Assembly: GCA_002433675.1 (NCBI GenBank) | Contig: DJIP01000211.1 | Location: forward strand, 1-43,027 | Origin: Halomonas halophila | Lineage (GTDB): Bacteria > Pseudomonadota > Gammaproteobacteria > Pseudomonadales > Halomonadaceae | Length of the DNA: 43,027 nucleotides | Reading direction: 5' to 3' | Shown here: positions 1 to 43,027 of the stretch, piece after piece | Position numbering within the stretch: position 1 is the first letter of the stretch | Layout: each line of letters begins with the position of its first letter | The notes under the pieces: model-generated | Told to the model about the DNA's origin: nothing | Databases searched by the model: none | Seen by the model: the letters and a program-made list of their open reading frames with translations, nothing else | Made by a program: the position numbers and the translations under genes

Positions 1-1
1 G

Positions 2-520
2 GCGCTGGTGCCCTGTACGCCTCTGGGTTGCTTGCTGCTGCTGCAGGATTGCCTGGGTGACTTGACCGGTCTCAAGGCCGTTATTGTCGGGCGCTCGAAC
101 ATCGTCGGAAAGCCGATGGCGCAACTGCTGCTGAAGGCGCATTGCACGGTGACGATGGTGCACTCACGTAGCCGAAATATGGCCGACGAATGCCGACAGG
201 CGGATATCCTGGTGGTCGCAGTAGGTCGCCCCGGAATAATCGGAAGCGATCATGTCAAGCCGGGGGCCACGGTGATTGATGTCGGCATCAACCGCGAGGA
301 TCTTGGCGAAGGTCAGTCACGGCTCGTTGGAGACGTCGATTTCGCGGCGGTTGCCAAGGTGGCCGGAGCCATCACCCCAGTGCCGGGAGGGGTAGGGCCG
401 ATGACCGTCGCCTGTCTGCTGCGCAATACACTGTACGCCGCGCAGCGCAGAGAGAGCGCTCGGCAAAAGGCCTCCGAGCTCGATGTCTCAACGAAGGGGG
501 TGGCTGGTGAGCCAGGTTGA
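2..520 (+). CDS. folD: Bifunctional methylene-THF dehydrogenase/cyclohydrolase FolD (3' part)
   Basis: Partial: the 5' end lies outside the window, and about 172 C-terminal residues of the usual ~290 are present. FolD interconverts 5,10-methylene-THF and 10-formyl-THF using NADP in the cytosol. The visible part begins at the PCTPLG motif, followed by the Rossmann segment with [10 protein letters not shown], the IDVGIN strand, and the PGGVGPMT motif near the C terminus, all typical of the family. The reading frame ends at the TGA at 518-520 and overlaps the start of the next gene, so the two are probably co-transcribed. Coupling to an ETF:quinone oxidoreductase fits methyl-group oxidation (for example dimethylglycine or sarcosine) feeding THF and ETF, but this is inference. 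The genome may hold another folD copy; this cannot be judged here. Confidence 0.93.
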
Positions 521-2171
521 ACGGGAGTTTCTGGAATTCGACGTGGTCATTGTCGGTGCAGGCCCTTCTGGCCTCGCTGCAGCCTGTCGTTTGATGCAGC
601 AGGCCAACGAGGTCGGGCATGAATTGTCCGTGTGCGTGGTGGAGAAGGGCTCCGAGGTCGGTGCCCACACGCTGTCCGGGGCCATCCTCGAGCCTCGAGC
701 GCTCGAGGAACTGTTTCCTGACTGGGCCGATCGAAGGGCACCGCTGACCGTCCCAGCCAAGCGAGACGAGGTCTATCTGCTCCAGGATGCCCAGAAGGCC
801 GTGAAGCTGCCCAACGCGCTGGTACCTCCGAGCATGCATAACACCGGCGGAGATATCATGCGTTACGTGATCAGCGCCGGCAATCTGTGTCGCTGGTTGG
901 CTGAACAGGCGGAAGATCTTGGCGTCGAGGTGTTTCCGGGATTTGCCGCGCAAGAGGCGCTGGTCGATGACGGCGGAGTGGTGCGTGGGGTTGTCACCGG
1001 CGACATGGGCGTGGACGCCGATGGTAAACCGATGGACGGCTATACGCCTGGTCTGGAACTGCGAGCCAAGTACACCTTGTTTGCAGAGGGGGCCCGCGGC
1101 CATCTGGGCAAACGCCTGATCGAGACCTTTGATCTGGCGAAAGGCAGGGACCCTCAGCATTACGGGATCGGGCTCAAGGAGTTGTGGGATGTCCCCGCAG
1201 ATCAACATGAGCCGGGACTGGTGCTGCACGGCTCAGGTTGGCCGCTGGACAAGCACACACATGGTGGCTGGTTCCTGTATCACGCCGACAACTCCCAGGT
1301 GGTGGTCGGATTGATTCTTGATCTTGCTTATCAGAATCCCTGGTTGTCGCCCTTTGACGAGTTTCAGCGTTTGAAGCACCACCCGGTATTGGCCAAGCAC
1401 TTGAAAGGTGGCAAGCGCGTTGCCTATGGGGCGCGTGCCATCGCCAAGGGCGGACTGAACTGCCTGCCGAAAATGACCTTCCCTGGTGGATTATTGATAG
1501 GCTGCGACGCTGGCACCCTCAATTTTGCCAAGATCAAAGGGCTGCACACCGCCATGAAGTCAGGGCTGGTCGCCGCGGAAACGGTCTTCGAGGCATTGAG
1601 CAAGGGGGATACCGGGGGGAGTGAGCTTGCTGCGTTCGAGGACAAGTGGCAGTCCAGCTGGGCCTACGCTGAACTCGACAAGAGCCGTAACTTTGGTCCG
1701 GCGATTCATAAGTACGGCACGGTGGCAGGGGGGGCGTACAACTTTCTTGACCAGCTTGTCGGTGGCAAGTTGCCGCGTGTTCACGACACCAGGCCGGACC
1801 ATACTCGCCTGCTGAAAGCTGAGGAGTGCGAGAAGATCGACTATCCCAGGCCGGACGGCGTGTTGTCCTTCGACAAGCTCTCCTCGGTGTTTTTATCAAA
1901 TACCAACCATGAGGAGAACCAGCCTTGCCATCTTCGGCTCAAGGATCCTGAACTACCGATCCGCGAGAACCTGCCTGAATTCGCGGAGCCGGCCCAGCGC
2001 TATTGTCCGGCGGGAGTCTATGAGGTGGTCGAAGATGCCGATGGGCAACCGCGGTTTCAGATCAATTTTCAGAACTGTGTTCACTGCAAGACGTGCGATA
2101 TCAAGGATCCGGCTCAGAATATCACTTGGGTGGCACCTCAAGGTGGTGGGCCCAACTACCCGAATATGTAG
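507..2171 (+). CDS. Electron transfer flavoprotein:ubiquinone oxidoreductase (ETF-QO)
   Basis: Passes electrons from reduced ETF to the membrane quinone pool. The N terminus has the FAD motif (VIVGAGPSG) right after an EFDVV strand. The C terminus carries the ETF-QO ferredoxin-like segment with the cysteines of [12 protein letters not shown] for one 4Fe-4S cluster and ends in the usual GGGPNYPNM. Length (about 554 aa) is normal. I prefer the GTG at 507 because AAGGGGG at 494-500 is well placed before it and the protein then begins like known ETF-QOs; an in-frame ATG at 483 would add eight residues. Either start overlaps folD. It probably serves ETF-dependent dehydrogenases encoded elsewhere; whether it serves the dehydrogenase at 22355-25540 is unknown. 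Confidence 0.94.
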
Positions 2172-2175
2172 CTCA

Positions 2176-2215
2176 GCGGAGTCTCCGCATTACAGGATGC
2201 GGGCCCTTTGGCCCG
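2176..2215 (+). terminator. Two tandem hairpins after ETF-QO
   Basis: Just after the stop codon lie GCGGA/TCCGC (2176-2188) and CGGGCC-CTTT-GGCCCG (2200-2215). Neither is followed by a T-run, so this may be an mRNA 3' end structure rather than a classical intrinsic terminator. Confidence 0.35.
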
Positions 2216-2300
2216 TGTGAAGGGACTGTGTGTTCGTCGGCGTCCGCTATTCACACCGCTGCCGCAGCCAAGGGGGCCTGCTCCACAGCGCGGCGGTGTG

Positions 2301-2567
2301 TTTCCTGGCGCGTTTTCCGTCTTGGCGAGAGCAGCCGACAAACTCGCCGAGCGCGGGGCCGAAGTGCTGGTGCTGGCCTGCACCGAATTGTCGGTGATCG
2401 GTGGTGCGCTCGATGTCCCGGTTGCGGTGGTGGATACGGTACGGATCCTGGCAGATCAGGTGGCGCCGACCTGTCAGCAGTGCACTGGTGACGAGGGCGA
2501 GCACTTCGGTCAGATTGCCAGGTTGCCTGTCAATTTCAGCGAAGGTGGCCCGAAGGGTACGGCTTGA
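2301..2567 (+). pseudogene. Remnant of an Asp/Glu (hydantoin) racemase family gene
   Basis: An open frame resembles only the C-terminal part of aspartate/glutamate racemase-family proteins: a helix, then GAEVLVLACTELSVI with the second catalytic-type Cys in the ACTE motif, then a conserved VPVAVVDTVRILA strand-helix. The N-terminal half with the first catalytic Cys is absent; the upstream in-frame sequence does not look like the family. No good ribosome binding site precedes the fragment. It is best read as a decayed gene left by deletion. The 2172-2622 gap otherwise holds only hairpins and the MarR promoter. Confidence 0.6.
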
Positions 2568-2590
2568 CCCGGGCAGGGCCGTCATTTACG

Positions 2591-2603
2591 TTGCTAGTAC
2601 CAA
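2591..2603. promoter_or_regulatory. Candidate MarR operator, copy 1
   Basis: TTGCTAGTACCAA, a dyad of form TTGNTANTANCAA, lies 20 bases before the MarR start codon. The same dyad occurs at 3187-3199 before the next gene. Confidence 0.55.
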
Positions 2604-2622
2604 CTAAACTGCCTGAGACACG

Positions 2623-3168
2623 ATGCCTCTCCAAAGCGATAGCGATAATAAAAGCGATAGCGACAACCCTCGCGACCTCCCGAGCGGCGAGAACCTCGAC
2701 CGGGATGCCCGGGCGCTCTATGACGCGCTCAATCAACTGATTCGGGTCCATCAGTTTCGAGATCGTGATCGCATCTGCGGCTATGACCTTTCGGTGGCCC
2801 AGTGCTATGCCCTGGAGACCCTGGTTCATCAAGGGCCGCTGCGCCTGCAGGGGCTGGCAAGCGTAATGTACCTGGACAAGAGCACGGCGAGTCGCGTGGT
2901 GGATGCCTTGGTGCGCAAGGGACATGTCGACCGGATTGCCGATCCGGCTGATCGACGTGCCGCGCTGATTCGGCCCACGGTGCAGGGAGAAGCGCTGTAC
3001 CAGACGATTCGCGCCGACCTGATCGCTGAAGAGCGGGCGATGCTCGAAGGTCTCACCCCGGATATGCGTCAGGCGGCGCTGACCCTGATACGGCAGTTGA
3101 CCCAGGCCGCGCATCGGCGCTGTGGTCCGGGGCCTGGAGGCCTGAGTCCAGTCCAGAACGAGACCTGA
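2623..3168 (+). CDS. MarR-family transcriptional regulator
   Basis: About 181 aa, with a winged helix-turn-helix spanning roughly residues 45-135. The recognition segment is SVMYLDKSTASRVVDALVRK, followed by the wing DPADRRAALI, a standard MarR signature. MarR dimers usually repress their own gene and a neighbour and release DNA on binding a small aromatic or oxidised ligand. Residues 4-16 are a Ser-Asp repeat (SDSDNK, SDSDNP) encoded by an 18-bp tandem duplication, which looks like a recent N-terminal extension. Matching 13-bp dyads precede this gene and the FAD oxidoreductase gene downstream, so that enzyme is the likely target. The ribosome binding site before the ATG is weak; a later start is possible. 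Confidence 0.9.
   Translation: MPLQSDSDNKSDSDNPRDLPSGENLDRDARALYDALNQLIRVHQFRDRDRICGYDLSVAQCYALETLVHQGPLRLQGLASVMYLDKSTASRVVDALVRKGHVDRIADPADRRAALIRPTVQGEALYQTIRADLIAEERAMLEGLTPDMRQAALTLIRQLTQAAHRRCGPGPGGLSPVQNET
2633..2668 (+). repeat. 18-bp tandem duplication inside the MarR 5' end
   Basis: Two adjacent 18-bp units, 2633-2650 and 2651-2668, both begin AAAGCGATAGCGA and match at about 15 of 18 positions. They encode the SDSDN repeat. Confidence 0.75.
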
Positions 3169-3186
3169 GTTTTTTTGCCTATAAAG

Positions 3187-3199
3187 TTGGTACTAACAA
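3187..3199. promoter_or_regulatory. Candidate MarR operator, copy 2, with promoter
   Basis: TTGGTACTAACAA has the same dyad TTGNTANTANCAA as 2591-2603 and sits immediately before a -10-like TAATAT (3201-3206). Binding would block the promoter of the FAD oxidoreductase gene at 3257. Confidence 0.55.
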
Positions 3200-3256
3200 C
3201 TAATATAGGGTTCGTGGGCACTCCCGTAACAATGCCACTCACTGAAGGAGCGATAG

Positions 3257-4444
3257 ATGAATCAGGCAAGCGGCAGGATCGCGATTATCGGAGGTGGCCC
3301 CATCGGGCTCGCCGCCTGCGCCCATGCGCTAGCGCATGGACTCGATCCGGTAGTCATCGAAGCGGGTACGGGCGTCGGTGAGCATCTTCGGCAGTGGGGG
3401 CATGTGCGAATGTTCACGCCCTGGGAATGCAACCTCGACGATCACGCTGCCGCACTGTTGAAGGCTTCGGGATGGCTGCCGCCGGGCGGCAATGCTTGCC
3501 CGACCGGCCAGGAGCTTGTAGAGCACTATCTGGAGCCGCTGGCGAACCTGCCTGAACTCCGAGACCGCGTGCACCTGCAAAGTCGCGTGCTGGGCGTGAG
3601 TCGGTCCGGTATCGATGTGCTGAAGGACAAGGGGCGCTTCGAGGCGCCGTTCATCCTGAGGATTGGTGACCCCGATGGCGAGCGGGACCTTTTGGCCGAA
3701 GCGGTCATCGATGCCTCCGGTACCTTTGGCCAGCCCAACTGGATGGGGGCCCACGGGATGCCGGCGCTGGGGGAAGCACGACGGGCACAGCGAGTGACCT
3801 ACGGTCTGCCGGCGGTGCTGCAGGAGGGGCGCGATCGCTACGCCAACCGGCGTGTGCTGGTGGTAGGCGCCGGGCATTCGGCCTTCAATCTACTCCGCGA
3901 TCTGGCCGAGCTTGCCAAGGCAGCCCCGGATACCAGGGTGCTGTGGGCGATCCGGGGTGAGTCACCGGCCAGAATGTTCTGTGGGTGCGCCGACGATCCT
4001 CTCGAGCAACGTGGTCGGCTCGCTCTGGAGGTTCAGCGCCTGGTGAGCGATGGCAGGATCGAGGTCTATCCCGGGGTCAGGATCGAGCGACTCGAGGAGG
4101 GGGCCGATGGTCTGTTCATCCACGGGGAAGGTCAGTGCCTGCCGCCGGTGGACGAGGTCATCGTCGCTACCGGCTTCCGGCCGGACCTGTCGCTGTTGAC
4201 CGAGCTTCGCCTCGAGCTGGACCCGGCCACCCAGAGTCCGGTTCGTCTGGCGCCGTTGATCGATCCCAACGTACACAGCTGTGGCTCGGTGCCCTCCCAC
4301 GGCGCCGAAGAGCTCCGCCACCCGGAGGAGGGGCTGTATATCCTGGGCATCAAGAGCTACGGCCGCGCCCCCACTTTCCTGTTGCGGACCGGTTACGAAC
4401 AGGTGCGCTCGGTGGTGGCAACGCTGTCGGAAAGGGCGGCATGA
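3257..4444 (+). CDS. FAD/NAD(P)-dependent oxidoreductase, flavin monooxygenase-like
   Basis: About 395 aa. An N-terminal FAD motif (IIGGGPIG, residues 10-17) is followed by the motif region RMFTPWECN common in the CzcO/TrkA-like flavoprotein group, a second dinucleotide fold near residue 202 (VVGAGHSAFN), and the ATGFRPD motif near residue 305. This architecture is that of class B-type flavin monooxygenases and relatives that hydroxylate small molecules with NADPH and O2. The substrate is unknown; the family also occurs in arsenic and xenobiotic clusters, but nothing nearby supports arsenic. GAAGGAG precedes the ATG. The gene follows the MarR gene and shares its operator, so it is probably induced by a MarR ligand. 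Confidence 0.85.
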   Translation: MNQASGRIAIIGGGPIGLAACAHALAHGLDPVVIEAGTGVGEHLRQWGHVRMFTPWECNLDDHAAALLKASGWLPPGGNACPTGQELVEHYLEPLANLPELRDRVHLQSRVLGVSRSGIDVLKDKGRFEAPFILRIGDPDGERDLLAEAVIDASGTFGQPNWMGAHGMPALGEARRAQRVTYGLPAVLQEGRDRYANRRVLVVGAGHSAFNLLRDLAELAKAAPDTRVLWAIRGESPARMFCGCADDPLEQRGRLALEVQRLVSDGRIEVYPGVRIERLEEGADGLFIHGEGQCLPPVDEVIVATGFRPDLSLLTELRLELDPATQSPVRLAPLIDPNVHSCGSVPSHGAEELRHPEEGLYILGIKSYGRAPTFLLRTGYEQVRSVVATLSERAA

Positions 4445-4538
4445 GGTAGCCTCAGCCATTGATGGAAAGACGATTCCTGCAAGGATGACGGGGTTAGGGG
4501 GGGCGTGTCTGAACGAATCAACCTGCCTGACATAGACA

Positions 4539-4572
4539 GCCCCCGGTAGGTGAGGCATCACTCACCAGGGGC
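4539..4572. terminator. Hairpin between convergent genes
   Basis: GCCCC...GGTGAG-GCATCA-CTCACC-A-GGGGC folds into a two-part stem between the oxidoreductase (plus) and the DoxX gene (minus). There is no long T-run, so it is only a plausible bidirectional terminator. Confidence 0.4.
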
Positions 4573-4595
4573 GCGTCTGTTCTGGCGACGTCGCC

Positions 4596-5030
4596 TCAGG
4601 CGGTGACGGGTGATGCCGGGCGTTCCAGCGTCAGCAGGGTGTCGTGGTCGCGCAGGCGATAGAGGGTGTAGCAGGCGGCCAGCATCGGCAGGGCGGCGAA
4701 GAACAGCATATGGCCGAAGGGATCGGTCACCATCGCCGGGATAGTCACCAGCGTCGAGACGCCGTGCACCAGCAGCACGCCACCATAGCTTATGCGCTTG
4801 AAGCTGCCGCTGACGAAGGCCAGGATCAGCACCAGTTCGAGCACTCCCAGCGCCACCACGACGGCGGTGCCGACGCCGGCGATGCCGAAGTACTTGTCCA
4901 TGATCCCGCTGCCCTGGCTTGGGTTGATGAACTTGCTCAGGGTCCAGACCAGCAGTACCAGAAAGATGCCTACGCGCATCGCCAGCAGTCCGCCCTTGAG
5001 GCCCGCCATCTCGTTTCCTTCAGTGTGCAT
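4596..5030 (-). CDS. DoxX-family small membrane protein
   Basis: About 144 aa with four predicted transmembrane helices: near residues 15-32, 50-72, 80-100 and 107-125. The pattern RVGIFLVLLVWTLSKFINP and a following long helix matches DoxX/DoxD-like integral membrane proteins, whose biochemical role is generally uncertain (redox or membrane stress in some bacteria). Two starts are credible: the ATG at 5030 (AAGGAAG in front) and the ATG at 5009 (GAAGGAAACGAG in front), giving 144 or 137 aa. It stands alone on the minus strand, converging on the oxidoreductase, so no partner can be inferred. Confidence 0.8.
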   Translation of the reverse strand: MHTEGNEMAGLKGGLLAMRVGIFLVLLVWTLSKFINPSQGSGIMDKYFGIAGVGTAVVVALGVLELVLILAFVSGSFKRISYGGVLLVHGVSTLVTIPAMVTDPFGHMLFFAALPMLAACYTLYRLRDHDTLLTLERPASPVTA

Positions 5031-5153
5031 TTGAACTTCCTTGGTCGTCTGTCAGGGGATGGTGCTCGCTGGACGAGCACCGTGCGGGGGTGGGTCGCAT
5101 CCGAAGGCGGGACCTTACAACCAGAAGGAAGAAATCTGCGGCTCATGGCTTCA

Positions 5154-5181
5154 GGCGCCCGTCCCTTTCGGGATGGGCGCC
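5154..5181 (-). terminator. Strong stem-loop after the hydroxylysine operon
   Basis: GGCGCCCGTCCC-TTTC-GGGATGGGCGCC forms a 12-bp stem (one G-U pair) 70 bases beyond the stop codon of the last operon gene. There is no U-tract, so it may stabilise the mRNA 3' end or act with Rho. Confidence 0.5.
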
Positions 5182-5250
5182 AGGCTGGGGAAACGAGGAC
5201 GAGCGGTTTCGATAAGCGTTGCTCGCGGGCAAGCCTGTCCAGAGAAGGGC

Positions 5251-6009
5251 TTATCGAGGAAAATACTGGTCGTAGATCGCTTCGTAGGTGCCGTCCTGCC
5301 TCAGCTCCGACAATGCCAGGTTGAACTTGTCCGCGAGCGCCTCGTCGCGTTGACGAAAGGCGATACCAAAGCCCTCGCCGAAGTATTTCACGGGTTCGTT
5401 GACCAGTTCGCCGACCACGCGATACTCGTCGCTGTCGTTCAGCAGGGTGGCGACACCGGCGGGATGGTCAAGGAAGATCAGGTCCACGCGTCCGGTCTTG
5501 ATGTCCATGATCATGTCGGATGTGGTGGAGTATCGGTTGATGTCAGCGACGCTGCCAAAGGTATCGGTCACGTAGCTGTCCTGCAGTGTGCCGCGCTGCA
5601 CGCCGATGGTTCTTCCTGCCAGCGTCTCGCTGTCGACCTTGTCCAACTCGAGGTCAACGCCACCAAACCAGGCCGAATACGGCTTGATGTAGGGGTCAGA
5701 GAACAGTACGGTCTCGCGCCGGGATTCATTGATGGTCATGGATGACATGATGGCGTCGTACTTGCGTGACAAGAGGCCAGGGATGATGCCGCTCCACTCC
5801 TGCACGATCCATTCACACTCGAGCGACAGGTGGTCGCACAAGGCATTGCCCAGGTCGATGTCGAAGCCGGTCAGTTCGCCGTTGGGTAGCCGGTACTCCA
5901 TCGGCGCGGTCGGAACATCCACGCCAAAGCGTAAGGTATCCTCGGCCATGGCCGAGTCGGCCAGGGGCATCAACAGTGCGGTGGCAAGAGCGGGGAGGGT
6001 ATTGTTCAT
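5251..6009 (-). CDS. ABC transporter periplasmic binding protein, Lys/Arg/ornithine type
   Basis: About 252 aa, exported: signal peptide of ~22 residues ending SAMA before EDT. The mature protein follows the LAO/HisJ pattern: FGVDVPTAPMEYR near the N terminus, GFDIDLGNALC, the Cys58-Cys65 pair with the seven-residue spacing seen in LAO/HisJ, MSSMTINESRRETVLFSDPY with the ligand-carboxylate Arg, and the C-terminal GTYEAIYDQYF. It is last in an operon with two HisQ/HisM permeases, a HisP ATPase and hydroxylysine-type catabolic enzymes. The likely ligand is a basic amino acid, and from context 5-hydroxylysine. TAGGAGAAAG precedes the ATG. Direct ligand identity cannot be read from sequence. Confidence 0.93.
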   Translation of the reverse strand: MNNTLPALATALLMPLADSAMAEDTLRFGVDVPTAPMEYRLPNGELTGFDIDLGNALCDHLSLECEWIVQEWSGIIPGLLSRKYDAIMSSMTINESRRETVLFSDPYIKPYSAWFGGVDLELDKVDSETLAGRTIGVQRGTLQDSYVTDTFGSVADINRYSTTSDMIMDIKTGRVDLIFLDHPAGVATLLNDSDEYRVVGELVNEPVKYFGEGFGIAFRQRDEALADKFNLALSELRQDGTYEAIYDQYFPR

Positions 6010-6021
6010 CTTGTCTTTCTC

Positions 6022-6804
6022 CTAGGGTTTTTGTGGGATGGCATTGCCGAAAAACATGACTTTCCGTCGTTGTCTGCGAACTCCTCTGAGTTGTGGATTG
6101 AAGCGAGACTCCAGACGTCGCAGCGCATAGAGCAGCGACAGGGTGATCGCCAGGTAGAGCAGGGCGGCAAAGATGAAGGCGTCGAAGGGCGCGTAGTAGC
6201 GCGCATAGATGAACTGCGCCGCGCCGGTGATATCCATCAGCGTCACGGTGCTGGCGATGGCGCTGGCATGCAGGGTCAGGATGACCTCGTTGCCGTAGGC
6301 GGGCAGTGCGCGACGAAAGGCGCTGGGAAAGACAATACGTCGATAGATGAGAGGCTTGCTCATGCCGCAGGCCCTGGCCGCCTCCATCTCTCCACGAGGG
6401 GTGTTGGTGATGGCACCGTGGAAGATTTCGGTGGTGTAGGCCACGGTATTCAGGGTGAAGGCCAGTAGTGCCGGCAAGAACGGCTCCTTGACCAGCGGCC
6501 ACAACCAGCTCTCCTGCACATCCTCGATGAACACCACGCCGTAGTAGATCAAGTAGAGCTGTACCAGCAGGGGCGTTCCGCGAAAGACGTAGGTGTAGGC
6601 CTGAATCGGCCGGCGTACCCAGGCGTGACGGGAGCCGCGAGCCAGCGACAGGGGAAGCGAGATCACGAATCCCAGCAGCAGGGACAGCGCCACCAGTGAC
6701 AGGGTCGTCTGAATGCCTTGCCAGTAGATCGCCAGGGTGTCGGGAGTGAAGATCGCGCGCTCGGCGAGCCAGCTGCCGAGCCATGACGTCAGGCTGTCGC
6801 TCAT
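6022..6804 (-). CDS. Amino-acid ABC transporter permease, HisM type
   Basis: About 260 aa with five or six transmembrane helices. It carries the polar amino-acid permease signature: FRGTPLLVQLYLIYYG followed by the EAA loop EMEAARACGMSKPLIYRRIVFPSAFRRALPAY. The latter contacts the ATPase. It forms the inner-membrane channel with the permease encoded just upstream, whose stop overlaps this ATG by four bases (translational coupling). The binding-protein gene follows 12 bases downstream. The C-terminal ~25 residues are strongly basic (RGVRRQRRK), a normal cytoplasmic tail. Substrate inferred as a basic amino acid from the cognate binding protein. Confidence 0.93.
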   Translation of the reverse strand: MSDSLTSWLGSWLAERAIFTPDTLAIYWQGIQTTLSLVALSLLLGFVISLPLSLARGSRHAWVRRPIQAYTYVFRGTPLLVQLYLIYYGVVFIEDVQESWLWPLVKEPFLPALLAFTLNTVAYTTEIFHGAITNTPRGEMEAARACGMSKPLIYRRIVFPSAFRRALPAYGNEVILTLHASAIASTVTLMDITGAAQFIYARYYAPFDAFIFAALLYLAITLSLLYALRRLESRFNPQLRGVRRQRRKVMFFGNAIPQKP

Positions 6805-7508
6805 GACCTTTCCTCCGTGAATCCGGCGTTGTATTTGCGCGAAAGATGCATGAAGACCTGTTCCGATAGGCTGGTCAAAAGCAGGTAGACTGCGCCGACG
6901 AATAGCATGAAGGTGAAGGGCTCAAGGGTCGCCTTGGAGGCCTGGGTGGCAACACGCACCATGTCTGACAAGCCGATCACCGACACCAGCGCCGTGGTCT
7001 TCAGTAGCACCAGCCAGTTGTTGGACAGTCCGGGCAAGGCGTGGCGCATCATCAGAGGGAAACGGATGCGTCTGAAGATCAGTGCACGGCTCATGCCACA
7101 GGCGCTGGCCGCTTCAAGTTGGCCTTCATCCACTGCCTGGATGGCGCCGCGGAAGGTCTCTCCCATGTAGGCCCCGAAGATCACTCCGATGGTCACCACG
7201 CCGGCGACGAAGGCATTGATATCGATGAAGATGTCGAGCCCGAAGCGCGCATGGAGAAGATCGGACAGCTGGTTCATCAACATCTGTCCGCCGAAGAACA
7301 GCAGCATCATCAACACCAGGTCCGGTACGCCTCGGACCACGGTGGTGTAGAGGGTCGCGATCAGATGCGGCAGACGGCGGCCCGACAGCTTGGCGCTGGC
7401 GGTGATCAGGCCAAGCACCACGGCGATCACCAACGACAGTGCGGCTAGCTCGACGGTCACCAGGGCGCCCTCGAGCAGGCGCGCCCCGTAGCCGTGTAGA
7501 TTCAGCAT
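6801..7508 (-). CDS. Amino-acid ABC transporter permease, HisQ type
   Basis: About 235 aa, with about five membrane helices. The conserved VVRGVPDLVLMMLLFFGGQ segment and the EAA loop QLEAASACGMSRALIFRRIRFPLMMRHALPGLSNN identify a polar amino-acid ABC permease of the HisQ/ArtQ group. It pairs with the HisM-type permease downstream, with which it shares a four-base ATGA overlap. The ATPase gene lies 11 bases upstream. All four transporter genes are contiguous, giving a complete importer. Confidence 0.93.
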   Translation of the reverse strand: MLNLHGYGARLLEGALVTVELAALSLVIAVVLGLITASAKLSGRRLPHLIATLYTTVVRGVPDLVLMMLLFFGGQMLMNQLSDLLHARFGLDIFIDINAFVAGVVTIGVIFGAYMGETFRGAIQAVDEGQLEAASACGMSRALIFRRIRFPLMMRHALPGLSNNWLVLLKTTALVSVIGLSDMVRVATQASKATLEPFTFMLFVGAVYLLLTSLSEQVFMHLSRKYNAGFTEERS

Positions 7509-7519
7509 GATGGGCTCCT

Positions 7520-8338
7520 TCAGCGGGTCGACAGAAACTGGCGCAGACGTTCCGATTGCGGGTCCACAAGCAGCTGCTCTGGGGGGCCTGCTTCTTCCAC
7601 CTCGCCTTGGTTGAGAAACATCACCTGGGTCGAGACGTCTCGGGCGAATGCCATCTCGTGGGTCACCAACACCATGGTGCGACCCTCTTCGGCGAGCTGT
7701 TTCATGACCTTCAGGACGTCGCCCACCAACTCTGGGTCGAGCGCCGAGGTCGGTTCGTCGAACAACATCACATCAGGGTTCATGGCCAGTGCGCGGGCGA
7801 TGGCCCCACGTTGCTGCTGGCCGCCGGAGAGCTGTGAGGGGTAGTGGTCGGCACGCTCCTCCAGGCCGACCTTTAACAGCAGTTGGCGCGCCTGCTCGAT
7901 GGCCTCGGCCCGAGGGGTGCCTTGCACGTGGATGGGCGCTTCGATGATGTTGTCCAGCAACGTCATGTGTGACCAAAGGTTGAAGTTCTGGAACACCATG
8001 GCGACGCGTGAACGCATCCACTGCACCCGTCTGGGGTCTGCGGGGACACGGCCCTGCCGACGGGCAGTGAAGTGGATCGGCTGACCGTGGATCTCGAGTT
8101 CGCCAGCGTCCGGTTGCTCCAGCAGATTGAGGCAGCGCAGGAAGGTGCTCTTGCCCGAACCCGAGGAACCGATCAGGGAGATCACGTCGCCACGCCGGGC
8201 CGCGAGAGAGACTCCCTTGAGTACTGGGGTGTCGCCGAAGCGCTTTTCGATGCCCTCGGCCTTCAACAGTATTTCCGACGTCTCGGGCCGGGACAGGGTG
8301 GCTGAAGCATCGTCTGGCATCTTGGTCATTGTTGTCAT
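7520..8338 (-). CDS. Amino-acid ABC transporter ATPase, HisP type
   Basis: About 272 aa from the ATG at 8338. Walker [10 protein letters not shown] at residues 57-65, Q-loop [13 protein letters not shown] signature LSGGQQQR at 170-177, Walker B MLFDEP at 191-196, and the switch His in VLVTHEM. The insert between Walker A and the Q-loop (residues 86-110) is typical of HisP/GltL-type ATPases. It energises the two permeases encoded downstream. The start lies 13 bases after the stop of the kinase/phospho-lyase gene, so transport and catabolism are in one transcript. An upstream in-frame start would overlap that gene and is less likely. One unusual detail: [10 protein letters not shown], where most relatives have QRVAIARAL. 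Confidence 0.94.
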
Positions 8339-8351
8339 GGGTCTCACCACA

Positions 8352-11156
8352 TCAGTCGCAATACAGGTCAAAGCTTGCTTCGAGCAGGGTCAGGAAATGC
8401 TGGATATCAGCTTCCTCGATTACCAGGGGCGGCTTGATCTTGAGCACGTTGTCGTCGGGGCCATCGGTGGACAGCAGCACGCCATTGAGTCGCAGGAAGT
8501 GGCAGATGCGCTTGGCGGTGGCGCTATCAGGCGCGAGCGCTGGTCCATCGACGATTTCCACGCCGATGAAAAGCCCCTGGCCACGCACCTGGCCGACCCT
8601 GGAGAAACCCTCTGAGAGAGCCGCCAGACGTGACTTCAGCATGTCACCGAGGGCCAGGGCACGATGCTGAAGACCTCGGGATTCGATTTCGTCGAGCACG
8701 GCGAGGGCGATGGAGCAGGACACCGGGTTGCCGGAGAAGGTGTTGAAGTACTCCATGCCGGTCTTGAAGGCTTCTGCCACTGCCCGGGTGGTGACCACTG
8801 CCGCAATGGGATGACCGTTGCCGATAGGCTTGCCCAGGGTGACGATGTCGGGACGCACCGCATACTGCTGGAAGGCCCAGAAGCTGCTGCCGGCGCGCCC
8901 GAAGCCCACCTGCACCTCATCGGCGACGTAGAGGGTGCCTTGCGCCTGTAGATGGCGGGTCAGTCCCTCGATGTAGGTCTTGGGCCAGATCCACTGCCCG
9001 CCGACACCGGCGAAGCTCTCGGCGTAGAACGCCGCCGGTTGTTCGCGGGCGCCGGCCAGGACATCCTTGGCATCGGCCAGATAGCGTTCGGCGGCGTCCT
9101 CAGTGCGGTATTGCCCGCGATAGGTATCGGGGAACGGCAGCTTGAGCACATGAGGGGGCGTTCCCTGTCCGCCAGGCCCATCGTGCTTGTAGGGGCTGAT
9201 ATCGATCAGGCTCGACAGGTGGCCATGGTAGGCGTGGTCGAGTACTGCCAGGTCGTGGCGTCCGGTGAAGTTGCGCGCCAGGCGCATGGCCAGGTCGTTG
9301 GCCTCGCTGCCGGAGTTGACCAGAAAGACGACTTCCAGATGGTCGGGCAGCGTGGCCAGCAGGCGCTCGCTATAGCTGACAATGGTGTCGTGGAGGTAGC
9401 GGGTGTTGGTGTTCAGCTCGGCCATCTGGCGACAGCCGGCCTCCACTACTCGGGGGTTGGCGTGTCCGACATGGCAGACATTGTTGACCAGATCCAGATA
9501 GCGCCGGCCATCCTCCGCGATCAGGTGGGCCATGTCGCCGCGCACAATCTTCAGGGGATGCCGATAGGCATGGCTCAAGGTGGGCGAAAGTAGCTGACGA
9601 CGGGCATGCAGCAGGGTCGCCACGCTCTGTCGGCCGCCGTAGACCTGACCATGTCCCAGCGCCAGCCTGGGGTCGAGGTAGGCGTCACTCACCGGCTCCC
9701 AGGTATCGGCCGGCAGGTTGCTGCGCTGGCGCAGGCCACCGCTGTCATCGTCTCCCCACAGGCAGGTCAAGGTGATTGCCTGGCCGGCCTCGAGGGGGAG
9801 TCGAAAACCCTCCATGCTCAGCTTGGCCGGGGCCAGCGGCGAGTCGCCTTCGGCGCCCTCGACGATAACGCTGAGGCGTCCCAGTTCACGGTCCTGAAGG
9901 CCGATCGACAGTCGATCTCCACGTTGGTCGACCCGCGTCACGCGGATCGTGTTACGCAGCTCGATAGGCCCGTGTGCGATAAAGGTTTCCCCTGTCGCGA
10001 TATAAGCGGGTTTGCCGTCGACGGGCGTGGCGAAGGTCTGCTGCGGTGTCAGCAAGTCGGCCACCGACTGGCCGCCGATATCGATAATGCCACGTTGCGC
10101 CAGCAACGAGCGGCGCGCCGGCAAGAGAGAAAGGCCGCTATCCGGCAGGCAGGCGGCCATCAGTTCTTCGCCGATCACTCCTGGGCTCAAGGTGGTAAAG
10201 AGCTGCCACTGTCTCAGCAACTGCTCTTGGGAAATGGCAATGTAGGGATCCTCGGCGCCAACCTTTCGCGCTTTCAGATAATTCAGTCGGCTGAGGGCAA
10301 TGCGCAGCAGCATGAGCCGCGGTAGACACTCGAGTTCCACAGGCGTCAGCGGCCGCACGGTGTGATACCCCAGCGTCAACTGCTTGAGCGCCTCGAGTCG
10401 GTCGAGGCTGCGGTCGGTCAGATATACCGCAGCGACAGCGAGTTCGTTGACGGCGAAGGCCACGCAGGCGTCGCCAAAATCGATCAGCGCACTGGGGCGT
10501 TCCGATGTCGGTGAGTCGAGAAACAGGTTGTAGTCGTTGGCGTCGTTGTGGATCAGCTGGCGGGGCAGTTCGCGCTCACGCACCCGGATGAAGTCGACAC
10601 AGGCGGCCAGCTGGTCGCACAACTCACGCTCCAGATCGTCGATCTCGGGACGCGCCAGCAGTGAGCGATAGTGGCTCGGATCCCAGTCATGGCTGGACTG
10701 CCCCAGCCAGCCCAGGGCGGCAATGTCCAGCTCGGCCAAGGCGCGATCGAGGTGACCAAGGCCTTCACCGGTGGCATACAGCTGGGCGTTGCTGGGGGGC
10801 AGGCCCTTGGCCCACAGGGTGCCGTCGAGATAGCTCAGCAGACGCAGGTGCCAGACCTCGTCATCCAGCGTCAGTGTCACGCTTGCCTGGCCGTTCAGGC
10901 TGCGGCGGTGGTGTGGCAACCTGAGCTCTCCCGGGGGGCGCGCTTCCAGCGCCGTCATTAGCGCCACCTCTGCGGCGACGCTCGAAGCCTGGCTCAGCTT
11001 GACCAGGTAGCGGCTAGCGTCGTCCAGGGTCAGGCAGAAGTTCCTGTCGGTGTAGCCATCCAGGCGCTCGAGGCGCCCTGTCAGGCCGTAGCTCTCGGCC
11101 AGCGCATGGTGCACGCATCGCTCGATGCGTTCGGCTGCGGTCTGGGTCTCTGACAT
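8352..11156 (-). CDS. Fused hydroxylysine kinase-like / PLP phospho-lyase (class III aminotransferase fold)
   Basis: About 934 aa in three parts. Residues 1-330 are an aminoglycoside-phosphotransferase-fold kinase with the catalytic loop H203-N-D205-x4-N210 and the metal-binding IDFGD at D226, resembling human hydroxylysine kinase (HYKK). Residues 345-505 are a middle region I do not recognise. Residues 510-934 are a class III PLP enzyme with [33 protein letters not shown] and the Schiff-base Lys776 in [11 protein letters not shown]. This is the pattern of the phospho-lyases AGXT2L1/ETNPPL (phosphoethanolamine) and AGXT2L2/PHYKPL (5-phosphohydroxylysine). One polypeptide would phosphorylate a hydroxy-amine and eliminate ammonia and phosphate to an aldehyde. 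The alpha-aminoadipate semialdehyde dehydrogenase in the same operon favours 5-hydroxylysine. I chose the ATG at 11156, with GAGGA upstream and 10 bases after the antiporter stop. Confidence 0.88.
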
Positions 11157-11166
11157 CAAGGTGTCC

Positions 11167-12675
11167 TCAGGCATGGTCGGGTTGTTCGCGATGGCGTTTG
11201 CCGGCGGTGGGCAAGGATCGTGCGTCGATGTCGCGCAGGATATTGCGGCCCAGCAAGGCGCAGGCGAGCGCCAGCATCAGGTTGGTCAGGGAGAAAAAGG
11301 CAAAGGGGGCATAGAGCAGCGTCGGGACGCCCAGCGTCGCGGTCAGGAAGGCACCACAGGTGGTCCAGGGAATCAGTGGCGAGACGACAGTCGAGGCATC
11401 TTCCAGGGCCCGGGACAGATTTTCCGGAGCGAGCCCGAACTCCTCGTACTTCTCCTTGAACATGCGCCCCGGCAGGATATTCCCCATGTACTGGCTGCCG
11501 GTAAGCAGCAGCGTCGTCAGGCAGGCCAGATGGGTGGAGAGGACCAGCGTACCAGGGGTTCTGGCATGGCGCGTCAAGGTTTCGACCAGGCGTCCAAGGA
11601 AGCCGGAACTGGCCATGACGCCGCCGAAGGACATCGCCGCGACGACCAGCCAGAGCATGTAGAGCATGCCGTACATGCCACCCTTGCTCAGGATGCGGTC
11701 GAAGTGAGCATCGCCGGTGGTGGCCACGTAGCCGTTGGAAATCGACCGAACGACACCTTCGACCAGGGGCAGCATGGAATTGTCGGACATTGCTGCCAGG
11801 CGCAGGGTGTTGTCTGACTGCCACAGCACCGCCGCCAAAGCACCCATCATCAGCCCGATGAACAGTGTCGGGATGGCGTCGACCTTGCAGTAGGCCAGTA
11901 TCAGTACCGCTATCAAGGGGGCAAGCAGCAGTGGGCTGATGACGAAATTGGCGTCGAGCAGAGAGCGCAATTCGACGATACGCTCCAGGTTGCCGCTGGT
12001 GCCGGTGGCCAGAAGGCCGATGATCCAGTAAAGCACCAGGCTGATCGCGAGGCTGGCAAATACGGTTCGCGACATTGCCTTGATATGACGAAACAGCTCG
12101 CCACCGGAGACCGCTGCGGAAAGGTTGGTCGTGTCCGAGAGCGGAGAAAGCTTGTCACCGAAATAGGAGCCCGAGACGATGGCGCCGGCGGTGATGGCGG
12201 TGGAAAACCCTACCGACTCGGCTATGGTGATCAGCGCTAGACCAATGGTACCAGCGGTCGTCAGACTGCTTCCGATACTGACCGCGATGATGGCGCAGAT
12301 CAGACAGGCGCTGAAATAGAAGGCGTCGCCGGACACCAGGAAGGAGCCGTAGTAGATCATGCTGGGCACGATGCCGGACAGGATCCACACACCGATCAGC
12401 CCACCGACCAGCAGGATGATGATGATGGCGTTCATCGAGACGTTGATGCCCTCGAAGATGCCTTGCTTCAGCACGCTGAAGCGTTCGCCGCGAGCCATGG
12501 CGAGCCCCGCGGCCAGGGCGGCGGAGCCAATCAGGGCAAGCTGCACGGGGCCACCCAGGGACTCGCCCTGGAACATGTAGATCATCAGGGTGATCGAGGC
12601 GATGGCGACGACCAACGGGGTCATCGCCATGGCCAAGGGAGGCGCAGGACGCTGATGCGTGCGAGTCAGGGGCAT
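11167..12675 (-). CDS. NhaC-family Na+/H+ antiporter-like transporter
   Basis: About 502 aa with 11-12 hydrophobic helices. The family-typical stretch SYFGDKLSPLSDTTNLSA near residue 170 and the paired domains around it identify the NhaC group. Members exchange Na+ for H+, but some exchange carboxylates (malate/lactate type), and riboswitch-linked members are thought to move lysine. Its place between the M23-like gene and the kinase/phospho-lyase gene in a basic-amino-acid catabolic operon makes a second substrate carrier, or export of a product or counter-ion, as plausible as Na+ homeostasis. A GGAG lies eight bases before the ATG. Substrate not determinable from sequence. Confidence 0.88.
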   Translation of the reverse strand: MPLTRTHQRPAPPLAMAMTPLVVAIASITLMIYMFQGESLGGPVQLALIGSAALAAGLAMARGERFSVLKQGIFEGINVSMNAIIIILLVGGLIGVWILSGIVPSMIYYGSFLVSGDAFYFSACLICAIIAVSIGSSLTTAGTIGLALITIAESVGFSTAITAGAIVSGSYFGDKLSPLSDTTNLSAAVSGGELFRHIKAMSRTVFASLAISLVLYWIIGLLATGTSGNLERIVELRSLLDANFVISPLLLAPLIAVLILAYCKVDAIPTLFIGLMMGALAAVLWQSDNTLRLAAMSDNSMLPLVEGVVRSISNGYVATTGDAHFDRILSKGGMYGMLYMLWLVVAAMSFGGVMASSGFLGRLVETLTRHARTPGTLVLSTHLACLTTLLLTGSQYMGNILPGRMFKEKYEEFGLAPENLSRALEDASTVVSPLIPWTTCGAFLTATLGVPTLLYAPFAFFSLTNLMLALACALLGRNILRDIDARSLPTAGKRHREQPDHA

Positions 12676-12783
12676 AGGGCACTCCGGTATCGTTGTTGTT
12701 GTGACATTGTCGGGATGGCAACGAGCGCACGGACACTGTTTTGTGCCAGGGGCGCTTGCGCTTGTTGACGTTTCGCTTGGTAG

Positions 12784-13659
12784 CTAGGTGGTAATTGCCA
12801 CGATGTGTCCTGGATCGGGGCAAAGACTTCGCCAGATGGCGAGCTCAGAGGGGAAGGCGGCACCCGGGAAGTCCCCGTCGCCGTTCAGCATGTCGAGGAT
12901 CACTTGAAAGTGAAGGTGGGGCACCCAGCCACCGTTCTCGCCCGGGGCGCCAAGTCGGCAGAAAGCTTCGTTCTGGGCAATACGGTCACCTCGGCTGAGG
13001 CCTTCCAGGCTCTGACGCGACAAGTGTCCGTAAAGGGTGAAGAAGGGTTCCTCATTGTCCATGGTGTGACGGAGAATGATGGTCGCACCGTAGTCCAGGC
13101 GCTTGTCGTTGTAGGCCAGGCTATGCACCGTGCCATCGTAGGGGGCATGGATGGGGGTGTCTGCTCGATCGAAGATATCGATGCCGAGATGGATGCTGCG
13201 CGCTTCATCACCACGGAAGAATTGGGGCTCACGGTAGAACGCTCGATCCTCCAGATAGCGGCCGAGTGCCACGCTGGTGTCACCCATGGCGCCAAACAGC
13301 AGGCAGGCATTGTGTTCGGGGTCACTGGCACCGCCGAGAACAAAGCGTTGCTCGGTGGCGAAGTCGATGACCTCCGCGTGCCGTTGGGTAAGGTTCGGCA
13401 GCAGGGCCACCGGGCTGCGGTGACCTTCTGCCCAGCGTCGGAACCGGGGCTCCCGGGGGCAGGGCGGAAGTCCAAGTTGGTGGCGAAGGCCGTAAAAAGC
13501 CAGGCCGGGATGCGTTTTCCCGTAGCGCGATACCAGGGTATCTTTCAGCTCCTTGGGAAGGCGCTCCAGGACGTCAGATGTCTCGAGAGCCTGCGCGTCT
13601 GGCGACGCCGTCTGTTGCCAGTGAAGACAGCGTAACCGAAGGGTGTCATGGGTCGGCAT
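12784..13659 (-). CDS. Cytosolic M23-like (LytM fold) metalloprotein in hydroxylysine operon
   Basis: About 291 aa. The C-terminal half is a peptidase M23 domain with all expected zinc and catalytic ligands: H157-x3-D161 in HLGIDIF, H212 in LYGHLSR, and H248-x-H250 in PHLHFQ. Residues 1-150 do not match anything I recognise. There is no signal peptide, lipobox or membrane segment, so it should stay in the cytosol, unlike cell-wall M23 endopeptidases. From memory, many proteobacterial kinase/phospho-lyase fusions carry an M23 domain between the kinase and PLP parts; here that domain appears as a separate gene two genes upstream of the fusion. Its job is probably tied to the hydroxylysine or phosphohydroxylysine substrate, not peptidoglycan. 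The specific function is unknown. Confidence 0.82.
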   Translation of the reverse strand: MPTHDTLRLRCLHWQQTASPDAQALETSDVLERLPKELKDTLVSRYGKTHPGLAFYGLRHQLGLPPCPREPRFRRWAEGHRSPVALLPNLTQRHAEVIDFATEQRFVLGGASDPEHNACLLFGAMGDTSVALGRYLEDRAFYREPQFFRGDEARSIHLGIDIFDRADTPIHAPYDGTVHSLAYNDKRLDYGATIILRHTMDNEEPFFTLYGHLSRQSLEGLSRGDRIAQNEAFCRLGAPGENGGWVPHLHFQVILDMLNGDGDFPGAAFPSELAIWRSLCPDPGHIVAITT

Positions 13660-13713
13660 GGGTCATTCTCGTGGACGGGGATGCCCCGGCGTCGGGGCAC
13701 CCGGAGACGGGGA

Positions 13714-15207
13714 TCAGTCGAAGGTGATGCCCTGGGCCAGGGGCAGTTCGCGAGAGTAGTTCACCGTGTTGGTCTGGCGCCGCATGTAGCTCTTCCACAC
13801 ATCCGAGCCGGATTCGCGACCGCCACCGGTTTCTTTTTCTCCGCCGAAGGCACCACCGATCTCGGCGCCGCTGGGACCAATATTGACGTTGGCGATACCG
13901 CAGTCACTGCCCATATCGGAGATGAAGCCCTCGGCCTCGCGCACGTCGCTGGTGAAGACGCACGACGACAGACCCTGGGGCACGTCGTTGTTCATGGCGA
14001 CGGCATCGTCCATTTCGCGATAACTCATCACGTAGAGAATCGGGGCGAAGGTTTCGTGACGCACGACCTCGGACTGCCCCTCCATCTCGACGATGGCGGG
14101 AGCCACGTAGTAGCCGTCAGGGTAGCGATCGGCAAGCTGGCGCTCGCCGCCGTAGACCTGGGCGCCGAGTTGGCGGGCGGTACCCAGCGCCGACTGCATC
14201 TGGTCGTAGGCCTGGGCATCGATCAGTGGGCCGACCAGGTTGCCCTGCATCGGGTCACCGATGGAGATGCCGGCATAGGCGCGCTTCAGGCGAGTCATGA
14301 CCTCGTCACGGATCGACTCGTGAACGATCAGTCTGCGCAGGGTGGTACAGCGTTGCCCTGCGGTGCCGACCGCCGAGAACAGGATGGCGCGCACGGCCAT
14401 ATCGAGGTCCGCGCTGGGGGCCAGGATCATGGCGTTGTTGCCGCCGAGCTCGAGAATGCTGCGGCCAAAGCGTGCCGCCACCCGAGGAGCAACCTCGCGG
14501 CCCATGCGAGTGCTTCCGGTCGCGCTGATCAGTGGCACACGGCTGTCGTCGGTCAGCCGCTCGCCGGCGGCACGATCGCCGATCACCACCTGGCTGAGGT
14601 GCTTCGGCGCTTCGTCGCCGAACTCATCCATGGCGCGCTCGAGCAGTGCCTGACAGGCTAGCGCCGACAGGGGGGTCTTTTCCGAGGGCTTCCACACCAG
14701 GCTATTACCGCACACCAGCGCCAGTGCGGCATTCCACGCCCACGGCGCCACGGGGAAATTGAACGCCGTGATCAAGCCGATCGGGCCAAGCGGGTGCCAG
14801 CTCTCGCGCATGTGATGGCCGGGGCGCTCGGAGGCAATGGTCAGGCCGAACAACTGGCGAGACTGGCCCACCGCCAGGTCGCAGATGTCGATCATTTCCT
14901 GAACTTCGCCGAGGCCTTCCTGGTAGATCTTGCCGCACTCGATGGTCACCAGGGCGCCCAGATCCTCCTTGTGACGGCGTAGCTGTTCGCCAAACAGCCG
15001 AACCAGCTCGCCTCGGCGGGGTGCGGGCACTTGACGCCATGTTTCGAAGGCCTGTTGCGCGCGTCCGATACTGGCTTCCATGGCGTCAGCGTCCTGCAGC
15101 GTGACGCGGCCGATTTCGGCTCCGTCGGTGGGGCTGGTTACCGAGTAGTCGCCCTGGCGGTACAGCGCGGTCGGGACTCCCAGGCGTTGCATGATGGCGT
15201 CGATCAT
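13714..15207 (-). CDS. amaB: Alpha-aminoadipate semialdehyde (piperideine-6-carboxylate) dehydrogenase, ALDH7 family
   Basis: About 497 aa. General base Glu253 in ILELGGNN and nucleophile Cys287 in GQRCTTLRR. The C-terminal signature SDCGIANVNIG, SGAEIGGAFGGEKE and GGGRESGSD is diagnostic of the ALDH7/antiquitin group, which oxidises 2-aminoadipate-6-semialdehyde to 2-aminoadipate with NAD+. That aldehyde is exactly the product of 5-phosphohydroxylysine phospho-lyase, encoded three genes on in the same direction. First gene of the operon; the divergent LysR gene begins 446 bases away. TAGGAG precedes the ATG at 15207; an upstream in-frame ATG lacks a ribosome binding site. Lysine catabolism through piperideine-6-carboxylate could also use it. 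Confidence 0.93.
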   Translation of the reverse strand: MIDAIMQRLGVPTALYRQGDYSVTSPTDGAEIGRVTLQDADAMEASIGRAQQAFETWRQVPAPRRGELVRLFGEQLRRHKEDLGALVTIECGKIYQEGLGEVQEMIDICDLAVGQSRQLFGLTIASERPGHHMRESWHPLGPIGLITAFNFPVAPWAWNAALALVCGNSLVWKPSEKTPLSALACQALLERAMDEFGDEAPKHLSQVVIGDRAAGERLTDDSRVPLISATGSTRMGREVAPRVAARFGRSILELGGNNAMILAPSADLDMAVRAILFSAVGTAGQRCTTLRRLIVHESIRDEVMTRLKRAYAGISIGDPMQGNLVGPLIDAQAYDQMQSALGTARQLGAQVYGGERQLADRYPDGYYVAPAIVEMEGQSEVVRHETFAPILYVMSYREMDDAVAMNNDVPQGLSSCVFTSDVREAEGFISDMGSDCGIANVNIGPSGAEIGGAFGGEKETGGGRESGSDVWKSYMRRQTNTVNYSRELPLAQGITFD

Positions 15208-15653
15208 TGTTTCTCCTACGGGTGGCATTCGAAGTCGTGACCCCGGAATTATTGGCGGGCTGGCATCTCAGGCTCAAACGACGAATACTCTCGAGATCAT
15301 TCCAGAAATTCGCTTATCAGCACGAAAGCCTGCAATGCCCGAAAAGGGGAGCACGCCAGGTCTGCTCACCTGGCTCTACTTGCAGTCCTGCACAAGTCTA
15401 CGCAATATGCTCTGGAGACCCCCCCTTTGCTGCGAGGTGTGGCGAGACAAGCGATGTCGAGCAGGATGCGGCAAACGACCGCGGAAAAGGCCCTCGGCGC
15501 TGGCCGTAGACTGACGGTGTGTGGAGCCGGGCGTCGCCGTTGCCCCTGACGCATTGGTAACGTCGACGGCAGAGTGTTGACGCCAGAAGTCGGCGTCTTG
15601 CTTGATAGTTGTTCCGGTGTTCATTCCAATTTTTCTGGTTTAGTGAGGCTGTC
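15208..15653. promoter_or_regulatory. Divergent regulatory region, ALDH7 operon / LysR
   Basis: 446 bases without a supportable gene. It holds GAAT-N12-ATTC at 15283-15302, a 12-mer at 15298-15309 that recurs before the aminotransferase gene, and CATTCCA...TTTCTGG at 15622-15638 directly before the LysR gene. These look like LysR-type binding elements for activation of the operon and autoregulation. No clear -35/-10 pair could be assigned. Confidence 0.55.
15298..15309. promoter_or_regulatory. Candidate LysR element CATTCCAGAAAT
   Basis: CATTCCAGAAAT here is identical, on the opposite strand, to ATTTCTGGAATG at 21010-21021. Both lie in divergent spacers flanking operons that sit either side of two paralogous LysR genes. 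Confidence 0.5.
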
Positions 15654-16598
15654 ATGAGTCGTGCCCATCTACCCACCCTGACCGCCATGCGCTGCTTCGA
15701 GGCATCGGCACGGCATCTGAGCTTCACCCGCGCCGCAGACGAGCTGAGCCTGACCCAGAGCGCGGTCAGCAAGCAGGTGGCTCAGCTTGAAGCGGTGCTG
15801 CAGCATCCGCTGTTTCGGCGGGTACGCAAGCGTCTTCAGGTCACCCCGGAGGGGTCGCTTTACCTGACCGAGGTGCGCAAGATTCTTGCCCAGGTGGAGA
15901 TGTCCACGCGCTATATGCAGTCCTACGGCGGCCAGAGCGAGGTCCTCAATGTGACCACCTTGCCGACCTTCGGGGCCCGCTGGCTGATCCCTCGACTCAA
16001 TGGCTTCCGTTTTCGCCACCCCAATGTCTACTTGAACATCAGCAATCGGGTAGAGCCTTTCGATCTCGAGAAGGAGCGCATCGATGCAGCCTTCTTCTTC
16101 GGGCATGGCACCTGGCCCCAGGCGGAGTGCATCAAGCTGCTGGACGAAGAGGTGGTGCCGGTCTGCGCCCCGGCGGTGCTGCCCCCCGGTGGCGTGGAAG
16201 AGCCGCTGGCGTTGACGCGGCTGGTGCTGATGCAGAGCGCGACGCGGCCCGAGGCCTGGCATGACTGGTTTCAGGCCCAGGGGTGCTACACCGAGCACAG
16301 CTATCATGGACCACGGTTCGACACCTTCTACATGGCGCTGCGGGCTGCTCGGGCCGGATGCGGCGTTGCCCTGGTGCCGCGCTTTCTCGCCGAGGAAGAG
16401 CTGGAGGCGGGGCAACTGGTTGTGGCCTGGCCCTTCGCCCTGGCAAGCCGTGACGCCTACTATCTGGCCTATCCCGAGCACAAGGGGGAGGTGGCCAAGG
16501 TACGAGGATTCATCGACTGGATCATGGAGCATCGTGACGGCGCATCTGCCGTATCCTGCCCTGGCCCGTTAACAGCGGATCTCCCGGTGTCCAGCTGA
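15654..16598 (+). CDS. LysR-family regulator, GcvA-like (paralogue 1)
   Basis: About 314 aa. N-terminal winged HTH: LTAMRCFEASARHLSFTRAADELSLTQSAVSKQVAQLE (residues ~8-45, shown here only as the family motif positions 8-27 and 28-45), then a PBP-like effector domain. Divergent from the ALDH7/hydroxylysine operon, so the likely activator of that operon with an amino-acid-type inducer. It is strikingly similar along its whole length to the LysR encoded convergently at 16703-17608, including the effector-domain motifs SYHG-RF-TF and AYYL-YPEH. I chose the ATG at 15654 because GTGAGG precedes it and the protein then starts just before the HTH; an upstream start would add 15 residues. Confidence 0.92.
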   Translation: MSRAHLPTLTAMRCFEASARHLSFTRAADELSLTQSAVSKQVAQLEAVLQHPLFRRVRKRLQVTPEGSLYLTEVRKILAQVEMSTRYMQSYGGQSEVLNVTTLPTFGARWLIPRLNGFRFRHPNVYLNISNRVEPFDLEKERIDAAFFFGHGTWPQAECIKLLDEEVVPVCAPAVLPPGGVEEPLALTRLVLMQSATRPEAWHDWFQAQGCYTEHSYHGPRFDTFYMALRAARAGCGVALVPRFLAEEELEAGQLVVAWPFALASRDAYYLAYPEHKGEVAKVRGFIDWIMEHRDGASAVSCPGPLTADLPVSS

Positions 16599-16659
16599 CG
16601 CCTGCCGACGTCCCGCCGCAGCTCTACGGCTTATGCTGTGGGCGGTGAGACACGGCAGA

Positions 16660-16689
16660 GCCTCTGAGGCGGCCGGCCGGGAAAGAGGC
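16660..16689. terminator. Inverted repeat between convergent LysR genes
   Basis: GCCTCT (16660-16665) pairs with AGAGGC (16684-16689) around a GC-rich loop, between the two convergent LysR stops. Weak evidence; no T-run. Confidence 0.25.
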
Positions 16690-16702
16690 AGTAATTAGCG
16701 AC

Positions 16703-17608
16703 CTACTCTGGTTGTGCCTGTGGCGCGGCGCAGCCTTTGAGGTGGTCGACGAACTGGCGCACCTTGGCGAGCTCGCCCAGGTGCTCAGGGTAGACCAGGT
16801 AGTAGGCGTTGGGACCGCGCAACAGGGTGGGCCAGGCGGGGACCAGGGCGCCGGCTTCCAGTTCGTGGTCGATCATGAAGCGTGGAATCAGGGCAAGGCC
16901 GCCGCCGGCCATGACCGTGCGAATCAGCGTCTGAAAGGTCTCGAAGCGGATGCCGTGGTAGCTGCGATCGGTGCGAATGCCCTGTTCGTCGAACCAGCGG
17001 TGCCAGGCGTCGGGGCGGGTCGAAAGGTGCAGCAGCCGACAGGCGGCCAAATCGGCGGGGCTGTCGATGCGCTGGCGCGCCAGATAGCCGGGTGCGCCGA
17101 CCGCCATCACCTCTTCCTCGAACAGCTTGTGACATTCGAGGTTGGGCCAGCTGCCGTGGCCGTGGAAGATCGCCACGTCGATGCCTTCGTTTTCCAGATC
17201 GAAGGTCTCCACGCGGTCGGACAGGTGCAGGGTGATACCGGGGTGAGCCTCGAAGAAGGCCGGTAGCTGCAACGACAGCCAGCGAGTGCCGAAGGTAGGA
17301 AGCGTGGCCACCTTGAGCACGTCACCGTGGCCGCTGTAGGTCATGATGGCGTTGGCCGACATCTCGAGGTGGGCCAGGATCTTGCGCACCTCGGTCAGGT
17401 ACAGCGAGCCCTCCGGCGTCAGCACCAGGGTGCGCCTGAGTCGACGGAAGAGCTTGTGCTGAAGGTAGTCCTCGAGCTGTGCCACCTGCTTGCTGATGGC
17501 GCTCTGGGTGATGCTCAGCTCATCCGCCGCCCGGGTGAAACTCAGGTGCCGGGCGGCGGCTTCGAAACACTGAAGCGTGGTGGTCGAGGGGAGATGACGG
17601 GCCTTCAT
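16703..17608 (-). CDS. LysR-family regulator, GcvA-like (paralogue 2)
   Basis: About 301 aa. The HTH is near residues 10-45 (FTRAADELSITQSAISKQV) and the effector domain follows. It differs from the other LysR here mainly by conservative changes, so the pair arose by duplication. It lies 176 bases downstream of the TRAP permease gene on the same strand and has its own upstream spacer, which contains a near-palindrome CATTTTTCGAAATG at 17677-17690. It probably controls the TRAP/aminotransferase/dehydrogenase genes, or shares targets with its paralogue; both operons' spacers contain the same 12-mer. Confidence 0.92.
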   Translation of the reverse strand: MKARHLPSTTTLQCFEAAARHLSFTRAADELSITQSAISKQVAQLEDYLQHKLFRRLRRTLVLTPEGSLYLTEVRKILAHLEMSANAIMTYSGHGDVLKVATLPTFGTRWLSLQLPAFFEAHPGITLHLSDRVETFDLENEGIDVAIFHGHGSWPNLECHKLFEEEVMAVGAPGYLARQRIDSPADLAACRLLHLSTRPDAWHRWFDEQGIRTDRSYHGIRFETFQTLIRTVMAGGGLALIPRFMIDHELEAGALVPAWPTLLRGPNAYYLVYPEHLGELAKVRQFVDHLKGCAAPQAQPE

Positions 17609-17784
17609 CGAACGCTGACTCCAGCGTAAAAAACCGCCATTCTACCCCAACCGAGGGACTACCGCTGTCGCCGGTGCATTTTTCGAAATGACCACCTGCT
17701 GACGCGCTCATTTTTGTTCCCGGCAGCCACTGGGGGACCGGGACCAGGGCCGCCGGGAACAGGCGCTCATCGACATCGTCGCCG

Positions 17785-19743
17785 TCAGCGCTGAGCCGAC
17801 GTCGCCGTATCCATGGGCTCCTCGGGGCGGCGTGACTGCCACAATGCCACCAGCGCCAGGGCCACCAGTCCCAGGCTGCTGGTGATGGGGGCCGGGGCCA
17901 CCATGGCCAGGCCCGCTGCCAGCAGCACCGCACGCTCCCACATCAGGGCATCGCGCACGAAGTGGCCGATCAAAGCGGCGCTTACGCCGACCAGGCCCAC
18001 CAGCAGGAAGCCGACATCGCGTACCAGGCCGAGCGGTGTGGCGTCGATCATCACCAGCGCCGGGTTGTAGATCAGTGCGTAGGGAATGATGAAGGCTCCG
18101 ATGGCCAGTTTCAGTGCCGTCACCCCGGTCTTCATCGGATTGGCCCCGGCGATCCCTGCGCCGGCGTAGGCCGCGAGGCAGACCGGTGGCGTGATGTCGG
18201 CCACGATCCCGAAGTAGAATACGAACAGGTGCACCGCCATGGGCGCCAGGCCAAACTCGTTGATCAGCGCCGGCGCGGCGATGGTCGCGGTGACGACGTA
18301 GTTGGCGGTGGTCGGCAGGCCCATGCCCAACACGATGCAGGCCAGCATGGTGAAGATCAGGGCGAGGATCAGGGTGCCGTCGGCCAGGCTGATGATGCCA
18401 GCGGCGAACTTGGCGCCCAGTCCGGTCATGCCCACCACCCCGGCGATGATGCCGGCGGTGGCCACCGCGGCGATCACCGGCAGCGCGACCCTGGCGCCCT
18501 TGTCCAGCAGGCGTACCAGGTCGGCAAGCGACGGCCGGGTCTCCTTGCGCAGCAGGCTGACCGCCAGCGCTGCGGCGATGCCCAGCAGGGCGGCACGCTG
18601 GGCGGTGAAGCCGACGCTGACGGTGGTCACGATCACCGCCAGCGGAAGCAGCATGTACCCCTGACGCATCAACAGCTTGCGCTTGCTGGGAAGCTGGTCC
18701 TTGGGGATGCCCAGGATACGGCTGCGTTTGGCCTCGAAGTGCACACCGATAAAGATACCGGTGAAGTACATCAGCGCCGGTATCAGAGCGGCGTACATGA
18801 TCTCGCGATAGGACACGCCGACGTACTCGACCATGATGAAGGCGGCCGCGCCCATCAGCGGCGGCATGATCTGCCCACCGGTGGAGGCCGACGCCTCGGT
18901 GGCGGCGGCGACCTCGGGGCGGAAGCGGGCGTTCTTCATCATCGGAATGGTGAAGGAGCCCGAGGCCACGGTGTTGCCCACCGAACTGCCCGAGATCATG
19001 CCCTGCAGCGAGCTTGCGATCACCGCCGCCTTGGCGGTCCCGCCGGTGAAGCGACCGGTGGCGGCGAAGGCGAGGTCGTTGAAGAAGCGGCCGACCCCGG
19101 TCTGGATCAACACCACGCCGAAGAACAGAAACAGGAAGATGAACTTCGCCGAGATCTGCAGGGGCGTGCCGAACACGCCGCTTTCGCGGAACCACAGATA
19201 GGGCGCGACCTGCTCGAGCGAGAACCCCGGGTGGGACAGCAGCGCCGTCGGAATATGGTTGCCCAGCAGGGCATAGGCCAGCGCCAGCAGGGCCACGATC
19301 ACGATGGGCAAGCCGACGGTGCGACGCGTCGCTTCCAGCACGAACAGCACACCGGCGCCGGCCACGATCAGGTCCAGGGTGGAATAGCCGGTGATGCGGG
19401 CGCGCAGGACCTCGTCGTAGAACAGGATCTTGTAGTAGGCGCCAAAGGTGGCGGTGAAGGCCAGTACCACGTCGTACCAGGGCACCGCTCGGCGGGCGCG
19501 CTCGCCGCGACAGGCAGGGAACAGCAGGAAGATCATCCCGAGCGCGAGGCCCAGGTGAACCGCCCCTTGCTGTTGCGATGGCAGGGTACCGAAGTAGCCG
19601 GTATAGAGGTGAAAGGATGTCAGCGCGATGCCAAGCAGCGACACCGCCCAGCCCCAGCGGCCCAGGTGAGCGCGAACGCTGGACTCCCGGTCGTACTTCT
19701 CGAGCAGTTGCCGAGAGGCATCGGCCGTTGTTTTTTCGACCAT
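17785..19743 (-). CDS. TRAP transporter fused permease (DctQM type, TAXI-associated)
   Basis: About 652 aa from the ATG at 19743, which has GGGAGA in front; an earlier in-frame ATG would add 19 residues with no advantage. The N-terminal third holds about four or five helices equivalent to the small DctQ subunit, and the rest holds the 12-helix DctM part with GSSVGNTVASGSFTIPMMK, GGQIMPPLMGAAAF and GMGLPTTANYV. Such fused 4TM/12TM permeases work with TAXI binding proteins to import organic or amino acids using the Na+ gradient. The adjacent upstream gene encodes that binding protein. Diverging genes for an aminotransferase and a D-2-hydroxyglutarate dehydrogenase suggest a C5/C6 dicarboxylate or amino-dicarboxylate substrate. 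Confidence 0.93.
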   Translation of the reverse strand: MVEKTTADASRQLLEKYDRESSVRAHLGRWGWAVSLLGIALTSFHLYTGYFGTLPSQQQGAVHLGLALGMIFLLFPACRGERARRAVPWYDVVLAFTATFGAYYKILFYDEVLRARITGYSTLDLIVAGAGVLFVLEATRRTVGLPIVIVALLALAYALLGNHIPTALLSHPGFSLEQVAPYLWFRESGVFGTPLQISAKFIFLFLFFGVVLIQTGVGRFFNDLAFAATGRFTGGTAKAAVIASSLQGMISGSSVGNTVASGSFTIPMMKNARFRPEVAAATEASASTGGQIMPPLMGAAAFIMVEYVGVSYREIMYAALIPALMYFTGIFIGVHFEAKRSRILGIPKDQLPSKRKLLMRQGYMLLPLAVIVTTVSVGFTAQRAALLGIAAALAVSLLRKETRPSLADLVRLLDKGARVALPVIAAVATAGIIAGVVGMTGLGAKFAAGIISLADGTLILALIFTMLACIVLGMGLPTTANYVVTATIAAPALINEFGLAPMAVHLFVFYFGIVADITPPVCLAAYAGAGIAGANPMKTGVTALKLAIGAFIIPYALIYNPALVMIDATPLGLVRDVGFLLVGLVGVSAALIGHFVRDALMWERAVLLAAGLAMVAPAPITSSLGLVALALVALWQSRRPEEPMDTATSAQR

Positions 19744-19803
19744 GGCGTGAATCTCCCGATGATCGTCAGGCGCCGACACGCCGGCGCCCGACGATGACAT
19801 GGT

Positions 19804-20805
19804 TTACTTGGCGAGGTCGTCGAGGCTGGTGATACCGCTGTCTTCGCGGGTCACGATCTGGATGACTTCCGGATAGATGTGGCCGATAAAGGCGACGTTG
19901 CCGATGGCGTTGTCGTCGAACTCACCGTTGCCGGACACCGCGTCCTTGGCCGGTGCGTGCACGGTCATGCCCAGGTCCATGCGGTCGTCACGAATGCTGA
20001 CGAGGTTTTCGATGGAGGCACCGGTCTCGATGTTGGTGAAGTTGGCCCCGTCGAGATAGTTGTTCCAGATGGTGGCCATCTCGCCACCCAGCGGGTAGTA
20101 GGTGCCGCCCTGGCTGCCGGTACCGAGGATGTACTCGCTCTTGTCGCCCTGGATCTCGAGCTGAGCCACCGGGTTGCTCACCTCCAGCCCCTGCTCTTCG
20201 TAGTAGCGCTTGGCACCGGGATGGATCGGGATGCCAGCGGAGCCGTTCAGTGCATTCTCCAGGGTCATGAAGGCGGACTGGGCGTGGGTGTTTTCTTCGG
20301 CCTTCTCGTGCATCAGGCGAGCCAGTTCATAGCCCAGCTCCTCGTCGATGCTGTGGGTGTTGCCCACCAGCACGGCGTAGGCGGTCACCGTGGTCACGTC
20401 CTGGTCAAGAAACTCGTAGCTGTCCTGGGGGATGACGAAACGACGGTACTCGCTGTTGGCTTCGATATAGTCCACCGCCTCGTCGCCGAGGCCGATCATG
20501 CGAACGTCACCGGCGGCTGCCTGAAGGTTCTCGATGCTGCCGGACGGCAAGCCGAGGATGCCGATCGATAGATCGATATTGCCATCCTGCACACCGTCGA
20601 GGGCCGCGCCGAAACCTTCCTGATAGGCGCTGTAATCGTCTTCCTTCACCCCGTGGGCGTCGAGCAGCAGCTTTGACACCAGTTGGGTGGTGCTGGCGGG
20701 CGGGCCGATCGCCACGTTCGGGGTAGAGGAGGCTCCGTCGCTGCAGGCGCTGAGAAGAGTGGATGCGGCGATGGCGATCGCGGCCGGCTTCAGGGGATGA
20801 GTCAT
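19804..20805 (-). CDS. TAXI-family TRAP solute-binding lipoprotein with permuted domain order
   Basis: About 333 aa. A lipoprotein signal ends LLSAC with the lipid-acceptor Cys21. In known TAXI proteins (for example the Thermus thermophilus glutamate-binding one) the order is GTGSQGGTYYPLGG, then YPEVVQVV..SGI-SLDDLKGK, then a VGAPGSGT segment, and finally LPLHPGA-RYYKE. Here residues 30-205 are the second block (VAIGPPASTT through IPIHPGAKRYYEEQG), a linker follows (206-223), and residues 224-333 are the first block (ILGTGSQGGTYYPLGG through IYPEVIQIVTREDSGI-SLDDLAK, then stop). Both blocks look complete and undamaged. No leftover TAXI coding is seen in the 60 bases after the stop or before the start. 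CAGGAA precedes the ATG. It should serve the TRAP permease downstream. Confidence 0.9.
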   Translation of the reverse strand: MTHPLKPAAIAIAASTLLSACSDGASSTPNVAIGPPASTTQLVSKLLLDAHGVKEDDYSAYQEGFGAALDGVQDGNIDLSIGILGLPSGSIENLQAAAGDVRMIGLGDEAVDYIEANSEYRRFVIPQDSYEFLDQDVTTVTAYAVLVGNTHSIDEELGYELARLMHEKAEENTHAQSAFMTLENALNGSAGIPIHPGAKRYYEEQGLEVSNPVAQLEIQGDKSEYILGTGSQGGTYYPLGGEMATIWNNYLDGANFTNIETGASIENLVSIRDDRMDLGMTVHAPAKDAVSGNGEFDDNAIGNVAFIGHIYPEVIQIVTREDSGITSLDDLAK

Positions 20806-21110
20806 GTGACGTTCCTGTCGTTGAGGTGATGTCGTGGCTCTCTGGCCATGTTTTTTTGGCTATTGTTGCTGGCGCATGCAGAGCGGCGGGCATTGTTACC
20901 ACGAGCCTTTATCACCCACAAAAGAAATCTAATACTCGATCTATTCCTTTTGCTCATTTACGTGCCGATGCCGCAGTTTCTCGGGCGGATGTCGACGCGT
21001 CTGGTATTCATTTCTGGAATGCATAAGACGCTTTTTTTCGTTTGAAGAGCTCCAGTGCCACTGGTTTCATCGTCGTCCTGAATTCCTCGACGATTCGACA
21101 GGTACCGAAC
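20806..21110. promoter_or_regulatory. Divergent regulatory region, TAXI-TRAP / aminotransferase
   Basis: 305 bases, more AT-rich than its surroundings, especially 20930-21045. It includes ATTC-N7-GAAT at 21006-21020 and the 12-mer shared with the hydroxylysine operon spacer. No ORF here is supportable. Confidence 0.55.
21010..21021. promoter_or_regulatory. Candidate LysR element ATTTCTGGAATG
   Basis: Reverse complement of CATTCCAGAAAT at 15298-15309; here embedded in an ATTC-N7-GAAT dyad. Lies about 90 bases before the aminotransferase start. Confidence 0.5.
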
Positions 21111-22358
21111 ATGGACTTTCCTCACGTCAGCGCCTCGCTGGGCATCGTTCACCCCTTGTGTGTGGAGCATGGGCGCAACGCTGAGCTATGGGACGAGGAC
21201 GGTCGACACTACGTCGACTTTATCGGCGGCATCGGCGTGCTCAATCTGGGCCATGGGCATCCGGCGGTAGTGGAAGCGGTGAAAGCCCAGGTGGATCGGC
21301 TGATGCATTCCGCCTTCAACGCCTTGCCCCACCGCGGCTACCTGGAGGTGGCCCAGGCGCTCGATGCCTTCGTGCCGGTGTCCTACCCACTGTCGTGCAT
21401 GCTGACCAACTGCGGGGCCGAGGCGACCGAGAATGCCCTCAAGGTGGCGCGAGCGGCGACCGGTCGTCAGGCGGTCATCGCCTTCGATGACGGTTTTCAC
21501 GGCCGCACCCTCGCGGCGCTCAACCTCAACGGCAAGGTCAAGCCCTACAAGTCCGGACTAGGCAGTTTGCCGGGGCCGGTGTATCACCTGCCGTTCCCGA
21601 GCCGGGACAACGATGTCAGCACCGAGCAGGCCATACACGCCCTCGACCGTCTGCTCGAGGTCGAGCTGCCCGCTGACGAGATCGCCGCGATCATCGTCGA
21701 GCCGGTGCAGGGCGAGGGCGGCTTCCGCCTGCTCGATGCGACCTTCGCCGCGCACCTTCGCGAATTCTGCGACCGCCACGGCATGGCGCTGATCTTCGAT
21801 GAGATCCAGTCCGGCTTCGGGCGTACCGGTAGGCGTTTTGCGTTCACCCATCTGGGCGTCGAGCCTGACCTGCTGTTAATGGGCAAGAGCATGGCGGCGG
21901 GGCTGCCGCTGGCGGCGGTGGTCGGCAAGTCCCGATTCATGGATGCCCTGCCCAAGGGTGGGCTCGGCGGGACCTACTCCGGCAACCCGGTGGCCTGTGC
22001 GGCGGCTCGTACGGTGATGGAGGTGATGAGCGAGGCGCGCTTGGCGCGCTGGAGCGAGGCCCAGGAGGCGCTGATCGTGGCGACCCACGCCCGCCTGAAG
22101 GAGCGCTTTCCGATGGTGGGGGCCTTGACCGGGGTAGGTGCCATGCGCGGGATCGTGTTCAACGATACCGCGCGGGCCAGCGGTGCCGAGCACCTGGCCG
22201 CGTTGCTGGCCGCCGGACGCGAGGCAGGGGTGCTGCTGATGCCGAGCGGGCGTCGCCGCAACGTGCTGCGCCTGCTGGCCCCGCTGACCGCGGAGCCTGA
22301 GGTGCTGAAAGAAGGCATGGCGCGGCTGGAGCGTGCGTTGGCGACGCTCACGCCATGA
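21111..22358 (+). CDS. Class III aminotransferase (GabT-like)
   Basis: About 415 aa. PLP-enzyme motifs in order: GIGVLNLGHGHP, NCGAEATENALKVARAATGR, DGFHGRT, IVEPVQGEGG, FDEIQSGFGRTG, and the Schiff-base Lys in LLLMGKSMAAGLP. The sequence groups with 4-aminobutyrate/5-aminovalerate/omega-amino-acid transaminases using 2-oxoglutarate. Overlaps the next gene, a D-2-hydroxyglutarate dehydrogenase, by four bases (ATGA), so the two are translationally coupled. Together with the ALDH7 operon this suggests a 2-aminoadipate (or 5-aminovalerate/GABA) transamination, an inference only. I chose the ATG at 21111; a TTG at 21042 would add 23 unlikely residues. Confidence 0.88.
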   Translation: MDFPHVSASLGIVHPLCVEHGRNAELWDEDGRHYVDFIGGIGVLNLGHGHPAVVEAVKAQVDRLMHSAFNALPHRGYLEVAQALDAFVPVSYPLSCMLTNCGAEATENALKVARAATGRQAVIAFDDGFHGRTLAALNLNGKVKPYKSGLGSLPGPVYHLPFPSRDNDVSTEQAIHALDRLLEVELPADEIAAIIVEPVQGEGGFRLLDATFAAHLREFCDRHGMALIFDEIQSGFGRTGRRFAFTHLGVEPDLLLMGKSMAAGLPLAAVVGKSRFMDALPKGGLGGTYSGNPVACAAARTVMEVMSEARLARWSEAQEALIVATHARLKERFPMVGALTGVGAMRGIVFNDTARASGAEHLAALLAAGREAGVLLMPSGRRRNVLRLLAPLTAEPEVLKEGMARLERALATLTP

Positions 22359-25300
22359 TTGCCCGGATCGCCCCCCGTGATGACGCCCGCCACGACGCCC
22401 GGAAGGATGCGGGGATGGACGTGGCCACGAGCTATCGGCGTTTTCTCGAGGCCCTGGTGGACCAGGGCTTCGAAGGGGAGATAGCCCCTGACTACGCCAA
22501 TCGCACGGTGCTGGCCACCGACAATTCGATCTACCAGCGCCTGCCCCAGGCGGTGCTCTATCCTCGCGGGACCGAGGATCTGGTGCGTATCGCCGAGCTG
22601 GCGGGGCGCGAAGCGTTCCGCCAGGTGGTGCTGGCGCCCCGGGGAGGAGGCACCGGCACCAACGGGCAATCCCTGACCGATGGTCTGGTCGTGGATGTGT
22701 CGCGGCACATGAACGCCATCCTCGAGATCGACGTGGCACGCCGCCGGGTGCGCGTCCAGGCCGGGGTGGTCAAGGATCAGCTCAACGCCGCGCTCAAGCC
22801 CTACGGACTGTTCTTTGCCCCTGAGCTGTCCACCTCCAACCGCGCCACCCTCGGGGGCATGATCGCCACCGATGCCAGCGGTCAGGGCAGCTGCGAGTAC
22901 GGCAAGACCCGCGATCATGTGCTGGAACTCGAGAGTGTCCTGCTGGGCGGCGAGCGCCTGGTCAGCCGCCCAGTGGACGAGTTCGAGCTGGCGGCGCTGT
23001 GCGCTCGCAAGGACGGTGTGGGCCGCGTGCACCGCGTCGTCCGCGACATTCTCGAGCGCGAAGGTGAGCGTATCGAGGAGACCTTTCCGCCGCTCAATCG
23101 CTGCCTCACTGGCTACGATCTTGCCCACCTGACCACGGCGGATGGCCGCGTCGACCTCAACAGCGTGCTGTGCGGCGCCGAGGGTTCGCTGGCCTTCACC
23201 AGCGAGGCGGTGCTCCGGGTGCTGCCGATCCCGGCCCACTCGACCCTGGTCAATGTTCGCTACGCCGGCTTCATGGAGGCGCTGGGTGACGCTCGGGCGT
23301 TGATGACCAGCGACGCCGTTCCCACCTCCATCGAAACGGTGGACGAGCGGGTGCTGGAGCTGGCCCGTGGTGACTATGTCTGGGACTCGGTCAGCGAATT
23401 CTTCCCCAATGCCGGCGATATCCGGACCCAGGGCATCAACCTGGTCGAGTTCAACGATGATGATCCGGCGCGGCTGGGACGCCGGGTCGAGGCCTTTTGC
23501 CGGTATCTGGACGAAGACTCGAGCGTCAGGCGTCTGGGCCACACCCTGGCCCAGGGACGCGAGGCGATTACCCGGGTTTATGCCATGCGCAAGCGTGCGG
23601 TGGGGTTGCTGGGCAATGTGGCCGGCGAGAAGCGTCCGCTGCCCTTTGTCGAGGACACCGCCGTGCCCCCCGAGCACCTGGCGGACTACATCGCGGAATT
23701 TCGCGCCTTGCTCGACGCCAGGGGGCTTGAGTACGGGATGTTTGGACACGTCGATGCCGGGGTCCTGCACGTGCGTCCGGCGCTGGACATGAAGGACCCC
23801 GCTCAGGTGGCGTTGATTCGCGAGATCACCGATGAGGTCGCCGAGCTGACGCGCAAGTACGGCGGGCTATTGTGGGGCGAGCATGGCAAGGGCATTCGCT
23901 CGGAGTATGCCCCGGCCTTCTTCGGGCCGCTCTACCCCAGCCTGCAACGGCTCAAGGGCGCCTTCGACCCCTGCAATCAACTCAACCCAGGCAAGATCGC
24001 GACACCGCTCACCGATCCCCCCACCGATTCACTCGACGACGCCGGCCAGACGACGGGCCGTGAGAGCGACCCGGGGCTGCTCGCGGTGGATGGGGTGGCG
24101 TTGCGTGGTCAGTTCGATCGCCAGATCGACGAGCGGGTGTGGCAGGCCTACGGCGAGGCGGTGTACTGCAACGGCAACGGCGCCTGCTACAACTACCATC
24201 CTGAAGACGCCATGTGCCCTTCGTGGAAGGCGACGCGGCAGCGTATCCACTCACCCAAGGGGCGTGCCAGCCTGATGCGTGAATGGCTACGCCAGCAGCA
24301 ACTGGCGGGTGTCGATGTGCTGGACGTGTCCCGACGGCTGCGCAAGCGCAGCGCCTGGGCGGCGCTCAAGGCCTTTCCCGCAAGGCTGGGGCGAAGCCTG
24401 TCGCATCGTCGCGGCGAGCGGGACTTCTCGCATCAGGTGCATGAGGCCATGGCCGGCTGTCTGTCGTGCAAGTCCTGCGCCGGACAGTGTCCGATCAAGG
24501 TCGATGTACCGAGCTTCCGGGCGCGTTTCCTCGAGCTCTATCACAGCCGCTACCTGCGCTCACCGCGGGACTACCTGGTCGGAGGGCTGGAAATCATGCT
24601 GCCGGCACTTTCGCGGTTTGCGCCGCTGTACAACGCCACGCTGCGAATACCAGGAGTTGAGCGCCTGATGGCCGGTGTCTTCGGTGTGGTCGACAGTCCA
24701 CGGCTGTCACCGGAGCGCCTCGATGGTTGGCTCTATCGCCATGGGGTCGAGCGGGCCACGCCAGAGGCGCTCAAGCGCCTGGACGAGGCGGAAAAGGCGC
24801 GCAGCGTGGTGCTGGTACAGGACGCCTTCACCAGCTACTTCGAATCCCGTCTGGTGATGGATACCGTCGAGTTGCTGGAAGGGCTCGGGGTGAGGGTGTT
24901 CGTGGCCCCCTATGGCCCCAACGGCAAGCCGCTGCATGTCCAGGGCTTTCTCGGAGCCTTCGAACGCACCGCCGCAAGGCAGGCCGAGCGCCTGCGGGCG
25001 CTGGCCGAGGCCGGGGTGGCGCTGGTCGGCATCGACCCGGCCATGACGCTGACCTATCGCCAGGAGTACGTGAAGGCACTGGGCGCCGCTGCGGTGCCCC
25101 AGGTGCAACTGCTGGGCTCCTGGCTGGTGCAGTGGCTGGCGAGCAGACCGCGAGCGTCGCAACAAGCCGCACGGTCGTCGGTCACCAAGGACCCGGGCTA
25201 TCGGTTGCTGCTTCACTGCACCGAGGCGACCCATGTGACCGGGGCAGCCAAGGACTGGCAGCGTCTGTTCGAAGCCTTTGGTCTGTCGCTCGAGGTACTG

Positions 25301-25540
25301 CAAAGCGGCTGTTGTGGCATGGCGGGCACCTACGGCCATGAAGCGGAACATCGCCAGACCTCTGCGCTCATCTACGCGCAATCCTGGCAGTCCCGGGTCG
25401 AGGATCCGGGGCTTCAGGGACGCCTGTTGGCCAGCGGCTATTCCTGTCGCTGCCAGGCTCGGCGATTTTCCAGCGCCGACTTGCCACATCCACTTCAGGG
25501 GCTACTCGCCTGCGTGAGGCATCGAACCAAGACTGAGTAA
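22355..25540 (+). CDS. ydiJ: YdiJ-type D-2-hydroxyglutarate dehydrogenase (FAD, Fe-S)
   Basis: About 1061 aa. FAD-binding PCMH domain around residues 60-250 with PRGGGTGTNGQSL at 95-107, FAD-oxidase C-terminal domain to ~560 (FGHVDAGVLHVRP), a Cys-rich segment near 605 (CNGNGACYN..MCPS), a ferredoxin-type cluster near 700 (CLSCKSCAGQCP) and a CCG cysteine-rich domain (SGCCGMAG near 985). This is the architecture of YdiJ, oxidising D-2-hydroxyglutarate (or D-lactate) to 2-oxoglutarate. The DNSIYQ..P.AV..PR segment near residue 57 matches YdiJ N termini. The ATG at 22355 overlaps the aminotransferase stop; an ATG at 22415 with GGAAGG in front is an alternative start. Probably membrane-associated electron delivery. 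Confidence 0.9.
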   Translation: MIARIAPRDDARHDARKDAGMDVATSYRRFLEALVDQGFEGEIAPDYANRTVLATDNSIYQRLPQAVLYPRGTEDLVRIAELAGREAFRQVVLAPRGGGTGTNGQSLTDGLVVDVSRHMNAILEIDVARRRVRVQAGVVKDQLNAALKPYGLFFAPELSTSNRATLGGMIATDASGQGSCEYGKTRDHVLELESVLLGGERLVSRPVDEFELAALCARKDGVGRVHRVVRDILEREGERIEETFPPLNRCLTGYDLAHLTTADGRVDLNSVLCGAEGSLAFTSEAVLRVLPIPAHSTLVNVRYAGFMEALGDARALMTSDAVPTSIETVDERVLELARGDYVWDSVSEFFPNAGDIRTQGINLVEFNDDDPARLGRRVEAFCRYLDEDSSVRRLGHTLAQGREAITRVYAMRKRAVGLLGNVAGEKRPLPFVEDTAVPPEHLADYIAEFRALLDARGLEYGMFGHVDAGVLHVRPALDMKDPAQVALIREITDEVAELTRKYGGLLWGEHGKGIRSEYAPAFFGPLYPSLQRLKGAFDPCNQLNPGKIATPLTDPPTDSLDDAGQTTGRESDPGLLAVDGVALRGQFDRQIDERVWQAYGEAVYCNGNGACYNYHPEDAMCPSWKATRQRIHSPKGRASLMREWLRQQQLAGVDVLDVSRRLRKRSAWAALKAFPARLGRSLSHRRGERDFSHQVHEAMAGCLSCKSCAGQCPIKVDVPSFRARFLELYHSRYLRSPRDYLVGGLEIMLPALSRFAPLYNATLRIPGVERLMAGVFGVVDSPRLSPERLDGWLYRHGVERATPEALKRLDEAEKARSVVLVQDAFTSYFESRLVMDTVELLEGLGVRVFVAPYGPNGKPLHVQGFLGAFERTAARQAERLRALAEAGVALVGIDPAMTLTYRQEYVKALGAAAVPQVQLLGSWLVQWLASRPRASQQAARSSVTKDPGYRLLLHCTEATHVTGAAKDWQRLFEAFGLSLEVLQSGCCGMAGTYGHEAEHRQTSALIYAQSWQSRVEDPGLQGRLLASGYSCRCQARRFSSADLPHPLQGLLACVRHRTKTE

Positions 25541-25918
25541 GTATTGCGCCTGGCGTGCGCCTCGAGAGCAATACATCTCCATTCTTGTCAACCATCACTG
25601 GTCCGGCAGCGCAATAGCCCGCGAGCGCTGGCAGGCCAGGTGCTCGGCGGGCCGTTGCCGGGAGTATAGTCGGGAACATTTACGTGGTGATCGACGATGG
25701 TTCAAGCATGGTGGTCCGGTAAAACTCACCGTCGTGATGGCTCGCAAAATACAAGATGGGTGGGAGGAATCTTCTTTCCATATCGCTTCTTTTTTCGACG
25801 CTTTATCGCAGGTGCTTTGCTTCAAAAGTCGGTGAAGCAACGGTGGGGACGGGAAGCGTAAAAACTGGGCTAGGCTGTTGTCTTTTCTTGTGCTGAAGTT
25901 CACAGGTGAGGATGTTCT
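25541..25918. promoter_or_regulatory. Spacer before the lipase gene
   Basis: 378 bases with no supportable gene. GTATTGC (25541-25547) pairs with GCAATAC (25568-25574) just past the dehydrogenase stop, a possible mRNA end. TTGCTTC-N10-GAAGCAA at 25817-25840 is a perfect 7-bp inverted repeat about 80 bases before the lipase start and may be an operator. Confidence 0.45.
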
Positions 25919-27607
25919 ATGCCACTTTTTACGATCTCCGGGCTTGACTCGTCGGCGGCTGCCGAGCTCGCCGTCACCTCGCATGCGCTGGCGACCTACT
26001 CGCAGACAGACCGTGCCCTCGGCCTTCCTCTCGGTCAGATGCTGGAGACACTGGACGACATCGCAGGGCCGGGGACCTTTTCAGGCAATCAGGTCACCAG
26101 TGGCCTGCCGAGTGGCTGGCGAGAAGTCTCGGCCAGCGAACTGGGGCTGTCACCCTCTGTGGTGGATGTCGATGGCTACATCACGCTTCAGAGCCCCTTG
26201 CTCGGCAATGTCTCCCGTGGCCCTCAACTCAAGGTCCTGGCGGAGCAGGACGCCCTGGGCAACATCAGCCGCGTCAGCGTGGCCTATGCCGGTACCAATG
26301 CCCCGGTAGATATCGTTGACTACTCCTTTCTGAATTCCGGCAAGGAGATCGCGAAGACCATGGCGCCCGTGCTGTCCGGTGTGGCCTCGTTCATGGACCA
26401 GCATGGGCTTGAGGGTGATGACGCCATCATTACCGGCTATAGCCTGGGTGGGGCGCTGGCCAATATCCAGGCGCGTTTCTCGGATCAGTTGGCGGGCGGG
26501 TTCTTCGCTGACAGTCACTATCTTGGCCATGCGTCACCGCTGATCTTCGAAGCCGACAACGTGCTCAATATCGGTTTCGAGAACGACGTCATCCATCGTT
26601 TCGTCGGTGACCACGAGGATCTGAAGTCGGCGCTAAAGGGCTTCGATGGCTTTCTGGAAAACAGCGACGAGAATTACTCAAGCTCTGTGGACAATCTGGT
26701 GCTGTTCGATGCCGTCTACAGCAAGTCACCCTGGCTGCTGGCCAGCGACAGCGGGCTGAATCCCTTCGCCTGGGGCGCGCATCTCGGTGGCATCACGTCG
26801 GACGCGGTCGCGCGCATTGTCTCCTCATCGTTTTATGAGCTGATGAGTCAGGACAGCGTAGTGGTGGTGTCCTCGCTTGGCGCTGCCGGGCGCGCGATAC
26901 ACTGGGTGGGCGACATCGACTCGCCGACATCCAATCACGCGGGCGAGCCGGCCTTTATCGTCGGCAGTGTCTTTGACGACCTGTTGCGTGACGGCGCGTC
27001 CGATGACTACATCGAAGGCTTTGCCGGAGACGACCAGATCCGGGTCTCGACCGGCACCAATCAGGTCGAAGGGGGACAGGGCAGCGACACCCTGCTGTTC
27101 GAAGGGGAGGCGGACGACTACGAGATCTACCGGCTGGATGATGGCCGGATTGGCGTGTCCGGCCATGATTCCCTGACCCTGGCGAGCGGCATCGAGCGCA
27201 TCGAGTTCGAGTACGACGGCGGCTTTAGCGGGGCCGGCCCCGGCCTGCGCTACGTTATCGAAGACGATCGTCTGGAAGACGAGTTTCGACTCGATTGGTT
27301 CGATCGCGATATTGCCTTCGTCGATGCACCTCAGGACGGCCAAGGCGCCGAGTGGTCGAGGGAAGAGGTCTCGCTTGCCGATGCCGGCGATAGCGTCTCC
27401 TCGGCCCGTGACGACGCCCTTCACCTTGGTGACCTGTTCGATGACGAGGCTTCCTTCAGCACTGAATCTTCTCGGGACACCGGCGATGGCATCTTCGGCT
27501 GGCATGGTGGCGCCATGGCGCTGGCCGGACTCGAGGCTGCCGCGTCCTTTGTCGGATCGGCACTGAGTGGGCATGTGGAACTGCCGGAGGCATGGCAGGC
27601 GATTTAA
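25919..27607 (+). CDS. Family I.3 lipase, type I-secreted, with degenerate RTX region
   Basis: About 562 aa, no N-terminal signal. The alpha/beta-hydrolase part matches Pseudomonas-type I.3 lipases/polyurethanases: Ser175 in GYSLGG, Asp223 in GFENDVIH and His288 in WGAHLGG, giving a full triad, plus FADSHYLGHASP and SSFYELMSQDS. The Ser-Asp spacing of 48 equals that remembered for the Pseudomonas enzymes. Residues ~345-400 hold only a few imperfect RTX nonapeptides (GASDDYIEG, GFAGDDQIR, GGQGSDTLLF). The C-terminal ~130 residues are acidic and low in similarity; the last residues AWQAI do not resemble the usual hydrophobic type I secretion tail. No secretion genes are adjacent. GGTGAGG precedes the ATG. 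Likely hydrolyses extracellular esters/triglycerides. Confidence 0.85.
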   Translation: MPLFTISGLDSSAAAELAVTSHALATYSQTDRALGLPLGQMLETLDDIAGPGTFSGNQVTSGLPSGWREVSASELGLSPSVVDVDGYITLQSPLLGNVSRGPQLKVLAEQDALGNISRVSVAYAGTNAPVDIVDYSFLNSGKEIAKTMAPVLSGVASFMDQHGLEGDDAIITGYSLGGALANIQARFSDQLAGGFFADSHYLGHASPLIFEADNVLNIGFENDVIHRFVGDHEDLKSALKGFDGFLENSDENYSSSVDNLVLFDAVYSKSPWLLASDSGLNPFAWGAHLGGITSDAVARIVSSSFYELMSQDSVVVVSSLGAAGRAIHWVGDIDSPTSNHAGEPAFIVGSVFDDLLRDGASDDYIEGFAGDDQIRVSTGTNQVEGGQGSDTLLFEGEADDYEIYRLDDGRIGVSGHDSLTLASGIERIEFEYDGGFSGAGPGLRYVIEDDRLEDEFRLDWFDRDIAFVDAPQDGQGAEWSREEVSLADAGDSVSSARDDALHLGDLFDDEASFSTESSRDTGDGIFGWHGGAMALAGLEAAASFVGSALSGHVELPEAWQAI

Positions 27608-28122
27608 GATCTGCAACAGGGCGCGGCTGGGGCCTGAAAGCGATTCTTCAGACCGTCCGTGTCCGTTTTCAGGCCATGAAGGCACATCGGCCTGCTCGAC
27701 AGCCCCCACGGCAAGCCCCTTGCGGTAGTTGTCCGCCCCCTGGCCCTTGGTGGCCAGGCAACGGCGCTCGAACACCATCCCCAACCCGTGTACGCCCAAC
27801 ACCGCCCGGACCCCCGGGCGTCGTTGTTTGTGGCTTCAACTTTAGATGCAACGCCAGGACATGTTCACCAGCGGGAGATGTCGTCGTGATGTCGATCGGC
27901 TGGGCACACCATCGTGATACTGGCGCGCTTCGTGTGGTGGGGACCGTATCGGGTTCTCACTTAGTGGGTTTTGATATTTCAAAACCTTATATCTGGGTTG
28001 CGAATAACTGAATTGTACTGGCCTGTGGTCCCCATATTCTGAGGCATAACCAAGAAGGAGCCCCGCCAAGGGTCGATGTCCCCCGGTGCAGATTAAACAA
28101 ATTTTATAAAGGGCCGATCCCC
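27608..28122. other. Non-coding spacer upstream of the CoA-transferase operon
   Basis: About 515 bases in which I support no gene. GGCCTGAAA (27631-27639) pairs with TTTCAGGCC (27667-27675) after the lipase stop with a 27-base loop, a weak terminator candidate. 27680-27840 is C-rich and resembles decayed coding sequence in several frames, but I cannot name a source. From 27960 the DNA turns AT-rich, with a perfect palindrome at 27967-27986. Confidence 0.5.
27967..27986. promoter_or_regulatory. Perfect 8-bp inverted repeat, candidate operator
   Basis: GGTTTTGA-TATT-TCAAAACC is a perfect dyad about 155 bases before the small ORF and 280 before the CoA-transferase. No T-run follows, and it lies in an AT-rich patch, so it looks more like a protein-binding site than a terminator. 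Confidence 0.5.
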
Positions 28123-28269
28123 ATGACCGCTATCACTTCCCACCTCGTCGCTGGTCAGATCGGTGAACGTGCCTCCCCGGGCCGTCAGCACGCCTGCCAC
28201 CGTGCCTCCGGTGTGGCCCGTCGCCGGCTGGCGCTGGCGCTCGATACAACAACACAGGAGACAAGTTGA
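28123..28269 (+). CDS. Possible 48-aa leader ORF coupled to the CoA-transferase gene
   Basis: ATG at 28123 opens 48 codons ending in TGA at 28267-28269, which overlaps the CoA-transferase ATG as TGATG. The peptide (starts MTAITSHLVAGQIGERAS) is Arg/Ala-rich with no recognised motif. No strong ribosome binding site precedes it. The overlap could give translational coupling, but chance is possible in high-GC DNA. Confidence 0.3.
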   Translation: MTAITSHLVAGQIGERASPGRQHACHRASGVARRRLALALDTTTQETS

Positions 28270-29690
28270 TGGCCAACTCACCACTGGACGAACCAAAGAA
28301 AGGGCCACTGGACGGCGTGACGGTACTGGACTTCTCGCGGGTGCTTGCAGGGCCCTACTGCACCATGGTCCTGGCGGACCTTGGCGCCCGCGTCATCAAG
28401 GTCGAGAAGATCGGCACCGGTGACGATACACGAGAGTTCGGCCCCTTTGTCGAAAACGAAAGCGCCTACTTCAGTTGCTTCAACCGAAACAAGGAAAGCA
28501 TCGTACTGGACATCAAGTCGCCGCGTGATCGCGAGTTGCTGGAGCGCCTGCTGGACGAGTCCGATGTGCTGGTGGAGAACTTCAGACCCGGGGTCATGGA
28601 GCGTCTTGGCTATGGTCCGGAGCGCCTCGCCCAGACCCATCCTCACCTGATCTATTCCTCGATTTCAGGCTTCGGTCACACTGGCCCGTTCAGTGAGTTG
28701 CCAGGCTACGACATGGTGGTGCAGGCCATGGGCGGCGTGATGAGTCTGACCGGTTGGCCGGACGGCGAACCGGCCCGAGTCGGTACCAGCTTTGGCGACC
28801 TGAGCGCTGCCCTGTTTGCGGCGGTGGGCATCATCTCTTCGCTGTATAGCCGAACCAAGGACGCCCAGGGGACCCGTGTCGATATCGGCATGCTGGACTG
28901 CCAGGCGGCGATGATGGAAACGGCGCTGGCACGCTACGACATCGAGGGCGTCGTGCCGAATCGTACCGGTGACTGCCACCCGTCGCTGGCGCCGTTCGAA
29001 AGCTTCAAGGCCGAGGATGGCAAGCTGGTCATCGCCGCCGGCAACGACACCCTGTTTCTGCTGATGGCCGATGCCATCGGCGCCTCGCGACTGGCCTTCG
29101 ATCCCAGGTTCATCACCAATGATCTTCGCTGCCAGAATCGCCCGGCGCTGGTGGAGGAGATGGAGCGCATCCTGACGACCAGGCCCGTGCAGCACTGGGT
29201 CGACCTGCTCAACGAGGAAGGCGTTCCCTGCTCGCCGATCAACACCATCGACAAACTGCTCGATCATCCCCAGTTGAAGGCGAGAAACATGATCGTCCAG
29301 GTCCAGGGGAGCGCCGGGAAGCCCTTCAGGACGGCGGGCAACCCGATAAAGATGACCGGCAGAGTGGACCTTGGCAGCGACACACCGCTGGTGGCGCCAG
29401 GCCTGGGACAACATCGACAGGCCATTCTCGATGAGTTGATGGCGCGTCACGGCTCCTATTGCCTGCCTTCCACGCCATGGCAAACCGGCAAGGCGGGGTC
29501 GGCCAAGGCCGAGGCGACATCTTCGGGGCAACGTCAAGGAGCCCTGGGCGATCAAGCAGCAATGGCCAGGCAAGACTCGCGCAAGGCGAGTGGCAGCGCC
29601 GCCACCCGGATAAAAGGGGCCCCGGCGGCCTCCGACAACCAGGGTCAAGAACCCGCTCGAAATCTGAGCAAGCGGGTGGGAAAAGCATAG
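28269..29690 (+). CDS. CaiB/BaiF-type CoA-transferase (class III)
   Basis: About 473 aa from the ATG at 28269 (AGGAGACAAG upstream). Class III CoA-transferases move CoA between carboxylic acids. Seen: FSRVLAGPYCTMVLADLGARVIKVE at the N terminus (given here as the family motif), SSISGFGHTGP, and the catalytic-type Asp177 in SFGDLSA. Family members are ~400 aa; here residues ~396-473 form an extra tail rich in Ala, Ser, Gln, Lys and Arg with no fold I recognise. It leads an operon with an enoyl-CoA hydratase and a tautomerase, so an acid is probably activated as its CoA ester and then hydrated or isomerised. Carnitine-like CaiB/CaiD chemistry is possible but not shown. Confidence 0.9.
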   Translation: MANSPLDEPKKGPLDGVTVLDFSRVLAGPYCTMVLADLGARVIKVEKIGTGDDTREFGPFVENESAYFSCFNRNKESIVLDIKSPRDRELLERLLDESDVLVENFRPGVMERLGYGPERLAQTHPHLIYSSISGFGHTGPFSELPGYDMVVQAMGGVMSLTGWPDGEPARVGTSFGDLSAALFAAVGIISSLYSRTKDAQGTRVDIGMLDCQAAMMETALARYDIEGVVPNRTGDCHPSLAPFESFKAEDGKLVIAAGNDTLFLLMADAIGASRLAFDPRFITNDLRCQNRPALVEEMERILTTRPVQHWVDLLNEEGVPCSPINTIDKLLDHPQLKARNMIVQVQGSAGKPFRTAGNPIKMTGRVDLGSDTPLVAPGLGQHRQAILDELMARHGSYCLPSTPWQTGKAGSAKAEATSSGQRQGALGDQAAMARQDSRKASGSAATRIKGAPAASDNQGQEPARNLSKRVGKA

Positions 29691-29864
29691 CCGTCAGATG
29701 CGTTTTTATCTTCAGGTACACGCCGCTTGGCGATACCGGTCGTGAGCGTCCGGTGTAACGCTGCCTTGTCAGGTCGCATCACGGCCAGACGAGATGGCGG
29801 CCGCAGGCGGGAGCGTGTCGAGCCGATACGCAGATGGTTTATGGGTAACTTCAGGAGACAAGAG

Positions 29865-30704
29865 ATGAACAAGAAGGTCGAAGAACAAACACAGGATGTC
29901 GCCTCGGAGGCGTCGCTTGAGGCAGGCAACGGTGAGCCAGAGATGATTGTGGTGGAACGCCGCGAACGGGTCGGGCTGATCATCCTGAATCGCCCGAAAA
30001 GCTTGAATGCTCTCAATCGTCAACTGGCGGAAGAAACGCTTGCGGTACTGCGCGAGCTGGACGCCGACCCTGGCATCGGTGCCATCGTGATTACCGGCAA
30101 CCCCAGAGCCTTTGCGGCCGGCGCCGATATCGAGGAGATGGCCGAGAAGTCATTCACCGATTTCTACATGGATGACTTCCTGTCCCCCTGGGACGAGGTG
30201 CGCCAGATTTCCAAGCCCATCATCGCTGCGGTGGCCGGCTTTGCGCTGGGCGGCGGCTGCGAGCTGGCCCTGCTGTGCGACATGATCATCGCCGCCGATG
30301 ATGCCCAGTTCGGGCAACCCGAGATCAAGCTGGGGATCCTGCCCGGCATCGGTGGGTCCCAGCGACTGGCACGTTCGGTCGGCAAGGCGATGGCGATGGA
30401 CCTGGTGCTGACCGGTCGCAACATCGGCGCCCAGGAGGCCAAGGAGATCGGTCTGGTGGCGCGAGTCGTGGCGAAGGATGAGCTGATGCAGAACGCTCTC
30501 GAGGCGGCGCACACCATCGCAGGCTACAACGCGCCAGCCGTCAAGATGGCCAAGCGAGCGGTCAACGCGGCCTTCGAGACCCCGCTGACGGAAGGCCTGC
30601 GTCAGGAGCGGCTGCTGTTCCAGGCGGCCTTTGCCACCGAGGGACAGAAGGAAGGCATGAATGCCTTCGTCAAGAAGCGTGCGCCGGTCTTCCGCCATCG
30701 CTAG
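29865..30704 (+). CDS. Enoyl-CoA hydratase/isomerase (crotonase family)
   Basis: About 279 aa from the ATG at 29865, which follows AGGAGACAAG. Crotonase motifs: oxyanion-hole [11 protein letters not shown], second oxyanion Gly in [10 protein letters not shown], and both hydratase glutamates, Glu133 (GGCEL) and Glu153 (QPEIKLG), 20 residues apart as in rat enoyl-CoA hydratase. This predicts true hydratase activity on a 2-enoyl-CoA. The first ~25 residues are a charged, flexible extension. It lies 174 bases after the CoA-transferase and 81 before the tautomerase, all on one strand with a terminator beyond. The physiological acyl-CoA is unknown. Confidence 0.92.
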
Positions 30705-30785
30705 ACGTCGGCTGAGCTAGCGACGAAAAACGACCAATAGCGTCGAATACAGTGCGTCAATCATTGACCAGTACAGGAGGGGTGG

Positions 30786-31154
30786 ATGCCGTTTGTGACG
30801 ATCAATCTAGTGAAAGGGAAGTCGAGAGACTACGTCAGGGCCGTGGCGGATCAGGTTAACGCCGCCGTCATCGATACCATGGGCTTCCCTGATGACGATC
30901 GCTATCAGGTGATCAATGAGTGCGAGCCGGAGAACCTGCAGTTGCAAAGGCGTGATGCGGATCGTGTCATGATGCATCTGGTGATGCGAAGTGGACGCCC
31001 GGACGCCGACAAGAAGGCGTTCTACGCCAGGGTCGTCGAGTCACTTGCCGAAAACCCCGGCATCCCCCCGCATAACGTCATGATCACCATCACCGAGAAC
31101 CAGGACATCGACTGGTCATTCAGGGATGGTGTGGCGCAGTTCTGTGAAGCCTGA
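30786..31154 (+). CDS. Tautomerase superfamily protein
   Basis: About 122 aa. It starts Met-Pro, so processing exposes the catalytic N-terminal Pro1 of the 4-oxalocrotonate tautomerase/MIF superfamily. Length and the pattern PFVTINLVKGKSRDYV, then RYQVINE..., then NVMITITEN place it with the ~120-130 residue members (two beta-alpha-beta repeats fused, PF14552-like). Members tautomerise 2-oxo acids or act as dehalogenases/hydratases. AGGAGGGG precedes the ATG and a strong terminator follows, so it closes the CoA-transferase operon and probably handles an enol/keto intermediate of that pathway. Confidence 0.88.
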   Translation: MPFVTINLVKGKSRDYVRAVADQVNAAVIDTMGFPDDDRYQVINECEPENLQLQRRDADRVMMHLVMRSGRPDADKKAFYARVVESLAENPGIPPHNVMITITENQDIDWSFRDGVAQFCEA

Positions 31155-31175
31155 GGACGGACGCGCCGAGACGAC

Positions 31176-31205
31176 AATGGCCCGCGAATAGCGGGCCATT
31201 TTTTT
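31176..31205 (+). terminator. Intrinsic terminator after the tautomerase gene
   Basis: AATGGCCCGC-GAATA-GCGGGCCATT followed by TTTTT: a perfect 10-bp stem, 5-base loop and T-run. The best intrinsic terminator in the window. Confidence 0.92.
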
Positions 31206-31349
31206 GGCGTAGAAAGCCACGACGCGATGGCGGCGAAGGGGCGAACCGCCCGGCATCGAGGTTGCCTGCCGAACAGGATGCGGGAGCCGAGGCTCTCAGT
31301 TTATGGGGCAGGCCTTGCCTTGGCCTGCCTGAGAGTCGGGAGTGAGGAT

Positions 31350-32984
31350 TCACTGGTTATCGGGCGGCACGGCTTCGTTGAGCTGCTGGTGTCTTTGCCA
31401 GCGTTCGTGGGCCTCCTGCGAGTAGGTGCGCGAGGGGGTGCGTTCCATGCCTGCGCCAGCGGTACCCATACTGACCAGGCGCAGCAATGACGCCGTGGCC
31501 AGGATGACGATCAGCAGTGCCGGGAAGCCGCCCAGGTTGGACAGCATCTTGATGCCATCGACGCCGACGAAGCTGGTCATGATCCAGGCGACCGCACCGA
31601 TGGTGCAGCCCCACAGGACCTTCAGCGGAAGACGGTAGCTGGCATTGTCATCGTTGCCATCGCCGGCGAGGGCGGCCTGGCTGTCGTTGCTGCATAGCTG
31701 GCTGATGGCCTCGGTGTTGGAATCTGCGGCGGTGACGTAGGAGAGAAAGGCAATTGTCAGAAAGGCGATGGCGCTTAGCCCACCCAGCGGCAGCTCGTCG
31801 AGGAGCGCGTAGACCATGGCCCCGGGGCCGCTTTCCTGAAGCAGGGCATGCATGCTGCCGCCCGAGGTCAGATCCATGTGCAGGATGCTGCCGCTGGTGA
31901 CAGAAACATAGGCAATGGCGAACAGTGCGGGGGCGACCAGGTTGATCAGCATGAATTGGCGCACCGTGTAGCCTCGCGAAATGCGACCGAGGAACAGCGC
32001 CGTGATGGGCGCCCACGCCATCCAGTTGGCCCAGTAGAAGATGCTCCAGTCCTTTGGCCAGGGGTCATCGGCCAGGGCGCCGGTAAACAGACTCTTTTCG
32101 ATGAACTGGCCGAGATAGGCGCCGCTGGACTCCACCCCGTAACCGAGGATGTCACGCGTCGGCCCGAACAGAAAGATGAAGGCCATGAAGGCGAAGAAGG
32201 CCCGAGCGTTGAGGGCTGACAGCACTGCGATACCGCGTTGCAGACCGCTGGCGGCGGAGGCTGTGAACACCGCCACGATCGCCAGGGTCACGATGCCCAG
32301 TGCCAGCGGCCCGGTTCCCGTGCCGAGGAAACGGTCGACACCTCCGGCCAGGGTCATGGCGCCGGTGCCGAGTGATGACGCCATGCCACAGACCAGTGCA
32401 AACAGCGCCAGCGCATCCAGCAGGCGCCCGGGGCGACCAATAAGGCGATCGCCCAGGATAGGGGTGAACAGGGAACCCAGCGAGAAGGGCTTGCCCATGT
32501 TGTAGTGGGCGATGGCGAACATCACTGCCGGAACGGTATAGATGGCATAGGGCGTGAACGACCAGTGCAGGAACATGGTCGACAGCGAGAAGCGGGTCGC
32601 ATCCAGGCTATTGGCGGTGATATCCAGCGACGCCGGAGGGTTATGCAGATGATAGAGCGGCTCGGCCGTCGACCAGAACATGATGCCTACCGCCACCGTG
32701 GTGCACAGGGTGATCGAGAACCAGCGCCACGGCGAGAGGATGGGAAGGGCGTTTTCGCCACCGATCCGGGTTCGTCCCAGAGGGGACAGGAAGACGATCA
32801 GGCAAGTCATCACCATCACCAGCGAGGTAAGGGAGAACAGCCAGCCGACGTTGTCGAGAATGGCGCTGTTGAGGCCGCCGGTGACGTCCAGAAAACGCTC
32901 TAGATCGAGCATGCTGGCGGCGAGCGACAGAATCAGCAGGATGAAGGGGGGCCAGAAGACCAGAGGTCGCATTCGATGGAACAT
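31350..32984 (-). CDS. BCCT-family betaine/carnitine/choline-type transporter
   Basis: About 544 aa, 12 hydrophobic helices. I chose the ATG at 32984 with AAGGAG in front. BCCT features: IMFWSTAEPLYHL in helix 3, MFLHWSFTPYAIYT, VCGMASSLGTGAMTLAGGVDRFLG (family segment), and WSIFYWANWMAWAPITALFLGRISRG. The usual glycine-rich helix-3 motif (GxGIG before MFWG) is replaced by TTVAVG, closer to CaiT-like members. BCCT carriers import quaternary ammonium or sulfonium zwitterions. It is last in an operon with an enolase-superfamily enzyme and two dehydrogenases, so it probably imports their substrate rather than an osmolyte for storage. Confidence 0.92.
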   Translation of the reverse strand: MFHRMRPLVFWPPFILLILSLAASMLDLERFLDVTGGLNSAILDNVGWLFSLTSLVMVMTCLIVFLSPLGRTRIGGENALPILSPWRWFSITLCTTVAVGIMFWSTAEPLYHLHNPPASLDITANSLDATRFSLSTMFLHWSFTPYAIYTVPAVMFAIAHYNMGKPFSLGSLFTPILGDRLIGRPGRLLDALALFALVCGMASSLGTGAMTLAGGVDRFLGTGTGPLALGIVTLAIVAVFTASAASGLQRGIAVLSALNARAFFAFMAFIFLFGPTRDILGYGVESSGAYLGQFIEKSLFTGALADDPWPKDWSIFYWANWMAWAPITALFLGRISRGYTVRQFMLINLVAPALFAIAYVSVTSGSILHMDLTSGGSMHALLQESGPGAMVYALLDELPLGGLSAIAFLTIAFLSYVTAADSNTEAISQLCSNDSQAALAGDGNDDNASYRLPLKVLWGCTIGAVAWIMTSFVGVDGIKMLSNLGGFPALLIVILATASLLRLVSMGTAGAGMERTPSRTYSQEAHERWQRHQQLNEAVPPDNQ

Positions 32985-33151
32985 AGCGACTCCTTTTATT
33001 GTGGAGGCGAGGGCGAAGCCCTGGCAGGACGCCACGGGGCGACCTGCCAGAGTCAGTGGGGCGGGGAAGCCCGGCGTCGACGCAGGACGGCGTGGTGCAA
33101 ACTCGGCCGAGTTGGATCTGTGTCAGCCTTGTTGAACGACTGTGGGTCGAA

Positions 33152-34345
33152 CTACTGGTAGGTGGCCTGGTCGGCACGGGTGGCGGCCAGGCGTTCTTCG
33201 TCCAGGGCAAGACCGAGGCCGGGAGCCTCCGACAGCGTCAGCCATCCTTCCTTGTCTGCCAGCAGTGGGCTTGTCAGCGGGAAGTCGCGCTTTTCCGGTG
33301 TCCACTCCGGTGGGTCGAAGGGATACTCCAGATAGGGCGCGCCGGCCGGGCCGACAGCACCGGCGGTCAGGTGCAGGTTGGCCATGACGCCGATGCCGTT
33401 GCCCCAGGTATGTGGCGTGAACAGCTTGCCGGCGTCGACGATCTGACGGGCCAGGCGCGCCAACCCCAGCATGCCCACCGAGCAGACGGCGTCGGGCTGA
33501 TAGACATCGAGGCATCCCTGACGCAGCATTTCAGTGAACTCGTAGGGTTCTCGTGTCATTTCGCCACCGGCGATGTGCAGCGAGGTCGCCTCGTTCAGTC
33601 TGGCCATACCGACGTAGTCGCCGCGGTACAGAGGTTCCTCCATCCAGTAGACGCCCTGGTTCTCGAGCTCCCGGGCCACTTCCAGCGCCTGGGAAAACTG
33701 CCAGGGTGCCTTGACGTCCCAGGGCATGCGCCATCCCTGGTTGCAGTCGACCATCAGCTCCAGTGTATCGCCGACGGCACTGCGAACGGCGCCGAGCACG
33801 GCCAGATCCTCTTCCAGACGGGGACGCCCGAAGCGTAGCTTCAAGGCAGCAATGCCTGATGCCTTCACCTGTTCTGCCAGGGCGACCACCTCGTCGAGGG
33901 GACGATGGGTGCCGCTCGAGGCGTAGGCACGCAGACGGTTCGAGACACCGCCCATAAGGCGCCAGACCGGGGTCTCGAGGATCTTGCCGGCGAGGTCCCA
34001 CAGGGCGACCTCCAGGGGCCAGCAGCGGCCAGCGTGGAAGCCGATGTTGTCGATCACACCGGCGTGGCGCTCCAGATCGAGTGGATCCTCGCCGATGAAC
34101 AGATGACGAAAGTCATCGAAGCCGTACATCACATCCCCGGAGCCGATCCCTTCGCGTCCTTCGCTGTCGATCACCCGCACCAGGGTCGCCGGGAAACGAC
34201 GGCGCGGTTGGCTGTCCCAGGCAGCGGGAAAGGGGGGATCAAGCTCGAACTGGTGATGGCTGATCTCGATGCGTGCAATTCGACACGCCTGGCCGGGGGC
34301 GGTGAAGAGCGGGGTCTGCGTATCGTTGAGTCGCGGCGTCGTCAT
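33152..34345 (-). CDS. Enolase-superfamily enzyme, mandelate racemase subgroup
   Basis: About 397 aa. Metal ligands by position: Asp200 (VDCNQG), Glu236/237 (MEEP), Glu262 (AGGE). Catalytic pattern: Lys169-x-Arg171 and an Asp285/His312 dyad spaced 27 residues, the same spacing as Asp270/His297 of mandelate racemase. This predicts proton abstraction from a hydroxy-acid, as in acid-sugar dehydratases or racemases, rather than the Lys/Lys pattern of muconate-lactonising enzymes or proline-betaine epimerases. It overlaps the upstream alcohol dehydrogenase gene by four bases (ATGA). The substrate is unknown but should be linked to what the BCCT carrier brings in. Confidence 0.9.
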
Positions 34346-35547
34346 GCGAGTGCCTCCTGCGCTTCGGCGGACGAACCCTGCTGCAGTCGCTGCCGGCGAC
34401 GCTGGAAGCTGGTAACGGTGAGTTCCGCCAGGGTCTGCCAGTCATCACCTTCGGGGCGGCGTGCCGCGTTGTTGGCCATCGGTGCGTTGGCCTCGTCGCG
34501 CATCTCCTCGGCCAATCGCGAGGCGTCCATCTCGACGCCGGTAAACGGCGCGAGTGCCAGGTCGAAGGCACTGGCGTCGGCGAGTTCGCGGATCAGCGCC
34601 GGCAACTCCTCGGCTCCGCTGCCGGGCAGCAGCGCATGGGCGCTGGGGGCGAAGATGGCTTCATGCCCGGTGACCGACCAGCCAAGCGTCGCCTCGACGG
34701 CGATCGCCACCGCCACCCCGTGGGGCAGATGGTAGAGGCTGCCCAGGGCATGACCGATGTTGTGGGCGATGCCGGTGCCGCCGTTGTCGATGGCCATGCC
34801 GGCGAGGCAGGCGGCTTCCTGAAGTTGTTGGCGAGCCTGGAGGTTGTGCGGGTCATGTACCGCCTCGGGCAACGAGGCGCCAATCAGGCGAATGGCGGCC
34901 AGTGCCTGGCTCTCGATCAGCCGGTTGCGATTGCGTCCGGTGGTCGCCTCCAGGGCGTGGACAAAGGCGTCCAGGCCCGTCGCCGCGGTCAGCGGGGCAG
35001 GCAGCGAGCAAGTGAGACGCGGGTCGAGCAGCACGGCATCGGGCAGCAGCTCGTCACCCCAGGCCCACATCTTGCGTCCGGTGTCGTCGGCCAGTATCGA
35101 GGTGCGGGTGACTTCACTCCCGGTACCGGAGGTGGTGGGGACCATCACCGCCGGTGCCCTGCCACGCCACGGGCTGCGGCCCAGCAGATACTGATCCATT
35201 TGTCCGGCGCTTCCCGCCAGAGCCGCCACCAGCTTGGCGATGTCCAGTGCGGTGCCGCCGCCGATGCCGATCACCAGCGGAGCGTCGAGCTCGCGGACCA
35301 CCCGAGCCGCCTGGTCGACGGTCGCCACGTTAGGCTCGCCCGGCGGTGCGACGAAGCGGCTGAGCGCTGCATCCTGCTCCAGTTCGGCCACAAAGGGGGC
35401 GAGCACACCGCTGGCCTCGAGTCCGGCGTCGGTAATCAGCAGGTAGCGCTTGGCTGCGTGCTGTCGACGTAGCTCCGGGAGGCGAGATAGGCAGCCGGGG
35501 CCTGCGAAGACGGGAGCCTGGCGGCCGTTTGCGTAGTCCTGTCGCAT
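34342..35547 (-). CDS. Iron-containing (group III) alcohol dehydrogenase
   Basis: About 401 aa from the ATG at 35547, preceded by GAGGAG that overlaps the stop of the aldehyde dehydrogenase gene. NAD-binding [23 protein letters not shown], and the metal-binding residues around DAFVHALEA and [16 protein letters not shown] mark the Fe-ADH family. It would oxidise an alcohol to the aldehyde used by the preceding enzyme, or the reverse. An upstream in-frame ATG exists inside the ALDH gene but has low-complexity residues and is unlikely. Relatives work in choline-like, DMSP/3-hydroxypropionate and glycerol pathways; context suggests a zwitterionic substrate. Confidence 0.92.
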
Positions 35548-35557
35548 ATTGGGCTCC

Positions 35558-37051
35558 TCAGATCTCGATCCAGGTAGTCTTGAGTTCGGTGTACTTGTCG
35601 AAGGCGTGAAGCGACTTGTCGCGGCCCTGTCCCGACTGCTTGAAGCCGCCGAAGGGCGCGTTGATGGAGGTGTGGTCATAGCAGTTGACCCACACGGTAC
35701 CGGCGCGCAAGGCCCTGGCGGCGCGATGGCCGTCGCTCAACTTGTCGGTCCAGATAGCGGCGCCCAGACCGTAGTCGGTGTCATTGGCAATGGTGATGGC
35801 TTCATCGAGTGAATCCACGGTGAGCACCACCAGTACGGGACCAAAGATCTCCTCGCGGGCCACACGCATATCGTTGCTGACGTCATCCAGCACCGCCGGT
35901 GTCAGGTAGTAGCCGCCGCTGTCACGGTGAACCCGCTCACCACCGAAGCGTAGCCGCGCGCCTTCCCGCTGGCCCTCGGCCAGGTAGTGCTGGACCTTGT
36001 CCAGCTGGGGCTGCTCGATCATGGCGCCGATCTGATTGGCGGGGTCGAGGGGATCGCCGGGTGCCAGCTTGTCGGCCCAGCTTTCCAGTCGTTCCAGCAG
36101 GGCTTCCTTGACCTCGCGGTCGACGATCAGTCGCGTGCCGGCATGGCAGGTCTGGCCCTGGTTGTACCAGACGCCGTAGGCGACATACATCGCGATCTTG
36201 TCCAGATCCTCGACGTCACGAGTGACGATATGTGGGCTCTTGCCGCCGCACTCCAGGCCGACTCGCTTCATGTTGGATTCCGCCGAGTAGGCCAGAAACC
36301 GCTTGCCGATCTCGGTGGATCCGGTGAAGCCAACCGCATCGACGTCCATGTGGCGTCCCAGGGCTTCACCGGCCTCGTGGCCGAGTCCGGTGACGACCTG
36401 GAAGGCACCGTCGGGAATACCCGCCTCGGCGGCCAGCGCTGCAACCTTCAACGTCGCCAGGCTGGACTGCTCGGCGGGCTTCAGGATCAGGGAATTGCCT
36501 GCGCCCAGCGCCGGGCCGATCTTCCAGCCGGCGATGATCAAGGGGTAGTTCCAGGGCACTACCGCCGCGACCACGCCCACCGGCTCCCGGTCGATCATGC
36601 ACACGCTGGAAGGTCCATTCGGGGCGGTCTCGCCGTAGAGCTTGTCGAGGGCCTCGGCGTAGTAGCGCAGACCACCGATCAGCCCAGGGACATCGACGCT
36701 GGTGGTCTGAGAGATGGGTTTGCCGGTCTCGAGGGTCTCGAGCAGGGCAATTTCGTCGGTGTGTTGCTCGATCAACTGTGCCCAGCGCAGCAGACAAGCC
36801 TTGCGCTCGGTGGGTGGCAGGTCGCGCCAGGTCCCCGCATTGAAGGTGTCACGGGCAATCGTGACGGCACGATCGACGTCTTCTGCCTGGCAGGCGGCGA
36901 CGGCGACGAGGGATTCGCCGGTGGCGGGATTCTCGGCGGTGAAGGTCGCTCCACCGGTTGCGTCACAGAACTGACCGCCCAGGTAGGCCTGGTGCGGCAG
37001 GCTCAGGCTACTGGCCAGTTGCTGCCAGTCGGTCAATGAGCGCTCTGTCAT
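35558..37051 (-). CDS. Aldehyde dehydrogenase (PuuC/BetB-like)
   Basis: About 497 aa. General base Glu267 in GLECGGKSPH, nucleophile Cys302 in GQTCHAGTR, NAD fold with VVPWNYPL and GFTGSTEIGK. Closest by pattern to gamma-glutamyl-aminobutyraldehyde/aminoaldehyde dehydrogenases (PuuC type). First gene of the four-gene operon; GGGAG precedes the ATG. Divergent from the LysR gene at 37225. Probably oxidises the aldehyde made by the adjacent alcohol dehydrogenase. Confidence 0.93.
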   Translation of the reverse strand: MTERSLTDWQQLASSLSLPHQAYLGGQFCDATGGATFTAENPATGESLVAVAACQAEDVDRAVTIARDTFNAGTWRDLPPTERKACLLRWAQLIEQHTDEIALLETLETGKPISQTTSVDVPGLIGGLRYYAEALDKLYGETAPNGPSSVCMIDREPVGVVAAVVPWNYPLIIAGWKIGPALGAGNSLILKPAEQSSLATLKVAALAAEAGIPDGAFQVVTGLGHEAGEALGRHMDVDAVGFTGSTEIGKRFLAYSAESNMKRVGLECGGKSPHIVTRDVEDLDKIAMYVAYGVWYNQGQTCHAGTRLIVDREVKEALLERLESWADKLAPGDPLDPANQIGAMIEQPQLDKVQHYLAEGQREGARLRFGGERVHRDSGGYYLTPAVLDDVSNDMRVAREEIFGPVLVVLTVDSLDEAITIANDTDYGLGAAIWTDKLSDGHRAARALRAGTVWVNCYDHTSINAPFGGFKQSGQGRDKSLHAFDKYTELKTTWIEI

Positions 37052-37224
37052 CGTGTGAATCTCCCGAGGTCATGAACTGTAGTCGGCATCCTAGGCAGCA
37101 GCAGACGCTGCAACAAACGACCATTTTGCAGTCGCGCCATTCGTAAAAGTCATGAAGATCGGGATATTCTTCGAAGTTTTGTGCAGAATTGATGATTCGT
37201 CACGAGTTTTTCTAAGGGGTGCCC
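37052..37224. promoter_or_regulatory. Divergent promoter region ALDH operon / LysR
   Basis: 173 bases. TTC-N11-GAA at 37140-37156 fits the LysR T-N11-A form and lies midway between the two starts. Weak by itself. Confidence 0.4.
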
Positions 37225-38124
37225 ATGCAGCGTTCACTACCGCCACTCAACGCCCTCAAGGCCTTCGAGGCCGCCGCCCAGTGCCTGAGCTTTACCCAGG
37301 CAGCGACCCGCCTGTGTGTGACCCAGAGCGCCGTGAGCCGCCAGGTCAAGCTGCTCGAGGAGCAGCTCGGAGTGGCGCTGTTCGACCGAAGTGGCGGGCA
37401 ATTGCGGTTGACCGCTGCAGGCAATCGGCTGCTGCCGGTACTCAGGCAGTCATTTGATCGGATCGCCTGGACCGTCGGTGCGCTGGAGGACCAGCAGCAG
37501 CTATCCCACTTGAGGATCAATGTGCCGCCGACCTTTGCCAGTCGCTGGCTGGTGCCGCGGCTCGGTCGGCTGCACGCGCTGCACCCCTCGCTGGACCTGT
37601 CGATCACCACTCGGTTCGAAGATGATCTGTTGAATCATGCCGAGATGGACGGCGTGATTCGCTTCGGCGCTGGCGAATGGACGGAGCTCGACGCCGAGCT
37701 GCTGATGCAGGAATCCCATGTGGCGGTGTGTGCCCCGCAGTTGCTGGAGGGGCGGCGAGGGCGTGAGGTGGATCTGACTCGTCATACCCTGCTGCATGTG
37801 CTTCGAGACGATGACCGTTTTCAGACCTGGCAGCACTGGCTGCGAGCAGCCGGCATCGAAGGCGTCGAGACAGATGGGGGGCTGGCCTTCGACGTCCTCG
37901 AGCTCGCCATCCAGGCGGCCATCAATGGCATCGGGGTTGCGGTGGCCGATCGCCACATGATCGGCCGTGAATTGATGCGCGGGGATCTGGTGCAACTGCT
38001 GGATGTCGAGGTAACCGGCCATCAGTCCTACTGGCTGGTGACGCGTCAAGAGCAGCAGGATTCCACCAACATGGCGCTGTTTCGTCGCTGGCTGCGCCAG
38101 GAGATCAGCGATCCACCTGCCTGA
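37225..38124 (+). CDS. LysR-family regulator (GcvA-like) of the ALDH/ADH/BCCT operon
   Basis: About 299 aa. HTH near residues 7-45 (FTQAATRLCVTQSAVSRQVK) and a PBP-like effector domain. Divergent from the ALDH gene, so the probable activator of that operon. The ATG at 37225 has AAGGGG six bases before it; an upstream GTG at 37219 is less likely. It belongs to the same broad GcvA-like group as the pair at 15654-17608 but is clearly less similar to them than they are to each other. Confidence 0.92.
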   Translation: MQRSLPPLNALKAFEAAAQCLSFTQAATRLCVTQSAVSRQVKLLEEQLGVALFDRSGGQLRLTAAGNRLLPVLRQSFDRIAWTVGALEDQQQLSHLRINVPPTFASRWLVPRLGRLHALHPSLDLSITTRFEDDLLNHAEMDGVIRFGAGEWTELDAELLMQESHVAVCAPQLLEGRRGREVDLTRHTLLHVLRDDDRFQTWQHWLRAAGIEGVETDGGLAFDVLELAIQAAINGIGVAVADRHMIGRELMRGDLVQLLDVEVTGHQSYWLVTRQEQQDSTNMALFRRWLRQEISDPPA

Positions 38125-38163
38125 GTGTGGCGTCGACGCTCACTGGGAACGCGCCAATTCGCT

Positions 38164-39063
38164 TCAGGCGATCGTTGCGTCAGAGGCCAGCAGTTCACGG
38201 ATCAGCATGATCAGATCGTCCCCCGCGGGGTGCTGGAAGCTTGGCGAACGATGGAGTTCGAGCTCGGCCGGTGGCAGCGGCGGGAGGCCATCGGTGTCGC
38301 CGAGTATGCGCCAATCATCGGGTAGGGTGCGGCGATCAGCGACGGTCACTGCGTCGCGCTGGTTCACCGCCATGCGCAGGCCGGTGGGGCTCTGGCTGGT
38401 GTAGTGCAGCGACCACTGGCGACCTTGGCGCGTCAAGCTGTCCAGGGCGCGTTGCCGGTAGGGGCAGTGGTCGGGGAACAGCGCCAGCGGTAGCGCCGCC
38501 TGAGGGTCGTGATCGAAGTCGCGATGGGCGGCCCACACCAGGGATTCGGCGGCCAGGATGTCCCCATTGCCATGATTGGCGTGACGCACCGTGAGCGCCA
38601 GGTCGAGCTCGCCGGCCTCGAGTGCCTCGATCAGTTCGCTCGACATGCGGCAGTGGATATGCGGGCGAATACGAGGATGGCGCTGAGCGAAGCGATCCAG
38701 CAGTCGCGGCAGCCAGATCTCGGCGTAGTTTTCAGGCAGTCCGAAACGAATCACCCCGTCGCGATCCCCATGACCGAGAGCGCTGATGGCTTCGCGCTGC
38801 AACTGCAGCAGGCGGCGCGCGTAGACCAGAAAGATCTCGCCATCCTCGGTCAGGCTGAGTTGACGGCTGGTGCGATATACCAGCGGACTACCTACGCGCT
38901 CTTCCAGGGTGCGAATGCGCTGGCTGATGGTCGATTGCGTCTTGTGCAACTGCCGGGCGGCCGCCGTGAATCCCCCATTCTCGATCACCGCCACGAAGGC
39001 ACTGAGCAGTTCGGTGTCCAGGATCGGCAGGCTATGCCCATCGGTTTTGTCGATGGAATGCAT
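38164..39063 (-). CDS. LysR-family regulator of the oxygenase module
   Basis: About 299 aa. HTH near residues 15-55 (GGFTAAARQLHKTQSTISQR), followed by an effector domain. It differs in type from the other three LysR proteins in the window (LDTELLSAFVAVIENGGF start). Divergent from the 2OG oxygenase gene at 39175, so likely its regulator; the two starts are about 110 bases apart. The start is uncertain: the ATG at 39063 lacks a close ribosome binding site, and a GTG at 39102 is an alternative. Confidence 0.9.
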   Translation of the reverse strand: MHSIDKTDGHSLPILDTELLSAFVAVIENGGFTAAARQLHKTQSTISQRIRTLEERVGSPLVYRTSRQLSLTEDGEIFLVYARRLLQLQREAISALGHGDRDGVIRFGLPENYAEIWLPRLLDRFAQRHPRIRPHIHCRMSSELIEALEAGELDLALTVRHANHGNGDILAAESLVWAAHRDFDHDPQAALPLALFPDHCPYRQRALDSLTRQGRQWSLHYTSQSPTGLRMAVNQRDAVTVADRRTLPDDWRILGDTDGLPPLPPAELELHRSPSFQHPAGDDLIMLIRELLASDATIA

Positions 39064-39174
39064 CGGAACGAATCGTTTCCTCGATGATTGAAGTTTCCCC
39101 ACTATGCCGCTGAACCCAAGACGAGACCAGCGTCGACTGGTCGTCCCTTCCCCGGCTCACCGAGGAGAACCCTG

Positions 39175-40065
39175 ATGCTTACTGCACAGCAACTGGCCGA
39201 TGCCGAACGCCATGACCTGACAGACCTGGTCGATAGCGAACGCTATCCTCTCGATCGTCCTGATGATCCTGTCCTGCTGTCGGCCATCGCCACGGCCCGC
39301 AAGGACCTTGATCGCGAGGGCTGTGCGGTGCTTCGCGGTTTCCTGCGCCAGGACCGATTGGCGCAGATGCGCGAGGAGTGCCACGAACTTGCGCAGAAGA
39401 GCTTCTACAACAGCCGTGAGGTGAACGCCTACTTTACCGCTGACGATCCCGAGCTGCCTGAGCAGGATCCTCGCCGGCTGTTCATGACCCGCACCAGCGG
39501 TTTCGTGACCCGCGACATGATCACGGCGGATCGCATCATGCAGCGCATGTACGTTTCGCCAGGCATGAAGTCGCTGGTCGCCCGTTGCCTTGGCGAGGAC
39601 AAGGTCTATGAGTATGCCGATCCCTATGCCGGGCTGGTGCTCAACGTGCTGCCCGACGGCACCCAGCAGCCATGGCACTACGACACCAATGAATTCATCG
39701 TCACCATGATGACCCAGGCGCCGGAAGAAGGCGGCAGCTTCGAGTACTGCCCGGACATCCGTACACCCCAGGAGGAGAACTACGAGGGGGTCGGCGCGGT
39801 GATTCGCGGCGAAACACGTGAAGGCGTGCGACGCCTGGACCTGCAACCCGGTGATCTTCAGCTGTTCAAGGGACGCTTCAGCCTGCATCGCGTGACCCGT
39901 GTGGAGGGTGACACGCCGCGACTGACGGCGATCTTTGCGTATTCCAAGACGCCTGGCGTGGTCGGTCGTCTCGAGCGCACCCGCCAGCTGTATGGCCGGG
40001 TCTCCGAGTTGCATATCCAGGCCGAACAGGATCGGGCCGAACGCGCCGATGGCCTGCTCGACTGA
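39175..40065 (+). CDS. 2-oxoglutarate/Fe(II)-dependent oxygenase (PhyH-like fold)
   Basis: About 296 aa. Iron-binding facial triad visible: His168-x-Asp170 in WHYDTN and distal His238 in SLHRVT, with Arg249 in PRLTAIFAY for 2-oxoglutarate. The surrounding pattern (FIVTMMTQAPEEGGSFEY, PGDLQLFKGR) is that of small-molecule hydroxylases of this fold. GAGGAG precedes the ATG at 39175; longer readings have no ribosome binding site. 35 bases later comes a DddP-like M24 enzyme gene, so the two are probably co-transcribed and act in sequence. An amine, betaine or amino-acid substrate is an inference from the betaine-type binding protein that follows. Not an ectoine hydroxylase by motif. Confidence 0.86.
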   Translation: MLTAQQLADAERHDLTDLVDSERYPLDRPDDPVLLSAIATARKDLDREGCAVLRGFLRQDRLAQMREECHELAQKSFYNSREVNAYFTADDPELPEQDPRRLFMTRTSGFVTRDMITADRIMQRMYVSPGMKSLVARCLGEDKVYEYADPYAGLVLNVLPDGTQQPWHYDTNEFIVTMMTQAPEEGGSFEYCPDIRTPQEENYEGVGAVIRGETREGVRRLDLQPGDLQLFKGRFSLHRVTRVEGDTPRLTAIFAYSKTPGVVGRLERTRQLYGRVSELHIQAEQDRAERADGLLD

Positions 40066-40100
40066 GCCCCTTCGCCATTCAATCCCAGGGAGCAACGCTG

Positions 40101-41351
40101 ATGAATATGGATCTGGACGCAATGGGCATCCTGCCCCCGACCCATCGCCCCGAAGACTGTGAACCGACTCAGCAGGAGATTCCTCAGATCCTGCTTGACC
40201 GGCTTGCTCGCGTACGGGCTCAGCTCAAGTCGCGCGATATTTCAGCCGCGGTACTGTTTGACCCGGCCCATGTGCGCTATGCCACCGGTTCCAGAAACAT
40301 GCAGGTCTACAGCTCGCGCAACCCGGCACGCTATGCCTTCGTGCCCGCCGAGGGTCCGGTAGTGTTGTTCGAGTTTTCCGGGTGCGAGCATCTGGCCTCT
40401 CATCTGCCGACGATCGATGAGATCCGTCCGGCGAAGGCGATCTCGTACTACTTCAACGAGCGTAATACCCACGCGGTCACCGAGGCCTGGGCCGATGAAA
40501 TCGATGACCTGATTCAGCGCCAGTGCGGCGGTGGCGGCAAGGTGGCACTGGAGAGCGCGACCTCCCAGGCGGCATTTGCGCTGAAGGAGCGTGGTTACCG
40601 GGTGCTGGATGCCCAGGAGCCGCTCGAGCAGGCCCGTGCCTACAAGGTGCCCAACGAGATCAAGATGATCCGCTCGTCGTTGCGCGCCGTGGAGGAGGGC
40701 GTGCGTCAACTTGAGGCCAGCATTCGGCCCGGCGTGACCGAGAACGAAGCCTGGTCGAAGCTGCACCAGCATATCGTCGCGACCGATGCGGATTTTATCG
40801 AGACGCGTCTGATGAACTCCGGGCCGAGAACCAACCCCTGGTTTCAGGAGTGTTCCGACCGCCGTATCCAGTCAGGAGAGCTGGTAGCGCTGGATACCGA
40901 TGTGGTCGGACGCTACGGCTACTACGCCGACTTTTCGCGCACCTTCCTGTGCGGGCGTGATGCCCCATCCCGGACGCAGAAAGATCTGTATCGCATGGCG
41001 TACGACCAGATTCAGACCAACATGGCGAACCTCAAGCCTGGGGTGAGCTTCAAGGAATACGCCGAGCGTGCCTGGCAGATTCCTCCCGCCTACAAGTCGC
41101 GCCGCTACTTCGCCCTGGCTCACGGGGTCGGCATGAATGGCGAGTATCCCTACATCGTGCACCGCGAGGACATCGACGATAAGGGCTACGACGGCATCAT
41201 CGAGCCCGGCATGACCCTGTGCGTCGAGAGCTTCATCGGTCATGAAGCTGGGGGCGAAGGGGTGAAGCTCGAAGAGCAGCTATACGTCCGCGAAGACGGC
41301 CAGGTGGAACTGCTGTCGGACTATCCATTCGATGCCCGTCTGCTGGGCTGA
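40101..41351 (+). CDS. M24-family metalloenzyme, DddP-like
   Basis: About 416 aa: creatinase-type N domain (~30-165), then a pita-bread M24 domain. Overall pattern follows the DMSP lyase DddP, including ETRLMNSGPRTNPWFQECSD. The six metal ligands I recall for DddP (Asp295, 297, 307, His371, Glu406, 421) appear here at a constant offset of 30: Asp265, 267, 277, His341, Glu376, 391. Tyr336 also aligns with Tyr366. However, the position of the DddP catalytic base Asp377 is Gly347 (HGVGMNGEYP). So this looks like a DddP relative with different chemistry, or a hydrolase/lyase of another small molecule, not a proven DMSP lyase. AGGGAGC precedes the ATG. Numbering comparisons are from memory. Confidence 0.85.
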   Translation: MNMDLDAMGILPPTHRPEDCEPTQQEIPQILLDRLARVRAQLKSRDISAAVLFDPAHVRYATGSRNMQVYSSRNPARYAFVPAEGPVVLFEFSGCEHLASHLPTIDEIRPAKAISYYFNERNTHAVTEAWADEIDDLIQRQCGGGGKVALESATSQAAFALKERGYRVLDAQEPLEQARAYKVPNEIKMIRSSLRAVEEGVRQLEASIRPGVTENEAWSKLHQHIVATDADFIETRLMNSGPRTNPWFQECSDRRIQSGELVALDTDVVGRYGYYADFSRTFLCGRDAPSRTQKDLYRMAYDQIQTNMANLKPGVSFKEYAERAWQIPPAYKSRRYFALAHGVGMNGEYPYIVHREDIDDKGYDGIIEPGMTLCVESFIGHEAGGEGVKLEEQLYVREDGQVELLSDYPFDARLLG

Positions 41352-41493
41352 CGATCCCCAGGATGTGCCAGCGATCGCGGGTGGCGCATTCCGTTAACTC
41401 ATGCAAGGTATGAGAAATGCGTCGGCTTGATCAGCATCGTCTCATGCTAGGCTTTTCCACTTGCCTTGCCGACAATCAGAAGAAGGAGTTTTC

Positions 41494-42357
41494 ATGAAGA
41501 AATTTTCCGTAACTCTGCTGGCGCTGGGTGTCATGTCTGCTGGCAATGTGTCCATTGCCGACGACAAGTCACTGACCATCGGCACCAACAATTGGGCCGA
41601 AAACATCGCCGTTGCCAACATGTGGAAGATTCTCCTCGAGGAGGAGCATGACTATGACATCGAGTTGTCGGATGTCGGCAAGAGTGTGCTCTACAGCGGT
41701 CTTGCCAGTGGCGACTTCGACCTTTCACTCGAGATCTGGTTGCCGACCACCGATGCGCCTTTTCTGGAACCATACCGCGATCGCATCGACGTCCACGATG
41801 TCTGGTATCGCGGGACTGGCCTGGGGCTGGTGGTCCCAAGCTACGCCGATATCGACAGCATTGCCGAGCTGAAGGAACAGGCTGAGCGTTACGAGTATCA
41901 GGGCGGCCCCTCAATTCTTGGCATCGATTCGGGGTCTGCCATTGCGGGCCTGACCGACGACGTGATCAGCGCCTATGATTTGCCCTTTGACCAGATCAAT
42001 AGCTCTGGACCGGCGATGATGGCGGCGCTTGATGGTGCCTACAGCCGCGAAGAGCCGATGGTGGTGACGCTGTGGAGTCCTCACTGGGCCTTTGCCGAGT
42101 ACGACCTCAAGTACCTCGAGGATCCCAAGGGGATCTATGGTGACAACGAGGACATCTACTGGATGGCACGCCCCGGTCTGGACGAGGATGATCCCTGGCT
42201 GACATCGGTGCTCAATGCCTGGCATATGGACGATGATAGCCTTGGAACGCTGATGGCTCGGATAGAGGAAACAGGGGATCCCGAAGAGGGTGCCCGGGAC
42301 TGGATCAACGACAATCGTGATCTGGTCGATAGCTGGTTCGACGATGCCTCCGGCTAG
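41494..42357 (+). CDS. Glycine betaine/proline-type ABC substrate-binding protein (OpuAC family)
   Basis: About 287 aa with a ~22-residue signal peptide (cleavage after SIA before DDK). Mature part: TIGTNNWAENIAVANMW, GDFDLSLEIWLPT, and LWSPHWAFAEYDLKYLEDP, with tryptophans typical of the aromatic box that binds quaternary ammonium ligands. The protein is very acidic, as in halophile periplasmic proteins. AGAAGGAG precedes the ATG at 41494. It lies 143 bases after the M24 gene. No permease or ATPase gene follows in the window, so it is an orphan that may feed a transporter encoded elsewhere. The ligand could be a betaine or analogue. Confidence 0.9.
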   Translation: MKKFSVTLLALGVMSAGNVSIADDKSLTIGTNNWAENIAVANMWKILLEEEHDYDIELSDVGKSVLYSGLASGDFDLSLEIWLPTTDAPFLEPYRDRIDVHDVWYRGTGLGLVVPSYADIDSIAELKEQAERYEYQGGPSILGIDSGSAIAGLTDDVISAYDLPFDQINSSGPAMMAALDGAYSREEPMVVTLWSPHWAFAEYDLKYLEDPKGIYGDNEDIYWMARPGLDEDDPWLTSVLNAWHMDDDSLGTLMARIEETGDPEEGARDWINDNRDLVDSWFDDASG

Positions 42358-42479
42358 CCCATTGCCTTGAACTGCCGTGCGCAACCGGCCGTACCCGAAG
42401 ACGCGATGGGAGAAAAGGCGACGTCGCCGGCCCGCTTCACCATCGTCGTCCCTGGGTGGTACGGCCATCTTTGGTCATG

Positions 42480-42495
42480 AAGTCGACCGACTTTT
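42480..42495 (+). terminator. Small hairpin with T-rich tail after the binding-protein gene
   Basis: AAGTCG-AC-CGACTT then TTC, 123 bases after the stop. The 2-base loop is tight; a weak terminator candidate. Confidence 0.35.
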
Positions 42496-42497
42496 CT

Positions 42498-42518
42498 GTT
42501 TGAAGAACGTTTTCAAAC
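42498..42518. promoter_or_regulatory. Palindrome GTTTGAA-N7-TTCAAAC
   Basis: Perfect 7-bp inverted repeat with a 7-base centre containing AACGTT. Its position between two convergent gene ends is odd for an operator. Confidence 0.45.
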
Positions 42519-42645
42519 GACCAGGGTTCCATCTCTTCACCATGACAATGGTGGAGGTGGATCCCCACCAGGGAGGTGCCATTGAGGCTAGTGTGACGTC
42601 CCTACCGCTTGGCCAGTATTACCCCTTCGCTTATGCCTGAGCTCT

Positions 42646-42775
42646 GCGCCAAAGCCCTTCATCAAACCCCTCACCAAAGCCGTTTGCCAACGCCCTTCAT
42701 CAAAGTCCTTCATCAAAGCGGCTTATCAAACCCCTCACCAAAGCCTCTCATTTTAGACCTTTAGCAAAGCCGCTT
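42646..42775. repeat. Degenerate C/A-rich repeat block
   Basis: About 130 bases made of variants of CCTTCATCAAA and CCTCACCAAAGCC. ATCAAACCCCTCACCAAAGC occurs identically at 42661 and 42725, and CCTTCATCAAA-type units recur between. Units are too irregular for a CRISPR. The remaining part of the 42358-42789 spacer has no gene I can support; an 87-codon plus-strand frame at 42377-42640 has no recognisable features. Confidence 0.7.
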
Positions 42776-42789
42776 TCCCGGGAGTCGGG

Positions 42790-43027
42790 TTAGAGCGGTC
42801 GCCCATCCAGTGAATGTTCCATGATCGCAAGCGTCAGCGTGAAGTGATGCTGGGCGACGCTGAAGGCGTCGTCTGCGCGTCGCTCGAGGATGGCCTGGAC
42901 CAGTTCTCGATGTTCCTTTCTGGCCCTTGGTAGCGACTCGGCGGGGTAGGGTTCGGAGCCGAACCCCAGGGTGGCGCGTGCCGTCAGCTGGCGTGACTGG
43001 GCGACCAGATGGTGATTGTCGGCCATC
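42790..43027 (-). CDS. GntR-family regulator, C-terminal FCD domain (5' part outside window)
   Basis: Partial: only the last ~78 residues are in the window and the start lies beyond 43027. The sequence ARKEHRELVQAILERRADDA followed by a conserved FSVAQHHF helix is the end of the FadR/FCD effector domain (with the metal-binding His and Asp/Glu pattern). FCD regulators usually respond to organic acids and repress nearby catabolic genes. The stop lies at 42790 (minus strand). The genes it controls are likely upstream, outside the window. Confidence 0.85.
   Translation of the reverse strand, partial: MADNHHLVAQSRQLTARATLGFGSEPYPAESLPRARKEHRELVQAILERRADDAFSVAQHHFTLTLAIMEHSLDGRPL

Follow-up and report, generated by a model that had tools for sequence, protein, structure and literature searches.

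The gene at 19804..20805 on the minus strand of the window (the whole stretch of Halomonas halophila DNA that was analysed, 43,027 nucleotides) encodes a TAXI-type TRAP solute-binding protein (SBP) whose C-terminal block stands before its N-terminal block. The best explanation of the evidence as a whole, and in our view a highly probable one, is a genuine and functional TAXI permutant that arose by a single rearrangement and serves as a TRAP receptor, the likely ligand being an acid of the 2-aminoadipate pathway. The reading frame runs from 20805 to 19804, begins with an ATG that has a Shine-Dalgarno-like AGGA upstream, and continues for 333 amino acids without an internal stop. A first-pass annotation of this DNA had already called the frame clean and both TAXI blocks complete and swapped in order; it gave no strand, which is minus. 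The gene, its parts and the adjacent permease gene are as follows.

19804..20805, minus strand: circularly permuted TAXI solute-binding protein of 333 aa (P0001), from profiles, PDB matches and rotated and doubled alignments
20743..20805, minus strand: lipoprotein signal, residues 1-21, lipobox LSAC with Cys21, from sequence and alignment
20191..20718, minus strand: original C-terminal block, residues 30-205, VAIGPPAS to HPGAKRYYEEQ, from profiles, PDB matches and the model
20137..20190, minus strand: linker, residues 206-223, between the former C and N termini, its length conserved across the permuted clade
19807..20136, minus strand: original N-terminal block, residues 224-333, GTGSQGGTYYP to SLDDLAK, from PDB matches, the rotated query and the model
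19744..19803, minus strand: SBP-permease spacer with a strong GC-rich hairpin (-31.4 kcal/mol for 19744-19806, z -3.84)
17785..19743, minus strand: fused TRAP permease, likely start 19743 (TIGR02123, 701.9 bits, cut-off 320.65)

Residues 1-20 have the character of a signal peptide ending in LSA, and the lipobox Cys21 that follows is invariant in all 32 aligned rows (the window's included). Behind this signal comes the original C-terminal block, which holds the rest of domain 2, the second hinge strand and the C-terminal part of domain 1; the original N-terminal block contributes the start of domain 1, the first hinge strand and the first helix of domain 2. The break lies between SLDDLAK, which has become the C-terminus, and the NVAIG strand, which now stands close to the N-terminus. 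The first-pass annotation had described this arrangement correctly: a lipoprotein signal directly before the C-block, a break between SLDDL(K) and a strand of the GKRV.VG type, a linker of 18 residues (about 18, 206-223) and no leftover TAXI fragment beside the gene. On the last point, the TAXI profile matches only the two pieces of this gene on the contig that holds the window (C354).

Because the blocks are permuted, TAXI profiles match the protein in two pieces. Pfam NMT1_3 (PF16868) scores 204.5 bits (cut-off 27), and the better of its two stretches aligns residues 30-206 with profile positions 113-289 of 289. NCBIfam TRAP_TAXI (TIGR02122) scores 220.4 bits (cut-off 84.35), again in two stretches, the best of which places residues 31-206 on positions 144-320 of 320; in the search of the own genome the second piece, profile 27-140, lies downstream within the gene. 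The protein departs from the canonical N-to-C order of the TAXI fold, which the profiles do not use as a criterion. All seven TAXI sequences found in the PDB give two-stretch matches in which query residues of about 30-207 fall on the C-terminal part of the chain, with the swapped order displayed for the best three. The unrotated query reaches at most 95.9 bits on these chains, in two pieces, whereas a query rotated at the linker aligns in one stretch with each of the seven (best match 114.9 bits, query 6-292 on chain 6-297). When the mature protein is doubled, it aligns as a single piece of at least 250 residues with 95 of 96 canonical TAXIs, as against none of the 96 undoubled, a result that is not due to chance; no full-length fit in canonical order appeared.

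In the AlphaFold2 models of the window protein and of L002, the strands and helices form almost identical lists that are rotated against each other, which suggests the same fold with rotated connectivity. The models differ near the old C-terminal part, where three helices are listed for L002 (273-294) and one for the window protein (175-179), and the binding loop region of the window model (residues 231-240) has a pLDDT of only 76. Foldseek ranks the TAXI structure 9ibp first for the window model, but over 206 columns (E 9.1e-9, TM 0.45), compared with 307 columns (E 1.3e-35, TM 0.85) for L002. Besides 9ibp, no TAXI entry occurs among the best 50 rows for the permuted model with Foldseek or VIA, and the best VIA match, over the whole length, is 2b4l (OpuAC) at 9% identity. 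Foldseek and VIA are order-dependent aligners; partial matches are to be expected from aligners that work sequentially, and they show no difference in fold. More generally, order-dependent searches of sequence or structure align only part of permuted relatives.

The permuted order is shared by many other genes. All 120 listed of 646 homologues have it by a motif test. A genome scan found 254 stretches that encode relatives, and the best 80 of these, taken as loci, each contain a permuted open reading frame. Halomonas, Vreelandella, Oceanobacillus, Virgibacillus, Siminovitchia, Sporosarcina, Psychrobacillus, Oceanimonas and Oceanisphaera are represented, as are one Pseudomonas and one Castellaniella MAG. 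Two HMMs built from the same columns in the two orders type these proteins cleanly, as 82 permuted and 41 canonical open reading frames, as 84 and 99 (80 and 96 distinct) when more loci are added, and as 134 and 214 among 348 retrieved proteins. The distribution is patchy. In the window's own family 14 of 151 genomes carry a permuted homologue (E up to 1e-70); of 150 genomes from the order to which Oceanobacillus belongs, 4 match (E up to 1e-60), and, one of these (G571) being canonical, three are permuted. In phylum samples of 200 Pseudomonadota and 199 Bacillota genomes, split permuted-type pairs occur among the matches listed only in the two centre genomes, along with one partial match (G221). 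Further independent TAXI permutants may exist beyond the sampled clade. The viral contigs scanned contain no relative of the window TAXI.

The G571 match covered the C-block only, and the fetched gene is a TAXI in canonical order with a continuous DLKGKRVAIGPPGSGTQ at the point where the permuted proteins end and start. In the protein database it is a Pueribacillus theae protein (P0241; L185:7656-8678, minus strand), and it represents a natural unpermuted counterpart. Each of its halves shares 53-69% identity with those of six permuted proteins. It and its siblings have an unbroken DLKGKRVAIG at the site that corresponds to the two ends of the permuted form, and the TRAP permease beside it is 57% identical to that of the window. 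Near the P. theae gene lie its own TRAP permease and a putative class III aminotransferase (3977-5383). The 120 relatives listed for this protein comprise 94 canonical and 26 permuted sequences (14 new, 12 met before); named canonical relatives include Bacillus, Fredinandcohnia, Fervidibacillus, Caldalkalibacillus, Brevibacillus and one Candidatus Syntrophocurvum.

An IQ-TREE phylogeny was built from 101 rows: 38 permuted proteins, 4 permuted loci, 47 of the 94 siblings and, to represent 120 canonical TAXIs that are more distant, a further 12. It makes all 42 permuted rows monophyletic with UFBoot 100, as did an earlier tree of other rows (35 of 35, support 100). The permuted clade has a stem of 0.17 substitutions per site and is nested inside canonical TAXIs, the named ones mostly from Bacillus-type bacteria; the node that unites it with 32 canonical rows has support 100. 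Which canonical sequence is sister to the clade is ambiguous: the two nodes that immediately precede it have supports of 68 and 58. Within the clade, too, some nodes are weak (48-55). Its first split separates P0322, P0335, P0342 and P0343 (support 100) from the other 38 rows (94). These four keep the sibling motif GSGTQ, and the two that are named belong to Salinibacillus and Virgibacillus. Nine rows around the window protein (100) join three Oceanimonas/Oceanisphaera loci in a group of 12 (86), itself inside a group of 29 (87) whose other members are Bacillus-type or unassigned rows and the Castellaniella locus. Two TAXIs of the window's own genome were neighbours of the permuted clade in the first tree, a position that they lost once closer canonical sequences were included. 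The existence of close relatives in canonical order suggests that the blocks were swapped a single time, fairly recently, and with no apparent loss of function. The simplest reading of the later spread is apparently a transfer out of Bacillota into proteobacteria, including Halomonadaceae.

The ancestor, a TAXI lipoprotein in canonical order whose host was probably a Bacillus-type bacterium, would have been rearranged once. Most simply, an in-frame tandem duplication may have been followed by loss of the N-block of the first copy and the C-block of the second, although a search of the 348 retrieved proteins for the duplicated intermediate found none. The lipobox pattern is common in both orders (132 of 134 permuted proteins, 207 of 214 canonical ones), and lipid anchoring therefore probably preceded the permutation. 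The tether from the Cys to the first strand has a median of 7 residues in 133 of the 134 permuted proteins as against 25 in 92 of the 94 siblings. The new internal linker has 20 or 22 residues, by the boundaries of the measuring script, in 131 of 134 permuted proteins. This length is close to that of the siblings' tether, which is consistent with the old N-terminal spacer having become the linker, while the signal and lipobox came to lie immediately ahead of the strand that opens domain 2. The models place the break in a loop that follows the first helix of domain 2, and a break at this point would leave both hinge strands and the ligand pocket intact. The mature protein would then be lipid-anchored through domain 2, close on its ligand as type II binding proteins normally do, and hand the ligand to the fused TRAP permease encoded next door.

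That permease gene follows after 60 bases, as first annotated, when the likely start at 19743 is taken; its longest open reading frame begins at an earlier in-frame ATG at 19800. The hairpin in the spacer possibly stabilises the SBP message. L039, L044 and L048 (Siminovitchia/Bacillus) each have, upstream of the permuted genes, another TAXI-TRAP pair that is in canonical order, and the permease of this other system in L044 is 38-42% identical to that of the window. L044 and L048 also carry more same-strand genes from about 11.2 kb onward, after the permuted TAXI-TRAP genes; one of those in L044 (14499-15470) is similar to 5-oxoprolinase/urea amidolyase.

Several other readings of the gene can be weighed against a functional permutant. 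The window's assembly is a draft of 400 contigs, and its block order might in principle have been scrambled by assembly or annotation in this one genome. This idea is refuted by the fact that independent assemblies share the order, in 120 of 120 listed homologues and in all 80 loci from other records, which one assembly error cannot explain, and a dN/dS well below 1 speaks against it as well; its probability is virtually nil. Domain shuffling, in which the blocks would come from two different TAXI lineages and not from one rotated gene, could account for the observation that the best canonical match differs by block (mostly P0296 or P0305 for the C-block, P0244 or P0278 for the N-block). However, both blocks of all 134 permuted proteins find their best canonical match in the same sibling set (median identity 60.8 and 67.3%), and median block identities to this set are well separated from those to the more distant set (54.6 versus 35.2% and 60.4 versus 45.0%). 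The shared best matches argue against a chimera of distant lineages, and we regard shuffling as very unlikely; the protein may still be a chimera of two close siblings.

Slighter still is the chance that the protein is degraded or moonlights, for example as a sensor, and no longer serves a TRAP permease. One of the 80 loci, L042, has no permease in the 13 kb stretch that contains its permuted TAXI, and the Gln that binds glutamate in VcGluP is replaced by Val. Yet the permease is adjacent in the other 79 loci, where it follows the SBP gene, and the pocket positions are conserved and mostly common to the canonical siblings. Strong purifying selection also acts on the permuted TAXI, with pairwise dN/dS of 0.019-0.117 (7 pairs). 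Judged from these sequence comparisons, the first-pass view that the protein looks functional appears sound. The L042 gene (4370-5368) is a possible orphan receptor, and its genome carries another permuted copy (L064).

The genes around the transporter bear on the ligand that a functional permutant would bind.

16703..17608, minus strand: LysR/GcvA-like regulator, below the GcvA cut-off, linked to the transporter
21042..22358, plus strand: divergent 2-aminoadipate transaminase (NF049976, 729 bits, cut-off 650)
22355..25540, plus strand: D-2-hydroxyglutarate dehydrogenase YdiJ (NF049975, 1489.4 bits, cut-off 1350)
13714..15228, minus strand: L-piperidine-6-carboxylate dehydrogenase, pathway context (NF050084, 815.6 bits, cut-off 730)
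11167-12675: NhaC/ArcD-like antiporter, below cut-off, adjoining the gene of the 940 aa protein
8352-11174, minus strand: 940 aa protein whose C-terminal part is of the class III aminotransferase type (PRK06148-like by profile, below cut-off)

The LysR regulator cluster has members in 26 of 81 stretches, which are 22 Halomonadaceae (window included), 3 Oceanimonas/Oceanisphaera and 1 Pseudomonas. At least one of AADAT, YdiJ and HglS (2-oxoadipate dioxygenase/decarboxylase) lies near the permuted TAXI in 18 of 22 loci assigned to Halomonadaceae by their record titles (L010-L031), the others being L015 (a 4.3 kb contig), L017, L023 and L026. HglS is encoded on another contig of the window's genome, and members of its cluster, whose identity was checked for one member against NCBIfam, occur in all three Oceanimonas/Oceanisphaera loci and the one Pseudomonas locus. 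The Castellaniella locus has no HglS-cluster member. The L-piperidine-6-carboxylate dehydrogenase gene is about 4.6 kb from the window TAXI gene, and together with the 940 aa protein and the antiporter it looks like part of a region of lysine/pipecolate catabolism. The 53 Bacillota loci showed no members of the HglS or YdiJ clusters and just 2 of the AADAT cluster, so the ligand assignment draws on the proteobacteria.

The best candidate ligand is an acid from the pathway of lysine and 2-aminoadipate: 2-oxoadipate, 2-hydroxyglutarate or 2-aminoadipate. We favour acids of the 2-oxoadipate/2-hydroxyglutarate type because of this gene context and because a Proteus TAXI has been reported to take 2-oxoglutarate and 2-hydroxyglutarate (PMC12344293); L-2-aminoadipate comes next, and we give these candidates jointly perhaps an even chance. 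No account that joins 2-aminoadipate to a TRAP transporter was found in the open-access literature searched.

L-glutamate, the ligand of VcGluP and TtGluBP, would be compatible with part of the pocket. We compared 14 VcGluP positions (13 published, and S155 added here) over 32 aligned rows. S40, Y45, Y46, S75, E125, S155 and G203 are kept in all 32, among them the Y45, S75 and E125 that might speak for glutamate. Five positions are changed in every row (V44 to T, Q93 to V, H123 to Y, D157 to T and Y200 to G), and two vary (G156 is E or T, M201 is I or V). Of the Y45 and Q93 that are key to a VcGluP-type glutamate pocket, only the Tyr is present, and replacement of Q93 by Ala has been reported to cost VcGluP 990-fold in affinity (PMC11574862). 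The changes at Q93 and Y200 make glutamate an unlikely ligand; the loss of Q93 bears on glutamate specificity, not on membership in the TAXI family. The majority residue of the 94 canonical siblings equals that of the window at 11 of the 14 positions, so the permutation did not create the pocket. The siblings differ from the window at positions 39 (mostly G) and 83 (mostly L), and at Y237 they have Y in 46 and F in 48.

A speculative and rather doubtful extension of the permutant reading is that the re-anchoring was adaptive. The anchor would have left domain 1, where its tether was long, for domain 2, where it is short, with the old N-terminal spacer turned into an internal linker, and the SBP would open over the TRAP permease and dock in a fixed orientation. 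If this is correct, then the permuted topology was favoured, kept and spread across phyla. The idea parallels the tether hypothesis that has been put forward for TpMglB-2 (PMC4990184).

No permuted TAXI or TRAP binding protein was found in the open-access literature, consistent with the first-pass remark that none had been described. The TAXI papers searched, and PMC2861598, do not mention permutation, and 'domain dislocation' in OpuAC has no literature match. Two candidate reports were set aside: PMC7683729 mentions circular permutation in a reference on FRET sensors, and PMC3454389 concerns FRET biosensors.

VcGluP (8s4j/9ibo), TtGluBP (1us4/8u79) and other canonical TAXIs are homologous to the window protein over its whole rotated length. 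They are likewise receptors of a TRAP permease, and the pocket Tyr, Ser and Glu are kept; the window protein differs from them in its swapped blocks, in the changes of Q93 to V and Y200 to G, and in an N-terminal anchor on domain 2. The treponemal 'Type Ic' sugar-binding lipoprotein TpMglB-2 (Tp0684) has been described as a natural circular permutation (PMC4990184). It too is a permuted, tethered binding protein that reportedly binds ligand and changes shape, but it has a type I fold, belongs to an ABC/chemotaxis system, is cut elsewhere so that a fourth hinge crossing is added, and is just 13% identical to its counterpart in the permuted part (PMC4990184). Glycine betaine-binding proteins (2b4l and others) are also two-lobed and, as in the TAXI case, are reported to be related among themselves by circular permutation (PMC2395249); they serve ABC transporters, have 9% identity (the 2b4l match) and represent a separate event. 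In these published sugar and betaine examples the permuted proteins are only remotely similar in sequence to their normal counterparts. Canonical and permuted TAXIs coexist in nature, their halves about 60-67% identical, their permeases related and their pockets almost alike; what fold rotation does to folding, affinity, anchoring and permease docking is therefore directly measurable. Permuted binding proteins were thus known from sugar and betaine ABC systems, and what is new here is a TAXI/TRAP case with close unpermuted siblings.
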